Assembly: GCA_963971425.1 (NCBI GenBank)
Contig: OZ020519.1
Location: forward strand, 9,316,028-9,380,027
Source: Bryoerythrophyllum caledonicum
Lineage: Eukaryota; Streptophyta; Bryopsida; Pottiales; Pottiaceae
Direction: 5' to 3'
Length of the DNA stretch: 64,000 nucleotides
Under the pieces are notes generated by a model, which did not search any database, was not told where the DNA came from, and saw nothing but the letters and a program-made list of their open reading frames with translations. Within the stretch, counting starts at the first letter, position 1. Every line of letters begins with the position of its first letter. Both the position numbers and the translations under genes were made by a program. Below are positions 1 through 64,000 of this stretch, one piece after another.

Positions 1-3000
1 TTCCAGCTTGCTAATTCCTTGCCTTGTGGGCATGGTCTTAGTAGTGGAACGGACAGACACTTTATTCACACCGGCCTCCTTCGGAGACCGGCGTTCTTCT
101 TCTTCTTCTTTGTTATTTGAAGAATCTGCAATCCAAAGGTCTAAGTCTTACTGAACTTCAATATATTTTTGTATTCTACAAAAGTATAATACATGTTGAA
201 GGATAGGGATGATGTGGCGGAATAAGGACCGATACTACGTTCCACCAAAACCACCCCAATAGTGTCTCTCTAAGATTAGACGCCGCAAGACTAATTGAAA
301 CAACTTTTTACTATTTTCAACCGTAGGATCTTCAAATTTGCTACTACTAGGACACACTCACCTACAATTCCTAATTTTTAACCACAAGGATTGTATGATA
401 CATGCATTTGAAGAGTGCAATATGGTTTATTTCTTCCTTGCTTGGACATGGCAAAATTACTTTGACTCAAGATAATGGCCTAATTTTTTACTACACAATG
501 TATAATTTTTCATGATTCTATGTTCTTCCTTGTGTTGGTTCATTACACGCCAAAATAACAAGTAATGGAGATGTTTAGGATAAGGGAAATAAACTTGCAA
601 TGACTAGGAGATAGAAAGTAGCCATTTACAAAAGTTTATTTTTCTAAAGAGAGAATCATTTGTTGGATCTAAAATCCAAATGATGGATAGAATTATTATG
701 CCTTAATCTCATAATTAAAAAAAATTGAAGGAAAGTAAAATCGTCAATTTTTATGCATTTTAAAGTAAAAACAATGAGGGTTTCCAAGAACTATTATTCA
801 TTGCTACGTGCCTCAAAAAAGTGCAATAGTCAACTCTATAGTACTACCATTTATCTCTATATTATCTTGCCCAGCTGCCCCAAAATCAAGCTTTTGATGT
901 TCGAAGCACCATATTTTTTATGTTCCCTATAAATCCAAAAATAATGATTATTATAATATATTTAGTTATATTTATATCCACAAATATAATCACTAAAATT
1001 ACTACACTCACTAAAATTTTCACAGAATAATCTTCAAAATTAGATTTTTAGGAAACCTGCCCAGATTGATTTGCACCCCGCAAATACTAATTGTCTTCTA
1101 GGAATTAATGATTTTTAAGTGCATGTGTAGCTTTCACAAAGAAGAAGAAGAAGAAGAAGAAGAAGAACCCCAATTTGTAGTAGAGGTCAGCATAAATAGA
1201 ATGTTTGTTCATTCCACCACTAAATTAATGCCGACCAGATAAAGAATTAGTGATATGGAACTACTTCCCCTTTTCAAGGGTAGATACAATAAAACATTCT
1301 TAAACATTTCTACAAACAAAGAGGAAAATAACCCTTAAACGTCAAAAGGTGCCAATGGTGGCTACAATATTCTACATGTATGGTAACGTATACAAACATG
1401 ATAAGGTTCAAGATTGATTGAAATGACCTCCAAACAAATGATGTTATTTGAAGTGTCTATCCTCGAGAGAGGGAAGTAGTTCCAGCTTGCTAATTCCTTG
1501 CCTTGTGGGCATGGTCTTAGTAGTGGAACGGACAGACACTTTATTCACACCGGCCTCCTTCGGAGACCGGCGTTCTTCTTCTTCTTCTTTGTTATTTGAA
1601 GAATCTGCAATCCAAAGGTCTAAGTCTTACTGAACTTCAATATATTTTTGTATTCTACAAAAGTATAATACATGTTGAAGGATAGGGATGATGTGGCGGA
1701 ATAAGGACCGATACTACGTTCCACCAAAACCACCCCAATAGTGTCTCTCTAAGATTAGACGCCGCAAGACTAATTGAAACAACTTTTTACTATTTTCAAC
1801 CGTAGGATCTTCAAATTTGCTACTACTAGGACACACTCACCTACAATTCCTAATTTTTAACCACAAGGATTGTATGATACATGCATTTGAAGAGTGCAAT
1901 ATGGTTTATTTCTTCCTTGCTTGGACATGGCAAAATTACTTTGACTCAAGATAATGGCCTAATTTTTTACTACACAATGTATAATTTTTCATGATTCTAT
2001 GTTCTTCCTTGTGTTGGTTCATTACACGCCAAAATAACAAGTAATGGAGATGTTTAGGATAAGGGAAATAAACTTGCAATGACTAGGAGATAGAAAGTAG
2101 CCATTTACAAAAGTTTATTTTTCTAAAGAGAGAATCATTTGTTGGATCTAAAATCCAAATGATGGATAGAATTATTATGCCTTAATCTCATAATTAAAAA
2201 AAATTGAAGGAAAGTAAAATCGTCAATTTTTATGCATTTTAAAGTAAAAACAATGAGGGTTTCCAAGAACTATTATTCATTGCTACGTGCCTCAAAAAAG
2301 TGCAATAGTCAACTCTATAGTACTACCATTTATCTCTATATTATCTTGCCCAGCTGCCCCAAAATCAAGCTTTTGATGTTCGAAGCACCATATTTTTTAT
2401 GTTCCCTATAAATCCAAAAATAATGATTATTATAATATATTTAGTTATATTTATATCCACAAATATAATCACTAAAATTACTACACTCACTAAAATTTTC
2501 ACAGAATAATCTTCAAAATTAGATTTTTAGGAAACCTGCCCAGATTGATTTGCACCCCGCAAATACTAATTGTCTTCTAGGAATTAATGATTTTTAAGTG
2601 CATGTGTAGCTTTCACAAAGAAGAAGAAGAAGAAGAAGAAGAAGAACCCCAATTTGTAGTAGAGGTCAGCATAAATAGAATGTTTGTTCATTCCACCACT
2701 AAATTAATGCCGACCAGATAAAGAATTAGTGATATGGAACTACTTCCCCTTTTCAAGGGTAGATACAATAAAACATTCTTAAACATTTCTACAAACAAAG
2801 AGGAAAATAACCCTTAAACGTCAAAAGGTGCCAATGGTGGCTACAATATTCTACATGTATGGTAACGTATACAAACATGATAAGGTTCAAGATTGATTGA
2901 AATGACCTCCAAACAAATGATGTTATTTGAAGTGTCTATCCTCGAGAGAGGGAAGTAGTTCCAGCTTGCTAATTCCTTGCCTTGTGGGCATGGTCTTAGT

Positions 3001-6000
3001 AGTGGAACGGACAGACACTTTATTCACACCGGCCTCCTTCGGAGACCGGCGTTCTTCTTCTTCTTCTTTGTTATTTGAAGAATCTGCAATCCAAAGGTCT
3101 AAGTCTTACTGAACTTCAATATATTTTTGTATTCTACAAAAGTATAATACATGTTGAAGGATAGGGATGATGTGGCGGAATAAGGACCGATACTACGTTC
3201 CACCAAAACCACCCCAATAGTGTCTCTCTAAGATTAGACGCCGCAAGACTAATTGAAACAACTTTTTACTATTTTCAACCGTAGGATCTTCAAATTTGCT
3301 ACTACTAGGACACACTCACCTACAATTCCTAATTTTTAACCACAAGGATTGTATGATACATGCATTTGAAGAGTGCAATATGGTTTATTTCTTCCTTGCT
3401 TGGACATGGCAAAATTACTTTGACTCAAGATAATGGCCTAATTTTTTACTACACAATGTATAATTTTTCATGATTCTATGTTCTTCCTTGTGTTGGTTCA
3501 TTACACGCCAAAATAACAAGTAATGGAGATGTTTAGGATAAGGGAAATAAACTTGCAATGACTAGGAGATAGAAAGTAGCCATTTACAAAAGTTTATTTT
3601 TCTAAAGAGAGAATCATTTGTTGGATCTAAAATCCAAATGATGGATAGAATTATTATGCCTTAATCTCATAATTAAAAAAAATTGAAGGAAAGTAAAATC
3701 GTCAATTTTTATGCATTTTAAAGTAAAAACAATGAGGGTTTCCAAGAACTATTATTCATTGCTACGTGCCTCAAAAAAGTGCAATAGTCAACTCTATAGT
3801 ACTACCATTTATCTCTATATTATCTTGCCCAGCTGCCCCAAAATCAAGCTTTTGATGTTCGAAGCACCATATTTTTTATGTTCCCTATAAATCCAAAAAT
3901 AATGATTATTATAATATATTTAGTTATATTTATATCCACAAATATAATCACTAAAATTACTACACTCACTAAAATTTTCACAGAATAATCTTCAAAATTA
4001 GATTTTTAGGAAACCTGCCCAGATTGATTTGCACCCCACAAATACTAATTGTCTTCTAGGAATTAATGATTTTTAAGTGCATGTGTAGCTTTCACAAAGA
4101 AGAAGAAGAAGAAGAAGAAGAAGAACCCCAATTTGTAGTAGAGGTCAGCATAAATAGAATGTTTGTTCATTCCACCACTAAATTAATGCCGACCAGATAA
4201 AGAATTAGTGATATGGAACTACTTCCCCTTTTCAAGGGTAGATACAATAAAACATTCTTAAACATTTCTACAAACAAAGAGGAAAATAACCCTTAAACGT
4301 CAAAAGGTGCCAATGGTGGCTACAATATTCTACATGTATGGTAACGTATACAAACATGATAAGGTTCAAGATTGATTGAAATGACCTCCAAACAAATGAT
4401 GTTATTTGAAGTGTCTATCCTCGAGAGAGGGAAGTAGTTCCAGCTTGCTAATTCCTTGCCTTGTGGGCATGGTCTTAGTAGTGGAACGGACAGACACTTT
4501 ATTCACACCGGCCTCCTTCGGAGACCGGCGTTCTTCTTCTTCTTCTTTGTTATTTGAAGAATCTGCAATCCAAAGGTCTAAGTCTTACTGAACTTCAATA
4601 TATTTTTGTATTCTACAAAAGTATAATACATGTTGAAGGATAGGGATGATGTGGCGGAATAAGGACCGATACTACGTTCCACCAAAACCACCCCAATAGT
4701 GTCTCTCTAAGATTAGACGCCGCAAGACTAATTGAAACAACTTTTTACTATTTTCAACCGTAGGATCTTCAAATTTGCTACTACTAGGACACACTCACCT
4801 ACAATTCCTAATTTTTAACCACAAGGATTGTATGATACATGCATTTGAAGAGTGCAATATGGTTTATTTCTTCCTTGCTTGGACATGGCAAAATTACTTT
4901 GACTCAAGATAATGGCCTAATTTTTTACTACACAATGTATAATTTTTCATGATTCTATGTTCTTCCTTGTGTTGGTTCATTACACGCCAAAATAACAAGT
5001 AATGGAGATGTTTAGGATAAGGGAAATAAACTTGCAATGACTAGGAGATAGAAAGTAGCCATTTACAAAAGTTTATTTTTCTAAAGAGAGAATCATTTGT
5101 TGGATCTAAAATCCAAATGATGGATAGAATTATTATGCCTTAATCTCATAATTAAAAAAAATTGAAGGAAAGTAAAATCGTCAATTTTTATGCATTTTAA
5201 AGTAAAAACAATGAGGGTTTCCAAGAACTATTATTCATTGCTACGTGCCTCAAAAAAGTGCAATAGTCAACTCTATAGTACTACCATTTATCTCTATATT
5301 ATCTTGCCCAGCTGCCCCAAAATCAAGCTTTTGATGTTCGAAGCACCATATTTTTTATGTTCCCTATAAATCCAAAAATAATGATTATTATAATATATTT
5401 AGTTATATTTATATCCACAAATATAATCACTAAAATTACTACACTCACTAAAATTTTCACAGAATAATCTTCAAAATTAGATTTTTAGGAAACCTGCCCA
5501 GATTGATTTGCACCCCACAAATACTAATTGTCTTCTAGGAATTAATGATTTTTAAGTGCATGTGTAGCTTTCACAAAGAAGAAGAAGAAGAAGAAGAAGA
5601 AGAACCCCAATTTGTAGTAGAGGTCAGCATAAATAGAATGTTTGTTCATTCCACCACTAAATTAATGCCGACCAGATAAAGAATTAGTGATATGGAACTA
5701 CTTCCCCTTTTCAAGGGTAGATACAATAAAACATTCTTAAACATTTCTACAAACAAAGAGGAAAATAACCCTTAAACGTCAAAAGGTGCCAATGGTGGCT
5801 ACAATATTCTACATGTATGGTAACGTATACAAACATGATAAGGTTCAAGATTGATTGAAATGACCTCCAAACAAATGATGTTATTTGAAGTGTCTATCCT
5901 CGAGAGAGGGAAGTAGTTCCAGCTTGCTAATTCCTTGCCTTGTGGGCATGGTCTTAGTAGTGGAACGGACAGACACTTTATTCACACCGGCCTCCTTCGG

Positions 6001-9000
6001 AGACCGGCGTTCTTCTTCTTCTTCTTTGTTATTTGAAGAATCTGCAATCCAAAGGTCTAAGTCTTACTGAACTTCAATATATTTTTGTATTCTACAAAAG
6101 TATAATACATGTTGAAGGATAGGGATGATGTGGCGGAATAAGGACCGATACTACGTTCCACCAAAACCACCCCAATAGTGTCTCTCTAAGATTAGACGCC
6201 GCAAGACTAATTGAAACAACTTTTTACTATTTTCAACCGTAGGATCTTCAAATTTGCTACTACTAGGACACACTCACCTACAATTCCTAATTTTTAACCA
6301 CAAGGATTGTATGATACATGCATTTGAAGAGTGCAATATGGTTTATTTCTTCCTTGCTTGGACATGGCAAAATTACTTTGACTCAAGATAATGGCCTAAT
6401 TTTTTACTACACAATGTATAATTTTTCATGATTCTATGTTCTTCCTTGTGTTGGTTCATTACACGCCAAAATAACAAGTAATGGAGATGTTTAGGATAAG
6501 GGAAATAAACTTGCAATGACTAGGAGATAGAAAGTAGCCATTTACAAAAGTTTATTTTTCTAAAGAGAGAATCATTTGTTGGATCTAAAATCCAAATGAT
6601 GGATAGAATTATTATGCCTTAATCTCATAATTAAAAAAAATTGAAGGAAAGTAAAATCGTCAATTTTTATGCATTTTAAAGTAAAAACAATGAGGGTTTC
6701 CAAGAACTATTATTCATTGCTACGTGCCTCAAAAAAGTGCAATAGTCAACTCTATAGTACTACCATTTATCTCTATATTATCTTGCCCAGCTGCCCCAAA
6801 ATCAAGCTTTTGATGTTCGAAGCACCATATTTTTTATGTTCCCTATAAATCCAAAAATAATGATTATTATAATATATTTAGTTATATTTATATCCACAAA
6901 TATAATCACTAAAATTACTACACTCACTAAAATTTTCACAGAATAATCTTCAAAATTAGATTTTTAGGAAACCTGCCCAGATTGATTTGCACCCCGCAAA
7001 TACTAATTGTCTTCTAGGAATTAATGATTTTTAAGTGCATGTGTAGCTTTCACAAAGAAGAAGAAGAAGAAGAAGAAGAAGAACCCCAATTTGTAGTAGA
7101 GGTCAGCATAAATAGAATGTTTGTTCATTCCACCACTAAATTAATGCCGACCAGATAAAGAATTAGTGATATGGAACTACTTCCCCTTTTCAAGGGTAGA
7201 TACAATAAAACATTCTTAAACATTTCTACAAACAAAGAGGAAAATAACCCTTAAACGTCAAAAGGTGCCAATGGTGGCTACAATATTCTACATGTATGGT
7301 AACGTATACAAACATGATAAGGTTCAAGATTGATTGAAATGACCTCCAAACAAATGATGTTATTTGAAGTGTCTATCCTCGAGAGAGGGAAGTAGTTCCA
7401 GCTTGCTAATTCCTTGCCTTGTGGGCATGGTCTTAGTAGTGGAACGGACAGACACTTTATTCACACCGGCCTCCTTCGGAGACCGGCGTTCTTCTTCTTC
7501 TTCTTTGTTATTTGAAGAATCTGCAATCCAAAGGTCTAAGTCTTACTGAACTTCAATATATTTTTGTATTCTACAAAAGTATAATACATGTTGAAGGATA
7601 GGGATGATGTGGCGGAATAAGGACCGATACTACGTTCCACCAAAACCACCCCAATAGTGTCTCTCTAAGATTAGACGCCGCAAGACTAATTGAAACAACT
7701 TTTTACTATTTTCAACCGTAGGATCTTCAAATTTGCTACTACTAGGACACACTCACCTACAATTCCTAATTTTTAACCACAAGGATTGTATGATACATGC
7801 ATTTGAAGAGTGCAATATGGTTTATTTCTTCCTTGCTTGGACATGGCAAAATTACTTTGACTCAAGATAATGGCCTAATTTTTTACTACACAATGTATAA
7901 TTTTTCATGATTCTATGTTCTTCCTTGTGTTGGTTCATTACACGCCAAAATAACAAGTAATGGAGATGTTTAGGATAAGGGAAATAAACTTGCAATGACT
8001 AGGAGATAGAAAGTAGCCATTTACAAAAGTTTATTTTTCTAAAGAGAGAATCATTTGTTGGATCTAAAATCCAAATGATGGATAGAATTATTATGCCTTA
8101 ATCTCATAATTAAAAAAAATTGAAGGAAAGTAAAATCGTCAATTTTTATGCATTTTAAAGTAAAAACAATGAGGGTTTCCAAGAACTATTATTCATTGCT
8201 ACGTGCCTCAAAAAAGTGCAATAGTCAACTCTATAGTACTACCATTTATCTCTATATTATCTTGCCCAGCTGCCCCAAAATCAAGCTTTTGATGTTCGAA
8301 GCACCATATTTTTTATGTTCCCTATAAATCCAAAAATAATGATTATTATAATATATTTAGTTATATTTATATCCACAAATATAATCACTAAAATTACTAC
8401 ACTCACTAAAATTTTCACAGAATAATCTTCAAAATTAGATTTTTAGGAAACCTGCCCAGATTGATTTGCACCCCGCAAATACTAATTGTCTTCTAGGAAT
8501 TAATGATTTTTAAGTGCATGTGTAGCTTTCACAAAGAAGAAGAAGAAGAAGAAGAAGAAGAACCCCAATTTGTAGTAGAGGTCAGCATAAATAGAATGTT
8601 TGTTCATTCCACCACTAAATTAATGCCGACCAGATAAAGAATTAGTGATATGGAACTACTTCCCCTTTTCAAGGGTAGATACAATAAAACATTCTTAAAC
8701 ATTTCTACAAACAAAGAGGAAAATAACCCTTAAACGTCAAAAGGTGCCAATGGTGGCTACAATATTCTACATGTATGGTAACGTATACAAACATGATAAG
8801 GTTCAAGATTGATTGAAATGACCTCCAAACAAATGATGTTATTTGAAGTGTCTATCCTCGAGAGAGGGAAGTAGTTCCAGCTTGCTAATTCCTTGCCTTG
8901 TGGGCATGGTCTTAGTAGTGGAACGGACAGACACTTTATTCACACCGGCCTCCTTCGGAGACCGGCGTTCTTCTTCTTCTTCTTTGTTATTTGAAGAATC

Positions 9001-9069
9001 TGCAATCCAAAGGTCTAAGTCTTACTGAACTTCAATATATTTTTGTATTCTACAAAAGTATAATACATG
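1..9069. repeat. Tandem array of a 1479-bp unit (six full copies plus a partial copy)
   Basis: The sequence at base 1 recurs at 1480, 2959, 4438, 5917, 7396 and 8875, always 1479 bp apart. The last copy stops at 9069, 195 bp into the unit. The array runs off the left edge, so its true size is unknown. Copies look almost identical. One difference I saw is at unit base 1080: A in copies 3 and 4 (4038, 5517) and G in copies 1, 2, 5 and 6. Each unit is AT-rich, has a (GAA)n run, a GC-rich hairpin and a pair of inverted arms. A 61-codon ORF recurs in every unit but is low-complexity and unlike any protein I know. This is a macrosatellite or recently amplified segmental repeat. Such perfect arrays can also be changed in copy number by assembly. 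Confidence 0.97.
1129..1610. repeat. Inverted arms and GAA microsatellite within each 1479-bp unit
   Basis: Shown for the first unit boundary; the same structure recurs every 1479 bp. A (GAA)n run of about nine repeats starts near 1138. The stretch 1138-1290 (key motifs GTTTGTTCATTCCACCACTA and GGAACTACTTCCCC) reappears inverted at about 1447-1600, imperfectly, including the TTC run near 1573-1588. Between the arms are roughly 160 bp of unrelated sequence. A short GC-rich stem, CCGG-CTCC with loop TTC and GGAG-CCGG, lies at 1549-1572. Single diverged arm copies occur at 30946-31060, 42365-42465 and 46862-46976, so the arm is a dispersed transposon end, not private to the array. Confidence 0.75.
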
Positions 9070-9297
9070 CATGTCTATACGGTTCCCGACTGACTTTTAA
9101 TCCTTGAACGTCAATCAAGAACCATACATACAATCACATATTCTACTTTGTAACATACAACTAAATGTATTAAGTGTAGCAAGACTTATCATGTTCGTAT
9201 ACAACACCATACATGTAGAATACTGTGCCCACCAGTGGGCACCTTTGGGTTAAGGGTTAAATCTCGGCGCCAGGTCAGCACGGAACAGGTACAGTCA
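9070..9297. other. Array-to-gene junction with an inverted, diverged piece of the array unit
   Basis: The repeat ends abruptly at 9069. Bases 9181-9269 read in reverse match unit bases about 1329-1412 with substitutions; the shared landmark is a stretch reading ATTCTACATGTATGGT. A stem of GTGCCCAC and GTGGGCAC around a two-base loop lies at 9225-9242. The rest of the stretch shows no gene or recognised motif. Confidence 0.6.
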
Positions 9298-9516
9298 GCA
9301 GGAAAACCCTAAAAGGAAAAGAACGTGGGAACGTGGGATGGAGAACAGAAGGGATGAGGGGAACAGGGCTGCAAAGCGAGGGGGTAAAGCACTCGGGCGC
9401 CTCGACCTGCCTCTCTTTTGCTGCTGCGGAGTGGACGTTGTTGATTGTGGTGTGTCGCAGGGCCGCCATCGCCCTCCCTAACCCCTCGTCTCCCTCGTCT
9501 CCTGCCGTCTGCCACC
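9298..9516 (+). promoter_or_regulatory. RPL38 upstream region with telo-box
   Basis: A perfect plant telo-box, AAACCCTAA, lies at 9304-9312, about 205 bp before the start codon. Such boxes are known to be enriched near transcription starts of plant ribosomal-protein and translation genes, so this fits the gene that follows. The start codon has a strong context, GCCACCATG. A leader intron (donor near 9379, acceptor CAG near 9459) is possible but not proven. GC content rises sharply here compared with the array. No clear TATA box was seen. Confidence 0.6.
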
Positions 9517-9726
9517 ATGCCGAAGCAGATCAACGAGATCAAGGACTTCCTCCTGACGGCGCGGCGCAAGGACGCCCGCAGCGTCAAGATCAAGCGCTCC
9601 AAGGATGTCGTCAAGTTCAAGGTCAGGTGCTCCAAGTACCTCTACACGCTCAGCGTCTTCGACACCGACAAGGCTGACAAGCTGAAGCAGTCGCTGCCGC
9701 CCGGCCTCACCGTCCACGACTTGTAG
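9517..9726 (+). CDS. RPL38: 60S ribosomal protein L38 (eL38)
   Basis: A 69-codon protein, the usual eL38 length, starting [20 protein letters not shown] and ending [11 protein letters not shown]. eL38 is a small basic protein of the large cytosolic ribosomal subunit. Nearly the whole chain matches plant eL38 in my memory, including the basic [10 protein letters not shown] stretch and the LYTL and [10 protein letters not shown] segments. The methionine at 9517 is chosen because family members begin MPKQI; an open frame continues upstream in the leader but lacks conservation. The coding region is uninterrupted and GC-rich against AT-rich flanks. Plant copies usually have introns as far as I recall, so an intronless copy could be a retrocopy, but there is no poly(A) tract and the promoter motif argues for a working gene. 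A 3' UTR probably extends to about 10.1 kb. Confidence 0.96.
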
Positions 9727-10268
9727 GGGGAGATAAATGGCCTTTCTCTCTCCTCTTTCTGTCTTTAGGGTTTGCAGGAGGCTTGGGTTCGGGGCTTGAC
9801 CTTTTTGTACGAGTGGACAATTTCACGTGAATATTACTATTCGCTCATTTTCTGTGTGCACTTGAACCGGTTTTCATGTTTTCTGGATTGAGGAGTGGAT
9901 TGTGTGCTTTTACTTCTGCTCGAGTGTTGTTTTGTTGATTTTTAGGGCAATTTACTGTGTTTAGGTTTTCGAAATGCAAGTGAGTGGATTTCGGCGGTAT
10001 CACTTTGTGTTTGTTGTGAGATTTTTACATTAGCGAACAGAAGCTGGTTCTTCTATCCTCTTTGCGATAGCATATTGAACCTGAAATTGATCATGTTATT
10101 TGCTGGTAATTTGTCTGCTATCTGTGATTATCTGTGATTTATGTTTTGCTATCTCATTATCTGTGATTTTTTTTTTTGTAGGCAACGGATATTTTCGTGT
10201 AGATATTGGAGAATTTATTATTCATCTTTGTTTTAGGTTTAACAGATAAGATTATGTTCCCTTGATAT
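9727..10268. other. RPL38 3' flank
   Basis: T-rich sequence typical of a plant 3' UTR and downstream region. A reverse telo-box core TTTAGGGTTT lies near 9765. No other gene is visible. Confidence 0.5.
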
Positions 10269-10352
10269 GATGGATACAATATCATCATCTTAGTAAACAA
10301 GTATCTTCCAGATGGATACAATATCATCATCTTAGTAAACAAGTATCTTCCA
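10269..10352. repeat. Perfect 42-bp direct duplication
   Basis: Bases 10269-10310 and 10311-10352 are the same 42 bp (starting GATGGATACAATATC, ending AAGTATCTTCCA) back to back. This is a local tandem duplication with no coding meaning that I can see. Confidence 0.95.
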
Positions 10353-10576
10353 GTCGAATTGACATGCAATTCAGTTTCCTTTCCACTCGGGGAATCTTTT
10401 ATCATGGACTTTCCTCACAGTATGTTCTATTCAGGAAATGACTTTGATTTGAAACTTTGAATGAAATCTGTTTCCAAGAGACTCTTCATTGTTTTTTAAT
10501 TGTTAATCTCACTCATCACATAAAAACTTTCCAAGTTAAAGTTTGAATGAGTTTTGTGTAACATTTTTGTATGCAA

Positions 10577-10950
10577 CTAAGACCCCCTTCACACCAAAAC
10601 CAAGGTTGAGAGGCTGCTGATTTCCATCAATGAGATTGTGAGAAGGGCCAAAGTTTGGCCTCTCGGCCTTCATGTCAAAGCCCAAAGGCTGGTGCCCTCC
10701 ATTGTGCCTACATGGCAGCACTTTTAGAGAGTTTTGGAGTCAAAGCAATGGCCTCTCAAGTGCAAACTTGAATTGTTGTTTTCTTTGACCCAAACTTCCT
10801 TCGAGAGTGAAACAAAGATGTACATGTGTGCGTGAATGAAGATTCGATGCCAAAGGCTTACCCTACATACCATCCATCGTTCGTCTGGCACTCTCGAGTG
10901 ACCAACCCAAAGCAATTGAGTTAGAAGAATGGGGGTGGAATTATGCAATA
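10577..10950. mobile_element. Diverged relative of the Tourist-like MITE
   Basis: Shares internal text with the element at 46993-47344, including CTACATGGCA-CACTTTT followed by GAGAGTTT. A TAA trinucleotide directly precedes the CCCCC-rich left end. The right end is not clear, so the boundaries are approximate. No coding sequence. Confidence 0.4.
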
Positions 10951-13328
10951 ATTGTAAGCCCTCATAAATTGATAAAGTAGTATCTTTTGTACAATAATTT
11001 ATATCATAAATAATAAAAATATATTAATATAATTAGAAATTATACTTGTATATTTATAAATTATAATATACCATAAATTGATATATTATAATATCAAATT
11101 TTATAATCATGGTTTGATAAACTAGAATCATAAGTGGCGGTAATGATTACTAAAAATTACTACTATGCATGCAAGGAACAGATCTCCTAGGATCAGAGAT
11201 ATTTACTTCCACTAAGTCCACCTGTTTGGTGTAAAGCAAACGGAAGCTGAACCGACACTTTCTTCTATTTCGATAGCTGCAACTGCTTCTGTAGAGTAAA
11301 AATTTAGATTTGTCTATCTAACCCCAAGCTACATAATAAAATTGGTTCGGGAAAAGGTCTTTTTGTTTAGCGTTTTTTGTGTAATTAATGGTCACTTGTA
11401 GATTACAGAGAAGATATTTCTTAAATTAATGTGTCAAGGTATTCTCTCAAACAAAACCCAAGTATAAATCACTCTTATTACCATTTATCTTTATAAGGAA
11501 TAAGGGTGATTCAATTTGACAGTAACCGAGGCATGACATCCTCAGGCGGTTATAGCCTTGTTCAAATCGACAGTAATGTTGTTCAAATAGACCGTAGCCA
11601 TCATCTCTATGCATTTATTTATTAATCTTAAATTATATAAATAAAATCCTATCTACTTGCACAAAATTCAACTAAGAAATTTACTTATCTCAAGCAAACT
11701 CCCGCATGTCTTTTCCAAGACATCTCCATCACTCCATCATGAGTGCCTATTTTAACTTATTATTATTCCTTCCTTTTCATACAACTTATTCTCAATTATA
11801 GATACCGTTTATGGACTTACAAGAAAGTTCTAAATTAAAATACTACAATGACATACTATTCATCTCCGGATGTTAAAATAAATATTAATATTCAATGTTA
11901 CTAAAAAGGATGATCAATCCTAAATAAACATCTCTCACTTCATACTCCTAATCTTTAATAATTCATAATCTATCTAAATCATTGTCATCACAATATTATT
12001 AATTTGGAATTAATATATTTATCCAAAGCCTTGTAATAAAGAATTTCAAATGAATTAGATAGCTAAGCTAATTCACAGCTTCTATTACTACATGTATCTC
12101 ATAATTCCACTAATAAGTCCGCTCATCATTGTATTTTTCTTTCTCAGAATTACACTACAATTCTCAATAAGTATCACATATCCAGGATACCTTAATATTT
12201 CTATTGATAATAGAAAAAATTATATTTTATTAACTGGTTATTTACTATGTGCAATTCACTTTCCTTTCCAGGACACCAAACAGTGACTGCCAATCAAGTA
12301 CGTCAAATTGACAATATACCACTGCTCACACACTCTCCTCCACCAGGGTAGTGTTTCTTCAATTAGACATAAGACTCCTTCGTCTGATACTGCTCTCTGG
12401 CTTTCTCCATGTCCATTAGACTGTTACTCAATTCCTCATGACTCAACCTATGCATGATGGCTAGAAATAGTACTTTGCAACTAAGTCAATTTGACTCGCC
12501 ATAACTCATTCTCATACAAACCATGACATACTGATGTACAAACCACACTTTGTGAAGTCAAACAATAAACTGGAGACATTCAAAATTGAAATCACTATTG
12601 TTGAATTGCCATAATGTATTCCTTTAAGTAATTACAACAAATAAACATCAACTTGAAATTGAACATGAGCCAGAATTCATTACATTTCTACACTTTAATC
12701 AAACTATTCACTCAAGCTCTCTCCAGTGACATACACACTCAAGATATGCTATTTTCTAATGTGTGGTAGTGTTTCCTTCTTTTTCCATCTTTACTTATGT
12801 CCTCAAAGTCAAATTGACACCTCTTCATATCTAGATTTCAAAAAGTATAGCCGCCATGTCTATTTGAATCAGATTCTAAAGAGTGGCGGCTAGGAGTCTA
12901 CTAAAATCTCCTTTCTAATTTCTAAGGCTTAATCATAACTATCCTTAACCAATTTCCAAAATTCTTAGAAAAATAAGCTCCTCCATTACTTGTGAATTTT
13001 GGCATGCAATGACCTAACACAAGGTAGAACATTGATCCATAAATTGTATGCAATGTGTAGTAGAAAGCTATGCCATTATTTCACACTGTCATTTAGAAAA
13101 AGGATTCAAAGTAAAGATTTTATGCTCACACCTTTGCCTAGGACTAATTCGGCTACGACATCAGTGCTGTATAACATACTAATAATGGGCTGGACTTGGT
13201 TCTTTGGGCTGATCTTGGCATGTGAGCTCGTCAAAGCCGCGCACGGGGTTAATTGCACCGTTCCTGCTATGCATTGCTTCCTCACGTTCCTCACATGTTT
13301 CTGATTTCCAATGGTGTTTGTTTGACAG
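10951..13328. other. AT-rich intergenic DNA
   Basis: Low-complexity AT-rich sequence with short open frames but no conserved protein, RNA gene or transposon end that I can support. Confidence 0.6.
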
Positions 13329-13511
13329 GTTTCGCTATTCACCGCAGCAAGCCTTCAGTCCATAGCAATTGCCATTTATTGAGGGCCTCTAGCAATCTTC
13401 GGAGGCAAAGTGGTATTCCCAAGATTTTAACATCTCTGCCATTGCATTGTGATTCTCAAGTTCAGAAGGAAAGGAGATGGAACCGTGTTGGAGTCTTGGA
13501 ACCCATCACCG
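13329..13511 (+). other. Exon-like fragment (orphan exon candidate)
   Basis: A T-rich stretch ending TTTGACAG precedes an open segment of about 61 codons rich in Ser, Arg and His (for example PSVHSNCHLLRASSNLRRQ, then RRWNRVGVLEPITG), followed by a possible GT donor at 13512. The composition resembles a chloroplast or mitochondrial transit region, which is inference only. No partner exon was found on either side. It may be a captured or abandoned gene piece, or chance. Confidence 0.3.
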
Positions 13512-14344
13512 GTCATCGATGCCCACAGACCTTGATAATAATCTTGAAATAATGGTTAAAATAAAGTTTATTTTAACCATTATACTAATAATGGTTAAAT
13601 AGTATAATAATATTTTAGAATCAATATAAATGAATATTAGATTTAATTTGTATAATTAAAAGTAATAATAATATCTTTCAAAGGCATTGAGCCCTTTATA
13701 AAGCCTTAAATTCTAATGCCCTCGGGAGTTAGGACATTGGAATATTCACCAATTGTCTTGATAATTATAATTTTTATAATAAAATAATCATTAAATTTTT
13801 TTTATTAATATTAATGTTTTGATATTTAGATATATATAATTATCATATTATAATTATAATTATTTATAATATTTATATACAATTTTTTTAATTTATTAAT
13901 ATTTGAATTTATAGATTCTAGTTATAATTATTTACATGCACCTCCCACGTTTGTATGCAAACGTATAATTGCACCAAACACATGTCACTTGATCCTTCTT
14001 GTTAAATGTAAACCACGAGGCCCATTCCTCCGTTTGAGCAAAATCAAACATTAAACACCAGTGCATGGAAAAACATAATTCTTAGCACTAGGAAAGATGA
14101 GAAAACCCTAGCCAGCAAAGAAGTATGTAGCAGACCCAAAACCAAAATGGTATGCACTGAATTCTAAAACGGGAGACAAACGCTAACCAGAGCCCCGCAA
14201 CCCGCACCACCCCACTACACCTCAGTCTATAAGACCTCGCTGATCAGAGTACCCCGGAGCAGCTCAGTCCGCAGGACCTTGCAGACCAGAGCACGACTTG
14301 CCTCGGCCTCTCGATCTGCACTTATCCGAACTCGTCCTCAAGTC
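13512..14344. other. AT-rich intergenic DNA with palindromic ATTAT stretches
   Basis: Very AT-rich, including a short inverted TTTAACCATTAT motif near 13552-13600. A GC-richer patch lies at about 14160-14340. Nothing here is recognisable as a gene. Confidence 0.5.
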
Positions 14345-15990
14345 GTCGTCATGAGTAGGCAATTGTGTAGGAGGGCATATTTGATCATTTCAAGTGCACT
14401 AAGCGCTTGCAAGGGCTTCATTAATGTGACAGGAGCGTCTCTAAGTCTAACCACATGCATTTTGGAAATTATGTGGATAGTTATGTGATACTTTGCCATT
14501 GTCGTCTCGAGTGGGCAATTATGCTCGTTGGCCTTCTGGAAACTTGGTGCTTGTAGAGCTAATAAATGATCTTAAACCCGTACCGAGGCTCATAGAGGTG
14601 CAAGGCATGTGCGTGGGGATTGTTTTCTATGTGGCACCCATTCCAAAATTCGACCGCCAACTACTAGCAATGGTTCCTTCAAATGATTCGTATAACCTTT
14701 AAAATAATTTTAATATATATATTCATATATTTAAATTACTCACGTATTTTTGAAAATATTACTGTATGAGTTTAAATGGATATTCAATATTTAATTTATA
14801 TCAACCATTGATTTTAAGATTTTGTATACAAGTAGCCAACACAAGCTCCTTTGAGGTTTAATAAAATAAAATAAGATAAGAATAATAATAATATCAATCA
14901 TATTAATAATATATATAATAATATATATAATACGATAAAATTTTAAAAAATACAAACTTTATAAAATACAATTTTTTTAATTTAGAAAGAGTCAAAGTTT
15001 CCAGGCACCTTTCAAAAACAACTTTCCTCCTTCCACTTGGATTAAGATTTTACGTAAAATTGAAAGCACAAGTAAAGAAAATGTGATTTGTTTGATTTTA
15101 GATCCCTTCCTGTTGCAATGTTGTTTTAAAGGAGCTAGATAGCTCTACTACACCTAAATTTTTTTGACATGTACCATATATAATGTAGATTGCAATGGTA
15201 AAGAGTGACATTTTAGCATAATGTAAAAATTAAATTTCATCAAGAAAACATAGTGTGTTGCCCCTATTAAAATCACGGTGCAAAATGTTAATTGAACTTG
15301 GTTTAAATGCTATAATTTTCCAATCCGTGCAGTAAAAAATTATTTAAAAAAATTTGGCAAGTTGTTCTAGTGATATATAACAAGCTAAAAAACACACGCA
15401 TCACTTTGAGGGGCCATGGCTAGTAATTGGCAGTCAAATTTTGAAGTAGGTGCCACATGCATATCAATCTTCACGCACCCACCTTGCAACTCCATGAGCC
15501 CCGGTACGGATTTAAGACCATTTATTAGCTCTACAAGTACCAAGTTCTCAAGAAATCGGCGAGCAAGATGCGAGTTACACACATCACTTGGAGGGGCCAT
15601 TGCTAGTAGTTGGCGGTCAAATTTTGAAATTTAATAGCAATAGCTTCAATAAAGCCTGACCTGAGTCTCGTCTAAAAATTTGAGGAATGTACGCAAGCGC
15701 GGCAACCGCTTCTACTTTGGCACGACCAACTTTCGCTTTGCCTTCTTCACATAGAAGAATCGCGCAACTAAATCTAGAAAGTATAATTACTTCAAGTGAG
15801 AATATGTATAAATGATCATTATTTATCATTTAATAATATTTATAGTTATCTGCAGAATTTCCAAAATGCATGTGGAAAGACTTGTAGACACTCTTGCCTT
15901 ATTGATGAAGCCCTTGCAAGCGCTAGGTCCACCCAAAAAGGTCAAATGTGCCCTCCCACACAATTGCCTACACGCATCACTTAAAAGAGC
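14345..15990. repeat. Large interrupted inverted repeat (dispersed element family)
   Basis: Two blocks on the left, 14345-14440 and 14513-14690, recur in reverse orientation on the right, at about 15880-15990 and 15395-15610. Landmarks include AAGCGCTTGCAAGGGCTTCAT against its reverse complement, and GCTAATAAATG reading as CATTTATTAGC on the right. The right arm also contains two tandem versions of the GGGGCCATTGCTAGTA end. The AT-rich centre, 14700-15380, has no coding sequence. Another single arm fragment is at 16800-16940. This looks like a decayed element with long inverted ends, or two copies inserted in opposite directions. Confidence 0.6.
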
Positions 15991-16139
15991 CATTGCTAGT
16001 AAAATAGATATTAAAATAATAATAAATAAATATAATTTAACATATTTATAATTATATATCCATATTTATAATATGATATCAATCATTTAATATAATATTT
16101 TATTAATAAATTCACAAAACTACTCATATTAATAATTTT

Positions 16140-16200
16140 AAATCGGGCAACGGGGATTGGGCAGCGGGAGTCGGGCACTGGAGGTCGGGCAGCGGCTCCA
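16140..16200. repeat. Short GC-rich tandem motif (TCGGGCA-type)
   Basis: Four irregular copies of a motif like TCGGGCAGCGG occur in about 60 bp, in otherwise very AT-rich DNA. Confidence 0.7.
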
Positions 16201-16257
16201 AAATATGTTTTTAAAAAATCAATGTAAAATAAATTAAGATTTTCTTTATTTTAATTC

Positions 16258-16510
16258 TTCTGACACTATTTTTGACATCATTTTTGACATTATTCTTTAC
16301 ATTGTTTTTGACATTGTTTTTGACATTGTTTTTGACATTGTTTTTGACATTGTTTTTTACACTATTTTTTACAGTCTTCTTGACACTGTTTTTGACACTA
16401 TTTTAGACATAATATTTTGACATCATTTTCGACATAGATTTTTGACAGCCTTCTTAAGATACGACTTTTGACAAAAAAATTGACATTCATTTTGACACTC
16501 AAGTGTTGAA
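16258..16510. repeat. Minisatellite of GACATTGTTTTT units
   Basis: About fifteen degenerate copies of a 12- to 13-bp unit, GACATTGTTTTT and variants (GACACTATTTTT, GACATCATTTTT). The central copies (about 16300-16360) are nearly perfect and the edges decay. Confidence 0.9.
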
Positions 16511-16799
16511 ATCTATAATTTTTTACATTCGTTTTTCAACACTAAAATGTTGAAAAATTGTCCAAAATAGTGTCGAAAAGCACCCTTCATCTTGGTTTAA
16601 TAATTGTGTTAAACCTTCATTTCTCTCTAACTATAAATTAATAAATAATAAATAATTAGAGTTCTAATTTATCAGGCCGCCACTTGTAATTCCGCAGCAT
16701 CAGGTGCTTCAACTTCCGCTCTAAGCAGCTGTCCTCAATCTTCTCGTTCAAACAATGATAAGGGAGAGACGTTTCTCCAAGCCTGGGTTGTATTGAATT

Positions 16800-16940
16800 G
16801 CTTCGACATGGAAAACAATCCTCATGCACCCGCATTGCACCTTCATGAGCCACAATACGGAATTAAGACCATTTATTAGCTCTACAAGCACCAAATTCCA
16901 GGAGGCCGCGACTTGTTCTAGGAAGAGATCTTGCTCTGTG
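16800..16940 (+). repeat. Single copy of the 14.3-16.0 kb repeat arm
   Basis: Contains the same landmarks as 15470-15580: a CATGAGCC-ACGGA segment, then AAGACCATTTATTAGC and CTACAAG-ACCAA. This is a third diverged copy of the family. Confidence 0.7.
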
Positions 16941-18434
16941 TTGGCTTGCGTTGAGTTCGATAGTTTAGAGATTTCACATGTTAGCTTGGTTCAAATTGCC
17001 AATAACCCTACTAGACTCAAGTCAACTCCACTTAACTCCACTAAGTCAATAAAAATTGACCTTAATATGTGTTGCCCCTAATTAAGCCAACCTTAATTAT
17101 GCAAATCCTGTTTGTGTTCAATATAATTTATATAACACCTAATATATATAAACTAGTGGAACCCTCATCGTCTCTAATGGACAAAGGGCAAATATATAGT
17201 ATAACTTTTACATTAATATTTAGTATTAAAGTAAAAGTATTCAAATTGGGAATTAAAAGTATCATAGTAATAGATAGTAGCTCATTCTAGTAATATATTA
17301 TTTTATATATAGATAGTATCAAAGTTAAATAATAAAATAAAAACATCAAAGCAAAAGTATGACAATCTTCCACCTACATAGATAAGCTTAACAACATTCA
17401 TGCAAAAACCAATTCTATTAAGTACATAGATCTAAAGCACCTCAAAGTACAATGTTGCATTCAAAGACACTAGTCACTCCTCAGCTCAAGAAAGTTCATG
17501 ACGAGAAGTGGATAAAATCATCCACTTTTGTAGCCATGGATCTAATGGATCCAAAATTGAACATGTGCCTATCCATTGTGTTGTCGAGACCAATCACACA
17601 GTCATGGAAAAGTGGAGGTTTGCCTTCACGTGGATTCTCGGCTGATGAGGTATGATGTTTCAAATATACTTTGCGAGTTTGTATGATACAAAGAAATTGA
17701 GTTTAGGAATCGACCAACGTGACAATTGATTAATAAATGAGCTTATGGTATTTAACAGAGAACTCACTCATTATTGATGCAGCATGTTGAAGGTTTTAGT
17801 GTTCTATCTTTTGTTTGTAAGGATGCAGAAACTTCCTCTTTCTATGAAATTTAATTTCAAAAACCAATGAGGCATTGATGCCGGTTTGATACTTCTGATA
17901 GCAAAACCCGCAACGTGTTTTCCTGATGCTATTGGTCATGTCAAAGACAATGTTGATCTATTGAGTGGGCTTGCACACTAGACGAGTCAAATGCGTAGGC
18001 TATGCTTGGTTTTGCAAGATGGAATTACAATTAATAATGAAAATTCAGGCTTTTGGTCTTTTCAAATCATTATTTACATGTAATTTTTTTGATTTCGATA
18101 TATTGAAATTCTAGGAATGTAGCAACTTGAAGTTATATCAACCTATATTAAAATTTAATTTGACAACTATCATGGCTTTAGGGCCTCATAAATTTATTAC
18201 TAGATATATAATATCAATAAAATATTATTGATATTTCTTATCATTCCTTAAAATTCTTGCCAAATTTACATATTAAAGCATATTAATTATCTTTTAAAAA
18301 AATCATTCTCTTAAAAAAAATTGACGAGAAAATATTTGACCTTTTTAAAGACATTGGAATAAAAATAAAAATAAACATAAAATTTTAATTGAATTTATAA
18401 ACACTCAACTTTTGTATTATTCCATTTTCCATTG
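16941..18434. other. Intergenic DNA
   Basis: AT-rich sequence with scattered short open frames. I saw no conserved domain, splice-supported exon series or transposon end. Confidence 0.5.
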
Positions 18435-18900
18435 GACACAAACTTCTTCAGAAATAAAAGAAGGTTTGATGGAGCTTTAAAAACTTTGTGGCAAAGCTTG
18501 CAATTGGCTTTGCCAATGCCATTGTTACCATCCAAATAGATGTCGAGGTGTCCATTGTGCTTCTTGTCCTCCGCTTCTTCCCCCTCCCCGGCTCCTGGTT
18601 TGTTTCCGGGTCCTCATTTGCTCCCGGCTTCTCATTCTTCCATTTCTGAAAGACTTGATTTGAAGTCAAAGAAGCCTTAATCTTTGATTTTGAATCCTTC
18701 TTGCAACGCCCACATTGGCAATGCCCAACGCCATTATCAACACTTTAGACAATGTTGACGTGTCCAATGTCCTTGCACAGTGGACACATCACATGCGGAT
18801 GAGACATCTTGCAACATCCTACAACACAACAGCATGAGCAGTGAGCTTTGTCAATGTCATTATCAACATCCAAATTGATGTGGACGTGTCCAATAATAAA
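18435..18900 (-). pseudogene. Decayed Cys/His-rich repeat protein gene
   Basis: On the minus strand the phrase GHV(N)I-LDVDN-I-KAHC recurs three times, at about 18900-18840, 18770-18710 and 18560-18500, each followed by Cys-rich text such as CSCCC, CPLC, CQCGRC and CKLC. The first two repeats share a frame but are separated by a TAA stop near 18750. The third lies in another frame, after a Lys/Glu-rich linker (GRGKKRRTR). So a protein of repeated GH-DVDN units with Zn-binding-like Cys pairs once existed here and has been broken by a stop and a frameshift, or the breaks are unrecognised introns. I do not recognise the family. Confidence 0.4.
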
Positions 18901-20820
18901 GTATTATCCAAATAAAATGAAACTCTCAAAATAATGTGCAATTAAGTAATATGAAAATTATGCTTACTTCAAAATTTGATTCTTCCTCAATTGTTAATCT
19001 AAATAAGACGTAGAATACATTTTCAAAAAATATAAAATATAAAAATAGGGTGCCAGACTTACCTTGTTTTATAAGTCCATGTCCAACAACTCTTGTTAAA
19101 AAAACATCACTAATTAAGTGTTAAATTTTGAAAATTCATATTTCATTCAATAATTTCTTAAATCACAATCATAAAATGGCTACATAAAGTTAAAAGAAAA
19201 AGTTTACAAGACCTTTGAAGTGGTAGTGGATCAAATTCGAATTTACAAACATAAAAATGTGAAAATATATAATATTTTAAGTCTATTTATAATATCTTTA
19301 CGAACCTTCAATCACAAGTTGTCCATTTTCTCACTAAAGACTATATCATATTTTTAAATGAACCTGTTGTAGTTTTGTCTATAAGGATTCAAGAATATAT
19401 TTAGAGGTTGTGAGTAAAATTAAAGGTATCTTAGATTAGGTGGCTTAAGATTTTGCACAAGAAATTGATATAAGATAATTACCAAAGTAGTCAAATTGAG
19501 ATGTATTTGGTATTCAATTCAATCATTTAAAATGACTTTTTCTTATAAGTTATTACATATATAATTCATGGTTTTATTTACTATCCAATGTATGAATGCT
19601 TATATGTTTATATGTAATGTGACATTTGATATATTCTTGTACACTTGCTATTTTGTCCAATAAAAAAAAGAAACTAATGTAAAAGAAATTCATATCTCTA
19701 TTCTTACTATAAACACTTTTGATGGCCAAAATAAATCTTTAGATATAGTAGTTGGATCACAAGATAGAATTGGATTCTAAGCATATAAGCAAATAAACGT
19801 ATAAGTATTTTTTACATATTTATAAATAAACATGTATAATAGATTATATACAAAAATGATAGTTAATCTATATTAATAATATGATTGGTTTCCATCCGTG
19901 CGTCCGTGCAGTCAAGCTTATTTACATTTTAAGAAGATTTTCATGCTTTTACTTTGAAAAATATTTATTTTCAAATCTTTTATTCTAAGACCGTCACTCC
20001 GTTGGGGACGACGGGGGTTCTACCAGTATAGAAATAAATAAATATTTTAAACATATAAGGTAGTTGGATTATGAATAAATATGTAATTCCACCTAGGGCT
20101 TTTGTTTTTGGCGATCTGGAGCAAAAAAGCGAAATTTAATTTCCAAAAATAGAATATTCCGGAAAAACAGGGAAATTTTAAGATTAATATCGCCAATACT
20201 TCATTGATGGCTGTTGGCATGTCGCCATATTGCTACTAATGAACTCCAACTTGTCGCCAAAAAGGATGTACAAATCTATGTTTATAGAGAAGAATTCTCC
20301 AAAATGGATATTTACGGAGAAAATTTGGTTTTGTGTGGTTTCAAGAGAAACTTTGTGTTGCCAAACCTTCGGTTGTCAAAAAGTTTGTGTCGCCACTTTG
20401 GCCAAATCTGGCTAAAACTCTGAAACCAAAACAAAAGGCCTGATTCCACCTAATGATCCAACTACCATAGCCAAGGGTTTGGTTTTGCCAACAAAACTCT
20501 TTCAATAGATATATGAAAATTTTGAAGTTCAATTCCTATATTTAATTTAAACAAAATAGCAATTATACAAGAATATATTATTTTTTTGTCTAACAACATA
20601 ACTACATTAATAAACGATTCTACACTACAGTGTCAAACATGACCCTTGAGTACGGTAATCGGCTCAAAAAAATCAACTGGAAACCCTAGCCCTTGTTCAA
20701 ATCAACGATAAAGAAATGCACCTGAGGCGTGAATAATATTTTGCTTATATATTGGTATATATGCACTATTTTTCTCTATATTTTACATGTACATTAACAT
20801 ATAATTTGATTTTCGCTCTA
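18901..20820. other. AT-rich intergenic DNA upstream of HUB1
   Basis: No gene found. Near 20200-20420 the motif GTCGCCA recurs several times, in a short open frame that I regard as non-coding. TATA-rich stretches near 20745-20770 could belong to the HUB1 promoter, but the transcription start cannot be fixed. Confidence 0.5.
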
Positions 20821-20939
20821 TTCACACTAGTCTTCACTGAAGACTAAAGTTCTTCTTCTTCTTCTTGCAAAATCTACCAACTCTTTCGTCCCCTTCAAGA
20901 ACCAAACTGTGGTTTCTTTTACAACATGGTGATTTCTTT

Positions 20940-21631
20940 TACGCACCATGACGTCATCACATCTTTCCAACGAATCTTTCCCTCTCAAAGCGCCATCGCG
21001 AAAGCAACCAAACAGCAAACAAACAAACAAACAAACAAACCATGAGTTGTTCGCAGCTTACATTTTTCTTCTTCTTCTTCTTCTTCTTCCTCGTCTTCTT
21101 TCGTCGGTGTTTCCGAGCTTGGAGGCGCCATAGCCGTTCGTTCTCGCTCCGCTCCGAGCTATCCTGCGTCCGTCTCCCTCGTGCTCCCCCACGGCCTCGT
21201 TCCGCTCTCTCGTGCAGTAATCTTGTTGCTCTCTTTTCATTCTCTGGTGGTTTGATGCGGCAGGAGGCGACCGGGGGGGGTTAGCGATGGTAGGCGGCAG
21301 GGCGTGACGCCGCGGCGGAGCGCGTGGTGCTTGTTTTGCTAGGGTTTGCGGGCGTTGAGGTGGTTAAGTTTGAGGCGACTTGGCTAGAGTTTAGGGTTTG
21401 GAGGAGGGAGGATTGGGATGTGGTTCTGAGAAGGTAGGAATTTAGCGCGCGGTGTTTTTTCTTTTCTTTTTTGAAGCGATTATCGGCGGCGCAGGAGAAA
21501 GGCGTGGCGTTATTATTTAAGGTGGTGTTGAAGAGTGGTTCGTCGTCGAGCTGGAGGTGGCTCAGGCTGTGAAGTTGCATCTGAAAAAGATAACGTCTGA
21601 TAATGTGCCCCAGGGCCTGGGCCGGGGCAGC
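20940..21631 (+). promoter_or_regulatory. HUB1 promoter/leader region: bZIP site, CAAA and TTC repeats, telo-box cores
   Basis: A palindromic TGACGTCA (bZIP/CRE-type binding site) lies at 20949-20956. A CAAA microsatellite is at about 21015-21040 and a TTC run at about 21066-21095, both common in plant leaders. Two reverse telo-box cores (TAGGGTTT) are at about 21340 and 21393. An upstream ATG at 21042 opens an 80-codon frame ending before the gene; it would be an upstream ORF if it is within the mRNA. GC content rises from about 21.1 kb. No in-frame ATG precedes 21632. Confidence 0.5.
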
Positions 21632-24600
21632 ATGGGAAGCACAGAGGAGCCCGACCGCAAGCGGCGCCACCTCGGTCATCGTCACCCGGCCTCTCCGCCG
21701 CTCAAAAAGCCGGCGATTACCTCCGTCTCGGACGAGAAGAAGGTATTGTTTCCCCTTCATTATTTTTCGTACGGTTGTTGTGTAGTTTTTTTTTCGCGTT
21801 CGTGAATTTGCATGACGCTCAACATGACATCCTACATTATTCTTGGTTGCCGTTTACGGACTATGAAATTAAGTGGCATCCTTGGATCGGTCTTAGCAAG
21901 AATAATGCGCATTCTTGGGGAAAACAATCGAAATTTATTATTCTTCTTGGAAATTTAGCACTATCATGATTTTGCAAATTTTCGGAGTAAGATGTTCCTG
22001 AAGCGGAGTATTAACGCATTATTTGAACCTGTGTTCAAGAATGGGAAAGTGGCACCAGGCAAATTGGTAGAAACCTAGCCCTGTGATTTTGGAGAGACTG
22101 GAGAGAAATCTATTCCAAAGTGGAGTTTTTATATTCAATGACGTTGTTATACGAATCTTGAAAACTACAATGCGTTCAGATACTTTTGTGCTACTGGTGA
22201 TACCCTGTGGAATGAGTTCAGAAGCGGTAGTTGAAGTAGTATCTTTGTATTATTACCCTATTCTACTTTTTCCTCATAAGGAGAGTGCCAAGCTCTGTAA
22301 TCCAACACCTGGTTAGAGTTTCTGGAGCATTTTTCACTTAATATTGCTATAGTTCGATACCCCAAACCTTTTTGAGCGTTGCTGATTCAGCTCTTTATTA
22401 ATCGGCATTTTAGGTTTAGGCTGGTCAATTTTGCATGGGGTTTCCTCATTGGGTGAGGATTATTGCAGGTTGATCCAGCGATGCTTCAGATCCAGAATCA
22501 TAAATTGACCCAGGAGCTGGATCATCAGCGTTCAGAAATCAGCGCTTTGGAGGGTAGGTGCTCCCAATTCAAGAGCAAGCAGGCTTCTTACGACGACACT
22601 CTCATCACGGTGAACCGTGCATGGAACACGGTTGGTTTCATGCCGTCTTTTCATAGCTGCTGATTGTTTGGTGTCCCTGGAGAATATGGCGATATTTCAT
22701 GCATGCAGTTCAGTTTTTTCCAGTTGGCAATGATTATGGACGTGCAATTAAGAGCAGAGTGATGCTTGCTTCGAAATTTTGATACAGTGGGTTTCTTTGT
22801 GTTCGATATGCGTAGGGTTTCATTTACATGTTTGCATTCAGAAAAAGTTGGGGTGTCTTTTGGTTTTAAAATGTTATTTGAAAGGCATTTCTGTTTTGGA
22901 GATTCTATCGTATTGAATACCAGTATTTTCTGGTCGCATACAGCTTGTGGACGATTTGGAGTTGCTTGCAGTGCGTGCGGATGCTCCGACGAATGACCTG
23001 CGAGTGCTGGAGCTCTTGCCGGCAATTAAGGGTAAGATGCACTTTATGTAACACTTGACTGCTTTGCACTAGGGATTTTTTTTCTTCATGAAACCTTTTC
23101 TTCCTCCTAGTGCCAGCGCTGTTCAGATCCTTAATTTTACTACTAGGTGTTAGCTGCGAGCTAGATGTATTAGTTCAAGTCACTCTTTAATATTCTGGTC
23201 TTGTTGCTTCGTCCAGCGGTTGCTTTTGGCCATCTACTTCATGTCAGTATTAATCAAGTAGGTGTCATTTATCTCAGAGCACTCGTTAATCTCAGCCCTC
23301 CCCTAGCCCAGGGTTTCTCCTTACCATCATGTTGCCTTTGTGTCCACAGAGAGGGCAGTTTCTACTGTTCCGCCTGAAGAGACATTTCTGCAGAGGCTCT
23401 TGGAGAAGGGGGCTACTGAGAGTAGTAACGGTGAAGAAAGTAGTAATGGGTCAGCAGTGGAGTCTGGGCTGGCTTCTAGAAAGGCTGTGACTATGAAAAC
23501 AATGAAGTGTCTGCTTCAAGCCATTGACATCCAACGGGCAAAGAATGACGAGATCGCCGCGTCCTTACGAAACACTGTGAGTCCTCAGGGTAAGTTCGTT
23601 CTTGGCGATCGACATGCCCTCTTTGAGACGCCTGACATGATCTCTCTTTTGCATAGTGCATCTGTTTTTTGCAAATTCCAGTGTATTTTTTTCATCGAAC
23701 ACATTCTGAGCAACCAAGTGGTCACAGTGATCGCTGTTAAGGACCATCTGCTGCCAATTGCAACCAGCTTTGTGGTTACAATACAATTACCATGGTCATG
23801 AGTGTGGATGACAACGAACAGAATTGAGTGGGTATTTTCAGCAGTGTTTGAGGTTGACCTAGTATTTGGAAAATGCAACAGAAGCAGGACGAGTTGTGGA
23901 GAAAATAAACGAGGAGTTACGAGCAGAAATTACTAAAATACGAAGTGTGATGGATGCATTGCATTTGAAACACAAAGAAATGTCAGCTGAAATTGGGACT
24001 GTCCGAGATCTTCAAGCCAAGGATCAATCTGAGATCAAGCGTCTAGCTGGTATGCATATGCTTATTTGAGTTCTATATTCAATAGATTTTAGAATGTAAA
24101 TGGTTGTCTGTTGGATCTGAATTGCCTGATGGCAAATAGACGAACTGAAATCTGTGCTTGCAGTGATATTAGCAGCGTAATTTCCTGTTCTGGATCTTCA
24201 CAATCCGAGATCTCATTTCTTTGTTTAAGATATATGGTGAATATAGACTAAACTTCCTTGAGGTATATGTTAGTAAATTCAGCATATATTTTAAGCGAAC
24301 TCAACGGGTTTCAACCTAGCACCTAACGTTGTCTTTGAAGCTTTTCTCTAATTTTGTTTGCGAGTTTGCATGTTGTAGTGCAGCCCGAACACATCATGTT
24401 AGGGCTGATTTCTAGTTTGATTTTTGGTATACTTTATCTTTCGGGTTATTTCTTGCCTTCCGAGGTGTATTTTACATGATCTATTTGGGTATCTTTTTAG
24501 GCGAGCTAGAGGAGGCAGCAGGTGATCTTGAACTGTGTAGACGGAAGCTAGCAACACTTCGCAGTCAAAAGGAAGCTGCAGCTGTTGCACCTCCTACTCC

Positions 24601-27600
24601 AGGTTCGATTCATTTTGGTGTTAAGATTGAGGGCGGCGATCGAGGCTCAGGCACCGATAAGGTTTCAAGAGAAGCCCGTGAACTGGAAGATGCGCTAGAA
24701 GAAACAAAGGTTCAGCTTTCGATCCTACTTGCAAACAGTACTCTCTTTGCATTTCATATATGTGAAGTCTAATATTCAAGAAGTCTGTCTGGATTTACAA
24801 GATTTCTTTTGCAGCTTCGCATGTATAGTTGACGGGTCATATAAGCACCCGATTATAGTTAGTAACATTTTATCTGTATTTTCACTTTCCCTTTCGTGTT
24901 AGCCTAAACAACTCTTTTGTGAGTTGTCTATGGAAAGTAAGCTAGAGTTATTTGTAAGGCTGCTACGTGGTTTGTTCCTTTTGCGGGTGCTGAGCCATGC
25001 AAGGGTTTGATTAGTAATTGCGGAACTAGTTGGGTCTTTTACTAAGCGGTTGAGGATATGCCTTTTTCCTTTCAGACGTTGGCATCGAGAAGACTGGATG
25101 AGCTACAAGATGCACTGCAAACGCAGTTGAGCCTGTCCCAGCGACTGCAACAAATGCAGGTTAGTGTCATTCCTTTGTCGATCAATTATACACTCTTCGT
25201 AGGCGTACCTTACCGCAGGCATGATTTGAAGTTGAGATTGACGGTGGCGAGCAAACTTTTATCCTGCTTTGGGACTTGACCACGTCATGTGATCTTTATG
25301 CTCATTCAAACTTCATGGCGATTAACTCGTTCTGGACTTCGTCATGATCACGACAGGATGCGCTGCTCGATGAACACAGAATCTTGGCATCCCGTCCTTA
25401 TTTAGCTCTCAACGATCAAGCTCAGTTCTTAAAGAGTGAGGTTGAACGGTATCGAGGCCTGGTGGACAAGCTTCAGGTATGTTTCTAAGTTGAATCATCT
25501 ATTATGATTTCTCTTGGCTAACATTTATTCTCTGACGGTATTTCAAACCACCAGATCAGCTTTTTGAATGGGATTACGAGCCGTAATGCTTGATGTGATG
25601 GTTGCAGAGTGAACGCGATGCAATGTCTCGGCGTGAGAAAGAGGTTCTGTTGAAGGCTGAGGCTGGTGAAGCAGCCCGCAGGGCAAGTGCTATTGCAGAT
25701 GCGAGAGCTGCAGAACTAGAAACCAAACTGCAAGAGTGCATGACAGATCGGGATACGTTGCAACTCAGATTAGAGGATGCCATTCAATCTTCAGGTACAT
25801 GCTCGACATTATTCTGCTTGGCTCTGAAATTGATTTTGTGTTACATCTTAGGTTGCCAATCATTACCATGGTGTCATGTGAGTTTGATTTACCGAAGTTG
25901 TGAAAACCACAGTATTAACTATTTTAAACAATGTCTTTTGAAACTTTTGCAGGAAGGAGGGATTCAGTACCTGAATTGCAGGTGATGATCTCCACTCTTC
26001 ACAAGGAGATGGGCATGATGCAAACACAACTGAACAAGTTTAAGGAAGCAGCTTGCGAGGTTCATTCCCTCAGAGCAGAGATCCACACTCTGGCTGGAAT
26101 CCTTGAAAGAAAGGTATGGATTAAATTACAAATCGGGATGCAAATGTGACATCGATAGAGATCTGACATTATGCACCCAGAAGCATGGTGATGTATTTGA
26201 TTGTTTTGTCTTAATTACTCATGTTTCAAGAAGTTTCTTTCTTGTTTTGGTGACAGGCTTTATCTGAAGTAGCCTGGCCTTTGTCCACACATTTTGTCGT
26301 TGTGTTTGTTTTTAAATGTTTGTACTGTTTGGCAGACACAGGAATGCACACACCTTTCAGCTCAATATGTTGCCCAAGTTGCTGAGTTGACATCTTTGAA
26401 ATCCGAGGTATGGGATTGAGTATTGGAGATTGTGGAACTACGTCTCATCTAGATGTGTTTGGTGTTTTGTTTGACTATACTTGTCTGCAAGCGCATGGAT
26501 ACTTCATGTCATCTGGAGGGATTAAGGTCTGGACTGCTTTCATGTGTGTTGCACGAGTGCCTTTAAATTGTTCACTTCTACGCAGGTGGAAAGTTTACGA
26601 CAAAGTGATCAAGAACTGCAGCTCATTCTGGACATGTACGAGAGAGAGTCGACTGCTCCAAGGTTTGTGAGATGACCTTTGTTGTGAAGCTGCATTGATG
26701 TTGGTATCATGTTAAAGTTTTGACTCCATCCTCGTTTCCCACTTGTTGGTGCAAATTTTCATGTTAACGTAGGTGCTCCAAGAATGCAGAAGATCTGTGG
26801 GGTGCTACTAATTATTTTCGGTGGATGTGCAGGAGTGTGCTGGAGTTGCAGCAAGATCATTGCAGAACACTGGTACAAGTTGATCGCTTGAAAGGAGCAC
26901 TTGATGAGCATAGCTTAGAACTTCGGGTGAAGGCTGCCAATGAGGCCGAGGCTGCATGTCAACAAAGACTTGCAGCTGCTGAATCTGAAATTGCTGAACA
27001 TCGACAGAGGCTTGACGATTCAGAAAGGTTTGGTTCCAACCTTTCAATTTAAGTTACTATTGTCCATCCTTTTTGTTTATATCCCTGATTGATGTTCACA
27101 CTCGATGTTATTGCATTCATCCTGTTAAATGGCTACCGTTATTTGTTTTCTTTTGATAAGAGAAGCCTGTTCAATTTTCAACAATTGTGCGAATAGCTAC
27201 CAGAAATATGTGTTAGCCTGAAGTGTCTCCGTTTTGTTAATTTTAATACCTAAAGGTCCTTGACTATTTTACACCAAAAACACTTCAAGATTGCATATTC
27301 TTGTGTAAAGAGAGATGAAGGAAAAGGAAGTTTCATACCAAGCTTTGGCCGCAGGGATTGGAAGTTTCAGTGTTTGGAGGGAAGAGAAAGGTCTCTTTTT
27401 GATAATCACAACGACAATAATATTATTTATTTGAATGAAAATTCTAAATGCTTAAGGAAGCTTGTAGCAAAGTGTTGGAGGTAGTTGGAGTTGAGTAAAT
27501 TTTACTTAGAATAGCATAATTTATTATTTATATATTCCCACAAATCTTTGAACCTTCTATTATGTTGCAATTTCATAAAAAGATTCAGAAATCCATGATC

Positions 27601-29904
27601 AAAATCTAGATCATAGGAATCGGCCTGAAATAGAAAAAGCCCCTCACGGGGCAAATGGCCCTTTAGGGATTAAGGCTACCAAAATTGGTTGTGGTTTTTA
27701 GGAATCTTAAATTGGCTGTATTCTTCTTGAGCTATCTATGGCTGTCCTCTAAACTGGGTATACCTCTTTCAATTCAAGGAGCTGTATATCATCTTTATTC
27801 ATACTTTTACCATGAGATAGTCATTGGCACAAATGTGCATGTAGCTTCATACTTATTCACGGGAATATGCTAAATTATTTGAGTACTATTCCTGCAGGGT
27901 GGTCATGGAACTCAGGGAGACCTTGAAGTCTAAGAGTGAAGAAGGAGACGCGTATATTACTGAAATAGAGGTTCGTTTGCATCAGTATCCTTGACTTTCT
28001 TGTTCCCCTGCACGTATATTTTGAGGATGCTCACATCTTAAGTCGTATGATTGGTTGAGGAGCTGATTTGCATATAATTCAAATGGTTTAGAAGCTCACC
28101 TCCGTGGGTTTTTTGATTGGCAGACTATTGGGCAGGCGTATGAAGAGATGCAAACACAAAATTCAAGGCTAATTCAACAGATTACTGAACGTGATGATTA
28201 CAATACTCAGGTAACTTGCGGTAGCCATTCTTCATTTTAAGTTTTTGAACGGGCTTTGAACTTTTTAAAATACTTAAATTTTTAGCTAGATGTTGAAATG
28301 TTTGATTTAAGATGTGATTTACGTCTGTTGAAGAGTCCAAACATGGAGTGTATCTGATGCGGGGTGTGGCAGATTGTTCTATACAGATCTATCTTGTGAA
28401 ATTTGAAATCTTGTGAAAATGGCTCTGAGTTGAGAATTATGTTTGTGAACAATATCATTGCTCATATTTTTATTCTTTATGACCTTCAGCTGGTGGCGGA
28501 AAGCTTGAAAGCTAAACAACTGCAAGCTTCCCTTCTGGCAGAGAAGCAAGTTCTTGCTAGCCGTGTGCAACATTCTAATGCTACTGCTGACCATCACAAG
28601 CAGCGTGTCAGCCGATTAGAAGATCAGGTACGATATCTCATGGTGTATGTTACAGTCATATCTTGTGCCGGTTCCGTCTTGGGGAAGTGGATTTTTGAAT
28701 CACAAGTGGATTGTTGTGCTAGCAGATACTACTGGTCTGTTTGCTATGCATCCCTAGTTATCATAGAATCTCATTATTGTTGCGTCTAAAGAACTTCTAG
28801 AATACGTGTCAGTCATATAATGTACTCTTGTTAATATCTTGCGAGAAAAACACTATCAACGTTGGCTCTGAACCATAATGGCCACAATGTGATGACCAGC
28901 ACGCTGTTATGTCATGACTGGGATATCATCGTGCAGGCTAGGTCATACATAGAGCAAACAGGCAAGATTATGGACGATGGCAGGCAACATGCATTATCCT
29001 TGGAGACTTTGAAACGGAAGACAGTTGAAACCGAGAGGGAGCTTCTCTCTACGAAGACAGCACTAGAAGCTGCAAATAGAAGGATTGAAGATCGTGGTCA
29101 CGAACTTGCTGAGGCTCAACAGCGGCTTGACAAAGAAAGGTATGGTCAATACTTCATACTTATCTATCTTTCAATGTATCGGTGGTATCTTCACTTTGTT
29201 ACCAAGAGCGTGGTTATTCAGTAACATCATTTGTCGGATTTTATTCACGGAGATCAAGAAATGCAACATACATGCTTGTTTGTGGGTATATTATTAAGAG
29301 GTCTTTTGCCGTTGTCGAGGTCCCTGTGGAATAAATTTTAGAGTTGTCGGACAGTCAAATTGATTCTATTGGAATCTGTGTGGTGATCGCATTGTGGTTC
29401 AGTCCGCCATCCTGTTGTCATTACTTGTTCCCTTCTGAGCAGTAAGGTTTTTTGTGGCGTAGATTTGAGAAACGCAGGGTTCAGGATGAGCTGGAGGCAC
29501 TTAACAGTAAGTTGACTCGGCTACGATCTCATCAAGAAGGGGGTCCTGGAATAGAACGGCTTCAGGAGGAGATAAAGGAGTATAAGGCTATTCTGAAGTG
29601 CAGCGTCTGCCATGATCGTCCCAAAGAAGTAAGAATGCCTTTCCTATGGACGGGGGATGACTTTTTTGTTTACTGTGTGCCAAAATTATATTTCAAGTCT
29701 TCATGGAACTCATTCTTTGAGCTTGTTAGACTTGTTGATAAGCTAACCTGAGATTAAAAATCATGGTTGCAGGTGGTCATCACAAAGTGTTTTCATTTGT
29801 TTTGCGGCCCATGTATCCAGAGGAACTTGGAGCTCAGGCATCGAAAATGTCCCGGTTGTGGGATTCCATTTGGCCAGAGCGATGTGCGAAACGTCTACAT
29901 TTAG
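21632..29904 (+). CDS. HUB1: E3 ubiquitin ligase HUB1 (Bre1-type, histone H2B monoubiquitination), 19 exons
   Basis: The joined exons give 887 residues, close to Arabidopsis HUB1 (878 as I recall). HUB proteins act in the nucleus with an E2 to monoubiquitinate histone H2B, affecting transcription elongation. The N-terminus MGSTEEPDRKRRHL and internal phrases such as RLLEKGATESS and LILDMYEREST resemble HUB1 more than HUB2. Residues from about 40 to 830 are predicted coiled coil (Glu/Lys/Leu-rich heptads). The C-terminal RING is C3HC4: C835, C838, C850, H852, C855, C858, C870, C873, with spacing C-x2-C-x11-C-x-H-x2-C-x2-C-x11-C-x2-C. It ends DVRNVYI. All exon joins keep frame with GT-AG introns. 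The start is the first in-frame ATG. The gene appears intact. Confidence 0.95.
21632..29904 (+). other. HUB1: HUB1 exon map
   Basis: Coding exons, read from splice sites and frame: 1) 21632-21742; 2) 22469-22630; 3) 22944-23031; 4) 23350-23576; 5) 23863-24049; 6) 24501-24709; 7) 25076-25159; 8) 25357-25476; 9) 25608-25794; 10) 25953-26113; 11) 26336-26407; 12) 26586-26662; 13) 26833-27027; 14) 27898-27970; 15) 28124-28210; 16) 28490-28627; 17) 28937-29139; 18) 29478-29628; 19) 29773-29904 (stop TAG). Total 2664 nt. The weakest join is the start of exon 5: the acceptor CTAG at 23861-23862 is needed because an upstream candidate CAG leads into an in-frame TAG. Introns run from about 110 to 870 bp; intron 13 is the longest because of an inserted element. 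The RING is split between exons 18 and 19. Confidence 0.88.
27243..27673 (-). mobile_element. TTAA-flanked MITE copy inside HUB1 intron 13 (431 bp)
   Basis: Begins TTAA then TACCTAAAGGTCC and ends GGCCCTTTAGGGA then TTAA, matching the ends of the family seen at six other sites. It is shorter than the roughly 932-bp members and shares its left interior (ACACCAAAAACACTTCAA) with the 280-bp copy at 51957. It lies wholly within the intron and leaves both splice sites intact. No coding capacity. Confidence 0.75.
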
Positions 29905-30352
29905 TAAGTTGCCATGCCTCATTTTTTACGTCCTGCTTTTTTGAGCAGATTTGTACACGCTAATAAGTTAGATTGAATTTGGAAGAAACACCTGAATTTG
30001 TTACTAGGCCTAGTTGAACCCATTCTGCACTCGCTTTCAACAGGCATGTACAGTTGTAGCACTGTAGTCATAGAGATGACTCCTTTTTTTTAGGTTCTTT
30101 GCTAATGTTGTTATTTCTCCTTGGAATCACAAAGACTTGTTAGTCTGCGGTCCTTGCTGGTCACTGCTCTCCTGCTTCACCCGACTTTTTTACTTTCTCA
30201 CGGTGTGCTTGGATGGAGATAGAAGCGATATAGAGACATGTGCCGTGTTAAAAAACCAGAAGTAGTGAACTACATTTTCTACTGGTGGTTTCTTTTATGA
30301 TATTGACGGAATTTACACCAAACGCAGATGGAAATGGCCCTCACTCACAAGG
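29905..30352 (+). other. HUB1 3' flank
   Basis: Probable 3' UTR and downstream spacer. No poly(A) signal could be placed confidently and no other gene is visible. Confidence 0.5.
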
Positions 30353-30937
30353 TAATTTGATAAGGAAGTACACTAAAATTTATGTTTAGTGTAGTGGTAC
30401 AAATAGTGTACTTACCGTAGTACACTATTTGTAAAGAAGTTGACAATTGGTGTCAGTTGCCAATGTCATTAATGTAACCCTCCCTCAAATCCCAATAAAA
30501 CCCCAATCATTCCAGCCCATGCTTCTTCTCATTTGCAACTTTCAAATGGCCATATGTCATTCAAATTTGTCTGAATTGGGCATATGAGATGTTTTTTGGC
30601 ATCTAAATTTTCTGTAGATGCCAAAAAACACCTCATATGCCTAATTAGGACAAAAATTGAGTGAGTTATGGCGATTTGAAAGTTGCTGATGAGATACTAT
30701 GATAGCCCTCGACTTCTGGACCTTTTTCTTCACTTGTACTATTGATACACTAATTGTGCACAAGTGAAAGAAATAATTTTATTATTTTTACCAAAATTGA
30801 CAAATAGTGTAGTAGTTGGCATTTAGTGTACGGTTATGTCACTACACTAAATGCCTCATTTGCAATTGGTGTATGGGTTCACATTTAGTGTATACTACAC
30901 TAACCATAAATTTTAGTGTAGTTGTATCCTAATTTTT
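30353..30937. mobile_element. Palindromic foldback MITE
   Basis: The two ends are inverted copies: TACACTAAAATTTATG near 30370 and CATAAATTTTAGTGTAG near 30906. Further inward, blocks pair again: GCAACTTTCAAATGGCCAT near 30535 with ATGGCGATTTGAAAGTTGC near 30669. The centre is a near-perfect hairpin with arms about 30584-30612 and 30618-30648 (GATGTTTTTTGGCATCTA and its complement). The whole element can fold on itself. The TTTAGTGTAG motif recurs in subterminal repeats. No ORF. A related but distinct palindrome is at 36044-36266. Confidence 0.8.
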
Positions 30938-30945
30938 GGGGGAAG

Positions 30946-31060
30946 TAGTTTAATATGACTAATTTTTGTCCGGTGGGCATTGATTGAGTCATGGAATGAA
31001 TAGACACTCTATTTATGTTGGCCTCCACTCGAGATTGGAGTTCTTCTTTGTATATTAACC
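30946..31060 (-). repeat. Dispersed copy of the array-unit arm
   Basis: Read on the minus strand, this matches unit bases about 1140-1290: AAGAAGAACTCCA, then CATAAATAGAGTGTCTATTC, CATTCCA, and ACTACTTCCCCC. It abuts the foldback element. Confidence 0.65.
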
Positions 31061-31152
31061 ACAAAATTGCATAATGAGATTTCTATACCTCCTTTTCATG
31101 TACACATAAATCACTTTATAAAAAATGTTTTAAAGTTTAAAATGCCGAGGAC

Positions 31153-31218
31153 TTTTGGAAGTGAAGAATAGGGTTCAAAGTAGGATTTTTGGAGGTGAAG
31201 AATAGGGTTCAAAGTAAG
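31153..31218. repeat. Two tandem copies of a ~35-bp unit
   Basis: The phrase GGTGAAGAATAGGGTTCAAA and neighbouring bases occur twice in a row just before the TTAA element. Confidence 0.75.
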
Positions 31219-31502
31219 TTTAACCCCGAAAGGACCACGACCACTTTTGCTTTAAAACCAGTCCAAAACTGCCACTGCCAAAAAGAGACATGAAAATCAC
31301 ATTTTAAAGTGAATTTTGGATTTTCAACCATAAGATCTTAAAATAGACTACTACATAAACATGCCATGAAATTTTGGTAGCAATCCACTACAGGGATTGA
31401 TAGATTTTAGTGTTTAAAGTCAAAACAATGGTTCATTTTCTTCCCTGCGTTGAGTAGATCAACAGACTTTGACTTCACTTTGTATCAAATTTTTGCATTG
31501 TA

Positions 31503-32449
31503 TAGTAGGGTAACATTCAAATTGGCGTTTGGGCAATTCCAGGGATGGTGTCCCACACTGCTGCCAACTTTGACGCCCTCCACAGGGCTGAAAAATTGTT
31601 CTTTTATCCTGAAATTTTGGGAACAGCATCACCTCTATGTTAAAAACATGCATACCAAATTTCAAGTCCAGAGGACTTATAAAACAAAAGATATTAAAAA
31701 TTAACCACCATGGGGTAGCTGTGAGAAAAGTTTCTCAACTGCCAACTTTGACACCATCCCAAGGATTGAGGAAATTTTTTTTGCCCATGGAATTTTTGGA
31801 GTGAGAACACCTTTATGTTGATTACATGTATGGAAATTTTCAAGTCCAAAAAATGCACAAAAAAAATCACATCCCAAATCTACCAACATGTGTAATTGTG
31901 AGAAAAAAAGGGAAAAACCATTTTACTACTTCCAACTTTGACACCCTCCCTAGGATTGAGGGTTTGTTATTTCAACATGAAATTTTTGACACATGGTAAA
32001 CTTTATGTTGATAACATGTGGGAAAATTTTCAAGGCCAAAAAATGTATTCAAAAAAAGATATTCAAAATCTACTAACATGGGGGTTAGTTGTGAGAAAAG
32101 TTTCACAGCTGCCCACTTTGACACCCTCCCAAGAATTCAAAAAAATTTATTTGTCCATGAAATTTTGGGTATGAAGTCACCTTCACGTCAAATACAAGTG
32201 TGGAAAATTTCAAAATCCAAAAGATTTACACAAAAAAACATATACCAAGTCTACCAACATGTATTGTTGTGACAAACAAAGGGGAAAGTTTACCACTACT
32301 TCCAACTTCAACACCCTTCCTAGGATTGAGTTTTTGTTGATACATAATGAAATTTTGGCCACAAGATCATCTCTTTATTGGTAACATATGAGATAGATTT
32401 CAAAGCCAAAAGATGTATATACAAAAAAAATTTATTCCATATCTACCAA
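31503..32449 (+). repeat. Left 947-bp TIR made of five ~185-bp modules
   Basis: The motif AACTTTGACACCCTCCC, with variants, recurs at 31566, 31744, 31934, 32114 and 32304, spacings of 178, 190, 180 and 190 bp. Each is followed by similar text: AGGATTGAG, ATGAAATTTT, a GTTGATAACATG-type stretch, TTTTCAA-CCAAAA, and ATCTACCAACATG. The inner edge ends in the last ATCTACCAA; the transposase stop codon lies inside it. Short open frames inside the modules are not genes. Confidence 0.9.
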
Positions 32450-33480
32450 CGTGTATGTCCTCCATTAGCATCAATCACCGCCTGTAACCTTGAGGGCATA
32501 GAATGACATAGTTGAAGGAGCTTTGTACCACTAACCAAATTCCACTCTTTTTCAAGAACTACCTTCATCACTTCTAAGTTTCTAGGGCATTCTTTGCCAT
32601 GTTGCACAACATCTTTTAGCATCCTCCAGACATTCTCGATTGGATTGAGATCGGGAGAGTTTGCAGGCCAATTGAGCTTTTCGAGTTGGTGGGTTTCTCT
32701 CCATTCTTCACATGTTTTGCTACGATGAACAGGTGCACCATCTTCCATTAGCACTTCTTTTGGAAGTCTACTCAAGAAATAAATCAATTCGCCATCGTAG
32801 ACCACTTCAACAAAATCTTTAGCAGAACGTTGAGTTTTTGGCATAAAGACAAGTTGTGACTTTTGTCCTCCAGCAAATGCACCCCAAATCATCAAAGATG
32901 TCCATCCACTTTTAAAAGTAGGAACTATACAACTTGATGAATAACGCTCATATGCACTTCTCCAAACATGAATTTGCCGAGAACTTTTTCCAATCTCAAA
33001 AGTAGATTCATCTGTCCAAACAATACGCTCCCACTCTTTTGGACTCCATCCATGGTACTTTTGAGCAAAAGCTAACCGTTGAGACATGTGATGGGATGTC
33101 AAGAAAGGTTTTTTGACTGCAATTCGACTAAAAATACCACTTTTATGTAATACCCTTTTAATAGTACGTCTACACACTTGAGTACGGCACATATTAGTAA
33201 TCTCTGAGACCGAGGAACGACGATGAGTTTTTGCATAACGCACAATATTATTCACATCTCTCTCACTAAGTTTTTTAGCGTGACTTCCACCGCAAGGTTT
33301 GCGCTTATAAGTTCCATCTTCTTTAAACGTTTTTACTAACCTCTGAACTATTCTAACAGAAACTCCAGTAATGGCTGTAATTTGAACTCTTGTATTTCCT
33401 CCCTCACTCAAACCTATAATGCGAGCACGGATTTCATCTGAAATTGCCATTATAGACAATTTTTTATGATGTTGATACAA
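32443..33480 (-). CDS. Tc1-type DD34E transposase
   Basis: 345 residues in one exon, a normal Tc1 length. It cuts the element at its TIRs and inserts it at TA. Residues about 10-60 form a first helix-turn-helix (paired-like: ISDEIRARIIGLSEGG, then ITGVSVRIVQRLV), and about 70-125 a second. The DDE catalytic residues are D157 (WTDES), D247 (MEDGAPVH) and E282 (SPDLNPIENVW), with 34 residues between the last two: DD34E, the Tc1 type, unlike the DD39D of typical plant mariner elements. An internal methionine at residue 11 (MAISDEIRAR) is the more likely true start. No stops or missing catalytic residues. The last residues (GGHTRW) and the stop reach into the left TIR. Horizontal entry from animals or fungi is possible. 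Confidence 0.93.
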   Translation of the reverse strand: MYQHHKKLSIMAISDEIRARIIGLSEGGNTRVQITAITGVSVRIVQRLVKTFKEDGTYKRKPCGGSHAKKLSERDVNNIVRYAKTHRRSSVSEITNMCRTQVCRRTIKRVLHKSGIFSRIAVKKPFLTSHHMSQRLAFAQKYHGWSPKEWERIVWTDESTFEIGKSSRQIHVWRSAYERYSSSCIVPTFKSGWTSLMIWGAFAGGQKSQLVFMPKTQRSAKDFVEVVYDGELIYFLSRLPKEVLMEDGAPVHRSKTCEEWRETHQLEKLNWPANSPDLNPIENVWRMLKDVVQHGKECPRNLEVMKVVLEKEWNLVSGTKLLQLCHSMPSRLQAVIDANGGHTRW

Positions 33481-34234
33481 TACTAAATGTTCTTCAATAA
33501 GTAATCAATATAACACTCAACCTATGGCAATTGGATTATATAATTCAGTAAACACAAAGGACTCAGCTTATGGCATGTGCACTAAATAAATCAATCAACA
33601 ACATAACACTCACATTGGCATGTGCATTAGGTGATAACCATAGCATGTGCATTAGATGATAACCATGGCATGTGCATCAATTGAGTGAACCAAAAAATAC
33701 TCTTGGACATACTCATGCCACATGTGATTCGTCAACACTCAGTAAACTAGTCAACAACACTCAAAAAAAATAAAAAATATCCACTCAATAAATCAGCCCA
33801 TATGTGATATGCCCACTCAATGGATCAGCCCATATGTGATTTGTCTACTCAATCAGTCAACAACACTCAGCCCATATCTAATATGTCCACTCAATACCAT
33901 CTCAACATTCACTCTCAATACCATCTCAACATTCACTCTATTACAAATCACATGACAAAATACACACAACATTTCCTTTACATAGTGCTCAACAGATATT
34001 TGGAGGAGAAAACTCGTCATACGTGCATAATGCACACCAAACCTTATGACAAGTGGGTTCTTCTACACAAAACAACTCTGCAATTCTACATGTAGATTTC
34101 ATTGATCTTTTCAAGATGCATTTATGTTTGGTAGCTCAGTCACATGAATAAAATCAATGAAGAGTACGAGGTGTCAAAGATAATTTGACATTCTCAATAT
34201 GCCCCTTCAATATAGTTTCTCATTGTTACAAACA
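33481..34234. other. Internal spacer of the Tc1 element
   Basis: AT-rich, non-coding. It contains short irregular repeats: GGCATGTGCAT around 33570-33680, and CCCATATGTGAT with CCACTCAAT around 33780-33930. Possibly the transposase promoter region, since the gene starts at its left edge. Confidence 0.55.
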
Positions 34235-35181
34235 TTGGTAGATATGGAATAAATTTTTTTTGTATATACATCTTTTGGCTTTGAAATCTATCTCATATGT
34301 TACCAATAAAGAGATGATCTTGTGGCCAAAATTTCATTATGTATCAACAAAAACTCAATCCTAGGAAGGGTGTTGAAGTTGGAAGTAGTGGTAAACTTTC
34401 CCCTTTGTTTGTCACAACAATACATGTTGGTAGACTTGGTATATGTTTTTTTGTGTAAATCTTTTGGATTTTGAAATTTTCCACACTTGTATTTGACGTG
34501 AAGGTGACTTCATACCCAAAATTTCATGGACAAATAAATTTTTTTGAATTCTTGGGAGGGTGTCAAAGTGGGCAGCTGTGAAACTTTTCTCACAACTAAC
34601 CCCCATGTTAGTAGATTTTGAATATCTTTTTTTGAATACATTTTTTGGCCTTGAAAATTTTCCCACATGTTATCAACATAAAGGTTACCATGTGTCAAAA
34701 ATTTCATGTTGAAATAACAAACCCTCAATCCTAGGGAGGGTGTCAAAGTTGGAAGTAGTAAAATGGTTTTTCCCTTTTTTTCTCACAATTACACATGTTG
34801 GTAGATTTGGGATGTGATTTTTTTTGTGCATTTTTTGGACTTGAAAATTTCCACACATGTAATCAACATAAAGGTGTTCTCACTCCAAAAATTCCATGGG
34901 CAAAAAAAATTTCCTCAATCCTTGGGATGGTGTCAAAGTTGGCGGTTGAGAAACTTTTCTCACAGCTACCCCATGGTGGTTAATTTTTAATATCTTTTGC
35001 TTTATAAGTCCTCTGGACTTGAAATTTGGTATGCATGTTTTTAACATAGAGGTGATGCTGTTCCCAAAATTTCAGGATAAAAGAACAATTTTTCAGCCCT
35101 GTGGAGGGCGTCAAAGTTGGCAGCAGTGTGGGACACCATCCCTGGAATTGCCCAAACGCCAATTTGAATGTCACCCTATTG
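34235..35181 (-). repeat. Right 947-bp TIR of the Tc1 element
   Basis: Reverse complement of 31503-32449, with only a handful of differences seen by eye (the outermost bases, one in a CTCAACCGCC segment near 34944, and one near 34687). It carries the same five modules in mirror order. Confidence 0.93.
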
Positions 35182-35833
35182 TACAAGGTCTAAATCTTTT
35201 ACCATTGTCTTAAGCATGATGTTATTTCCTAGTACACCAATTTTTAGAGGTAAAAAAGGGGTGTAGCATATTCAAAACAAGTGTGCAAGGAGTGGAGGTT
35301 CAAAAATTGCCATTTCAGGTTTTATTTTTTTGTGAACTACGTATGTATTCGAATGATAATCCAAACGGTCAATAAGAAGGTTTTCACCACATATTGTTGT
35401 TGAAAAAATAAAAAGTGAAAAATATGAAGACCTCTAGGTTTTATGTAAAAAAGATGAAGTTTTTTTCCCCGTTGCCCGACAATGTGTGAAAATGTTTGAC
35501 TTGGAATAAAATGGCTTTTTACACTAAAGACAAGATTTTTTTTTGGAAAATTTCCAAAAAAGGAAATATTCTTTATATGTGTGAAAAATCTCAATGTCAA
35601 TAGAAACCTTTGTCAAAAAATTTGGAGGTGCCCGGTGTCCTCACTTTTGGCTTTAAGTGGTACTAACTTTCAAACTACAAATCCAAAAAATCAAATAAAA
35701 ATATGTCCACGAAGCTCTTATGAGAGGCAATCTAGAATAAAAATTTCAGAGAAAAAGGATTTTTTTTCGAATTTTAGGAACCTACCCAAAATCAGAAATC
35801 CCCCGAAGGAGACTTTGGTTCTTTAGGGGTTAA

Positions 35834-36043
35834 ATTGCCTAGGACTTTTGTAGGAAGAGCTTGGTAATGCCTCTACACTCATCCCTCTCATAAGTTATAC
35901 CTCTCACAAGTTATAATTCCACTAATTTATCACCTCAATCAACTATAACCTCAACTAATGTAAAATCCTTTGCTAAGTTATACCTCTCCTAAATTATACC
36001 TCCCCTAAATTATACCTCTGCTAAGTTACACCACTTCACCAAA
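35834..36043. repeat. Degenerate TTATACCTC minisatellite
   Basis: The phrase AAGTTATACCTCTC, with variants such as AAATTATACCTCCCC, recurs about six times between 35890 and 36030. Confidence 0.7.
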
Positions 36044-36266
36044 CTACACTAAATATCACTTTTAGTGTAGTGCCCAGTAAATGACTTGTAAATGCTATAA
36101 GTTTTTACTCTTGATGCCAATTTTTACCAAGAGCACAACTCTCTATAGTATTCAAATTAAAGGATCATTATGGACATAGTTGGTAAAAATATTCACTTAA
36201 AGTAAAAACTTATAGCATTTACAAGTCATTTATTGGGCTCTACACTAAAAGTGATATTTAGTGTAG
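36044..36266. mobile_element. Palindromic MITE, 223 bp
   Basis: The left arm starts CTACACTAAATATCACTTTT; the right arm is its inverted copy ending at 36266. The arms pair for about 70 bp (including AAATGACTTGTAAATGC) with a few mismatches. The unpaired centre is about 80 bp. A target duplication is not clear. A decayed relative lies near 42470-42640. Confidence 0.85.
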
Positions 36267-36295
36267 TGGCGTACTCTAAACTCACCGTCTCTCAG

Positions 36296-36460
36296 GTGGT
36301 TGTATCCAACGTCTCATTGCTGCTTTCCAAGAGGTTTTTGAAAATGTAAAACCACCAGATATTCGAGCGAAATTGCATCTATTTATGGTGATTGCCTTTA
36401 CTAGGGTTCTGTTTATGGATTTTGTAAAATTGCTCCATGTGCAACTCACGGTGGAGTTGG
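36296..36460 (+). other. Orphan exon candidate with strong splice sites
   Basis: A CTCTCAG acceptor and a GTAAGT donor bound 165 bp of open sequence coding for a hydrophobic helical peptide (LIAAFQEVFENVKPPDIRAK, then a Leu/Phe/Val-rich stretch). The style is that of a conserved helical-repeat protein exon, but I do not recognise it. It is trapped between the MITE at 36044 and the copia LTR at 36615, and I found no neighbouring exons. It may be left over from a gene broken by these insertions. Confidence 0.4.
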
Positions 36461-36614
36461 GTAAGTGTTTCGGTTTCGATTGTTCTGTGAACTTGTTGGG
36501 GGGTTTGTGGATTTTGGTTATTGGTACCTTGGTGATTTGATTACGAGTTGGAGTTGTTGGTTGGTAGATGAAGTATGAAAATTGACGTCGTCTCACATGA
36601 TGCCATGAAGCAAT

Positions 36615-36784
36615 CGTTGAAATGTAAACTCTCAAGCTTGATAAAAGTAAGGTCATGTGCTTGCTTAAGTACAAGTGTCTTTTGATGACAAAAGTAGGAT
36701 GAATCTACATAGACTACGTTGGTGGCAATAGCACCGCAAGATACGCCTAAGCTTATGATACAAAAAGGTTTGATTACTCCAACG
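36615..36784 (-). repeat. 3' LTR of the copia element (170 bp)
   Basis: Matches the right LTR over its whole length. Comparing both copies suggests an original TGTTGGAG...TTTCAACA with 5-bp inverted tips. Here the outer tip has mutated to CAACG and the inner tip to CGTTG (read on the minus strand). Confidence 0.93.
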
Positions 36785-36800
36785 CCCCCTCTCAAACCTC
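36785..36800 (-). other. Polypurine tract
   Basis: Minus strand reads GAGGTTTGAGAGGGGG immediately before the 3' LTR, the expected primer for plus-strand DNA synthesis. Confidence 0.85.
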
Positions 36801-37386
36801 ATTTGGAGTAGCCACGGTGTCAATATTGGGGAAAGAGTTCGAGGGTGATGATAGAGCTGAGAAATCAGCTGCAGTTGCTAGTGAGAGAAGTGTACAACCT
36901 AATATTCATAGTAAAAGGATTTAGACTAGAACCACCTGTTAATGTGAGAAGGGAAGTGATGAGATATATCTACACCCTAGATCAGGTACTAGTTAAAGAT
37001 GTGACATGATGGTATAGGTCTGAGACCTATAAGATCCCTATTGGCAATAAATGGATTGTGGCGAAAGGTTTAGTAAGTAAATATGTCTGCTGGAGATGAG
37101 AAGGAACATAAGTTGTAACAATTGAGCCATCGTTGTATTTCTCTCGAATATAGTAATGTTCTAACTCTATATGTTTAGTTCTCTGATGCATTACAGGGGT
37201 ACGGACAAGTTTGATGCTGCTAATGTTGTCACAAAAGGTAGGGGTGGAAGAAGGGCTACTAATTTTTAGCTCATCCAGAAGACGTCGAAAGTAGGTGATA
37301 TTGCGAGCTACTTTTGAAAGAACACAATATTGAACCTCAATTGAAGATAAAACAAGGGTGGATTGTAGTTTACTCTTCCAAGCAAT

Positions 37387-38277
37387 TCAAGAAGAGCCTA
37401 ATTTATATAAAATGCTAGAGGTTGATCTTTGTGAATCTGACTCCCCTGCCCAGTCCACATCTATAAAGACTAATAATCCTCCAGTATCATTGGCTGGGTA
37501 AAAAATGCCATAGTTAAGTGTCCCTTTTAGATAGCAGAGAACGTTCTTTGCAGCAATCACGTGTACTTGTTGAGGATTGCTCATATAGCGAGAGACACAA
37601 TTGACTACATATTGTATATCCCAAGGGTGCGGAAAGGGGGTTGTAGTCTTGCATTTCAAACCGCTCAAGTAGGCGTTCAATATAGCTTCGTTGGTGAAAG
37701 TAAACTCCATCATCTATGTAGAGTAGTTCAATACCAATATATAGTTGTGCATCTTTAAGATGTGTCATTTTGAACCATCTTGTCAACTATGCGTTAAGAT
37801 TGGCAATATTTTCATGCTCATCTCTTGTTAGGATAATATCATCGACATATAGGAGAAGTAAGGTGTATTTCCCATCACAAATAGAGAAATAAAGGTTAGG
37901 TTCTTCTTTACTCTTTGTAAGTCCTTGTTGAAGATAGGCATTAATTTCACCATACCAGGCTTGGGGGCTTGTTGGAGGCCATATAGTGCTCGTTGGAGTT
38001 TGCACACCTTGCCGCTATTTTCAAATCCGGGGGGAATGGTCATGTAGACTTCTTCGTCAATTTTTCCATTCAGAGAGGCAGTCTAGACATCAAGGTGATG
38101 TATTTTCCATTTTTGTTGTGCGGCAAGTGCAACTACGCTACAAATAGTGGACCAAGAATTCATGGAGGCAAAGGTTTCAAAGAAATCGATGCCCTCTTCT
38201 TGTTCAAATCCTCGAGCCACAAGCCTAGCCTTTAGTTTTTCAACTTTGCCGCTAGGTCGAGGTTTGGTTTTAAACAT
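37387..38277 (-). pseudogene. Copia reverse transcriptase / RNase H remnants
   Basis: Successive broken frames carry copia RT hallmarks: LVARGFEQEEGIDFFETFA, HHLDV followed by a stop, [18 protein letters not shown] followed by a frameshift, YVDDIILT (the catalytic YVDD box, kept), and IERLLERFEMQD. RNase H text at the end includes DVDWAGESDSQRSTS. Several stops and frame changes separate the pieces. Confidence 0.92.
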
Positions 38278-38478
38278 CCACTTTGCAGATATTGGACATT
38301 TGCCACGAGAGAGGTCTACTAATTTCCATGTGTCATTTTCCTCGATTGAATCAACCTCTTGTTGGATAGCGTCTTTCCAGCCGGAGTGTTTGATGGCTTC
38401 GGTGTAGTTGCAAGGTTCAATAAATGTCTCCGTTTCTACATAGAAGAAATAACTATCTTTGAACCTCGTACTCGTACG

Positions 38479-39429
38479 TCATTTACGAAGTGGATATCTT
38501 TGTTGTTGATCAAGGGGAGCTGCCTGAAGAGGTGACGGTGGGGCCTCTTCAATGATTGATGAATCTTGCATAGGTGGATGATCTGTAGAGTCACATGAGG
38601 TTGAGTATAAGGATGATGAGGATTTAGGAAATAGTTCAATATCTTCACGAGGATTGACCTTTGATGGAATAGCATTAAGTCCTATTTGAATCTCATCAAA
38701 TACAACATCTCTGCTACGATGGATGCGTTCGGTTTGAGGATCAAAGAGTCTGTAACCTTTACTTTGACTGTCGTAGCCTAAGAGAATGCACGGAAAGGTT
38801 TTGCTATCAAATTTGGATCTTCTAGTGTCTAGGACGTGAACATATGCTAGAGATCCAAATACTCTAAGATGTTTGACAGATGGCTTGAGATTGTAGTCTT
38901 TTTCATCAAGAGTCATACCACAATTGGCTCGAGTAGGACAAATATTGATTAGGTAGTTGGCTGTGTTTACGGCCTCTGTCCATAGATATCCAGGAAGTTT
39001 TCTAGCTGCAGACATGGTTCGTGCTTTTTCAATGATGGTTCTATTTCTACATTCACTAACTCCAAATTGTTCAAGGGTGAGTGCCATGGTAAGTTGGTAA
39101 TGGATGCCATGGTGTACTAGGTAGGATTCAAATTCATGTGATAGGTATTCCCCCCCTCTGTCGGTTCTAAGTGTCATAATATCTTTGTCAGTTTCTTTTT
39201 CAACTCTTGCTTTGAACTCTATGAATTTCCTAAAGGACTCACTTTTAGTCCTCATGAAGTAAATGAAGTTCTTCCTTGAGTACTCATCTGTAAAGACTAT
39301 AAAGTAGTGTGAACCGTTAAGTGACGGGATGCAAATAGGACCTACAAGATATGAGTGAATGAGTTGTAGTACCTGAGTTGTGCAATTGATAGATTCCTTT
39401 GAAAAATGCTCCCTATGTTTTCGTGCCAA
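38479..39429 (-). pseudogene. Copia integrase remnant
   Basis: A 316-codon open piece with the integrase core: SLNGSHYFIVFTDEYSRKNF, TDRGGEY (second Asp) and a VSECRNRTI segment with the catalytic Glu. The first catalytic Asp, normally in an HSDLxGP motif, is replaced: HSYLVGP is seen. It continues into the LGYDSQSKGYRLFDP region typical of the copia integrase C-terminus. Upstream Zn-binding residues are partly beyond a frame break. Confidence 0.92.
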
Positions 39430-39644
39430 ACAGTCGCCACAAATACTCCTAACAGTAGGAAAGATAGGGAGCCCATGTACTTACTTGGCATTGGCGCAAT
39501 GCTGGAGACTAGCATAATTCAAATGACCAAACTGTTTATGCCATAAGTGCATATTTGATCATGAGACAACCGAGTTCGCCATAGTTGTATCTTGAATGTT
39601 GGTGAATTAGTAAAGACCATTTGATAAATTGCGATGTTCTCTTG

Positions 39645-40205
39645 CTAAAATAGATTTGTTTTCATTAAGTACAAGACAATCATTGCCTCTAAAAATGATG
39701 ACCTTGATGAGCTAAGGAGCCTACGGATAATAGATTCTTCTTTAAGGCCATACAAAACGTTATCGTTATTTATTCCATTAGAACTACGAGTGTTGACATT
39801 GGCGGATCCAATTGCTCCTACATGGTGGGCATTGCCATCAACAGTTGTCACATTGTGCCCAGAGAAGCTAGCTCGTATGTTGTGTAGGTTTGCATATGAT
39901 CCAGTTACATGATGACTTGCCCCAGAGTCCATATACCATGTGGCATTTTGGTATTCCATGAGATTAGCTTTTGCGGAGTTCCACTCACTATCCATATAAG
40001 TATCTTCCTCAACATAGTTTGCGGCGGCATAATAACCATAAGGGCAGTTCTTTGCTATAAGACCTTGCTCTCTACAATTATAATAGATTAGTCCTCCCCC
40101 ATGACCACCTGTTGGTCGTGCATACATCTGCTGCCCGTATGGCTTCATGGCCATATTGAGTTGGCCTTCCGTATGAGGTTGATTGTAGCATGGTACCCAG
40201 GTCAT
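39645..40205 (-). pseudogene. Copia gag C-terminus (zinc knuckle) and protease remnant
   Basis: A CCHC-like knuckle is present as YYNCREQGLIAKNC: the first Cys is Tyr and the His is Leu, so it should not bind zinc. The protease active site WYMDSGASHHVTG is intact. Frame breaks lie on both sides. Confidence 0.9.
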
Positions 40206-40526
40206 GACCTTTGGGTACTGGCTCGGTCGTGGTACTCCCTATGGGGGCCCATACATGCCCGACTGCGGAGGGTTGTATCCATCTAGATGCGGAGGGTTGT
40301 ACTCGTCCGATCGCGGCTGCAGCTATTGCGGGCCCGTGGTTCTGCCTAAACCACCTGAACCTAAGCCGTCGGGTCACCACACCCACTACCCTCCGCTGCC
40401 GCCATATCTTGGACTATTGTTGTTGTGACCACCCTGGTGTTCTTCCTCGTCCTTCGCGAGTTTTGTGAAGTGGACAGCAAGTGCTTCATCATGTCCTCTC
40501 TTCTGTTATCTTAGGCTCTTACGGTG

Positions 40527-41117
40527 TCATTCAAAAAGCAATTTATCCATCACAATCTCAAATTTTGAATCAGTAAGATACGTAATATCTTGTATTATCA
40601 TCTCATAGATGTGAGGAAGCCCGTGGAGCACAAGGTTGATGAGGGTCTTGTCTTCCATCTCTTCTCCATAGCCTTTGAGTAGGTCACCTAGGTTCATTGT
40701 TGTGGTCAAGTAGTTGTTGATGTCTTGTCCTTCTCTCATCGATATTGTGTGCAGCCTGTTGGTGTTCATCTGGATCTGTTGTTGATCTCGTGCAGAGAAC
40801 ATGGACTTGAGCACACTCCAGGCATGAGCGGGGTCTTCATGTTGGTTGACTGTTTTGAGTAAGTTGTCTCCTACAGACATAGTTAGGCCTATCAATGCAC
40901 ATTGCTTTGCCTCCATCAGCTTCGCTTGAGTGTAGGCTACATTTGAGACAACCACTGGATATATAGATGTGACTACCTTAGTTCCTACTAGCGGCCATAA
41001 TCCTTCTCTCTTCATTATTGCAGTCATCTTGATCCGCCAATTGCTATAGTTGAGAGGCCCAACTAGTTTGTTGGGCTCTCCTACTTCACAATTCCAACTC
41101 TTGCTACTCTCTCCCAT
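40527..41117 (-). pseudogene. Copia gag, N-terminal part
   Basis: 196 codons starting MGESSKSWN. It has the copia gag layout: NYSNWRIKMTAIMKREGLWP near the start, then an AHAWSVLKSMFSARDQQQIQ segment and LINLVLHGLPHIYE. Its frame closes before the knuckle region, so the polyprotein is not continuous. Confidence 0.88.
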
Positions 41118-41235
41118 ACCTCTAGATCTATGTCTTCTAGATCTCTAACTTAGATCTAGATCTCTACCTCTCATATCAAATCTCAACCTTCTTAACCTAT
41201 CTCACTCTACAAGGAGCACGGCTCACTTGTCATAC

Positions 41236-41247
41236 GCTCTAATACCA
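41236..41247 (-). other. Primer binding site (initiator tRNA-Met type)
   Basis: Minus strand reads TGGTATTAGAGC directly after the 5' LTR. The usual copia PBS, TGGTATCAGAGC, pairs with the 3' end of initiator tRNA-Met; one base differs. Confidence 0.92.
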
Positions 41248-41417
41248 TGTTGAAACGTAAACTCACAAGCTTGATAGAAGTGAGGCCATGTGCCTAGTTA
41301 TGTACAAGTGTGTTTTGATGACAAAAGTAAGAGGAATCTACAGAGACTACATTGGTGGCAACAACACCGCAAGATACGCCTAAGCTTATGGTACAAGGAG
41401 GTTTGATTACTCCAAGA
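41248..41417 (-). repeat. 5' LTR of the copia element (170 bp)
   Basis: Direct repeat of 36615-36784. On the minus strand it runs from TCTTGGAGTAATC to GTTTCAACA, followed at once by the PBS. Confidence 0.93.
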
Positions 41418-41422
41418 GCAAT

Positions 41423-42364
41423 ATTTCATTTACCAATTTGTGAAGTTGTCCGTCGTTTTTATCGCCTAAACTTCTAAAAACAAGACACAATAGTGCATAA
41501 ACTATGCTAATAAAAGGTTCAATCATCATCTGCCCACAAGCTTTAATAAGAGCTACAAGGCGTGGATTCTACCTAAGTCACTAGCTCCAGTGAACTCCAC
41601 TTAAACTATAAGCTGCTCCACTCACTGCTTCGCTTTTCCTGGTCGCTGCTCCGCTAATTGTCACTTCACTTGGGCCTACGACCTAGTTCCCCGCTACCCG
41701 CACTACTCACACGTGAACCCTAAACCACCGCATCCCATTGAACGATTCTTGTCGTGGCAATGTCCCTCTGCCTCGCTGTTGCATGCCCTCGCTGGCATTC
41801 TCGCCCGCGCTCATATTCTCATCCGTCTCCTCCGCTGAACTTTGCGGGTAGTTGCCAAAGGCTACAGGTGGTTACACGTAAAATTTGGCGGAGATTACCT
41901 AACCACCACTAAAGTCTCAAATAACTTTATCCTCCACAAAGTTCTTACCACCTCCATGATCCATCCACCGCTGCTAGATTTGGCTACAACTTATTGGAGG
42001 GATGAGTGTACTAGAATCCCTTAATCAAGTAGGTCCGAAGAATTTGGGTGGTTTCTAAACCCAACCAAAAGTAGTTTTAGCTACCTTTGAGAAGAAAAGA
42101 GAGGTTATGCTCCAGCATGAACCTTAGCCACCTTTTTCCTTTTTGAACTAATTGTAGAAATTTGGTTGGCTTCAGAACTCAAGGTATCTTTGCCTCATAG
42201 AATTTGGTTGACTTTAAATTTTAAAGTATTTCTCTCAATATTATGTAGTAAGTTGGGATTTGAAAGCTCCGTCTTTAGATGAAATTGGCAACCATTATTA
42301 TAGTAACATAATTATAAAAATTAGTTGGCAACAATTCTTACACGATCTGGAAGAAAAATAAGAA
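41423..42364. other. Intergenic DNA right of the copia element
   Basis: A GC-richer patch at 41560-41860 is followed by AT-rich sequence. I see no supported gene or element. Confidence 0.5.
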
Positions 42365-42640
42365 TTTTGGTCTCTAAAGAAGACTGGTGTGAATGAAATG
42401 TTTGTTCGTTCCACCACTTAATTCATGTCGAGAAGGCATAGGTTAGTAGTATGGGACCATACCAATTATGATGTTTAGTGTATCCACACTATATGATGTA
42501 TAAACTCTATGAGTTTTTATTCTTGATGATTATTTTTACCAACTATGTTGATAATGACCACACTCTTTGAGTAATACAAACAAATGTGCTTTCAGTAAAA
42601 ATTTGCATCAAAAACAAAAATTTATATTACTTCTGAATAA
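42365..42640 (+). repeat. Array-unit arm copy followed by a decayed palindromic MITE
   Basis: 42365-42465 matches the arm of the 1479-bp unit (GAAATGTTTGTTCGTTCCAC, then GGTTAGTAGTATGG). 42470-42640 shares ATGAGTTTTTATTCTTGATG and ATTTTTACCAA with the MITE at 36044-36266. Both are diverged. Confidence 0.6.
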
Positions 42641-43821
42641 TATAGATGTACTTCTTTCTCTCAAGAGTAGACATTATGTAACAAGTAACCAATAAATAGT
42701 GACACTTAAACAATATCATGTATCAGGTGGTTGGACTTTGTCATGTATTGATGTTTATATAAGGTCTTGTAGGTTTGGATGGGGTTGGTTACTTTTTAGG
42801 CATCTATTGTATAGGAGGATTTACATTGTGTGTTGATTTGCTACAGTGTTGATATTGTTGAAGGTATTTTCATTGGGATTGGTTGAAACTAAAAAATATT
42901 TGTTTCTAAAAGGTCTGCGGATGGGATGTGTGTCACTGCTCCTACTTTAATGACCATGAGGGGGTCAACCTTTCATCTTCTTACAACATTGATATAGATA
43001 TGCACTTGACAATTTCTAAATTTTCTCCAATTGAATCGTGTGAAAATCTTTCATTGTAGTATTTAATTCAATGAGTTGTATAATAAGATCTAGATTGATG
43101 TGGTCTTGTGGTGGATTTTTTATGGTAGGTTGCAGACGCATGGTAGGAATAGTTTAAATTTGGCATTGCAATGACATCTTTGGGTATCATATGTGAAAGG
43201 CAATAACCATGTGGAAACCATGTAGAACCATTTTTCATGTGGATTATTGTTGAAGCTATCAAAGTTCTTGAGAATGAAGCATCTAGACTTATTCAAGGAT
43301 ACATCATACAAGTAGTTTTGTAATTTCCACACTACTTTGTTGTGTCTTTTGACATTCAGGAAGTGAATATGATGATGTTGGCAATTAACCCTTAAAGGAC
43401 GACAAGTGCAACCAGGCTTGGGAGATGCCACAAGTGGGTACATTTTATCTCGACTAGTCACTACAAACATCACTATAGTTGGCCTGTCAGACTTCCGCGC
43501 ACATCTTCACTGCATTGGTTAAAAGAGTAAGGATCCGATGAGCTTAAATTAGGCCACGGATCAAATAGAGTTGAAATATTGGTCCAACAATTCAAAAATC
43601 ACTTCAAAAGTGACCGCCTCATCTTAATAGGATATATCAAGACATAAAAGTGACCACCTATAGGTCTATCGTCTTTATAGAATATATCAAGACATGGAGC
43701 CATGTATCTGGTTCTATAGAGTTGCAAATAGGGCATGTAATAGATGGATATTTAGGGGCATTTTGTTGTAAGGTTTTTCTCAAAGGGGACCACATGCATA
43801 CAATCGATACTAAGGTTACCT
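42641..43821. other. Intergenic DNA
   Basis: AT-rich. A 117-codon open frame on the minus strand (43120-43473) has no similarity I recognise and unremarkable composition, so it is not called a gene. Confidence 0.45.
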
Positions 43822-44570
43822 TCTTGGTAACAAACCAAAATCCATAACCAACTTCTATAAAGATTGAAGTATATCCAACCCACTTCTATTCCATTACCAC
43901 CCATTTATCCATCCAAATAGAAGAGTGCTATTAGTTAAAACCTCTTACTTTTGGTCAGCTCTTATGAGAGATACCACCCATCCAGCTAAACATGGAAATA
44001 CACTTTGAAAATCTATAACTACACCGTCGAGTGAATATAGTGTGGATTCATAATTGATGTGGATCACCCACACTAATTTACATCAAGCACATGCAGGGTT
44101 GTCTACATAGACGGACAGGTTCCCAAAGACAGCGGACGGACAGACAGTCGGACAAGACGGACAGCACCGTTATCGGACAGATGCTTAGAATATTCCAGAG
44201 AATATGCCCTAAATCTATATGAATATACCTGAATATTCTAGAATATTCTCTACCGGACGGACAACAGCCTCTATCGGACAGACAGCCGGACGGACGGACA
44301 CTACCGGACAAACGGACACCGGAACAACCCTGAGCACATGCATGTCAAGTTCAAATTGAATATTCATTTTCAAGCAAGTGATTGTCAGCCGCCAATTGGA
44401 TGTGAATTTCCAATTAGTGTAGAAACGAGAATTACTTTCATCAACAGTATATTATTCAAAGAATGGTATAATTCACATTTCATAAAAAAAAATATGATGT
44501 CACTTGGGTTGAAATTGTAATTCTATTAGCTATCACTCTAGGGGGAAAAACCAAAAAAAAAAAAAAAAAA
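43822..44570 (+). repeat. Dispersed repeat family member with internal insertion
   Basis: Matches 50708-51180 at both ends: GGTAACAAACCAAAATCC with CCCATTACCACCCATTTA-type text on the left, and ATTCTATTAGCTAT followed by AGGGGG on the right. The middle (about 44030-44450) has extra sequence, including a CGGACAGA-rich block. A poly(A) run is at 44553-44570. An inverted fragment of the left part is at 57138-57289. Confidence 0.6.
44095..44325. repeat. CGGACAGA-type repeats around AATATTC palindromes
   Basis: About a dozen CGGACAGA/CGGACGGACA units lie in two blocks (44110-44185, 44250-44325). Between them are ATTCTAGAATATTC-type palindromes, including GAATATTCTAGAATATTC at 44231-44248, an 18-bp perfect palindrome. 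No coding frame fits this structure. Confidence 0.75.
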
Positions 44571-44599
44571 TCTTTCCACTCTCCGAATAGGTTTATCTT

Positions 44600-46861
44600 A
44601 TTAAGGACGTTAGATGAATCAGTGTGGGCCATGGTAATCTCAGTACTGGACTTGTTAACAAGCTATGAAAAGAGCATGACCACCACTCCTCTCGGTGCGA
44701 GGGACACCATCAAAAGCGGGACAAGGCCATTTGCGGGGCTGGAAAGCTATTTGAGCAATGATACTTCACCGCAACCACGGAGCTCGGCCCTCCAACCAAC
44801 CCTTAATCTAGCACAATCCTCCACCGCGCTACACGCAATTGGTTGAAGCACATGATAGCTTCCCATCCAACCAACTTACGGCGTTGACTAACGAGACAAA
44901 CGACATGGCCAACAAACAAACGGCATGGCGTTGACCAACTGAAAAATGGTTGGTCAACGCCATGTCGTTTGTCAACGTTGACCAACCGTTTGTCTATTGG
45001 TCAACCATGAGGTTTGAACGGCGTTCGCCAACAGACAAACGGCATGGCCAATGGCAATGAAGCGGAAAAGACCACCGGGGTCTGTCATTAGGGGGCCTAG
45101 CCGGAGGCCCCCCTAAAGGACCCTGACAACTTTTGACATTCATTGGGTTTGTTCCGCAATTTTTTCCCTGTTCCTCCACCAGGTTTGAAAAACCGGTAGA
45201 GATGGTCTAAAATCGTATGTTTTTGGAGGGAGTGCATATTTAGCGTGAAGAATATTGTTTGCGGTGGGGTGCAGTTGGCGTGGTGCTTGGAGTACACGGT
45301 GGCCATGCTCTAACAATATTGGCAGCGTGGGATTGATCGTCGTCTGCGGTGACACAAATGGAGAACCCGCAATGGTCCTCACACTGCAAGCTTCCCCGAC
45401 TTGAGATAGATCCAAAATGTTGCGCCTGACAAGACAAATACCAGAAGAAACAAGTGGCACCTCCTGAGATGGCAGATCTGCATCCATCTCTAGCCAATCA
45501 GAAATGACGGTCCAGTTGTTGACACATGATCCGCAACCTACTTGTAATGGTCACCATGTGTCCACATCCCTCATCTCAGGCTCAAAAGCACTGGAAATTA
45601 CCTGCAGGCAATCACCTGGACCGACGTGAAGAACGAAGGAAGCGGACAATGGAGAGCCAGGGATAAGATTCGACCTACGCATACTAGAACACAGCATTAC
45701 TAGTATACGGTTGAAGGTCGCCGCATTTCACACCAAAGATACATTTCCAAATTTATTTTCTTGTCCAAGCATGAGTCTCACCACCTTCGGTATCCAAAGG
45801 GCAGCAACGTGGCTGGGAACTGCTCCAGAGCAGCTACGGCGATTCGTGAATGTGGATGAGGTTCTTATGTTTTATATATATTTTTCTCTCACCGTCAGAA
45901 CCAGCTTCGAGTTATCCATGCGGCGGTCCACCGAACTCAACTCCAGGGATTAGAAGTAGTAAGATTCCCTCTCGATGCCGCGCGCAAGTTGGTGACCTGT
46001 GTGGTCCTGTCATGTAAAATCCCTGTGAACATGGGTTAGTAATCCAGATCAGTTGCGAGAATTGATGATGGTGTGGACCTGGTCTCGAGGACCAGTTCAG
46101 GCGACTCTTGATCGAGCAAAAGTTTCTTCTCAGTGAGCTGATTTGTGTATCCAGGACCCAAGGTGTGTCTTCGACCTGGTAATGAGGCTGGATTATCTCA
46201 CGACGTCCGAGTCATGGGGCGGCAAACTGAGCTTCATGCCTTCCTCCCACTGGCTTGACGTTTATGATGTCTCGGGGATACCACGTAACTCGGACTTGAT
46301 GCGTACTCTTCCTGTTTTCCTGTTCCTGAGCTGAAGACCTGCGAAAGAAGTTTGTCAGAATGATACATGGACCTACTACTCAGTGGAAAAGCGGACGTAA
46401 TGTTCCGGATCAACGAACAGCTTTCGCTAAAGAAAGTAACCTAGGAGCAAGGGTAGTAATGAGACTTTTATCCGAGAGCCAATGGAATGGCGAGAATGAT
46501 GTCTCATGACCGGAAACCATGTGCCCCCTTGTGCTCTTTTGGTGGTTATTTTGGATCCATTAGCGCTGCGCTTGCATGTCGTCTCCCTACACGTTCGCCG
46601 CCTTCCCTGCTAACTTCCCTCCATCACAATGGCCTCCAGCCTCCCACCTACATTCCCTTCAACCTCCCTCTAGACCACTTGCCCATCTTCAGTGGAACGG
46701 CGCAGCCCAGTGAAAAGCAACCTCGAGTCGTTATGGGCTGCAATTCAACGCCACCATCGAAATCTGAACTCCGACGGCTGCCTCTGACATCATCAGCCCA
46801 TTTGACGGCTCTGCCAAGGCATTTCTATTACTGGATGAATCTGGATCACAACTACAAGAAA
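44600..46861. other. GC-richer gene-like region, not assembled
   Basis: Plus-strand segments look coding: 44640-44840 (LDLLTSYEKSM onward), about 45790-45860 (GIQRAATWLGTAPEQLRR), about 45901-46030 behind a CACCGTCAG acceptor (NQLRVIHAAVHRTQLQGLEV), and about 46156-46300 behind ATCCAG (LDYLTTSESWGGKLSFM). Splice frames between them could not be joined cleanly and no family is recognised. These may be exons of a plant gene, a decayed gene, or captured fragments. A 115-codon minus-strand frame at 45140-45487 competes and is not favoured. Confidence 0.3.
44924..44964. other. Perfect 16-bp hairpin
   Basis: CATGGCGTTGACCAAC at 44924-44939, a 9-base loop, and the exact complement at 44949-44964. 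The same words (AAACGGCATGGC, GTTGACCAAC) recur singly within 100 bp on either side. Confidence 0.9.
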
Positions 46862-46989
46862 GAAAGAAAAAAGAACTCTGTTCTCCAAAATAGTGTTTGT
46901 TCATTCTCTTCACTAAGCCGATGGCCATGGGACATAGGTTAGTGTGATAGAACTACTTTTCCCTTCCGAGGGTAAACACTTTTCTACAC
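46862..46989 (+). repeat. Dispersed copy of the array-unit arm
   Basis: Shares AGTGTTTGTTCATTC, CACTAAGCCGA, GGTTAGTGTGATAGAACTAC and TTCCGAGGGTA-AC with the 1479-bp unit arms. It ends at the TAA of the next MITE. Confidence 0.65.
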
Positions 46990-46992
46990 TAA

Positions 46993-47344
46993 GGGGGGTT
47001 TCACACTAGGGGCCGAGCTCGAGGGGCCGAGCAAATCTAGCAATTTGATTGGCCTAGAGTTGAAAATTGGCCCGTGGGCCTTCACACTAGGGGCCAAGGG
47101 CCAAGGGCCGAAGGGCACCAAAATGCTTACATGGCAACACTTTTTGAGAGTTTCGGCGCCAAAAGTTCGGCCCCTCGAGGAGAGTTTGGGTCCAACAAGA
47201 ATAGAAACCCAAACTCTTGCCGAGGGGCCGAACATTTTCTCATTAAAATAATTTTAATAATTTTTTACAACTCCAAAACTCGGCCCCTCGGCATAGTTTG
47301 GTCTTCAATGGAGTTCGGCCCTTGGGCTTAGTGTGAAACGCCCC
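46993..47344. mobile_element. Tourist-like (PIF/Harbinger) MITE, 352 bp
   Basis: The left end GGGGGGTTTCACACTAGGGG and right end AGTGTGAAACGCCCC are inverted copies. TAA lies on both sides (46990-46992, 47345-47347), the typical PIF/Harbinger target duplication. The interior repeats GGGGCCGA and its complement many times. No ORF of note. Confidence 0.85.
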
Positions 47345-47487
47345 TAAGTGCCTTGGAGACAACCGACATGTCATCCCCCCCTAGGGCTATTTGGGTACCC
47401 ATACAACGAGGTCTTAAGACCCACAACATAGTTGGGTGGACTATATACCATACTAGTGTGGGGACTTGAATTCACAACTACATCGTA

Positions 47488-48405
47488 TTAACCCCTAGAA
47501 GCCTAAGGCATTTTACCCCTCAAGGAACACTCCAAAACTGCCATTGTCAAAAGGTGGCAAGAAAATCTAATTTCGAAGTGAAATTTTGGACTTTTGATCG
47601 TAAGGTCTTGAAATAGACTTCTCTATGAACTTAGTGTGTTATTTTGGCTGTGCAATCCAGGGCACGGATACGAAGATTACAACGTTTGAATTCAAGAAAA
47701 TTGTTCATTTTCTTCCATGCGTTGAATGAATCAACAGAGGTTGACTACACTTGGTGTCAAATTTTTACACTACACAAGGTTTAAATCCTTTGCCATTGTA
47801 TTAAGCACGATGTTAGTCCTTCCTTATACACCAATTTTTAGAGGTAGAGAACAGGTGTAGCATATTCAAAAACAAGTGTGCAAGGAGTGGAGGTTCAAAG
47901 ATTGCCAATTCACGCTTTTCTTTCTGGTGAACTTGATATGTTCAAAAATGATAATCCAAGCGGTCAATAACAAAGGTTTTTACCACACATTGTTGTCAAA
48001 CAAAATAACAAGTGAAAAATATAAAGATCTCTAGGTTCTATGTAAAAAAGAATAAATTTTTTGGTACCTTGCCTAACAATGTGTGAAAATGTTTGACTTG
48101 GGTTAAAATGTTTTCCTACACTAAAGACAAGATTTTATTTGACATCTTCAAAGAAGGCAATTCTCTGTATGTATGAGAAAGCTCCATGTCAATAGAAACT
48201 TCTAGCACAAAATGTGGAGCTGCTTGAAGTCCCCAATTTGATTCTGAAGGCTAGTAACTTTCATACTATTAATCCAATTTTATTTATTTTTACATCCTCA
48301 AAGCTCTTATGAAGGACAAAACAAAAAAAGATTTTTCTTCAAATTTTAGGAACCACCCAGGATGGAAAACGTCCCCGCAGGATTAAATGGGCCTTCAGGG
48401 GTTAA
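47488..48405 (-). mobile_element. TTAA-flanked MITE copy (918 bp)
   Basis: TTAACCCCTAGAAGCC at the left and GGGCCTTCAGGGGTTAA at the right. It is collinear throughout with the copy interrupted by Tc1 (31220-35833), in the same orientation, with substitutions and small gaps. Confidence 0.85.
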
Positions 48406-48479
48406 CTTATACAAAATTGAATGATGGAACTCATACAGTTCAATGACCAGCAGCATCCGGGCCCTTTAAGAACTGTAAA

Positions 48480-48600
48480 ACTAATGTATGTTAAGAGCCT
48501 CTCCACCGCACACGCCAAACAGGCACGCCAACTGTAAATTTGGGGGGCTCACTGAACTTGGCCAGGCGGTATAATTACCTGCCAAACACTGGATGGGATG
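48480..48600. other. Short GC-rich segment, possible small MITE end
   Basis: Contains AGAGCCTCTCCACCGCACAC, close to the GAGCATCTCCAA-type ends common in plant MITEs, and an inverted CCAAACA-rich patch. Boundaries are unclear. Confidence 0.25.
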
Positions 48601-48804
48601 AGTGTAAATTTAGAGAACTGTCACCGACCGATCAGAATCTTGAGCGGTAGATATAGACGCTCGGGATAATTCTGGTAGGTCATCCCCCTTATTTAAACGA
48701 GAGCTGAGAAGAGTCGATTCTCGAAAACATGAAAAGAGAATAAGAAGAATAATACTTTCGTTCTCGAACCAGGTGCAAAACTTCAGATATGATACTTTAT
48801 TCAC

Positions 48805-48987
48805 CTGCTCGCAGCTGCTTGTTAAGAACACTGTGTGCATATTCTCTCCAGACTGTGAAACACTAGGAGCGAACAATGTGATGTCCCGCCGCATGAACAA
48901 GCTCTCAGGGAAGAGCCAAATGAATAGCTGCTTGTCGGAAGTATGAAGTACTACTGATGTACCGAAACGGACTCGGCTCAAGAGCAC
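48805..48987 (-). other. Exon-like segment, 61 codons, phase 0/0
   Basis: The minus strand has TTCGACGTCCCAG then 183 bp of open sequence then GTGAATAA. The encoded peptide begins VLLSRVRFGTSVVLHTSDKQ and continues LFIWLFPESLFMRRDITLFA. It reads like a real protein segment, but I do not recognise it and found no joining exons on either side. It may belong to a gene in 48.6-50.7 kb. Confidence 0.4.
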
Positions 48988-49119
48988 CTGGGACGTCGAA
49001 AGAATCCAAAAAGCATGAAAAGCATATCATCGTCCTCATGGTAAATTTTAACTTACATGTAGCAGGAAACTGGTTGATCATGTGGTGGCTCCCACAGTCG
49101 TGGACCTACTCCTCTTGAT

Positions 49120-50707
49120 CGGCGTGTGCCCACATGGGCACCGAAGTCTTGTGTATGTTGATTGGACTCCACGATCAAGGTTGGCAACCGGTTGTTAACA
49201 GAAAAATCTTACTGCGCTTTGGGTGGGTCCGCAAACACTGCTTTTTCTGTCGGCTACGCAGTTAAGTTCTTGGTTGGGAATAAGTCTCAGAGAGTAGAAA
49301 TGGAACGAAACTTGCGGACATCCACCATATGGGTCCCATGGTTCGCTCACTTGAAGGTTTCCAGAATCGGTACTGCCCGGAGAATGCAACATCTTTATCT
49401 GAAAGTGCAGAACATCCCGGGGGGCAACCTCAAAAGATTTGAAGCACTTTCATGTGCGGCCAGGCATGAAGAGAGACTCATTCAACGTCGACTGAACTAG
49501 TAAGGCAATAATAATAATGCCAAAGCTTGGAAGATGTTAGAACTTGGAACTCATCAGGCCGCTCCAGCACCAACCATGTCCCTTCATCGGAGGCAAGTCC
49601 GCAATCAATGGAGCCTTTTCTTGACTCTTCCCGATGATTGACTCTCTCTCTCACATGGCAGGTGGATCCAATGAAACAGGTTTCTGCTCCTGGAACCATA
49701 CAAGTTCAGATCGTCCCAACCTTGACTTGGAAAAGCTCAAGTCCACATTCCGTAAAGCTCATGGTGATCTTCACAGCCCAACCACCTTGCCGGCAATCCT
49801 CCAGACGGTAAAACTAGCAAGAAATCCATCGAAGGTGACCATGGCCACTCAAGCACACATTGCCATCGCTCTACCAGATGACTCAAGGTTCCAAAACTCT
49901 CCACGTCGACTACAGAAAGCAAAGGCCAACCTGCAGGAAACCACATGAATGTCCTCATATCAAAATGTGCAACGCATATTTTGTGATTTAACCGTATCAG
50001 CATAGCTCGAAAAACATTAAAAAAAAGTTGTGGTAACAGGCAGATACCAACCGACTCCTCTCTCTGCACGTTAATACATGACAGAATGTCATACACTCAT
50101 GTGCTTTAGTAAATTACACCCTGAATCTTACTTGCTCATGCTTGAATTTTATGGTGATTATCTTGTACGTCTCGACTGGCCTTCTTAGCTGATGCACAGT
50201 CCTCGTGTGATCGATTCTCCTCCTGTATCATTTATCCAAGAGTAAACTCACTTAATCGAAAACCAACGAAGCCCTAAAAAATGTCTACTTCCTCTTAATC
50301 GTGCTGACCCTGCAAACTTTAATCTAAAAACTCTCATCCATTCATTTTCCGTCACACATTCGATCGGTGAAGAAGAATCCGAGCCTTCATTAGGTTTGAA
50401 ACTGACATCCAAAACCTAATCCACGGGATAACCTCAAAATTGAGCCAAAAGAAACGGGAGGAAAAGTGTGAAGATGCAGTAGAGTACCTGAGGCCGATGG
50501 AGACACTTGACGAAGCTCAAAGTCATGGCTCAGCACGAGTTCTGCACTTGGGGTTCGGCGTCGTCCACCATCGCTGATCTCACAAGAATGACGACGTCGT
50601 TGCATTCGCTTCCTCTGGAACGACGGCCTCTCGTTGATACCCGCTTCGTACCCGCCTACCCAGTTATCAATCACGACAACGGTGTATTAGTCGCAGTATG
50701 GACATAA
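49120..50707 (+). other. GC-richer gene-like region, not assembled
   Basis: Plus-strand open pieces include 49162-49500 (111 codons with KVSRIGTARRMQHLYLKVQ, ending ERLIQRRLN and a stop), about 49662-49808 (SNETGFCSWNHTSSDRPN to PAILQT, between a pyrimidine-rich CATGGCAG and a GTAAAA), and about 50374-50570 (LIHGITSKLSQKKREEKCED). The strand of the real gene, if any, is uncertain because minus-strand frames are open too. No domain recognised. Confidence 0.3.
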
Positions 50708-51190
50708 GGTAGTCCCAACGTTCGGTAACCAACCAAAATCGTAACCGACATCTATAAAATTGGGGTATACCATACCCCGTGGGTCGGATTTGGCTTTAAA
50801 TATTTCTTTTAAAAATTACCAAAATTTTCAGAAAAACTCCTTAAAACATTAAATATTTAACATGGTGAAAAAACGGATATTGAAGAATATCTATTTTAGA
50901 ACTTATCAAACTTGTATTTTTAGAAATAAATAATTGTTCGGCCAAGGGGTGCCAAATCCGACCTTGAGGTATGATAATCAACCACTTCCATCCCATTACC
51001 ACCCATTTAGTTTGCTATCAATCAGGACCCCTTACTTTTGGTTGGTGTTTATAGACGTTATCAATGGGCGGCCACCAGCTAAATATGGTAGTGTAAATTG
51101 AAAACTCACATTTTATCGAAAAATCCAATGAAATCACTTGGATTGAAAATATAATTCTATTGGCTATTATTAGGGGGTTGTATTGTTTAT
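50708..51190 (+). repeat. Dispersed repeat family member
   Basis: Same family as 43822-44570: GGTAACCAACCAAAATCGTA, CATCCCATTACCACCCATTT, CTTACTTTTGGTTGG, and AATTCTATTGGCTATTATT then AGGGGG. The internal part 50800-50960 is unrelated AT-rich sequence. Confidence 0.6.
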
Positions 51191-51329
51191 TCTCTCCATA
51201 TATGCACATTGGTTTACTTTAGATATGAAGGGTTTACTTTAGGTATAAAAGCATCACCAAGAGCTCCATGAAATAGGGACGAGCACTATAGGAGGACAGA
51301 GATCAAGAAAACGACTCTCCACCAAAGCC

Positions 51330-52520
51330 CTCAAACACTTTCTACCTTTCGTGAGTCCCTCTAGACATAGAAGTCCCTCATTCTTTATATGGAGGCTATT
51401 GTAGAGTGCCCTCATTCTTGCCCTAAATGTCACTATTCACTTGTTTTTGTCTCTCGCTATCCTAAAGAGAAATAGAAGGCGGAATTTTCAGGGCCGGTAC
51501 AGCAAGCACCTGCAACTCCCTCTCGTGGCTCAAAAATAGCCCTTCTAAATGCCAAATTCACACTAGTGGCTCAAAAATAGCCCTTCTAAATCCAAATTTA
51601 GATGGATCACACCTACAAAATGTTGGGCATGTTCTTAGAGCATCTCCAATTGTTCATTGGCACAGCCATTGAACCACCATAGTGAGCCGAAGAACATGTT
51701 GATGGCTCCCCATCAATGCCCTCAAACACTCTAGTAGGTTAGAATGTGTACTAAAAGGTATAAGCTTGACAATTTCATTACAAAGTATATAATTGATTAC
51801 TTGCATTCAAATTGTCAAACTTATACCTTGTGTATACGTCCGTGAGTCTCTAGAAAGATAGAGGTGTACTCTACATGGAGGCATTTAAAGAGTCTCATTG
51901 TTCTTGCAGCCATTGTCACCGTTTATTCCCTTGTTGTTACTCATTGGCCTAACCCTTTAACCCCTAAAAGCCCTTGATGATTTCACACCAAAAACACTTC
52001 AAATTTTTGAAAAACGGAGACTTTTAGCAAAATTTTGGAGCTGCCCAAAGTCCCCATTTCTCACTTTGAGTGGTACTAACTTTCAAACCACTAATCCAAA
52101 AATAATAATAAAAAGCTGGATATCATGGACAATTTAGTATAAGAAACTTTTTTAAATGTATTTTTTTTCAAATTGTAGGAACTTGCCCAAAATCCAAAGC
52201 GTACGGCCAACGTACACTTGGGCTCTTAGGGTTTAATGTCAGGTTGGCTATGGCTGATGCCATTCCTTCTTGTTATTCATTGGCTTAAAGGAACTTTGAA
52301 GGGAGGATTTCCAAGACTTGTAGGGCATGGAGGCTTTTGTAGAGTGTCTTTGTTCTTGATAGCCATACCTTCTTGTTATCATTGGCTTAAAGGAGCTTTG
52401 AAGGGAAGATTTCCAAGACTTGTAGGGCAAGCACCTGCAACTCCCTCCCGGGGCCCATGTATAGCCCCATTTAGGGGCTTCAAATCCCCCAAATCCACAA
52501 TTGTTGGGCATGCTCCAAGA
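51330..52520 (+). repeat. Clustered copies of a short dispersed repeat, including a ~105-bp tandem duplication
   Basis: Landmarks recur: GCAAGCACCTGCAACTCCCT (near 51503 and 52429), GGCTCAAAAATAGCCC twice near 51530-51580, TGTTGGGCATG (51623, 52503), and TGGAGGC-TTGTAGAGTG (51390, 52330). At 52258-52435 a block containing TTTCCAAGACTTGTAGGGCA is tandemly duplicated. A 214-codon open frame (52236-52880) runs through it but is explained by the duplication. Confidence 0.6.
51957..52236 (-). mobile_element. TTAA-flanked MITE copy, internally deleted (280 bp)
   Basis: TTAACCCCTAAAAGCCC at the left and GGGCTCTTAGGGTTTAA at the right. Only the two ends of the family remain. The left interior (ACACCAAAAACACTTCAA) is the same as in the HUB1-intron copy. 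It sits inside the repeat cluster 51330-52520. Confidence 0.8.
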
Positions 52521-53331
52521 ATTTCTTTACGCGAACAAGACATCTCCAAATTTCTTAATATTTTTGTGTTTCCATGCTATACAGAATTTTTTACTTTGCA
52601 TTTTTTTCAGAAGTTATTGTGGAAGGAAATGTCACATTCTCCATGTTGTTTAGGGAATGGAACCCTAGACCTTGTGATTATCACACCAAACCTTTACAAA
52701 TCAACCTTCTTTGTGATGGATGTGAAAAAATCCTCATGGAAAATTGTAGTTATATATATAGCGAATGAATTTTTGTTAGGTACAGATCTTCGACTTTTGC
52801 AACAACGTCCCTCTCACAAAGAACATGACTACAAACACCAAAGCCCGGTAAGGTGGACAGTGCTTAAACCGCCCATTTAAGGAATTCGGGTAGACTCAGT
52901 GAAGTAAAAATGATTGAAAAAATTCCACACAGTTGCAAGAATCAGAGAAGTTGATGGGCACCGTCAGTTCTCCTATATCAGTCCAAATCGATTAACCATA
53001 AATGTTCAAAGTGACATGAACAAGATGCCCTACATGCACGCCCTGCTACCACTATCGCCAGGCAGTAAGACAGTGAACTCCGGCCACAACAGTATACAAA
53101 TCCGGTCATGAGATATGCTACATCTACCGCTGCTTGCACCTAGTCTTCATTCACCGGTGGTTTGCAGCCACTTAGTGGAGTTGAAAATTTCATCCACAAA
53201 CAAGAGTTGAAACCGTCCTGGTGTCAATGGTAGGCACCGATTTGAGCACCTGCTTGACCGGGTCTCGGCACCTGAAATCCGCCCAACCATGAACTATAAC
53301 CGTGCACTCCCTCACTCACTTAGTCAGGTCT

Positions 53332-55860
53332 CTAAAATCGTAATGTGCTCAAGCCAGGGCCTCGGTGTGCACAGAGGGGTTCCGTCAAGGGAGACAAGTC
53401 ACCGGTGGGGAGTCCGGCCTTCTTCCGACGTCGACGTTCGACAATGATCCTCATGTTGTGCTTGCACACGAGTGCACAGAGAGCCCGAAGCTGCAGCTGC
53501 TGGATTGACTCCTGGTAAGGAGCAGAATGCCTGATCTGGTCGTGGAGGCGTTGCCTTGCGGTAGCACATGCGGTGGGAGTCCAGAGGGCGTCAAAGGCCT
53601 TCTTTGCTTCCCGCTCGTCCCGGCGCCTGCTCTTCTGAGCTTCAGCCTGCAATCTTTCTTCCTTGCGACGCCGCTTGGAGCTGTCGACTTCGGCACGCCT
53701 CCTCTCACGCTCTTCGGTTGCTGCAGCCTTCTTGGCGGATTTATCTGCCATCAGATTCAAGTACTCGTCCGTTGTGAGAATTATGCTCTTGGAGTAGTCC
53801 ACGTATGGTTGATCGCTACGGTCTCGTGGAGCGGATCGCACATGCTCCGGGAGCGAGAGAAAGCTCATGATGCTGGGGGGGCCAGAGGTCATGTGCGGTG
53901 TGGATGTCATGGACGGGTCCAACTCTACGGAGTTGCCCTCCTCGTCGGGAATTTCGGCCACGAAGTACTGCCTAGGCTGCACTCTGTCGGGCTGCGTCTC
54001 TGGGATGACATTGTCATCTGTGACTTCTAGAACAACCAAACCTGCGAGCTCGAGCCGAAGCTGCTCCACCCCGGGCGACACCAGGGGATCCTCTTCATCG
54101 GCCTGTCGGAAGCATTCGCTAGGTGCCATCTTGTGCGCCATCTTGCTGTCATCCAAGGGCCAAATGCCACGAGTCTCGAAACCCTTCTTGATATTCTTCT
54201 CGGTCATGGCCTTGCGGAGGGACAAGGAGACCCATTGCGCTAGTACTTCCTTCATTGTGGGTTGACCTTTGTGGCTCAATGACCACACATCCCTGAACAT
54301 GCGAAACGCAGTCTTGAAAGGCTTGAATATCGATACGTCAAGCGGTTGAAGAGCTTGCGACGTGTGGGAGGGTAGGGTGATCATGTCAAGTCCCACATCT
54401 CTTGCCTGTTTCACTGCATCTAGAGTCACCTGGTTGTTATGCCCGTCAAGAATAAGCAAATGCCAGCAATGGAAAGAAATACCTCCATGCTGATCCATTG
54501 CTTGAATGAAATGAGATAGCCATTTCGCAAATAAAATACCCGTCATCCACGCACGCGGCTGCATGGCCATGGTCGCACCCACCTCGCATTTCTCTATGAA
54601 ATTTCTGCGAAATCTTTTACCTTTGAAAATATAAAAATTCGGAATCACTCCACTCGCCGCATTCATGCATGCAAGCATGCTCAGCCATTCACATTGATCA
54701 GGCATGACGGTGTGCACACTCTTGGAACTTGTCTTGGCCAAAACTAACCCCCCGCCATTGCGACGAGCTTGCGCACCCGATTCATCGCAATTCCACACTT
54801 GATGGGGTCCATAGTTGTGAGTCTCATAGAACCTTGATAAGTTAGAGTAAAACGAAGCCACGCTCTTCGAACACAAGCCCCGTACACACCGTGCTTCCAA
54901 TCCTTGCAAATGTCGCAATGCCAACTCTGGATGCCGACGCTTGAACCATTTTACCCACCCTTGTCCGGGGATCCCACTAGTGAATGGAGCAGGGCGGAAT
55001 TGAGTGATCTCTACAACCTTCAGACGACATTGAGTGATGGTAACATGATGACCAATATCCTGCATCTTCAGGATCCATGCAACCAGCAAGGACTCCTCAG
55101 CAACAGACAGCACTCCATGCCTTCCACGGTGCCGCCCTATAGTCCGCCCCATCAAGTGATCCCGCAAACTTGAGGCTGGTATGCCGTGGACACGTGAAGC
55201 CTCCCGGATGGGCACCCCGTCATCGATCGCAGCAATCGCGTCCTCTAACGATTTTGCACTCCAGTTTCCATTTTTTCTCCTCCGCTGCGATGTCGATTCG
55301 GCACCTGTCTGCGCAGATACGGAAGTGGGCTGCGACGGGCGGAGTGGCTCCGGAGGTGCGGGAGCCGGCTGCGAAGGACGGAGTGGCGGCTGATCGCTGG
55401 GAGAAGTCTGCGAAGGGAGGAACGTCTGTTGAACTTCTGGACCGACCTGCATTGATCCGCACATGATCTGGATTCCACCAGCACCGCTGGACCCAACACC
55501 TCCATTCGGCATCCCAAACAAGCGATGAGCAGCGCCGACGCCACGCCTCGTCATCTTGACGTTGCGGTCCTGAGGTGATCTTTGACCTCGACTTCCAATT
55601 TGGTGATGCTGCCGACTTGGCATAGGGCACCTGACGCCTCCTTGCATGCCCACCATGCCACGCCCATGGACGTGTGATCCTCCGCTAGGAAGTGACAATC
55701 CGAAGCTAAGCTGATCCTCCTGGATGCACTCGGTCTCACTGTCGCTGAGCACGACGTCCTCCTCCATCTGCTGGCCACCGAACTCCTTGCATGTCTCCTC
55801 GTCCAATTCATCGGAGCCATCTTCCTCGACGTGATTACCATCCTTCTCAGTAAACTCCAT
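53332..55860 (-). CDS. Pogo-like DDE transposase (DD35D), 842 residues
   Basis: A single long open frame, GC-rich compared with its surroundings. An acidic N-terminus (1-50) is followed by a low-complexity Gly/Pro/Ser/Gln region. A Psq-type helix-turn-helix lies at about 198-240 (LEDAIAAIDDGVPIREASRV) and a CENP-B/Tc5-type DNA-binding domain at about 250-325 (GWVKWFKRRHPELALR). The DDE_1 domain has D359 (WNCDESG), D472 (LLILDGHNNQ) and D508 (LQPLDVSIFKPFK), 35 residues between the last two. A basic, charged coiled-coil-like region rich in Lys, Arg and Glu (about 705-780) follows. All catalytic residues are present, so this is more likely a transposase than a tamed host protein. An in-frame TAG lies 21 bp before the ATG, so the start is firm unless a leader intron exists. 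Confidence 0.9.
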   Translation of the reverse strand: MEFTEKDGNHVEEDGSDELDEETCKEFGGQQMEEDVVLSDSETECIQEDQLSFGLSLPSGGSHVHGRGMVGMQGGVRCPMPSRQHHQIGSRGQRSPQDRNVKMTRRGVGAAHRLFGMPNGGVGSSGAGGIQIMCGSMQVGPEVQQTFLPSQTSPSDQPPLRPSQPAPAPPEPLRPSQPTSVSAQTGAESTSQRRRKNGNWSAKSLEDAIAAIDDGVPIREASRVHGIPASSLRDHLMGRTIGRHRGRHGVLSVAEESLLVAWILKMQDIGHHVTITQCRLKVVEITQFRPAPFTSGIPGQGWVKWFKRRHPELALRHLQGLEARCVRGLCSKSVASFYSNLSRFYETHNYGPHQVWNCDESGAQARRNGGGLVLAKTSSKSVHTVMPDQCEWLSMLACMNAASGVIPNFYIFKGKRFRRNFIEKCEVGATMAMQPRAWMTGILFAKWLSHFIQAMDQHGGISFHCWHLLILDGHNNQVTLDAVKQARDVGLDMITLPSHTSQALQPLDVSIFKPFKTAFRMFRDVWSLSHKGQPTMKEVLAQWVSLSLRKAMTEKNIKKGFETRGIWPLDDSKMAHKMAPSECFRQADEEDPLVSPGVEQLRLELAGLVVLEVTDDNVIPETQPDRVQPRQYFVAEIPDEEGNSVELDPSMTSTPHMTSGPPSIMSFLSLPEHVRSAPRDRSDQPYVDYSKSIILTTDEYLNLMADKSAKKAAATEERERRRAEVDSSKRRRKEERLQAEAQKSRRRDEREAKKAFDALWTPTACATARQRLHDQIRHSAPYQESIQQLQLRALCALVCKHNMRIIVERRRRKKAGLPTGDLSPLTEPLCAHRGPGLSTLRF

Positions 55861-56161
55861 CCAAGACGCATCCGGCCTCTACATTTCCCCATTGCATGTA
55901 GGCTGCACACTCACTGATAGAAGGTGGTGGAACTCGAAAATTGCCAGATGATTTGTGTTGCATGAAGCAGCCCTTTTTGTACACTAAACCGCCTGGGTCC
56001 TCTACATTGTTGCTCGCCTGAAACGGTTTGTTCACTCCGAAGGCACCCATGTTCCACACGTTGCAGCAGTAATTGCACGCACCAGATTGGCAATTCCGCC
56101 CCAGATAGGAAGCTCCACCACATCTGCTGCACGAAATAGCCGCCACTGTCTGAACACACAA
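55847..56161 (-). CDS. Cys-rich upstream ORF overlapping the pogo transposase
   Basis: About 100 codons in another frame, with paired cysteines (CSRCGG, then CQSGACNYCC) and a conserved-looking middle (NMGAFGVNKPF). It ends GCVLDGVY, with its TGA 14 bp inside the transposase frame. There is no ATG at its left; it could start as an exon after a TTCAG acceptor near 56155. It may encode a small zinc-binding partner protein of the element, or an N-terminal exon joined by splicing. The function is unknown. Confidence 0.35.
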   Translation of the reverse strand: MCVQTVAAISCSRCGGASYLGRNCQSGACNYCCNVWNMGAFGVNKPFQASNNVEDPGGLVYKKGCFMQHKSSGNFRVPPPSISECAAYMQWGNVEAGCVLDGVY

Positions 56162-56468
56162 CCAAATTTGGAATTCATATAAATGCTCAGTATAGGTTGC
56201 CGCTGTGTTGTATTTCCAGCATAAAGCCGCCCATTGAGATTGCGAAGAATGTCAAGTATCCCATCAACTCATGCCGAGCCATGCCAAATATACCATGCTC
56301 GTTGTATAGTCGGATCAGCCGCAGATCACCTGAAACCGGCCAGTTGCTTGTCGATAACAAACCGGCGTCACTCGTGGGCGGGTTTAGGTATAACTGTGCA
56401 CGGTTTTACCCCCTTGACCACGGGCACGGGTTTAGCACACGCACGCATTTAGCACCATCTACCTTACC

Positions 56469-57137
56469 CAACAAAGTTTCATCCGTGGCAAGAATAAGTG
56501 CCCCAGGTATTGCAAAATCAAGGATTAAATGGATCCTTCATCTCCAAGGTTTAGGGTTAGGTTAATGTGTACTCTCTATTCCCATCCATTTAATACAACA
56601 TACAAATAAAGAAAAATGTTTAGAAGGTGGGGGAGTTGTTTGTTGTGCTTCCATTTCTGGACATACTTTACAAATGTCCCTATTTTTCATCATAAAACCA
56701 AGGCCAACAAGTGCCACTGGTCACTTGATCCCACAACATTTTTTGGAATGGGGCCATGTGATGAAATATTCTTTAAAAATCTTGATTGGAACAAATAAAA
56801 CAGTAAAAGTGCAATGTGCAATATTATATTGAGTAGTTGGATTGCAATGGTATGTGATATTGGATTTGATTCTTGCCATGGCCCCCACATTGAAAGTGGA
56901 ATAACAGTTGTCTAATTGTTCTGGAAATGGGACACAAACAAAGCAAACATGTTTGTGAGTGCACAAATTCAGGTCTAAATGTTTTCTTGTTCTCAATTTC
57001 GTGTACCCGCTAGAATTTCAAAGCATGGGATGTGCACATGGGTGACACTTCAGTTTGAAGCACAGAATTTCTGGGGTCGGGCCTTCTCCATCCCAAGGCA
57101 AAACAACAAAATACATATTTGTAAAGTAATACATATC
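56469..57137. other. Intergenic DNA
   Basis: AT-rich, without a recognisable gene or repeat. Confidence 0.5.
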
Positions 57138-57289
57138 TACCATAAGCACCAACCAAAAGTAAGGATTCTTGACTAATAGCAAACCTCCATTCGGAATTGA
57201 ATGGATGGTAATGGGTTGGAAGTGGCCTAGATATATCTGGTTTTATAGGTGTCGGTTGTGGGTTTTGGTTGGTTACCACGGGGTTACCT
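57138..57289 (-). repeat. Inverted fragment of the 43.8/50.7-kb repeat family
   Basis: The minus strand matches the left end of those copies (GGTTACC, CCAACCAAAACCCA, CATTACCATCCATTCA). It directly abuts the next TTAA element. Confidence 0.6.
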
Positions 57290-57292
57290 TAC

Positions 57293-58224
57293 TTAACCCC
57301 TAGGAGCCCATTTGACCCTTGGGGGACGTTTTTCATTTTGGGCAGGTATCTTAATTTTGAAAAAAAAAATCTTTTTCTTTTGAAATGTTTAGTCTGGATT
57401 GTCCCTCATAAGATCTTTCTGGAACAATTTGTTTAATATTTTTCGATTCATAATACGAAAGTTATTAGCCTTCAAAGTCAAATTAGGGACTCCAAGGAGC
57501 TCCAAAAGTTTTGCTAGAAGCTTCTATTGTCATTGAGAGTTTTCATAAATATAGAGTATATTACCTCCTTTGAAAATGTTAAAAAAAAAATCTTGCCTTT
57601 AGTGTAAAAAAACATTTTTACCCAAATCAAACATTTTCACACATTGTTGGGCAAGGTACCAAGAATAGTTCTTCTTTGCTACTTAAAAGCTAGAGATCTT
57701 CCTAGTTTTCACTTGTTATTTTTTTGACAACAATGTGTGGTGAAAAACTTCTTATTGGCCGTATGGATTGTCATTCTTAAACATATTAAGTTCACTAAAA
57801 GAAAAGCGGGAATCGGCAATCTTTGAACCTCCACTCCTTGCACACGTGTTTTGAATATGCTACACCCCTTCTCTACCTCTAAAAATTGGTGTAAAAGGAA
57901 CTAACATCATTCTTAACACAATGGTAAAGGATTTAGACCTTGTGTAGTGCAAAAATATGACACCAAGTGAAGTCAAAGTCTACGGATTTACTCAACGCAA
58001 GGAAGATAACGAACCAATTTCTTGACTTTGAACGCTATAATCTTCATATCCGTGCGGTGGATTGTAGCCAAAAAAAAAATGGTGTATTTATATAGAAGTA
58101 TTTTTAAGACCTTATGGTTAAAGCCCAAAATTGTACTTCAAAATCAGATATTATTGCTAGTGGTTGATAGTGACAGTTTTGGAGTGTTTCTTGAAGGAAT
58201 ATGCCTTGGCTTTGTGGGGATTAA
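57293..58224 (+). mobile_element. TTAA-flanked MITE copy (932 bp)
   Basis: Left end TTAACCCCTAGGAGCC. The right end is decayed, reading GTGGGGATTAA. The interior is collinear with 62838-63770 in the same direction, including ACATTGTTGGGCAA and CACCAATTTTTAGAGG-type landmarks. Confidence 0.8.
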
Positions 58225-58379
58225 AACTGCAAGGTTTACAAGCCTTTGGTATTTAATAGGTGTAGGTATAAAGGAACATGGTGAGGTTTTGGCCCTTGGG
58301 AGAAGGAAGTGGTCCGAGCTCCATATTCTGCAAGTGCAGTCTCCATAATCAATGCTCAAAAATTTAGGGTATGATTTAT

Positions 58380-58456
58380 GCCTAGGGCAAATTGACCCCC
58401 TCATTGGGAGTTACCCGAGGTGGGCCCGTCTTAATTACATGGGGTCGTTTTTTTTG
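58380..58456 (+). mobile_element. Fragment of the MULE-like MITE (left part only)
   Basis: GCCTAGGGCAAATTGACCCC and about 55 following bases match the left part of 62114-62382; the right part is missing. Confidence 0.7.
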
Positions 58457-58750
58457 GAGAGCAGGACATTTTTTGCGGTGTTTTATAAAAGATCCACTTT
58501 TTGCCATGCTTTTTGTTTACCCTATACAGAGGTTACTTTTGTACATAATTAGTTCACGATGGAGAATGTCAAAAAAATTGGAAAATTCAAGAGATTTGTC
58601 TAGGTGATACCCATGTAGTACCAAGATGATATTCATGTAATGCCTAGGCAACACCCATTGTGTCCTAATCACTGCATTCCGCAAAATTCATTAGATTGGC
58701 ACCTACTTGCCGAAAGTGACCATTGCATACAGTACATGTATTGTTTGCAG

Positions 58751-58910
58751 GTGGATGGATGTGGCAGAGGACTATTATGAAGAGATTGGGGGCACAGCTC
58801 TCAATATGGACAAAGTCTGGTCGCCCTCTGGTGAACTGATCTTGCCTGTTTTGGATGGCAGTTTGTCACTACCCACAACTGAAGCTTATTGCAAAACCAA
58901 CCCTTTTTGA
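58751..58910 (+). other. Orphan terminal exon candidate
   Basis: A TTGTTTGCAG acceptor precedes 53 codons ending in a stop: WMDVAEDYYEEIGGTALNMD, then KVWSPSGELILPVLDGSLSL, ending CKTNPF. Composition and phrasing look like the C-terminus of a real protein. I do not recognise it, and no upstream exons were found between here and the transposons at 57.3-58.5 kb. Confidence 0.4.
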
Positions 58911-60089
58911 AACAATTTCATGTGTTCTAGACGAATCACAACATTAATTTGATGAACAAAATAAGCATATTCTGGTACAGACAACAAGAAATATTCCACC
59001 GCAAAATCTTCAAGTACAACAAGTTGATCAAGTAGCTTCACAAATCAACATCACATTAATGAGGTGCTCCCTACCTTGACTCAAGGAAGTGGCAAAGATG
59101 TTCACGATTGTCCAAGCAAGCTAATCACATGCTATTTGTTGCTTGTGAGATGGAGAGAAAGCCCAGTTCATTTTTCCAAATAATATGACTCCCAACATCA
59201 CGGATTGGATTTGCAAGGTCATGCCCCAAAAGTTCACCTCCACGGGGACCATGCATTTCGAGTCCGAAATCAGGGTTTTGATCTTTTGTCCTGATTCAAG
59301 GACAGGGTCATTTTTTACATGTGGGCCATTTGGGACTTGTCTGCAGAAGAATTGCTAATAAGGTAGAATTTAACTTACGGAGTACATTTGTCATGGAACC
59401 TTGCGGACTGGTTATGGGTGATGTGATGATGATGCAACTATGTGTGTGTGTGTATTTTATTTATTTATTTACTCATGTATGTAGCACCATAACAGGTTCC
59501 ACGGACAATAGTTGCCAAGTGAAGCCACGCTTAGAATTTCAACAGCCCCCATGAAGCCATGTGGAGGGACAAGGGGATGTAATGGGGGACTGAACGAGGT
59601 GATATTGGGCGGTGTTTCCAAGGAGAAGGATGGGGACTTAATAGGAGGCGGGTTTACAAATAACTCTGGGTGAGTTTACAAATAACTTCGTACATACCTT
59701 ATGATTTATATTACTACTATCCGTTCACTTTTAATAGCTATTAGGTGTAAAAAGAGCTTGGTGTTCTGTCAACTTACATCCTTACAAGTTTAGATCTCTG
59801 CCATCCTCAACGGGAGAAAGATAGTGCCTCAAGTCCCTATCTTGGTGTGATACTTTGTCGGAGCACATGTCCATGTCCTAGCACGATACCATGTACAAGT
59901 GCGATACTGACAAAGGTAATTCACCTCAAGTATTCCATCCGACGGAATTCTTTGAGACTGCCAGACTGATAGTGTCCGATTATATATAGAGATGAAGCAT
60001 TAAAGAGCTAGGTGGTCCCTATACTCAAGTTAGAAGCAATTTAAGCCACCTTGAGAAGTAAAAAGGAGAGGACATGTTGTATAGTGAAG
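58911..60089. other. Intergenic DNA
   Basis: AT-rich with a (TG)n/(TTTA)n microsatellite near 59441-59475. No supported gene. Confidence 0.5.
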
Positions 60090-61020
60090 TTAAACCCTAA
60101 CTTGACCGTGACAATTCACACCCAAAATGCTTCAAAATTGTTGATTCTAGTGCAATGAGTAAGGAAGGAAGCAAAACCTTGTACTTATGGTCTTGACCAT
60201 AGGCTCTCAATTAAAGCTTACTGAGTAACACACTCACAAAATTTCAAAAACTTTGACAGCACGGATTGAAAGATTAGAGTGTTTGAAGTCAAGAAAATGG
60301 TTCATTTTCTTCCGTATGCTGAGGGAATAAATAGACTTTGACTTCACTCGGTATCATATTTTGCACTACACAAGGTCTGAATCTTTAATCATTGTGTTAA
60401 GCATGATGTTAGTTCCATATACACCAATTTTTAGAGGTAAAGAAGGGGTGTAGCATTTTCAAAACAAATGTGCAAGGAGTGGAGGTTCAAAAATTGTCAT
60501 TTCATATTTCTGTTTCTTTTGAACTTAATTTTATTTTAGAATGATAATCCAAACGGTCAATAAGAAGGTTCTCACCACATATTGTTGTTGAAAAAATAAA
60601 ATTTGAAAAATATGAAGATCTCTAGGTTTGATGTAAAAAAAGATGAAGTTTTTTTCCCTCCTTGCCCAAAATGTGTAAAAATGTTTGACTTGAATCAAAA
60701 TGTTTTTTTACACTAAAGACAAGAATTTTTTTGACATCTTTAAAGATAATAATATTCTCTTTATGTAAAAAAAACCTCAATGTCATAGAAACTTTTAGCA
60801 AAATTTTCGAGTTGCTCGGAGTCCCCATTTCTAATTTTGAGTGGTACTAACTGTCAAACCATGAATCCATAATAATAATAAAAATACATCCACAAAGCTC
60901 TTATTAAGGACAATCTAGTATAAGAATTTCACAAAGAAAAAGATATTTTTTTCGAATTTTAGGAACCAATCTAAAATCAAAATGGTCCCCCCAAGGAACA
61001 CTTGGTCCTTTAGGGGTTAA
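60090..61020 (-). mobile_element. TTAA-flanked MITE copy (931 bp)
   Basis: Left end TTAAACCCTAACTTG (diverged); right end GGTCCTTTAGGGGTTAA at 61020. Inverted with respect to the copy at 62838, otherwise collinear for most of its length. Its left interior (CACACCCAAAATGCTTCAA) resembles the two short copies. Confidence 0.85.
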
Positions 61021-62103
61021 GCCGTCTTTAAATTCTTTTAGATGATTGTAGAAATACTGAGCTATTCAAGGCGAAAATTTAATCAATTTTAAGTTTTGAT
61101 TCATTTCATTTTATTAAGATTCCATTTTCAATTTATTGAATTCTACAAATGAATAATTTGATCATTTTAAAAATGAGAAGAGGGGTAAAAAAATCACAAA
61201 ATGTTTGCCTGACTTTACAAATAATTTCCATTACTTAAGCCAATAAATAAATAAATAAAATCTAAGCCACTAGGACCCGACATATAACAATGAAAATCTA
61301 ATTTAATTTACTTTTTAATTTACATGATTGTGAAGTTCATAATTCTCAAACAATTTCAACAATGTTGCCATAGACCAAGGGGTTTCAAAAACTTTGGTAG
61401 CATCATAAAATGTGAAACCAAAACTTGGGATGGATTTGTTAAATCATGCTGTGATAAAATATGTGACAATGATGTAGAAAATTACAGTTAACACTGTATA
61501 GAAATGGCTGCTTGGGCAGTAGACTATGACGGTTTCAGGGTCCAAAAGAAAAATATTCCCTCTACTCGGAAGGTGTACAGATTGATGCGTGATTAATGGC
61601 AAAGAGTAACTTTCTGATATGGAATGTGTTACGTTACAACCCAAGGATTATAGCTACGGTGTATCACAGGAAAATCCAATCTAAAGAGTCCCGGATTCTC
61701 ATGTGGTAAGGTGAGTACTGTGGTGGTACATTTCTTACTTAGAGTTTGATGAAATTATGGGCAACCTTGTGCTCCCACGGAAGAAACCAACCATGCACAT
61801 TATCAATTGTAGTCAATACATTCATAGTCTCCAAAGGACCAGACACTATGTGATAATGTAAGCAGCTACCTTGACACGTTATCATTACACCTGTCTGCCA
61901 GAGAATGATCAATTACATGGTACTATGTGATTTTCTCGTGAAAACACACTCATGCCTCGGATAAGTTATAGCTTAGAAATGGGCCGGTTGATGGGGCTGA
62001 TAAGTACGTAGTCTTGGTTAGAACTTAGTAACCTCGACTACGTAACTTCAGCCTGACCAATTCCTCTATCCACGTTAGCAGAGGTTATCATGAAGAGATG
62101 GAT
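61021..62103. other. Intergenic DNA
   Basis: AT-rich with short open frames only. Nothing recognised. Confidence 0.5.
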
Positions 62104-62113
62104 GGGGTCATCC

Positions 62114-62382
62114 GCCCAGGGCAAATTGACTCCCTCGTTGGGAGTTACCCGAGGTGGGCCCCGTCTTAGTTGCATGGGGTCATTTTTCTAGCCCTCTTAT
62201 CTTGGGGTGTCCAAAGACTTTTTTGGAAATTTTGGACAAATTTGGGATCAACGGCCATCATTTATCCTGAAGGTCCCTCCCTTGCTATAATTAGAGCCCC
62301 ATCCAAAAACAAAATAAGGACCAGGTTTGGCCCCGCTACCCCCTCAGGTCACTTCCAACAAGGGGGTCAATTTGTCCTAGGC
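62114..62382. mobile_element. MULE-like MITE with a perfect 10-bp target duplication (269 bp)
   Basis: The ends GCCCAGGGCAAATTGACTCC and, reversed, GCCTAGGACAAATTGACCCC are inverted for about 30 bp. GGGGTCATCC is present immediately before (62104-62113) and after (62383-62392). An 8- to 10-bp duplication fits Mutator-like elements. It has related fragments at 58380 and 63803. Confidence 0.88.
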
Positions 62383-62392
62383 GGGGTCATCC

Positions 62393-62837
62393 TCCTCCGT
62401 ATTTCCTTGCCCGTTCCCCAACCCGTTCCCACAACCCCGTTCAAAGTTCAACCCGTGGAGGGGTCATTCCCCGCCGGCCTCAACAAGACCTAAGAACAAA
62501 ATAATTACAAAGTCCACAGTAAACTCCAAATCAAATAGTAGGCATGGAGATGGCAGGCTTGGATTGGTGAGTGTTTGATTTGCTATTCCTTGTGTTAGGG
62601 TAGTGTTGATTTGTATAATAGAAAAACAAAGCGGAACAGATGGAGGTTATGATGTGATTCTCTGAAAGCCAATTGGGAGGCCTATATGATCTGCCATGAC
62701 CTGAAGGTTGCCATGTGCTTGGTTTCCATTCTTTGTGTTCTTTTTGGCTCATCTGGCATTTCTACATCATTGTCCTCTTCCACATTCATTTCTACTAGAT
62801 TGGTGACTTTCCCATCCCCCACTTTGACTCAAACATA
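62393..62837. other. Intergenic DNA
   Basis: Short spacer with no gene recognised. Confidence 0.5.
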
Positions 62838-63770
62838 TTAACCCCTACAGGACCAAACGTCCCCCGGGGTGAAATTGGATTTTGGGCCTGTACCTACTAT
62901 TCGGAAAAAAAATCCTTTTTTAATTGAAAATTTTACACATGATAACCTCTGATAAGAACTTCGTGGAGATATTTTTATTTTATTTTTTGGATTTGTGGTT
63001 TGAAAGTTAGTACCACTTAAAGCCAAAAGTGGGGACTCGGGGCACCTCCAAATTCTTTGACAAAAGTTTCTATTGACATTGAAATTTTTCACACATATAA
63101 AGAATACTTCCTTCTTTGGAAATTTTCCAAAAAAATATTGTCTTTAGTGTAAAAAGGCATTATAAACCAAGTCAAACATTTTCACACATTGTTGGGCAAC
63201 CGGGGGGAAAAAATTCATCTTTTCTACATAAAACCTAGAGATCTTCATATTTTTCACTTTTTATTTTTTCAACAACAATATGTGGTGGAAACCTTCTTAT
63301 TGACCGTTTGGATTATCATTCAAAGACATACGTAGTTCACAAAAAAATAAAACGTGAGATGGCAATTCTTGAACCTCCACTCCTTGCACACTTGTTATGA
63401 ATATGCTACACCCCTTTTTTACCTCTAAAAATTGGTGTGTTGGGAAATAACATCATGCTTAAGACAATGGTAAAAGATTTAGACCTTATACAATGCAAAA
63501 ATTTGATAGAAAGTGACGTCAAAGTTTGCTAATCTACTCAACGAAGGGAAGAAAATGAACCATTGTTTTGACTTTAAACACTAAAATCTATCAATCCGTG
63601 CAGTGGATTGCAACCAAAATTTAACGGCATGTTTACATCGAAGTCTATTTTAAGATCTTACGGTTAAAATCTGAATTTTACTTTAAAATGTGATTTTCAT
63701 GTCTCTTTTTGGCAGTGATAGTTTTTGACTGGTTTTAGAGCAAAAGTGATCGTGGTCCTTTAGGGGTTAA
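62838..63770 (+). mobile_element. TTAA-flanked MITE, reference copy (933 bp)
   Basis: TTAACCCCTACAGGACC at the left and GGTCCTTTAGGGGTTAA at the right: 4-bp TTAA at both edges followed by an inverted CCCCTA(A/C)AGGACC. It is the best preserved member and is used here to define the family. No ORF beyond a meaningless 84-codon frame. Confidence 0.9.
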
Positions 63771-63802
63771 GAGAGACAAATGTAAAATGATCCAAAGCTT
63801 GA

Positions 63803-64000
63803 AGGTCAGGGAGAATTGACCCCCTCGCTCGTCCTTACCCGTGGGGGTTTTTGGACGAATTTGGACGAATTTGCGGCCATTGTTTATCCTAGTGGCTTCT
63901 CCTCTGCTATAAATAGGTCTCCATCCAAAAACAAAATAGGGGCCAGGTTTGGCTCCACTACCTCGTGGCCCCCACGGGTAAGGACGAGCAAGGTAGGCCC
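63803..64000. mobile_element. Second MULE-like MITE relative, cut by the window edge
   Basis: The left end includes GAATTGACCCCCTCG with CGTCCTTACCCGTGGGGG, and the inverted partner CCCCCACGGGTAAGGACG lies near 63971. The interior shares CCATCCAAAAACAAAATA and GCCAGGTTTGGC with 62114-62382. Confidence 0.7.

Follow-up and report, generated by a model that had tools for sequence, protein, structure and literature searches.

A plant Tc1-like (DD34E) transposon with long, modular inverted repeats that very probably belongs to a large, recently spread family

What kind of element occupies positions 31503 to 35181 of a stretch of Bryoerythrophyllum caledonicum DNA, and what do its long, internally repeated ends do? 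The stretch analysed, referred to below as the window, is 64,000 nucleotides of contig OZ020519.1. A first-pass annotation made from the letters of the window read the locus as an apparently intact plant Tc1 transposon with 947-bp modular terminal inverted repeats (TIRs). We find that it very probably belongs to a large family of plant Tc1-like (DD34E) cut-and-paste elements that has spread recently, and for which we propose loading of transposase on the arms and conversion between them.

Results

Structure of the element and its insertion site

The element is a 3679-bp Tc1/DD34E transposon (31503-35181) with its gene on the minus strand. The transposase gene (32443-33450, minus strand, ATG to stop) encodes 335 amino acids with the catalytic triad D147, D237 and E272, in which 34 residues separate D237 from E272. 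The full-length DD34E transposase of the first-pass annotation is confirmed with its spacing, while its numbering (D157/D247/E282) was counted from an upstream TTG and gives way to the residues above when translation begins at the ATG. The left arm overlaps the gene at its inner edge, where it contains the last codon (Trp) and the stop, and a leader with short tandem repeats (24-32-bp units) lies between the right TIR and the gene (33451-34234, minus strand). Pfam returned DDE_3 (2.8e-16), HTH_Tnp_Tc3_2 (4.3e-16) and HTH_23 (4e-8), and the PDB matches were Sleeping Beauty (E 1.7e-29) and also Tc3. The DD34E spacing, the TA duplication and a paired-type bipartite HTH with DDE_3 place the element in Tc1; E272 follows after 34 residues, not a D after 39 as in plant DD39D mariners, and there is no THAP domain as in the Galileo/P superfamily but a Tc3/paired-type HTH with DDE_3, the duplication being TA. 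No relatives of the transposase were found in viral contigs, phages or genome contigs, sets with few or no plant records, and Rfam at gathering thresholds gave no match. Single-sequence structure prediction of the transposase had a mean pLDDT of 33.9.

The left TIR (31503-32449, plus strand; the 3' arm relative to the gene) and the right TIR (34235-35181, minus strand; the 5' arm) are each 947 bp long, as annotated, and pair without a gap at ~99% identity. Of their seven differences, three (positions 1, 3 and 10) are in the terminal 10 bp (P ~4e-5 under an even spread). Each arm consists of five ~185-bp modules with a common motif, again in agreement with the first-pass description, and the motifs are spaced 178/190/180/190 bp apart. 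In the left arm the motif of module 1, CCAACTTTGACGCCCTCC, lies at 31564-31581 (plus strand), followed by those of module 2 (31742-31759), module 3 (31932-31949), module 4 (32112-32129) and module 5 (32302-32319; 3 of 18 positions differ from module 3), all on the plus strand. The right arm carries the mirror set of five motifs on the minus strand (34365, 34555, 34735, 34925 and 35103, spanning 34365-35120). Allowing up to 4 mismatches, the 18-bp motif is absent from the rest of the window outside these ten modules. Aligning the ten modules, as the annotation had suggested, showed that they are mutually 62-78% identical and alternate in type as A-B-A-B-A (module 2 with module 4, 0.78; module 3 with module 5, 0.75).

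The terminal ~24 bp (31503-31526, plus strand) are nearly identical by eye in the two subfamilies, A and B, discussed below, and are likely the main stretch by which the ends are recognised. In a comparison of the outer 47 bp with the internal motif, resemblance did not go beyond chance (P 0.11-0.35), so that a single domain binding both would be conjecture. At the tips of the window copy (left TAGTAGGGTA, right CAATAGGGTG), three terminal bases deviate from the family terminus CAGTAGGGTG. Terminal CAGT was found at 51 of 62 usable family ends (65 distinct ends, with two truncated ends and one altered tip left out by the filter), whereas the window copy has TAGT and CAAT. Because both tips are altered, this copy probably moves poorly; "apparently intact" describes its gene and arms, but not its tips.

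The element splits a ~950-bp repeat, the two halves of which form its flanks (31220-31500 and 35184-35833, both plus strand). The annotated TA duplications are present at 31501-31502 and 35182-35183. Four uninterrupted copies of the repeat (about 47485-48408, 57293-58227, 60256-61021, which is shorter, and 62838-63770) are 75.6-90% identical, over 47528-48408, 57293-58199, 60260-61020 and 62838-63770, and align across the joined flanks with no gap at the junction. The closest of these empty paralogues (62838-63770, 90%) has an identical single TA at the insertion point, and the other three have CA. As to the wider surroundings, the RING end of a BRE1/HUB-like gene (exons 29446 onward; PDB match BRE1B, E 9.5e-4) closes at 29904, 1.6 kb upstream of the element, and coiled-coil-like open frames from 24416 on resemble earlier exons of this gene by eye. 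Downstream of the element there are fragments of Copia-type gag and integrase. These neighbours are in keeping with a land-plant host.

A genomic family with a narrow target

We searched the whole host assembly (437,360,962 bases, 894 contigs) for the family. All 120 transposase candidates that were scored, of 4414 from a first look, span nearly the whole transposase at 93-100% identity, and 73 have no in-frame stop (counted by eye). In the genome, 279 exact occurrences of the terminal 27-mer TACAGTAGGGTGACATTCAAATTGGCG were found, and 0 of its reversed control. Twenty copies were fetched, corresponding to ranks 2 to 21 of the ranked list and not to a random sample; all 20 have two arms of the modular kind, and in 18 both are full-length (L038 is without the outer 289 bp of one arm and L050 without the outer 43 bp). 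Another of the fetched copies, L031, carries a 1.6-kb insert that includes the ~950-bp repeat described above. TA-bounded copies sharing these TIRs, which the annotation had proposed to count, are thus present elsewhere in the genome, and the arm length together with the scored transposase matches and the arms of the fetched copies excludes chance.

Mean whole-element divergence is 1.6% (20 elements, L031 excluded), and the transposase frame is open in 17 of 21 copies when the window copy is counted. Among these 17, dN/dS is 0.79, which indicates that recent copies drift almost freely. In about 100 of the 279 ends, as listed and inspected by eye, no pair of exact tips lay less than 2 kb apart, as short derivatives would, except at one end-to-end junction.

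The base preceding TA is G at 271 of the 279 exact ends, compared with 18.4% of TAs in the window, and 252 of the ends have TGTA, compared with 6.9%. When the flanks were joined for the 17 of 21 elements with a clean TA on both sides (two truncated copies, one with an altered TA and one with a tip indel were left out), every site was GTAC and 15 were TGTACA. These counts show a strong preference for TGTACA, a target narrower than TA. A CAGT tip next to TGTA again reads TGTACA, and every insertion thereby restores the favoured target at the element's own tips. Eleven junctions join two ends exactly through a single common TA (22 palindromic hits): nine are CAGT-CAAT, one is CAGT-CAGT and one is CAAT-CAAT.

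At a second place in the genome, L048, a copy of the ~950-bp repeat is split by a family element together with a sibling element, at the position where the window copy of the repeat is split. A single insertion duplicated between the window and L048 was considered and is unsupported, as the arms of the two elements differ by 1.37%, within the 1.01-2.33% of the others. With the two elements not especially similar, the site looks as if it has been hit more than once.

Arms alike within each element

Arm divergence is 0.58% within elements, compared with 1.69% between copies (19 elements, two truncated ones excluded), and the between-element value is almost the same for each pairing (5'-5', 1.68%; 3'-3', 1.71%; 5'-3', 1.69%). 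In none of 5000 permutations did random pairings give a value as low as that within elements; including the truncated copies (21 elements) gave 0.60% within and 1.66-1.71% between. At every alignment column the 5' and 3' arms have the same majority base (21 elements). In 17 of 19 elements each arm has the other arm of its own element as exclusive sister, the exceptions being L039 and L040, whose four arms cluster together. Variants private to one element are found in both arms in 57 cases and in one arm in 61, and 104 one-arm differences remain in the 19 elements. All 38 arms of these elements, which have both arms in full, are 945-947 bp long.

Independent mutation of the arms after insertion could not give less divergence within than between elements, and exchange between the arms after copying is therefore needed. 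The arms are homogenised within elements, although assembly polishing may contribute in part to the within-element identity. The outermost 10 bp hold 13 one-arm and 0 both-arm variants (Fisher P 1.6e-4). Such a tip pattern is consistent with conversion tracts, since these depend on homology to either side; alternatively, copies whose tips had changed may have been selected against, which could also account for the absent both-arm variants. For the same reason that the arms are homogenised within an element, their similarity is not an insertion clock, and the first-pass annotation's use of it as a sign of recent activity has to be dropped. The divergence of ~1.6% among copies, together with the large number of open reading frames, is better evidence that the family spread recently.

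Modules and a sibling subfamily

Sibling elements, subfamily B, adjoin 4 of the 20 fetched copies (L032, L035, L039 and L048). The three that were translated have ~80% protein identity and contain stop codons, and the comparison of A with B transposases gave dN ~0.10 and dS ~0.27, a lower ratio than among A copies. Arms of subfamily B are ~577 bp long and contain counterparts of modules 1, 2 and 5 only (both arms of one such element were seen in L048), with A-B identities of 0.83-0.84 for module 1, 0.85-0.86 for module 2 and 0.87-0.88 for module 5 in the four arms compared. Since modules 2 and 4 (0.78) and 3 and 5 (0.75) of A differ more than the A-B counterparts do, it is likelier, judging from these identities, that a 370-bp module pair was lost in B than that it was gained in A.

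Motif positions are identical in the A and sibling B arms, and the 178/190 phase is fixed to the base. Of 144 overlapping offsets, only one is less polymorphic than that of the 18-bp motif, which has 6 variable sites where the median is 14.5 (two truncated arms excluded); offsets ~124-129, with 7-8 variable sites, are only slightly more variable. Between A and B, the motif is by eye not clearly more conserved than the remaining module sequence. The motif is a plausible candidate for a transposase-binding site, with indirect support from its low polymorphism.

Discussion

We propose that the paired-type N-terminal domain would recognise first of all the outer ~24 bp, and in second place the motif that recurs in phase from module to module. 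Before synapsis, each arm might then be occupied by several transposase molecules, as described for Galileo and in direct-repeat Tc1 elements such as Bari; Sleeping Beauty is another Tc1 element with direct repeats in its arms. Gene conversion between the inverted arms would keep their sequence, and probably their module number, alike while missing the outermost bases. Put together, this may amount to a foldback-like Tc1 strategy in which five phased binding modules per arm are kept in step by conversion and, with TGTACA re-created at the tips, newer elements insert directly against the ends of older ones. We offer this combined strategy tentatively, as somewhat less likely than not.

The modules could instead be passive, a satellite-like repeat of ~185/370 bp that grew in the arms without a role in transposition, only the terminal ~24 bp being of importance. 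Such growth is possible, if somewhat doubtful: it would account for a mutual identity of only 62-78%, for the three modules of sibling subfamily B and for an outer end unlike the motif, and the published moss Tc1 elements have TIRs of 33 bp (PMC4054914). It sits less easily with a motif that is among the least polymorphic offsets, with a phase kept to the base in both subfamilies and with lengths of 945-947 bp in all 38 full arms. We consider it unlikely that the arms act on expression, through promoter or insulator repeats or through fold-back dsRNA that forms from read-through RNA and feeds silencing. Any transcript spanning both of the 947-bp arms would indeed pair at ~99% identity, and the module spacing is close to a nucleosome repeat; the family has nonetheless reached hundreds of ends.

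Two further readings concern the assembly and the target-site duplication. Inverted repeats that are long and almost identical pose difficulties for assembly, and the alikeness of the arms might come from one arm having been copied onto the other during assembly or polishing. This is quite improbable as the source of the homogenisation, given the 104 one-arm differences that survive in 19 elements and a tip pattern that polishing does not obviously predict. Nearly every end reads TGTA-CAGT with GTAC on both sides, as in 17 of 17 joined sites, from which one could argue that the true duplication is GTAC or TGTACA and the element not a TA-duplicating Tc1. One copy, C6, is inserted in AATATT and reads ...ACAA-TA-CAGT on the left and ACTG-TA-TTTG on the right, so that only TA is duplicated there, and in L036 and L047 the position that would have to be T in a 6-bp duplication is A or G, barring later mutation. 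Duplications of 4 or 6 bp are rejected on the basis of these sites, and a non-Tc1 identity on this ground is highly improbable.

In flies, P-type and foldback elements already provide examples of long arms with internal repeats. What the plant Tc1 family offers is ends that number in the hundreds, a transposase gene that is open in many copies and arms of two natural lengths, three and five modules, in the same phase, and hence a natural test of whether modules raise transposase loading. It also makes testable how inverted arms stay identical and whether a six-base target preference leads to end-to-end stacking. A literature search of titles and abstract openings, in which subscription journals were thinly covered, turned up no Tc1 element of plants that has arms of this kind or prefers TGTACA.

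The first-pass annotation had treated a plant Tc1 element as unexpected, but such elements were reported in 2014 in moss (PpTc1 and PpTc2) and also in angiosperms (PMC4054914), and the moss elements have been described as nearer to fungal ones, with transfer proposed (PMC7466625). PpTc1 and PpTc2 are 1.6-1.7 kb long and resemble the present family in their DD34E motif, two HTH domains, TA duplications, terminal CAGT, many similar copies and plant host, as well as in transposase length (338 amino acids compared with 335 here); they are set apart by description only, having 33-bp TIRs and no modules described in the available part of that report (PMC4054914). Plant DD39D mariners belong to the same Tc1/mariner superfamily and also duplicate TA, but have a D after 39 residues in place of an E after 34 (PMC4054914, PMC7325037).

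The annotation's view that the TIRs are unusually long and modular is well supported, as Tc1 TIRs are usually ~30 bp, some reaching several hundred (PMC7325037). Tec elements of ciliates have the DD34E motif and very long TIRs of ~700 bp; unlike the present family, they have three ORFs and a recombinase, and modular arms are not mentioned in the accessible portion of that account (PMC7325037). Bari elements combine a Tc1 transposase with repeated sites in the arms, which bind transposase in Bari, and with TIRs that are sometimes long (253 bp in Bari2), but have three short direct repeats per arm compared with five ~185-bp modules in 947 bp here (PMC8834629).

The closest likeness in architecture is with Galileo and Tetris, whose long TIRs contain ~210-220-bp tandem repeats (PMC3573991, PMC3688188, PMC4079207). 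In Galileo, extra transposase-binding sites were mapped in the TIR repeats, although transposition could not be reconstituted (PMC3688188), and the first of these sites lies ~70 bp from the end, compared with a first motif that starts at position 62 here (PMC3573991, PMC3688188). Galileo, however, is a P-superfamily element of Drosophila with a THAP domain (PMC3573991, PMC3688188), and Tetris, also of Drosophila, is apparently a non-autonomous foldback element (PMC4079207). The architecture that the present family has in common with Galileo and Tetris is likely to be convergent.

Nesting of the Tc1 family and the ~950-bp repeat

The Tc1 element, the DD34E transposon of the window, interrupts a ~950-bp repeat (31220-35833), of which other copies lie at 47485-48408, 57293-58227, 60256-61021 and 62838-63770. 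Several copies start with TTAACCCC and end with GGGGTTAA, and, judged from these ends, the repeat looks like a non-autonomous piggyBac-type element. The opposite nesting was observed in L031, a genomic copy of the Tc1 family (C12:8379500-8387500), where the Tc1 element contains a copy of the ~950-bp repeat. Because the order is reversed between L031 and the window, the periods of movement of the two families may have overlapped. Another genomic copy of the Tc1 family, L042 (C11:22136000-22145000), is inserted in the middle of a perfect palindrome of ~24 bp, TTAGTTCCTTGTACAAGGAACTAA.

Other features of the window

The window starts with a tandem array (1-9069) of about six copies of a 1479-bp unit that are at least 99.9% identical to one another; its GC content is ~0.34, and an Rfam search gave no match for it. 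The RING-domain end of a BRE1/HUB-like E3 ubiquitin ligase gene is found at 29446-29904 on the plus strand, and its upstream exons, assigned by eye only, perhaps start as far back as 24416. Downstream of this gene, near a TAGTGTA-rich stretch, is an imperfect palindrome (30527-30694, 82% self-complementary), possibly another small inverted-repeat element.

A broken Ty1/Copia-type retrotransposon on the minus strand (~37000-41144) has gag, Pol_BBD and integrase domains, each in a separate frame, together with reverse-transcriptase-like frames picked out by eye. An 848-aa open frame, also on the minus strand (53332-55878), carries DDE_1, HTH_Tnp_Tc5 and HTH_psq domains and encodes a pogo-like transposase.
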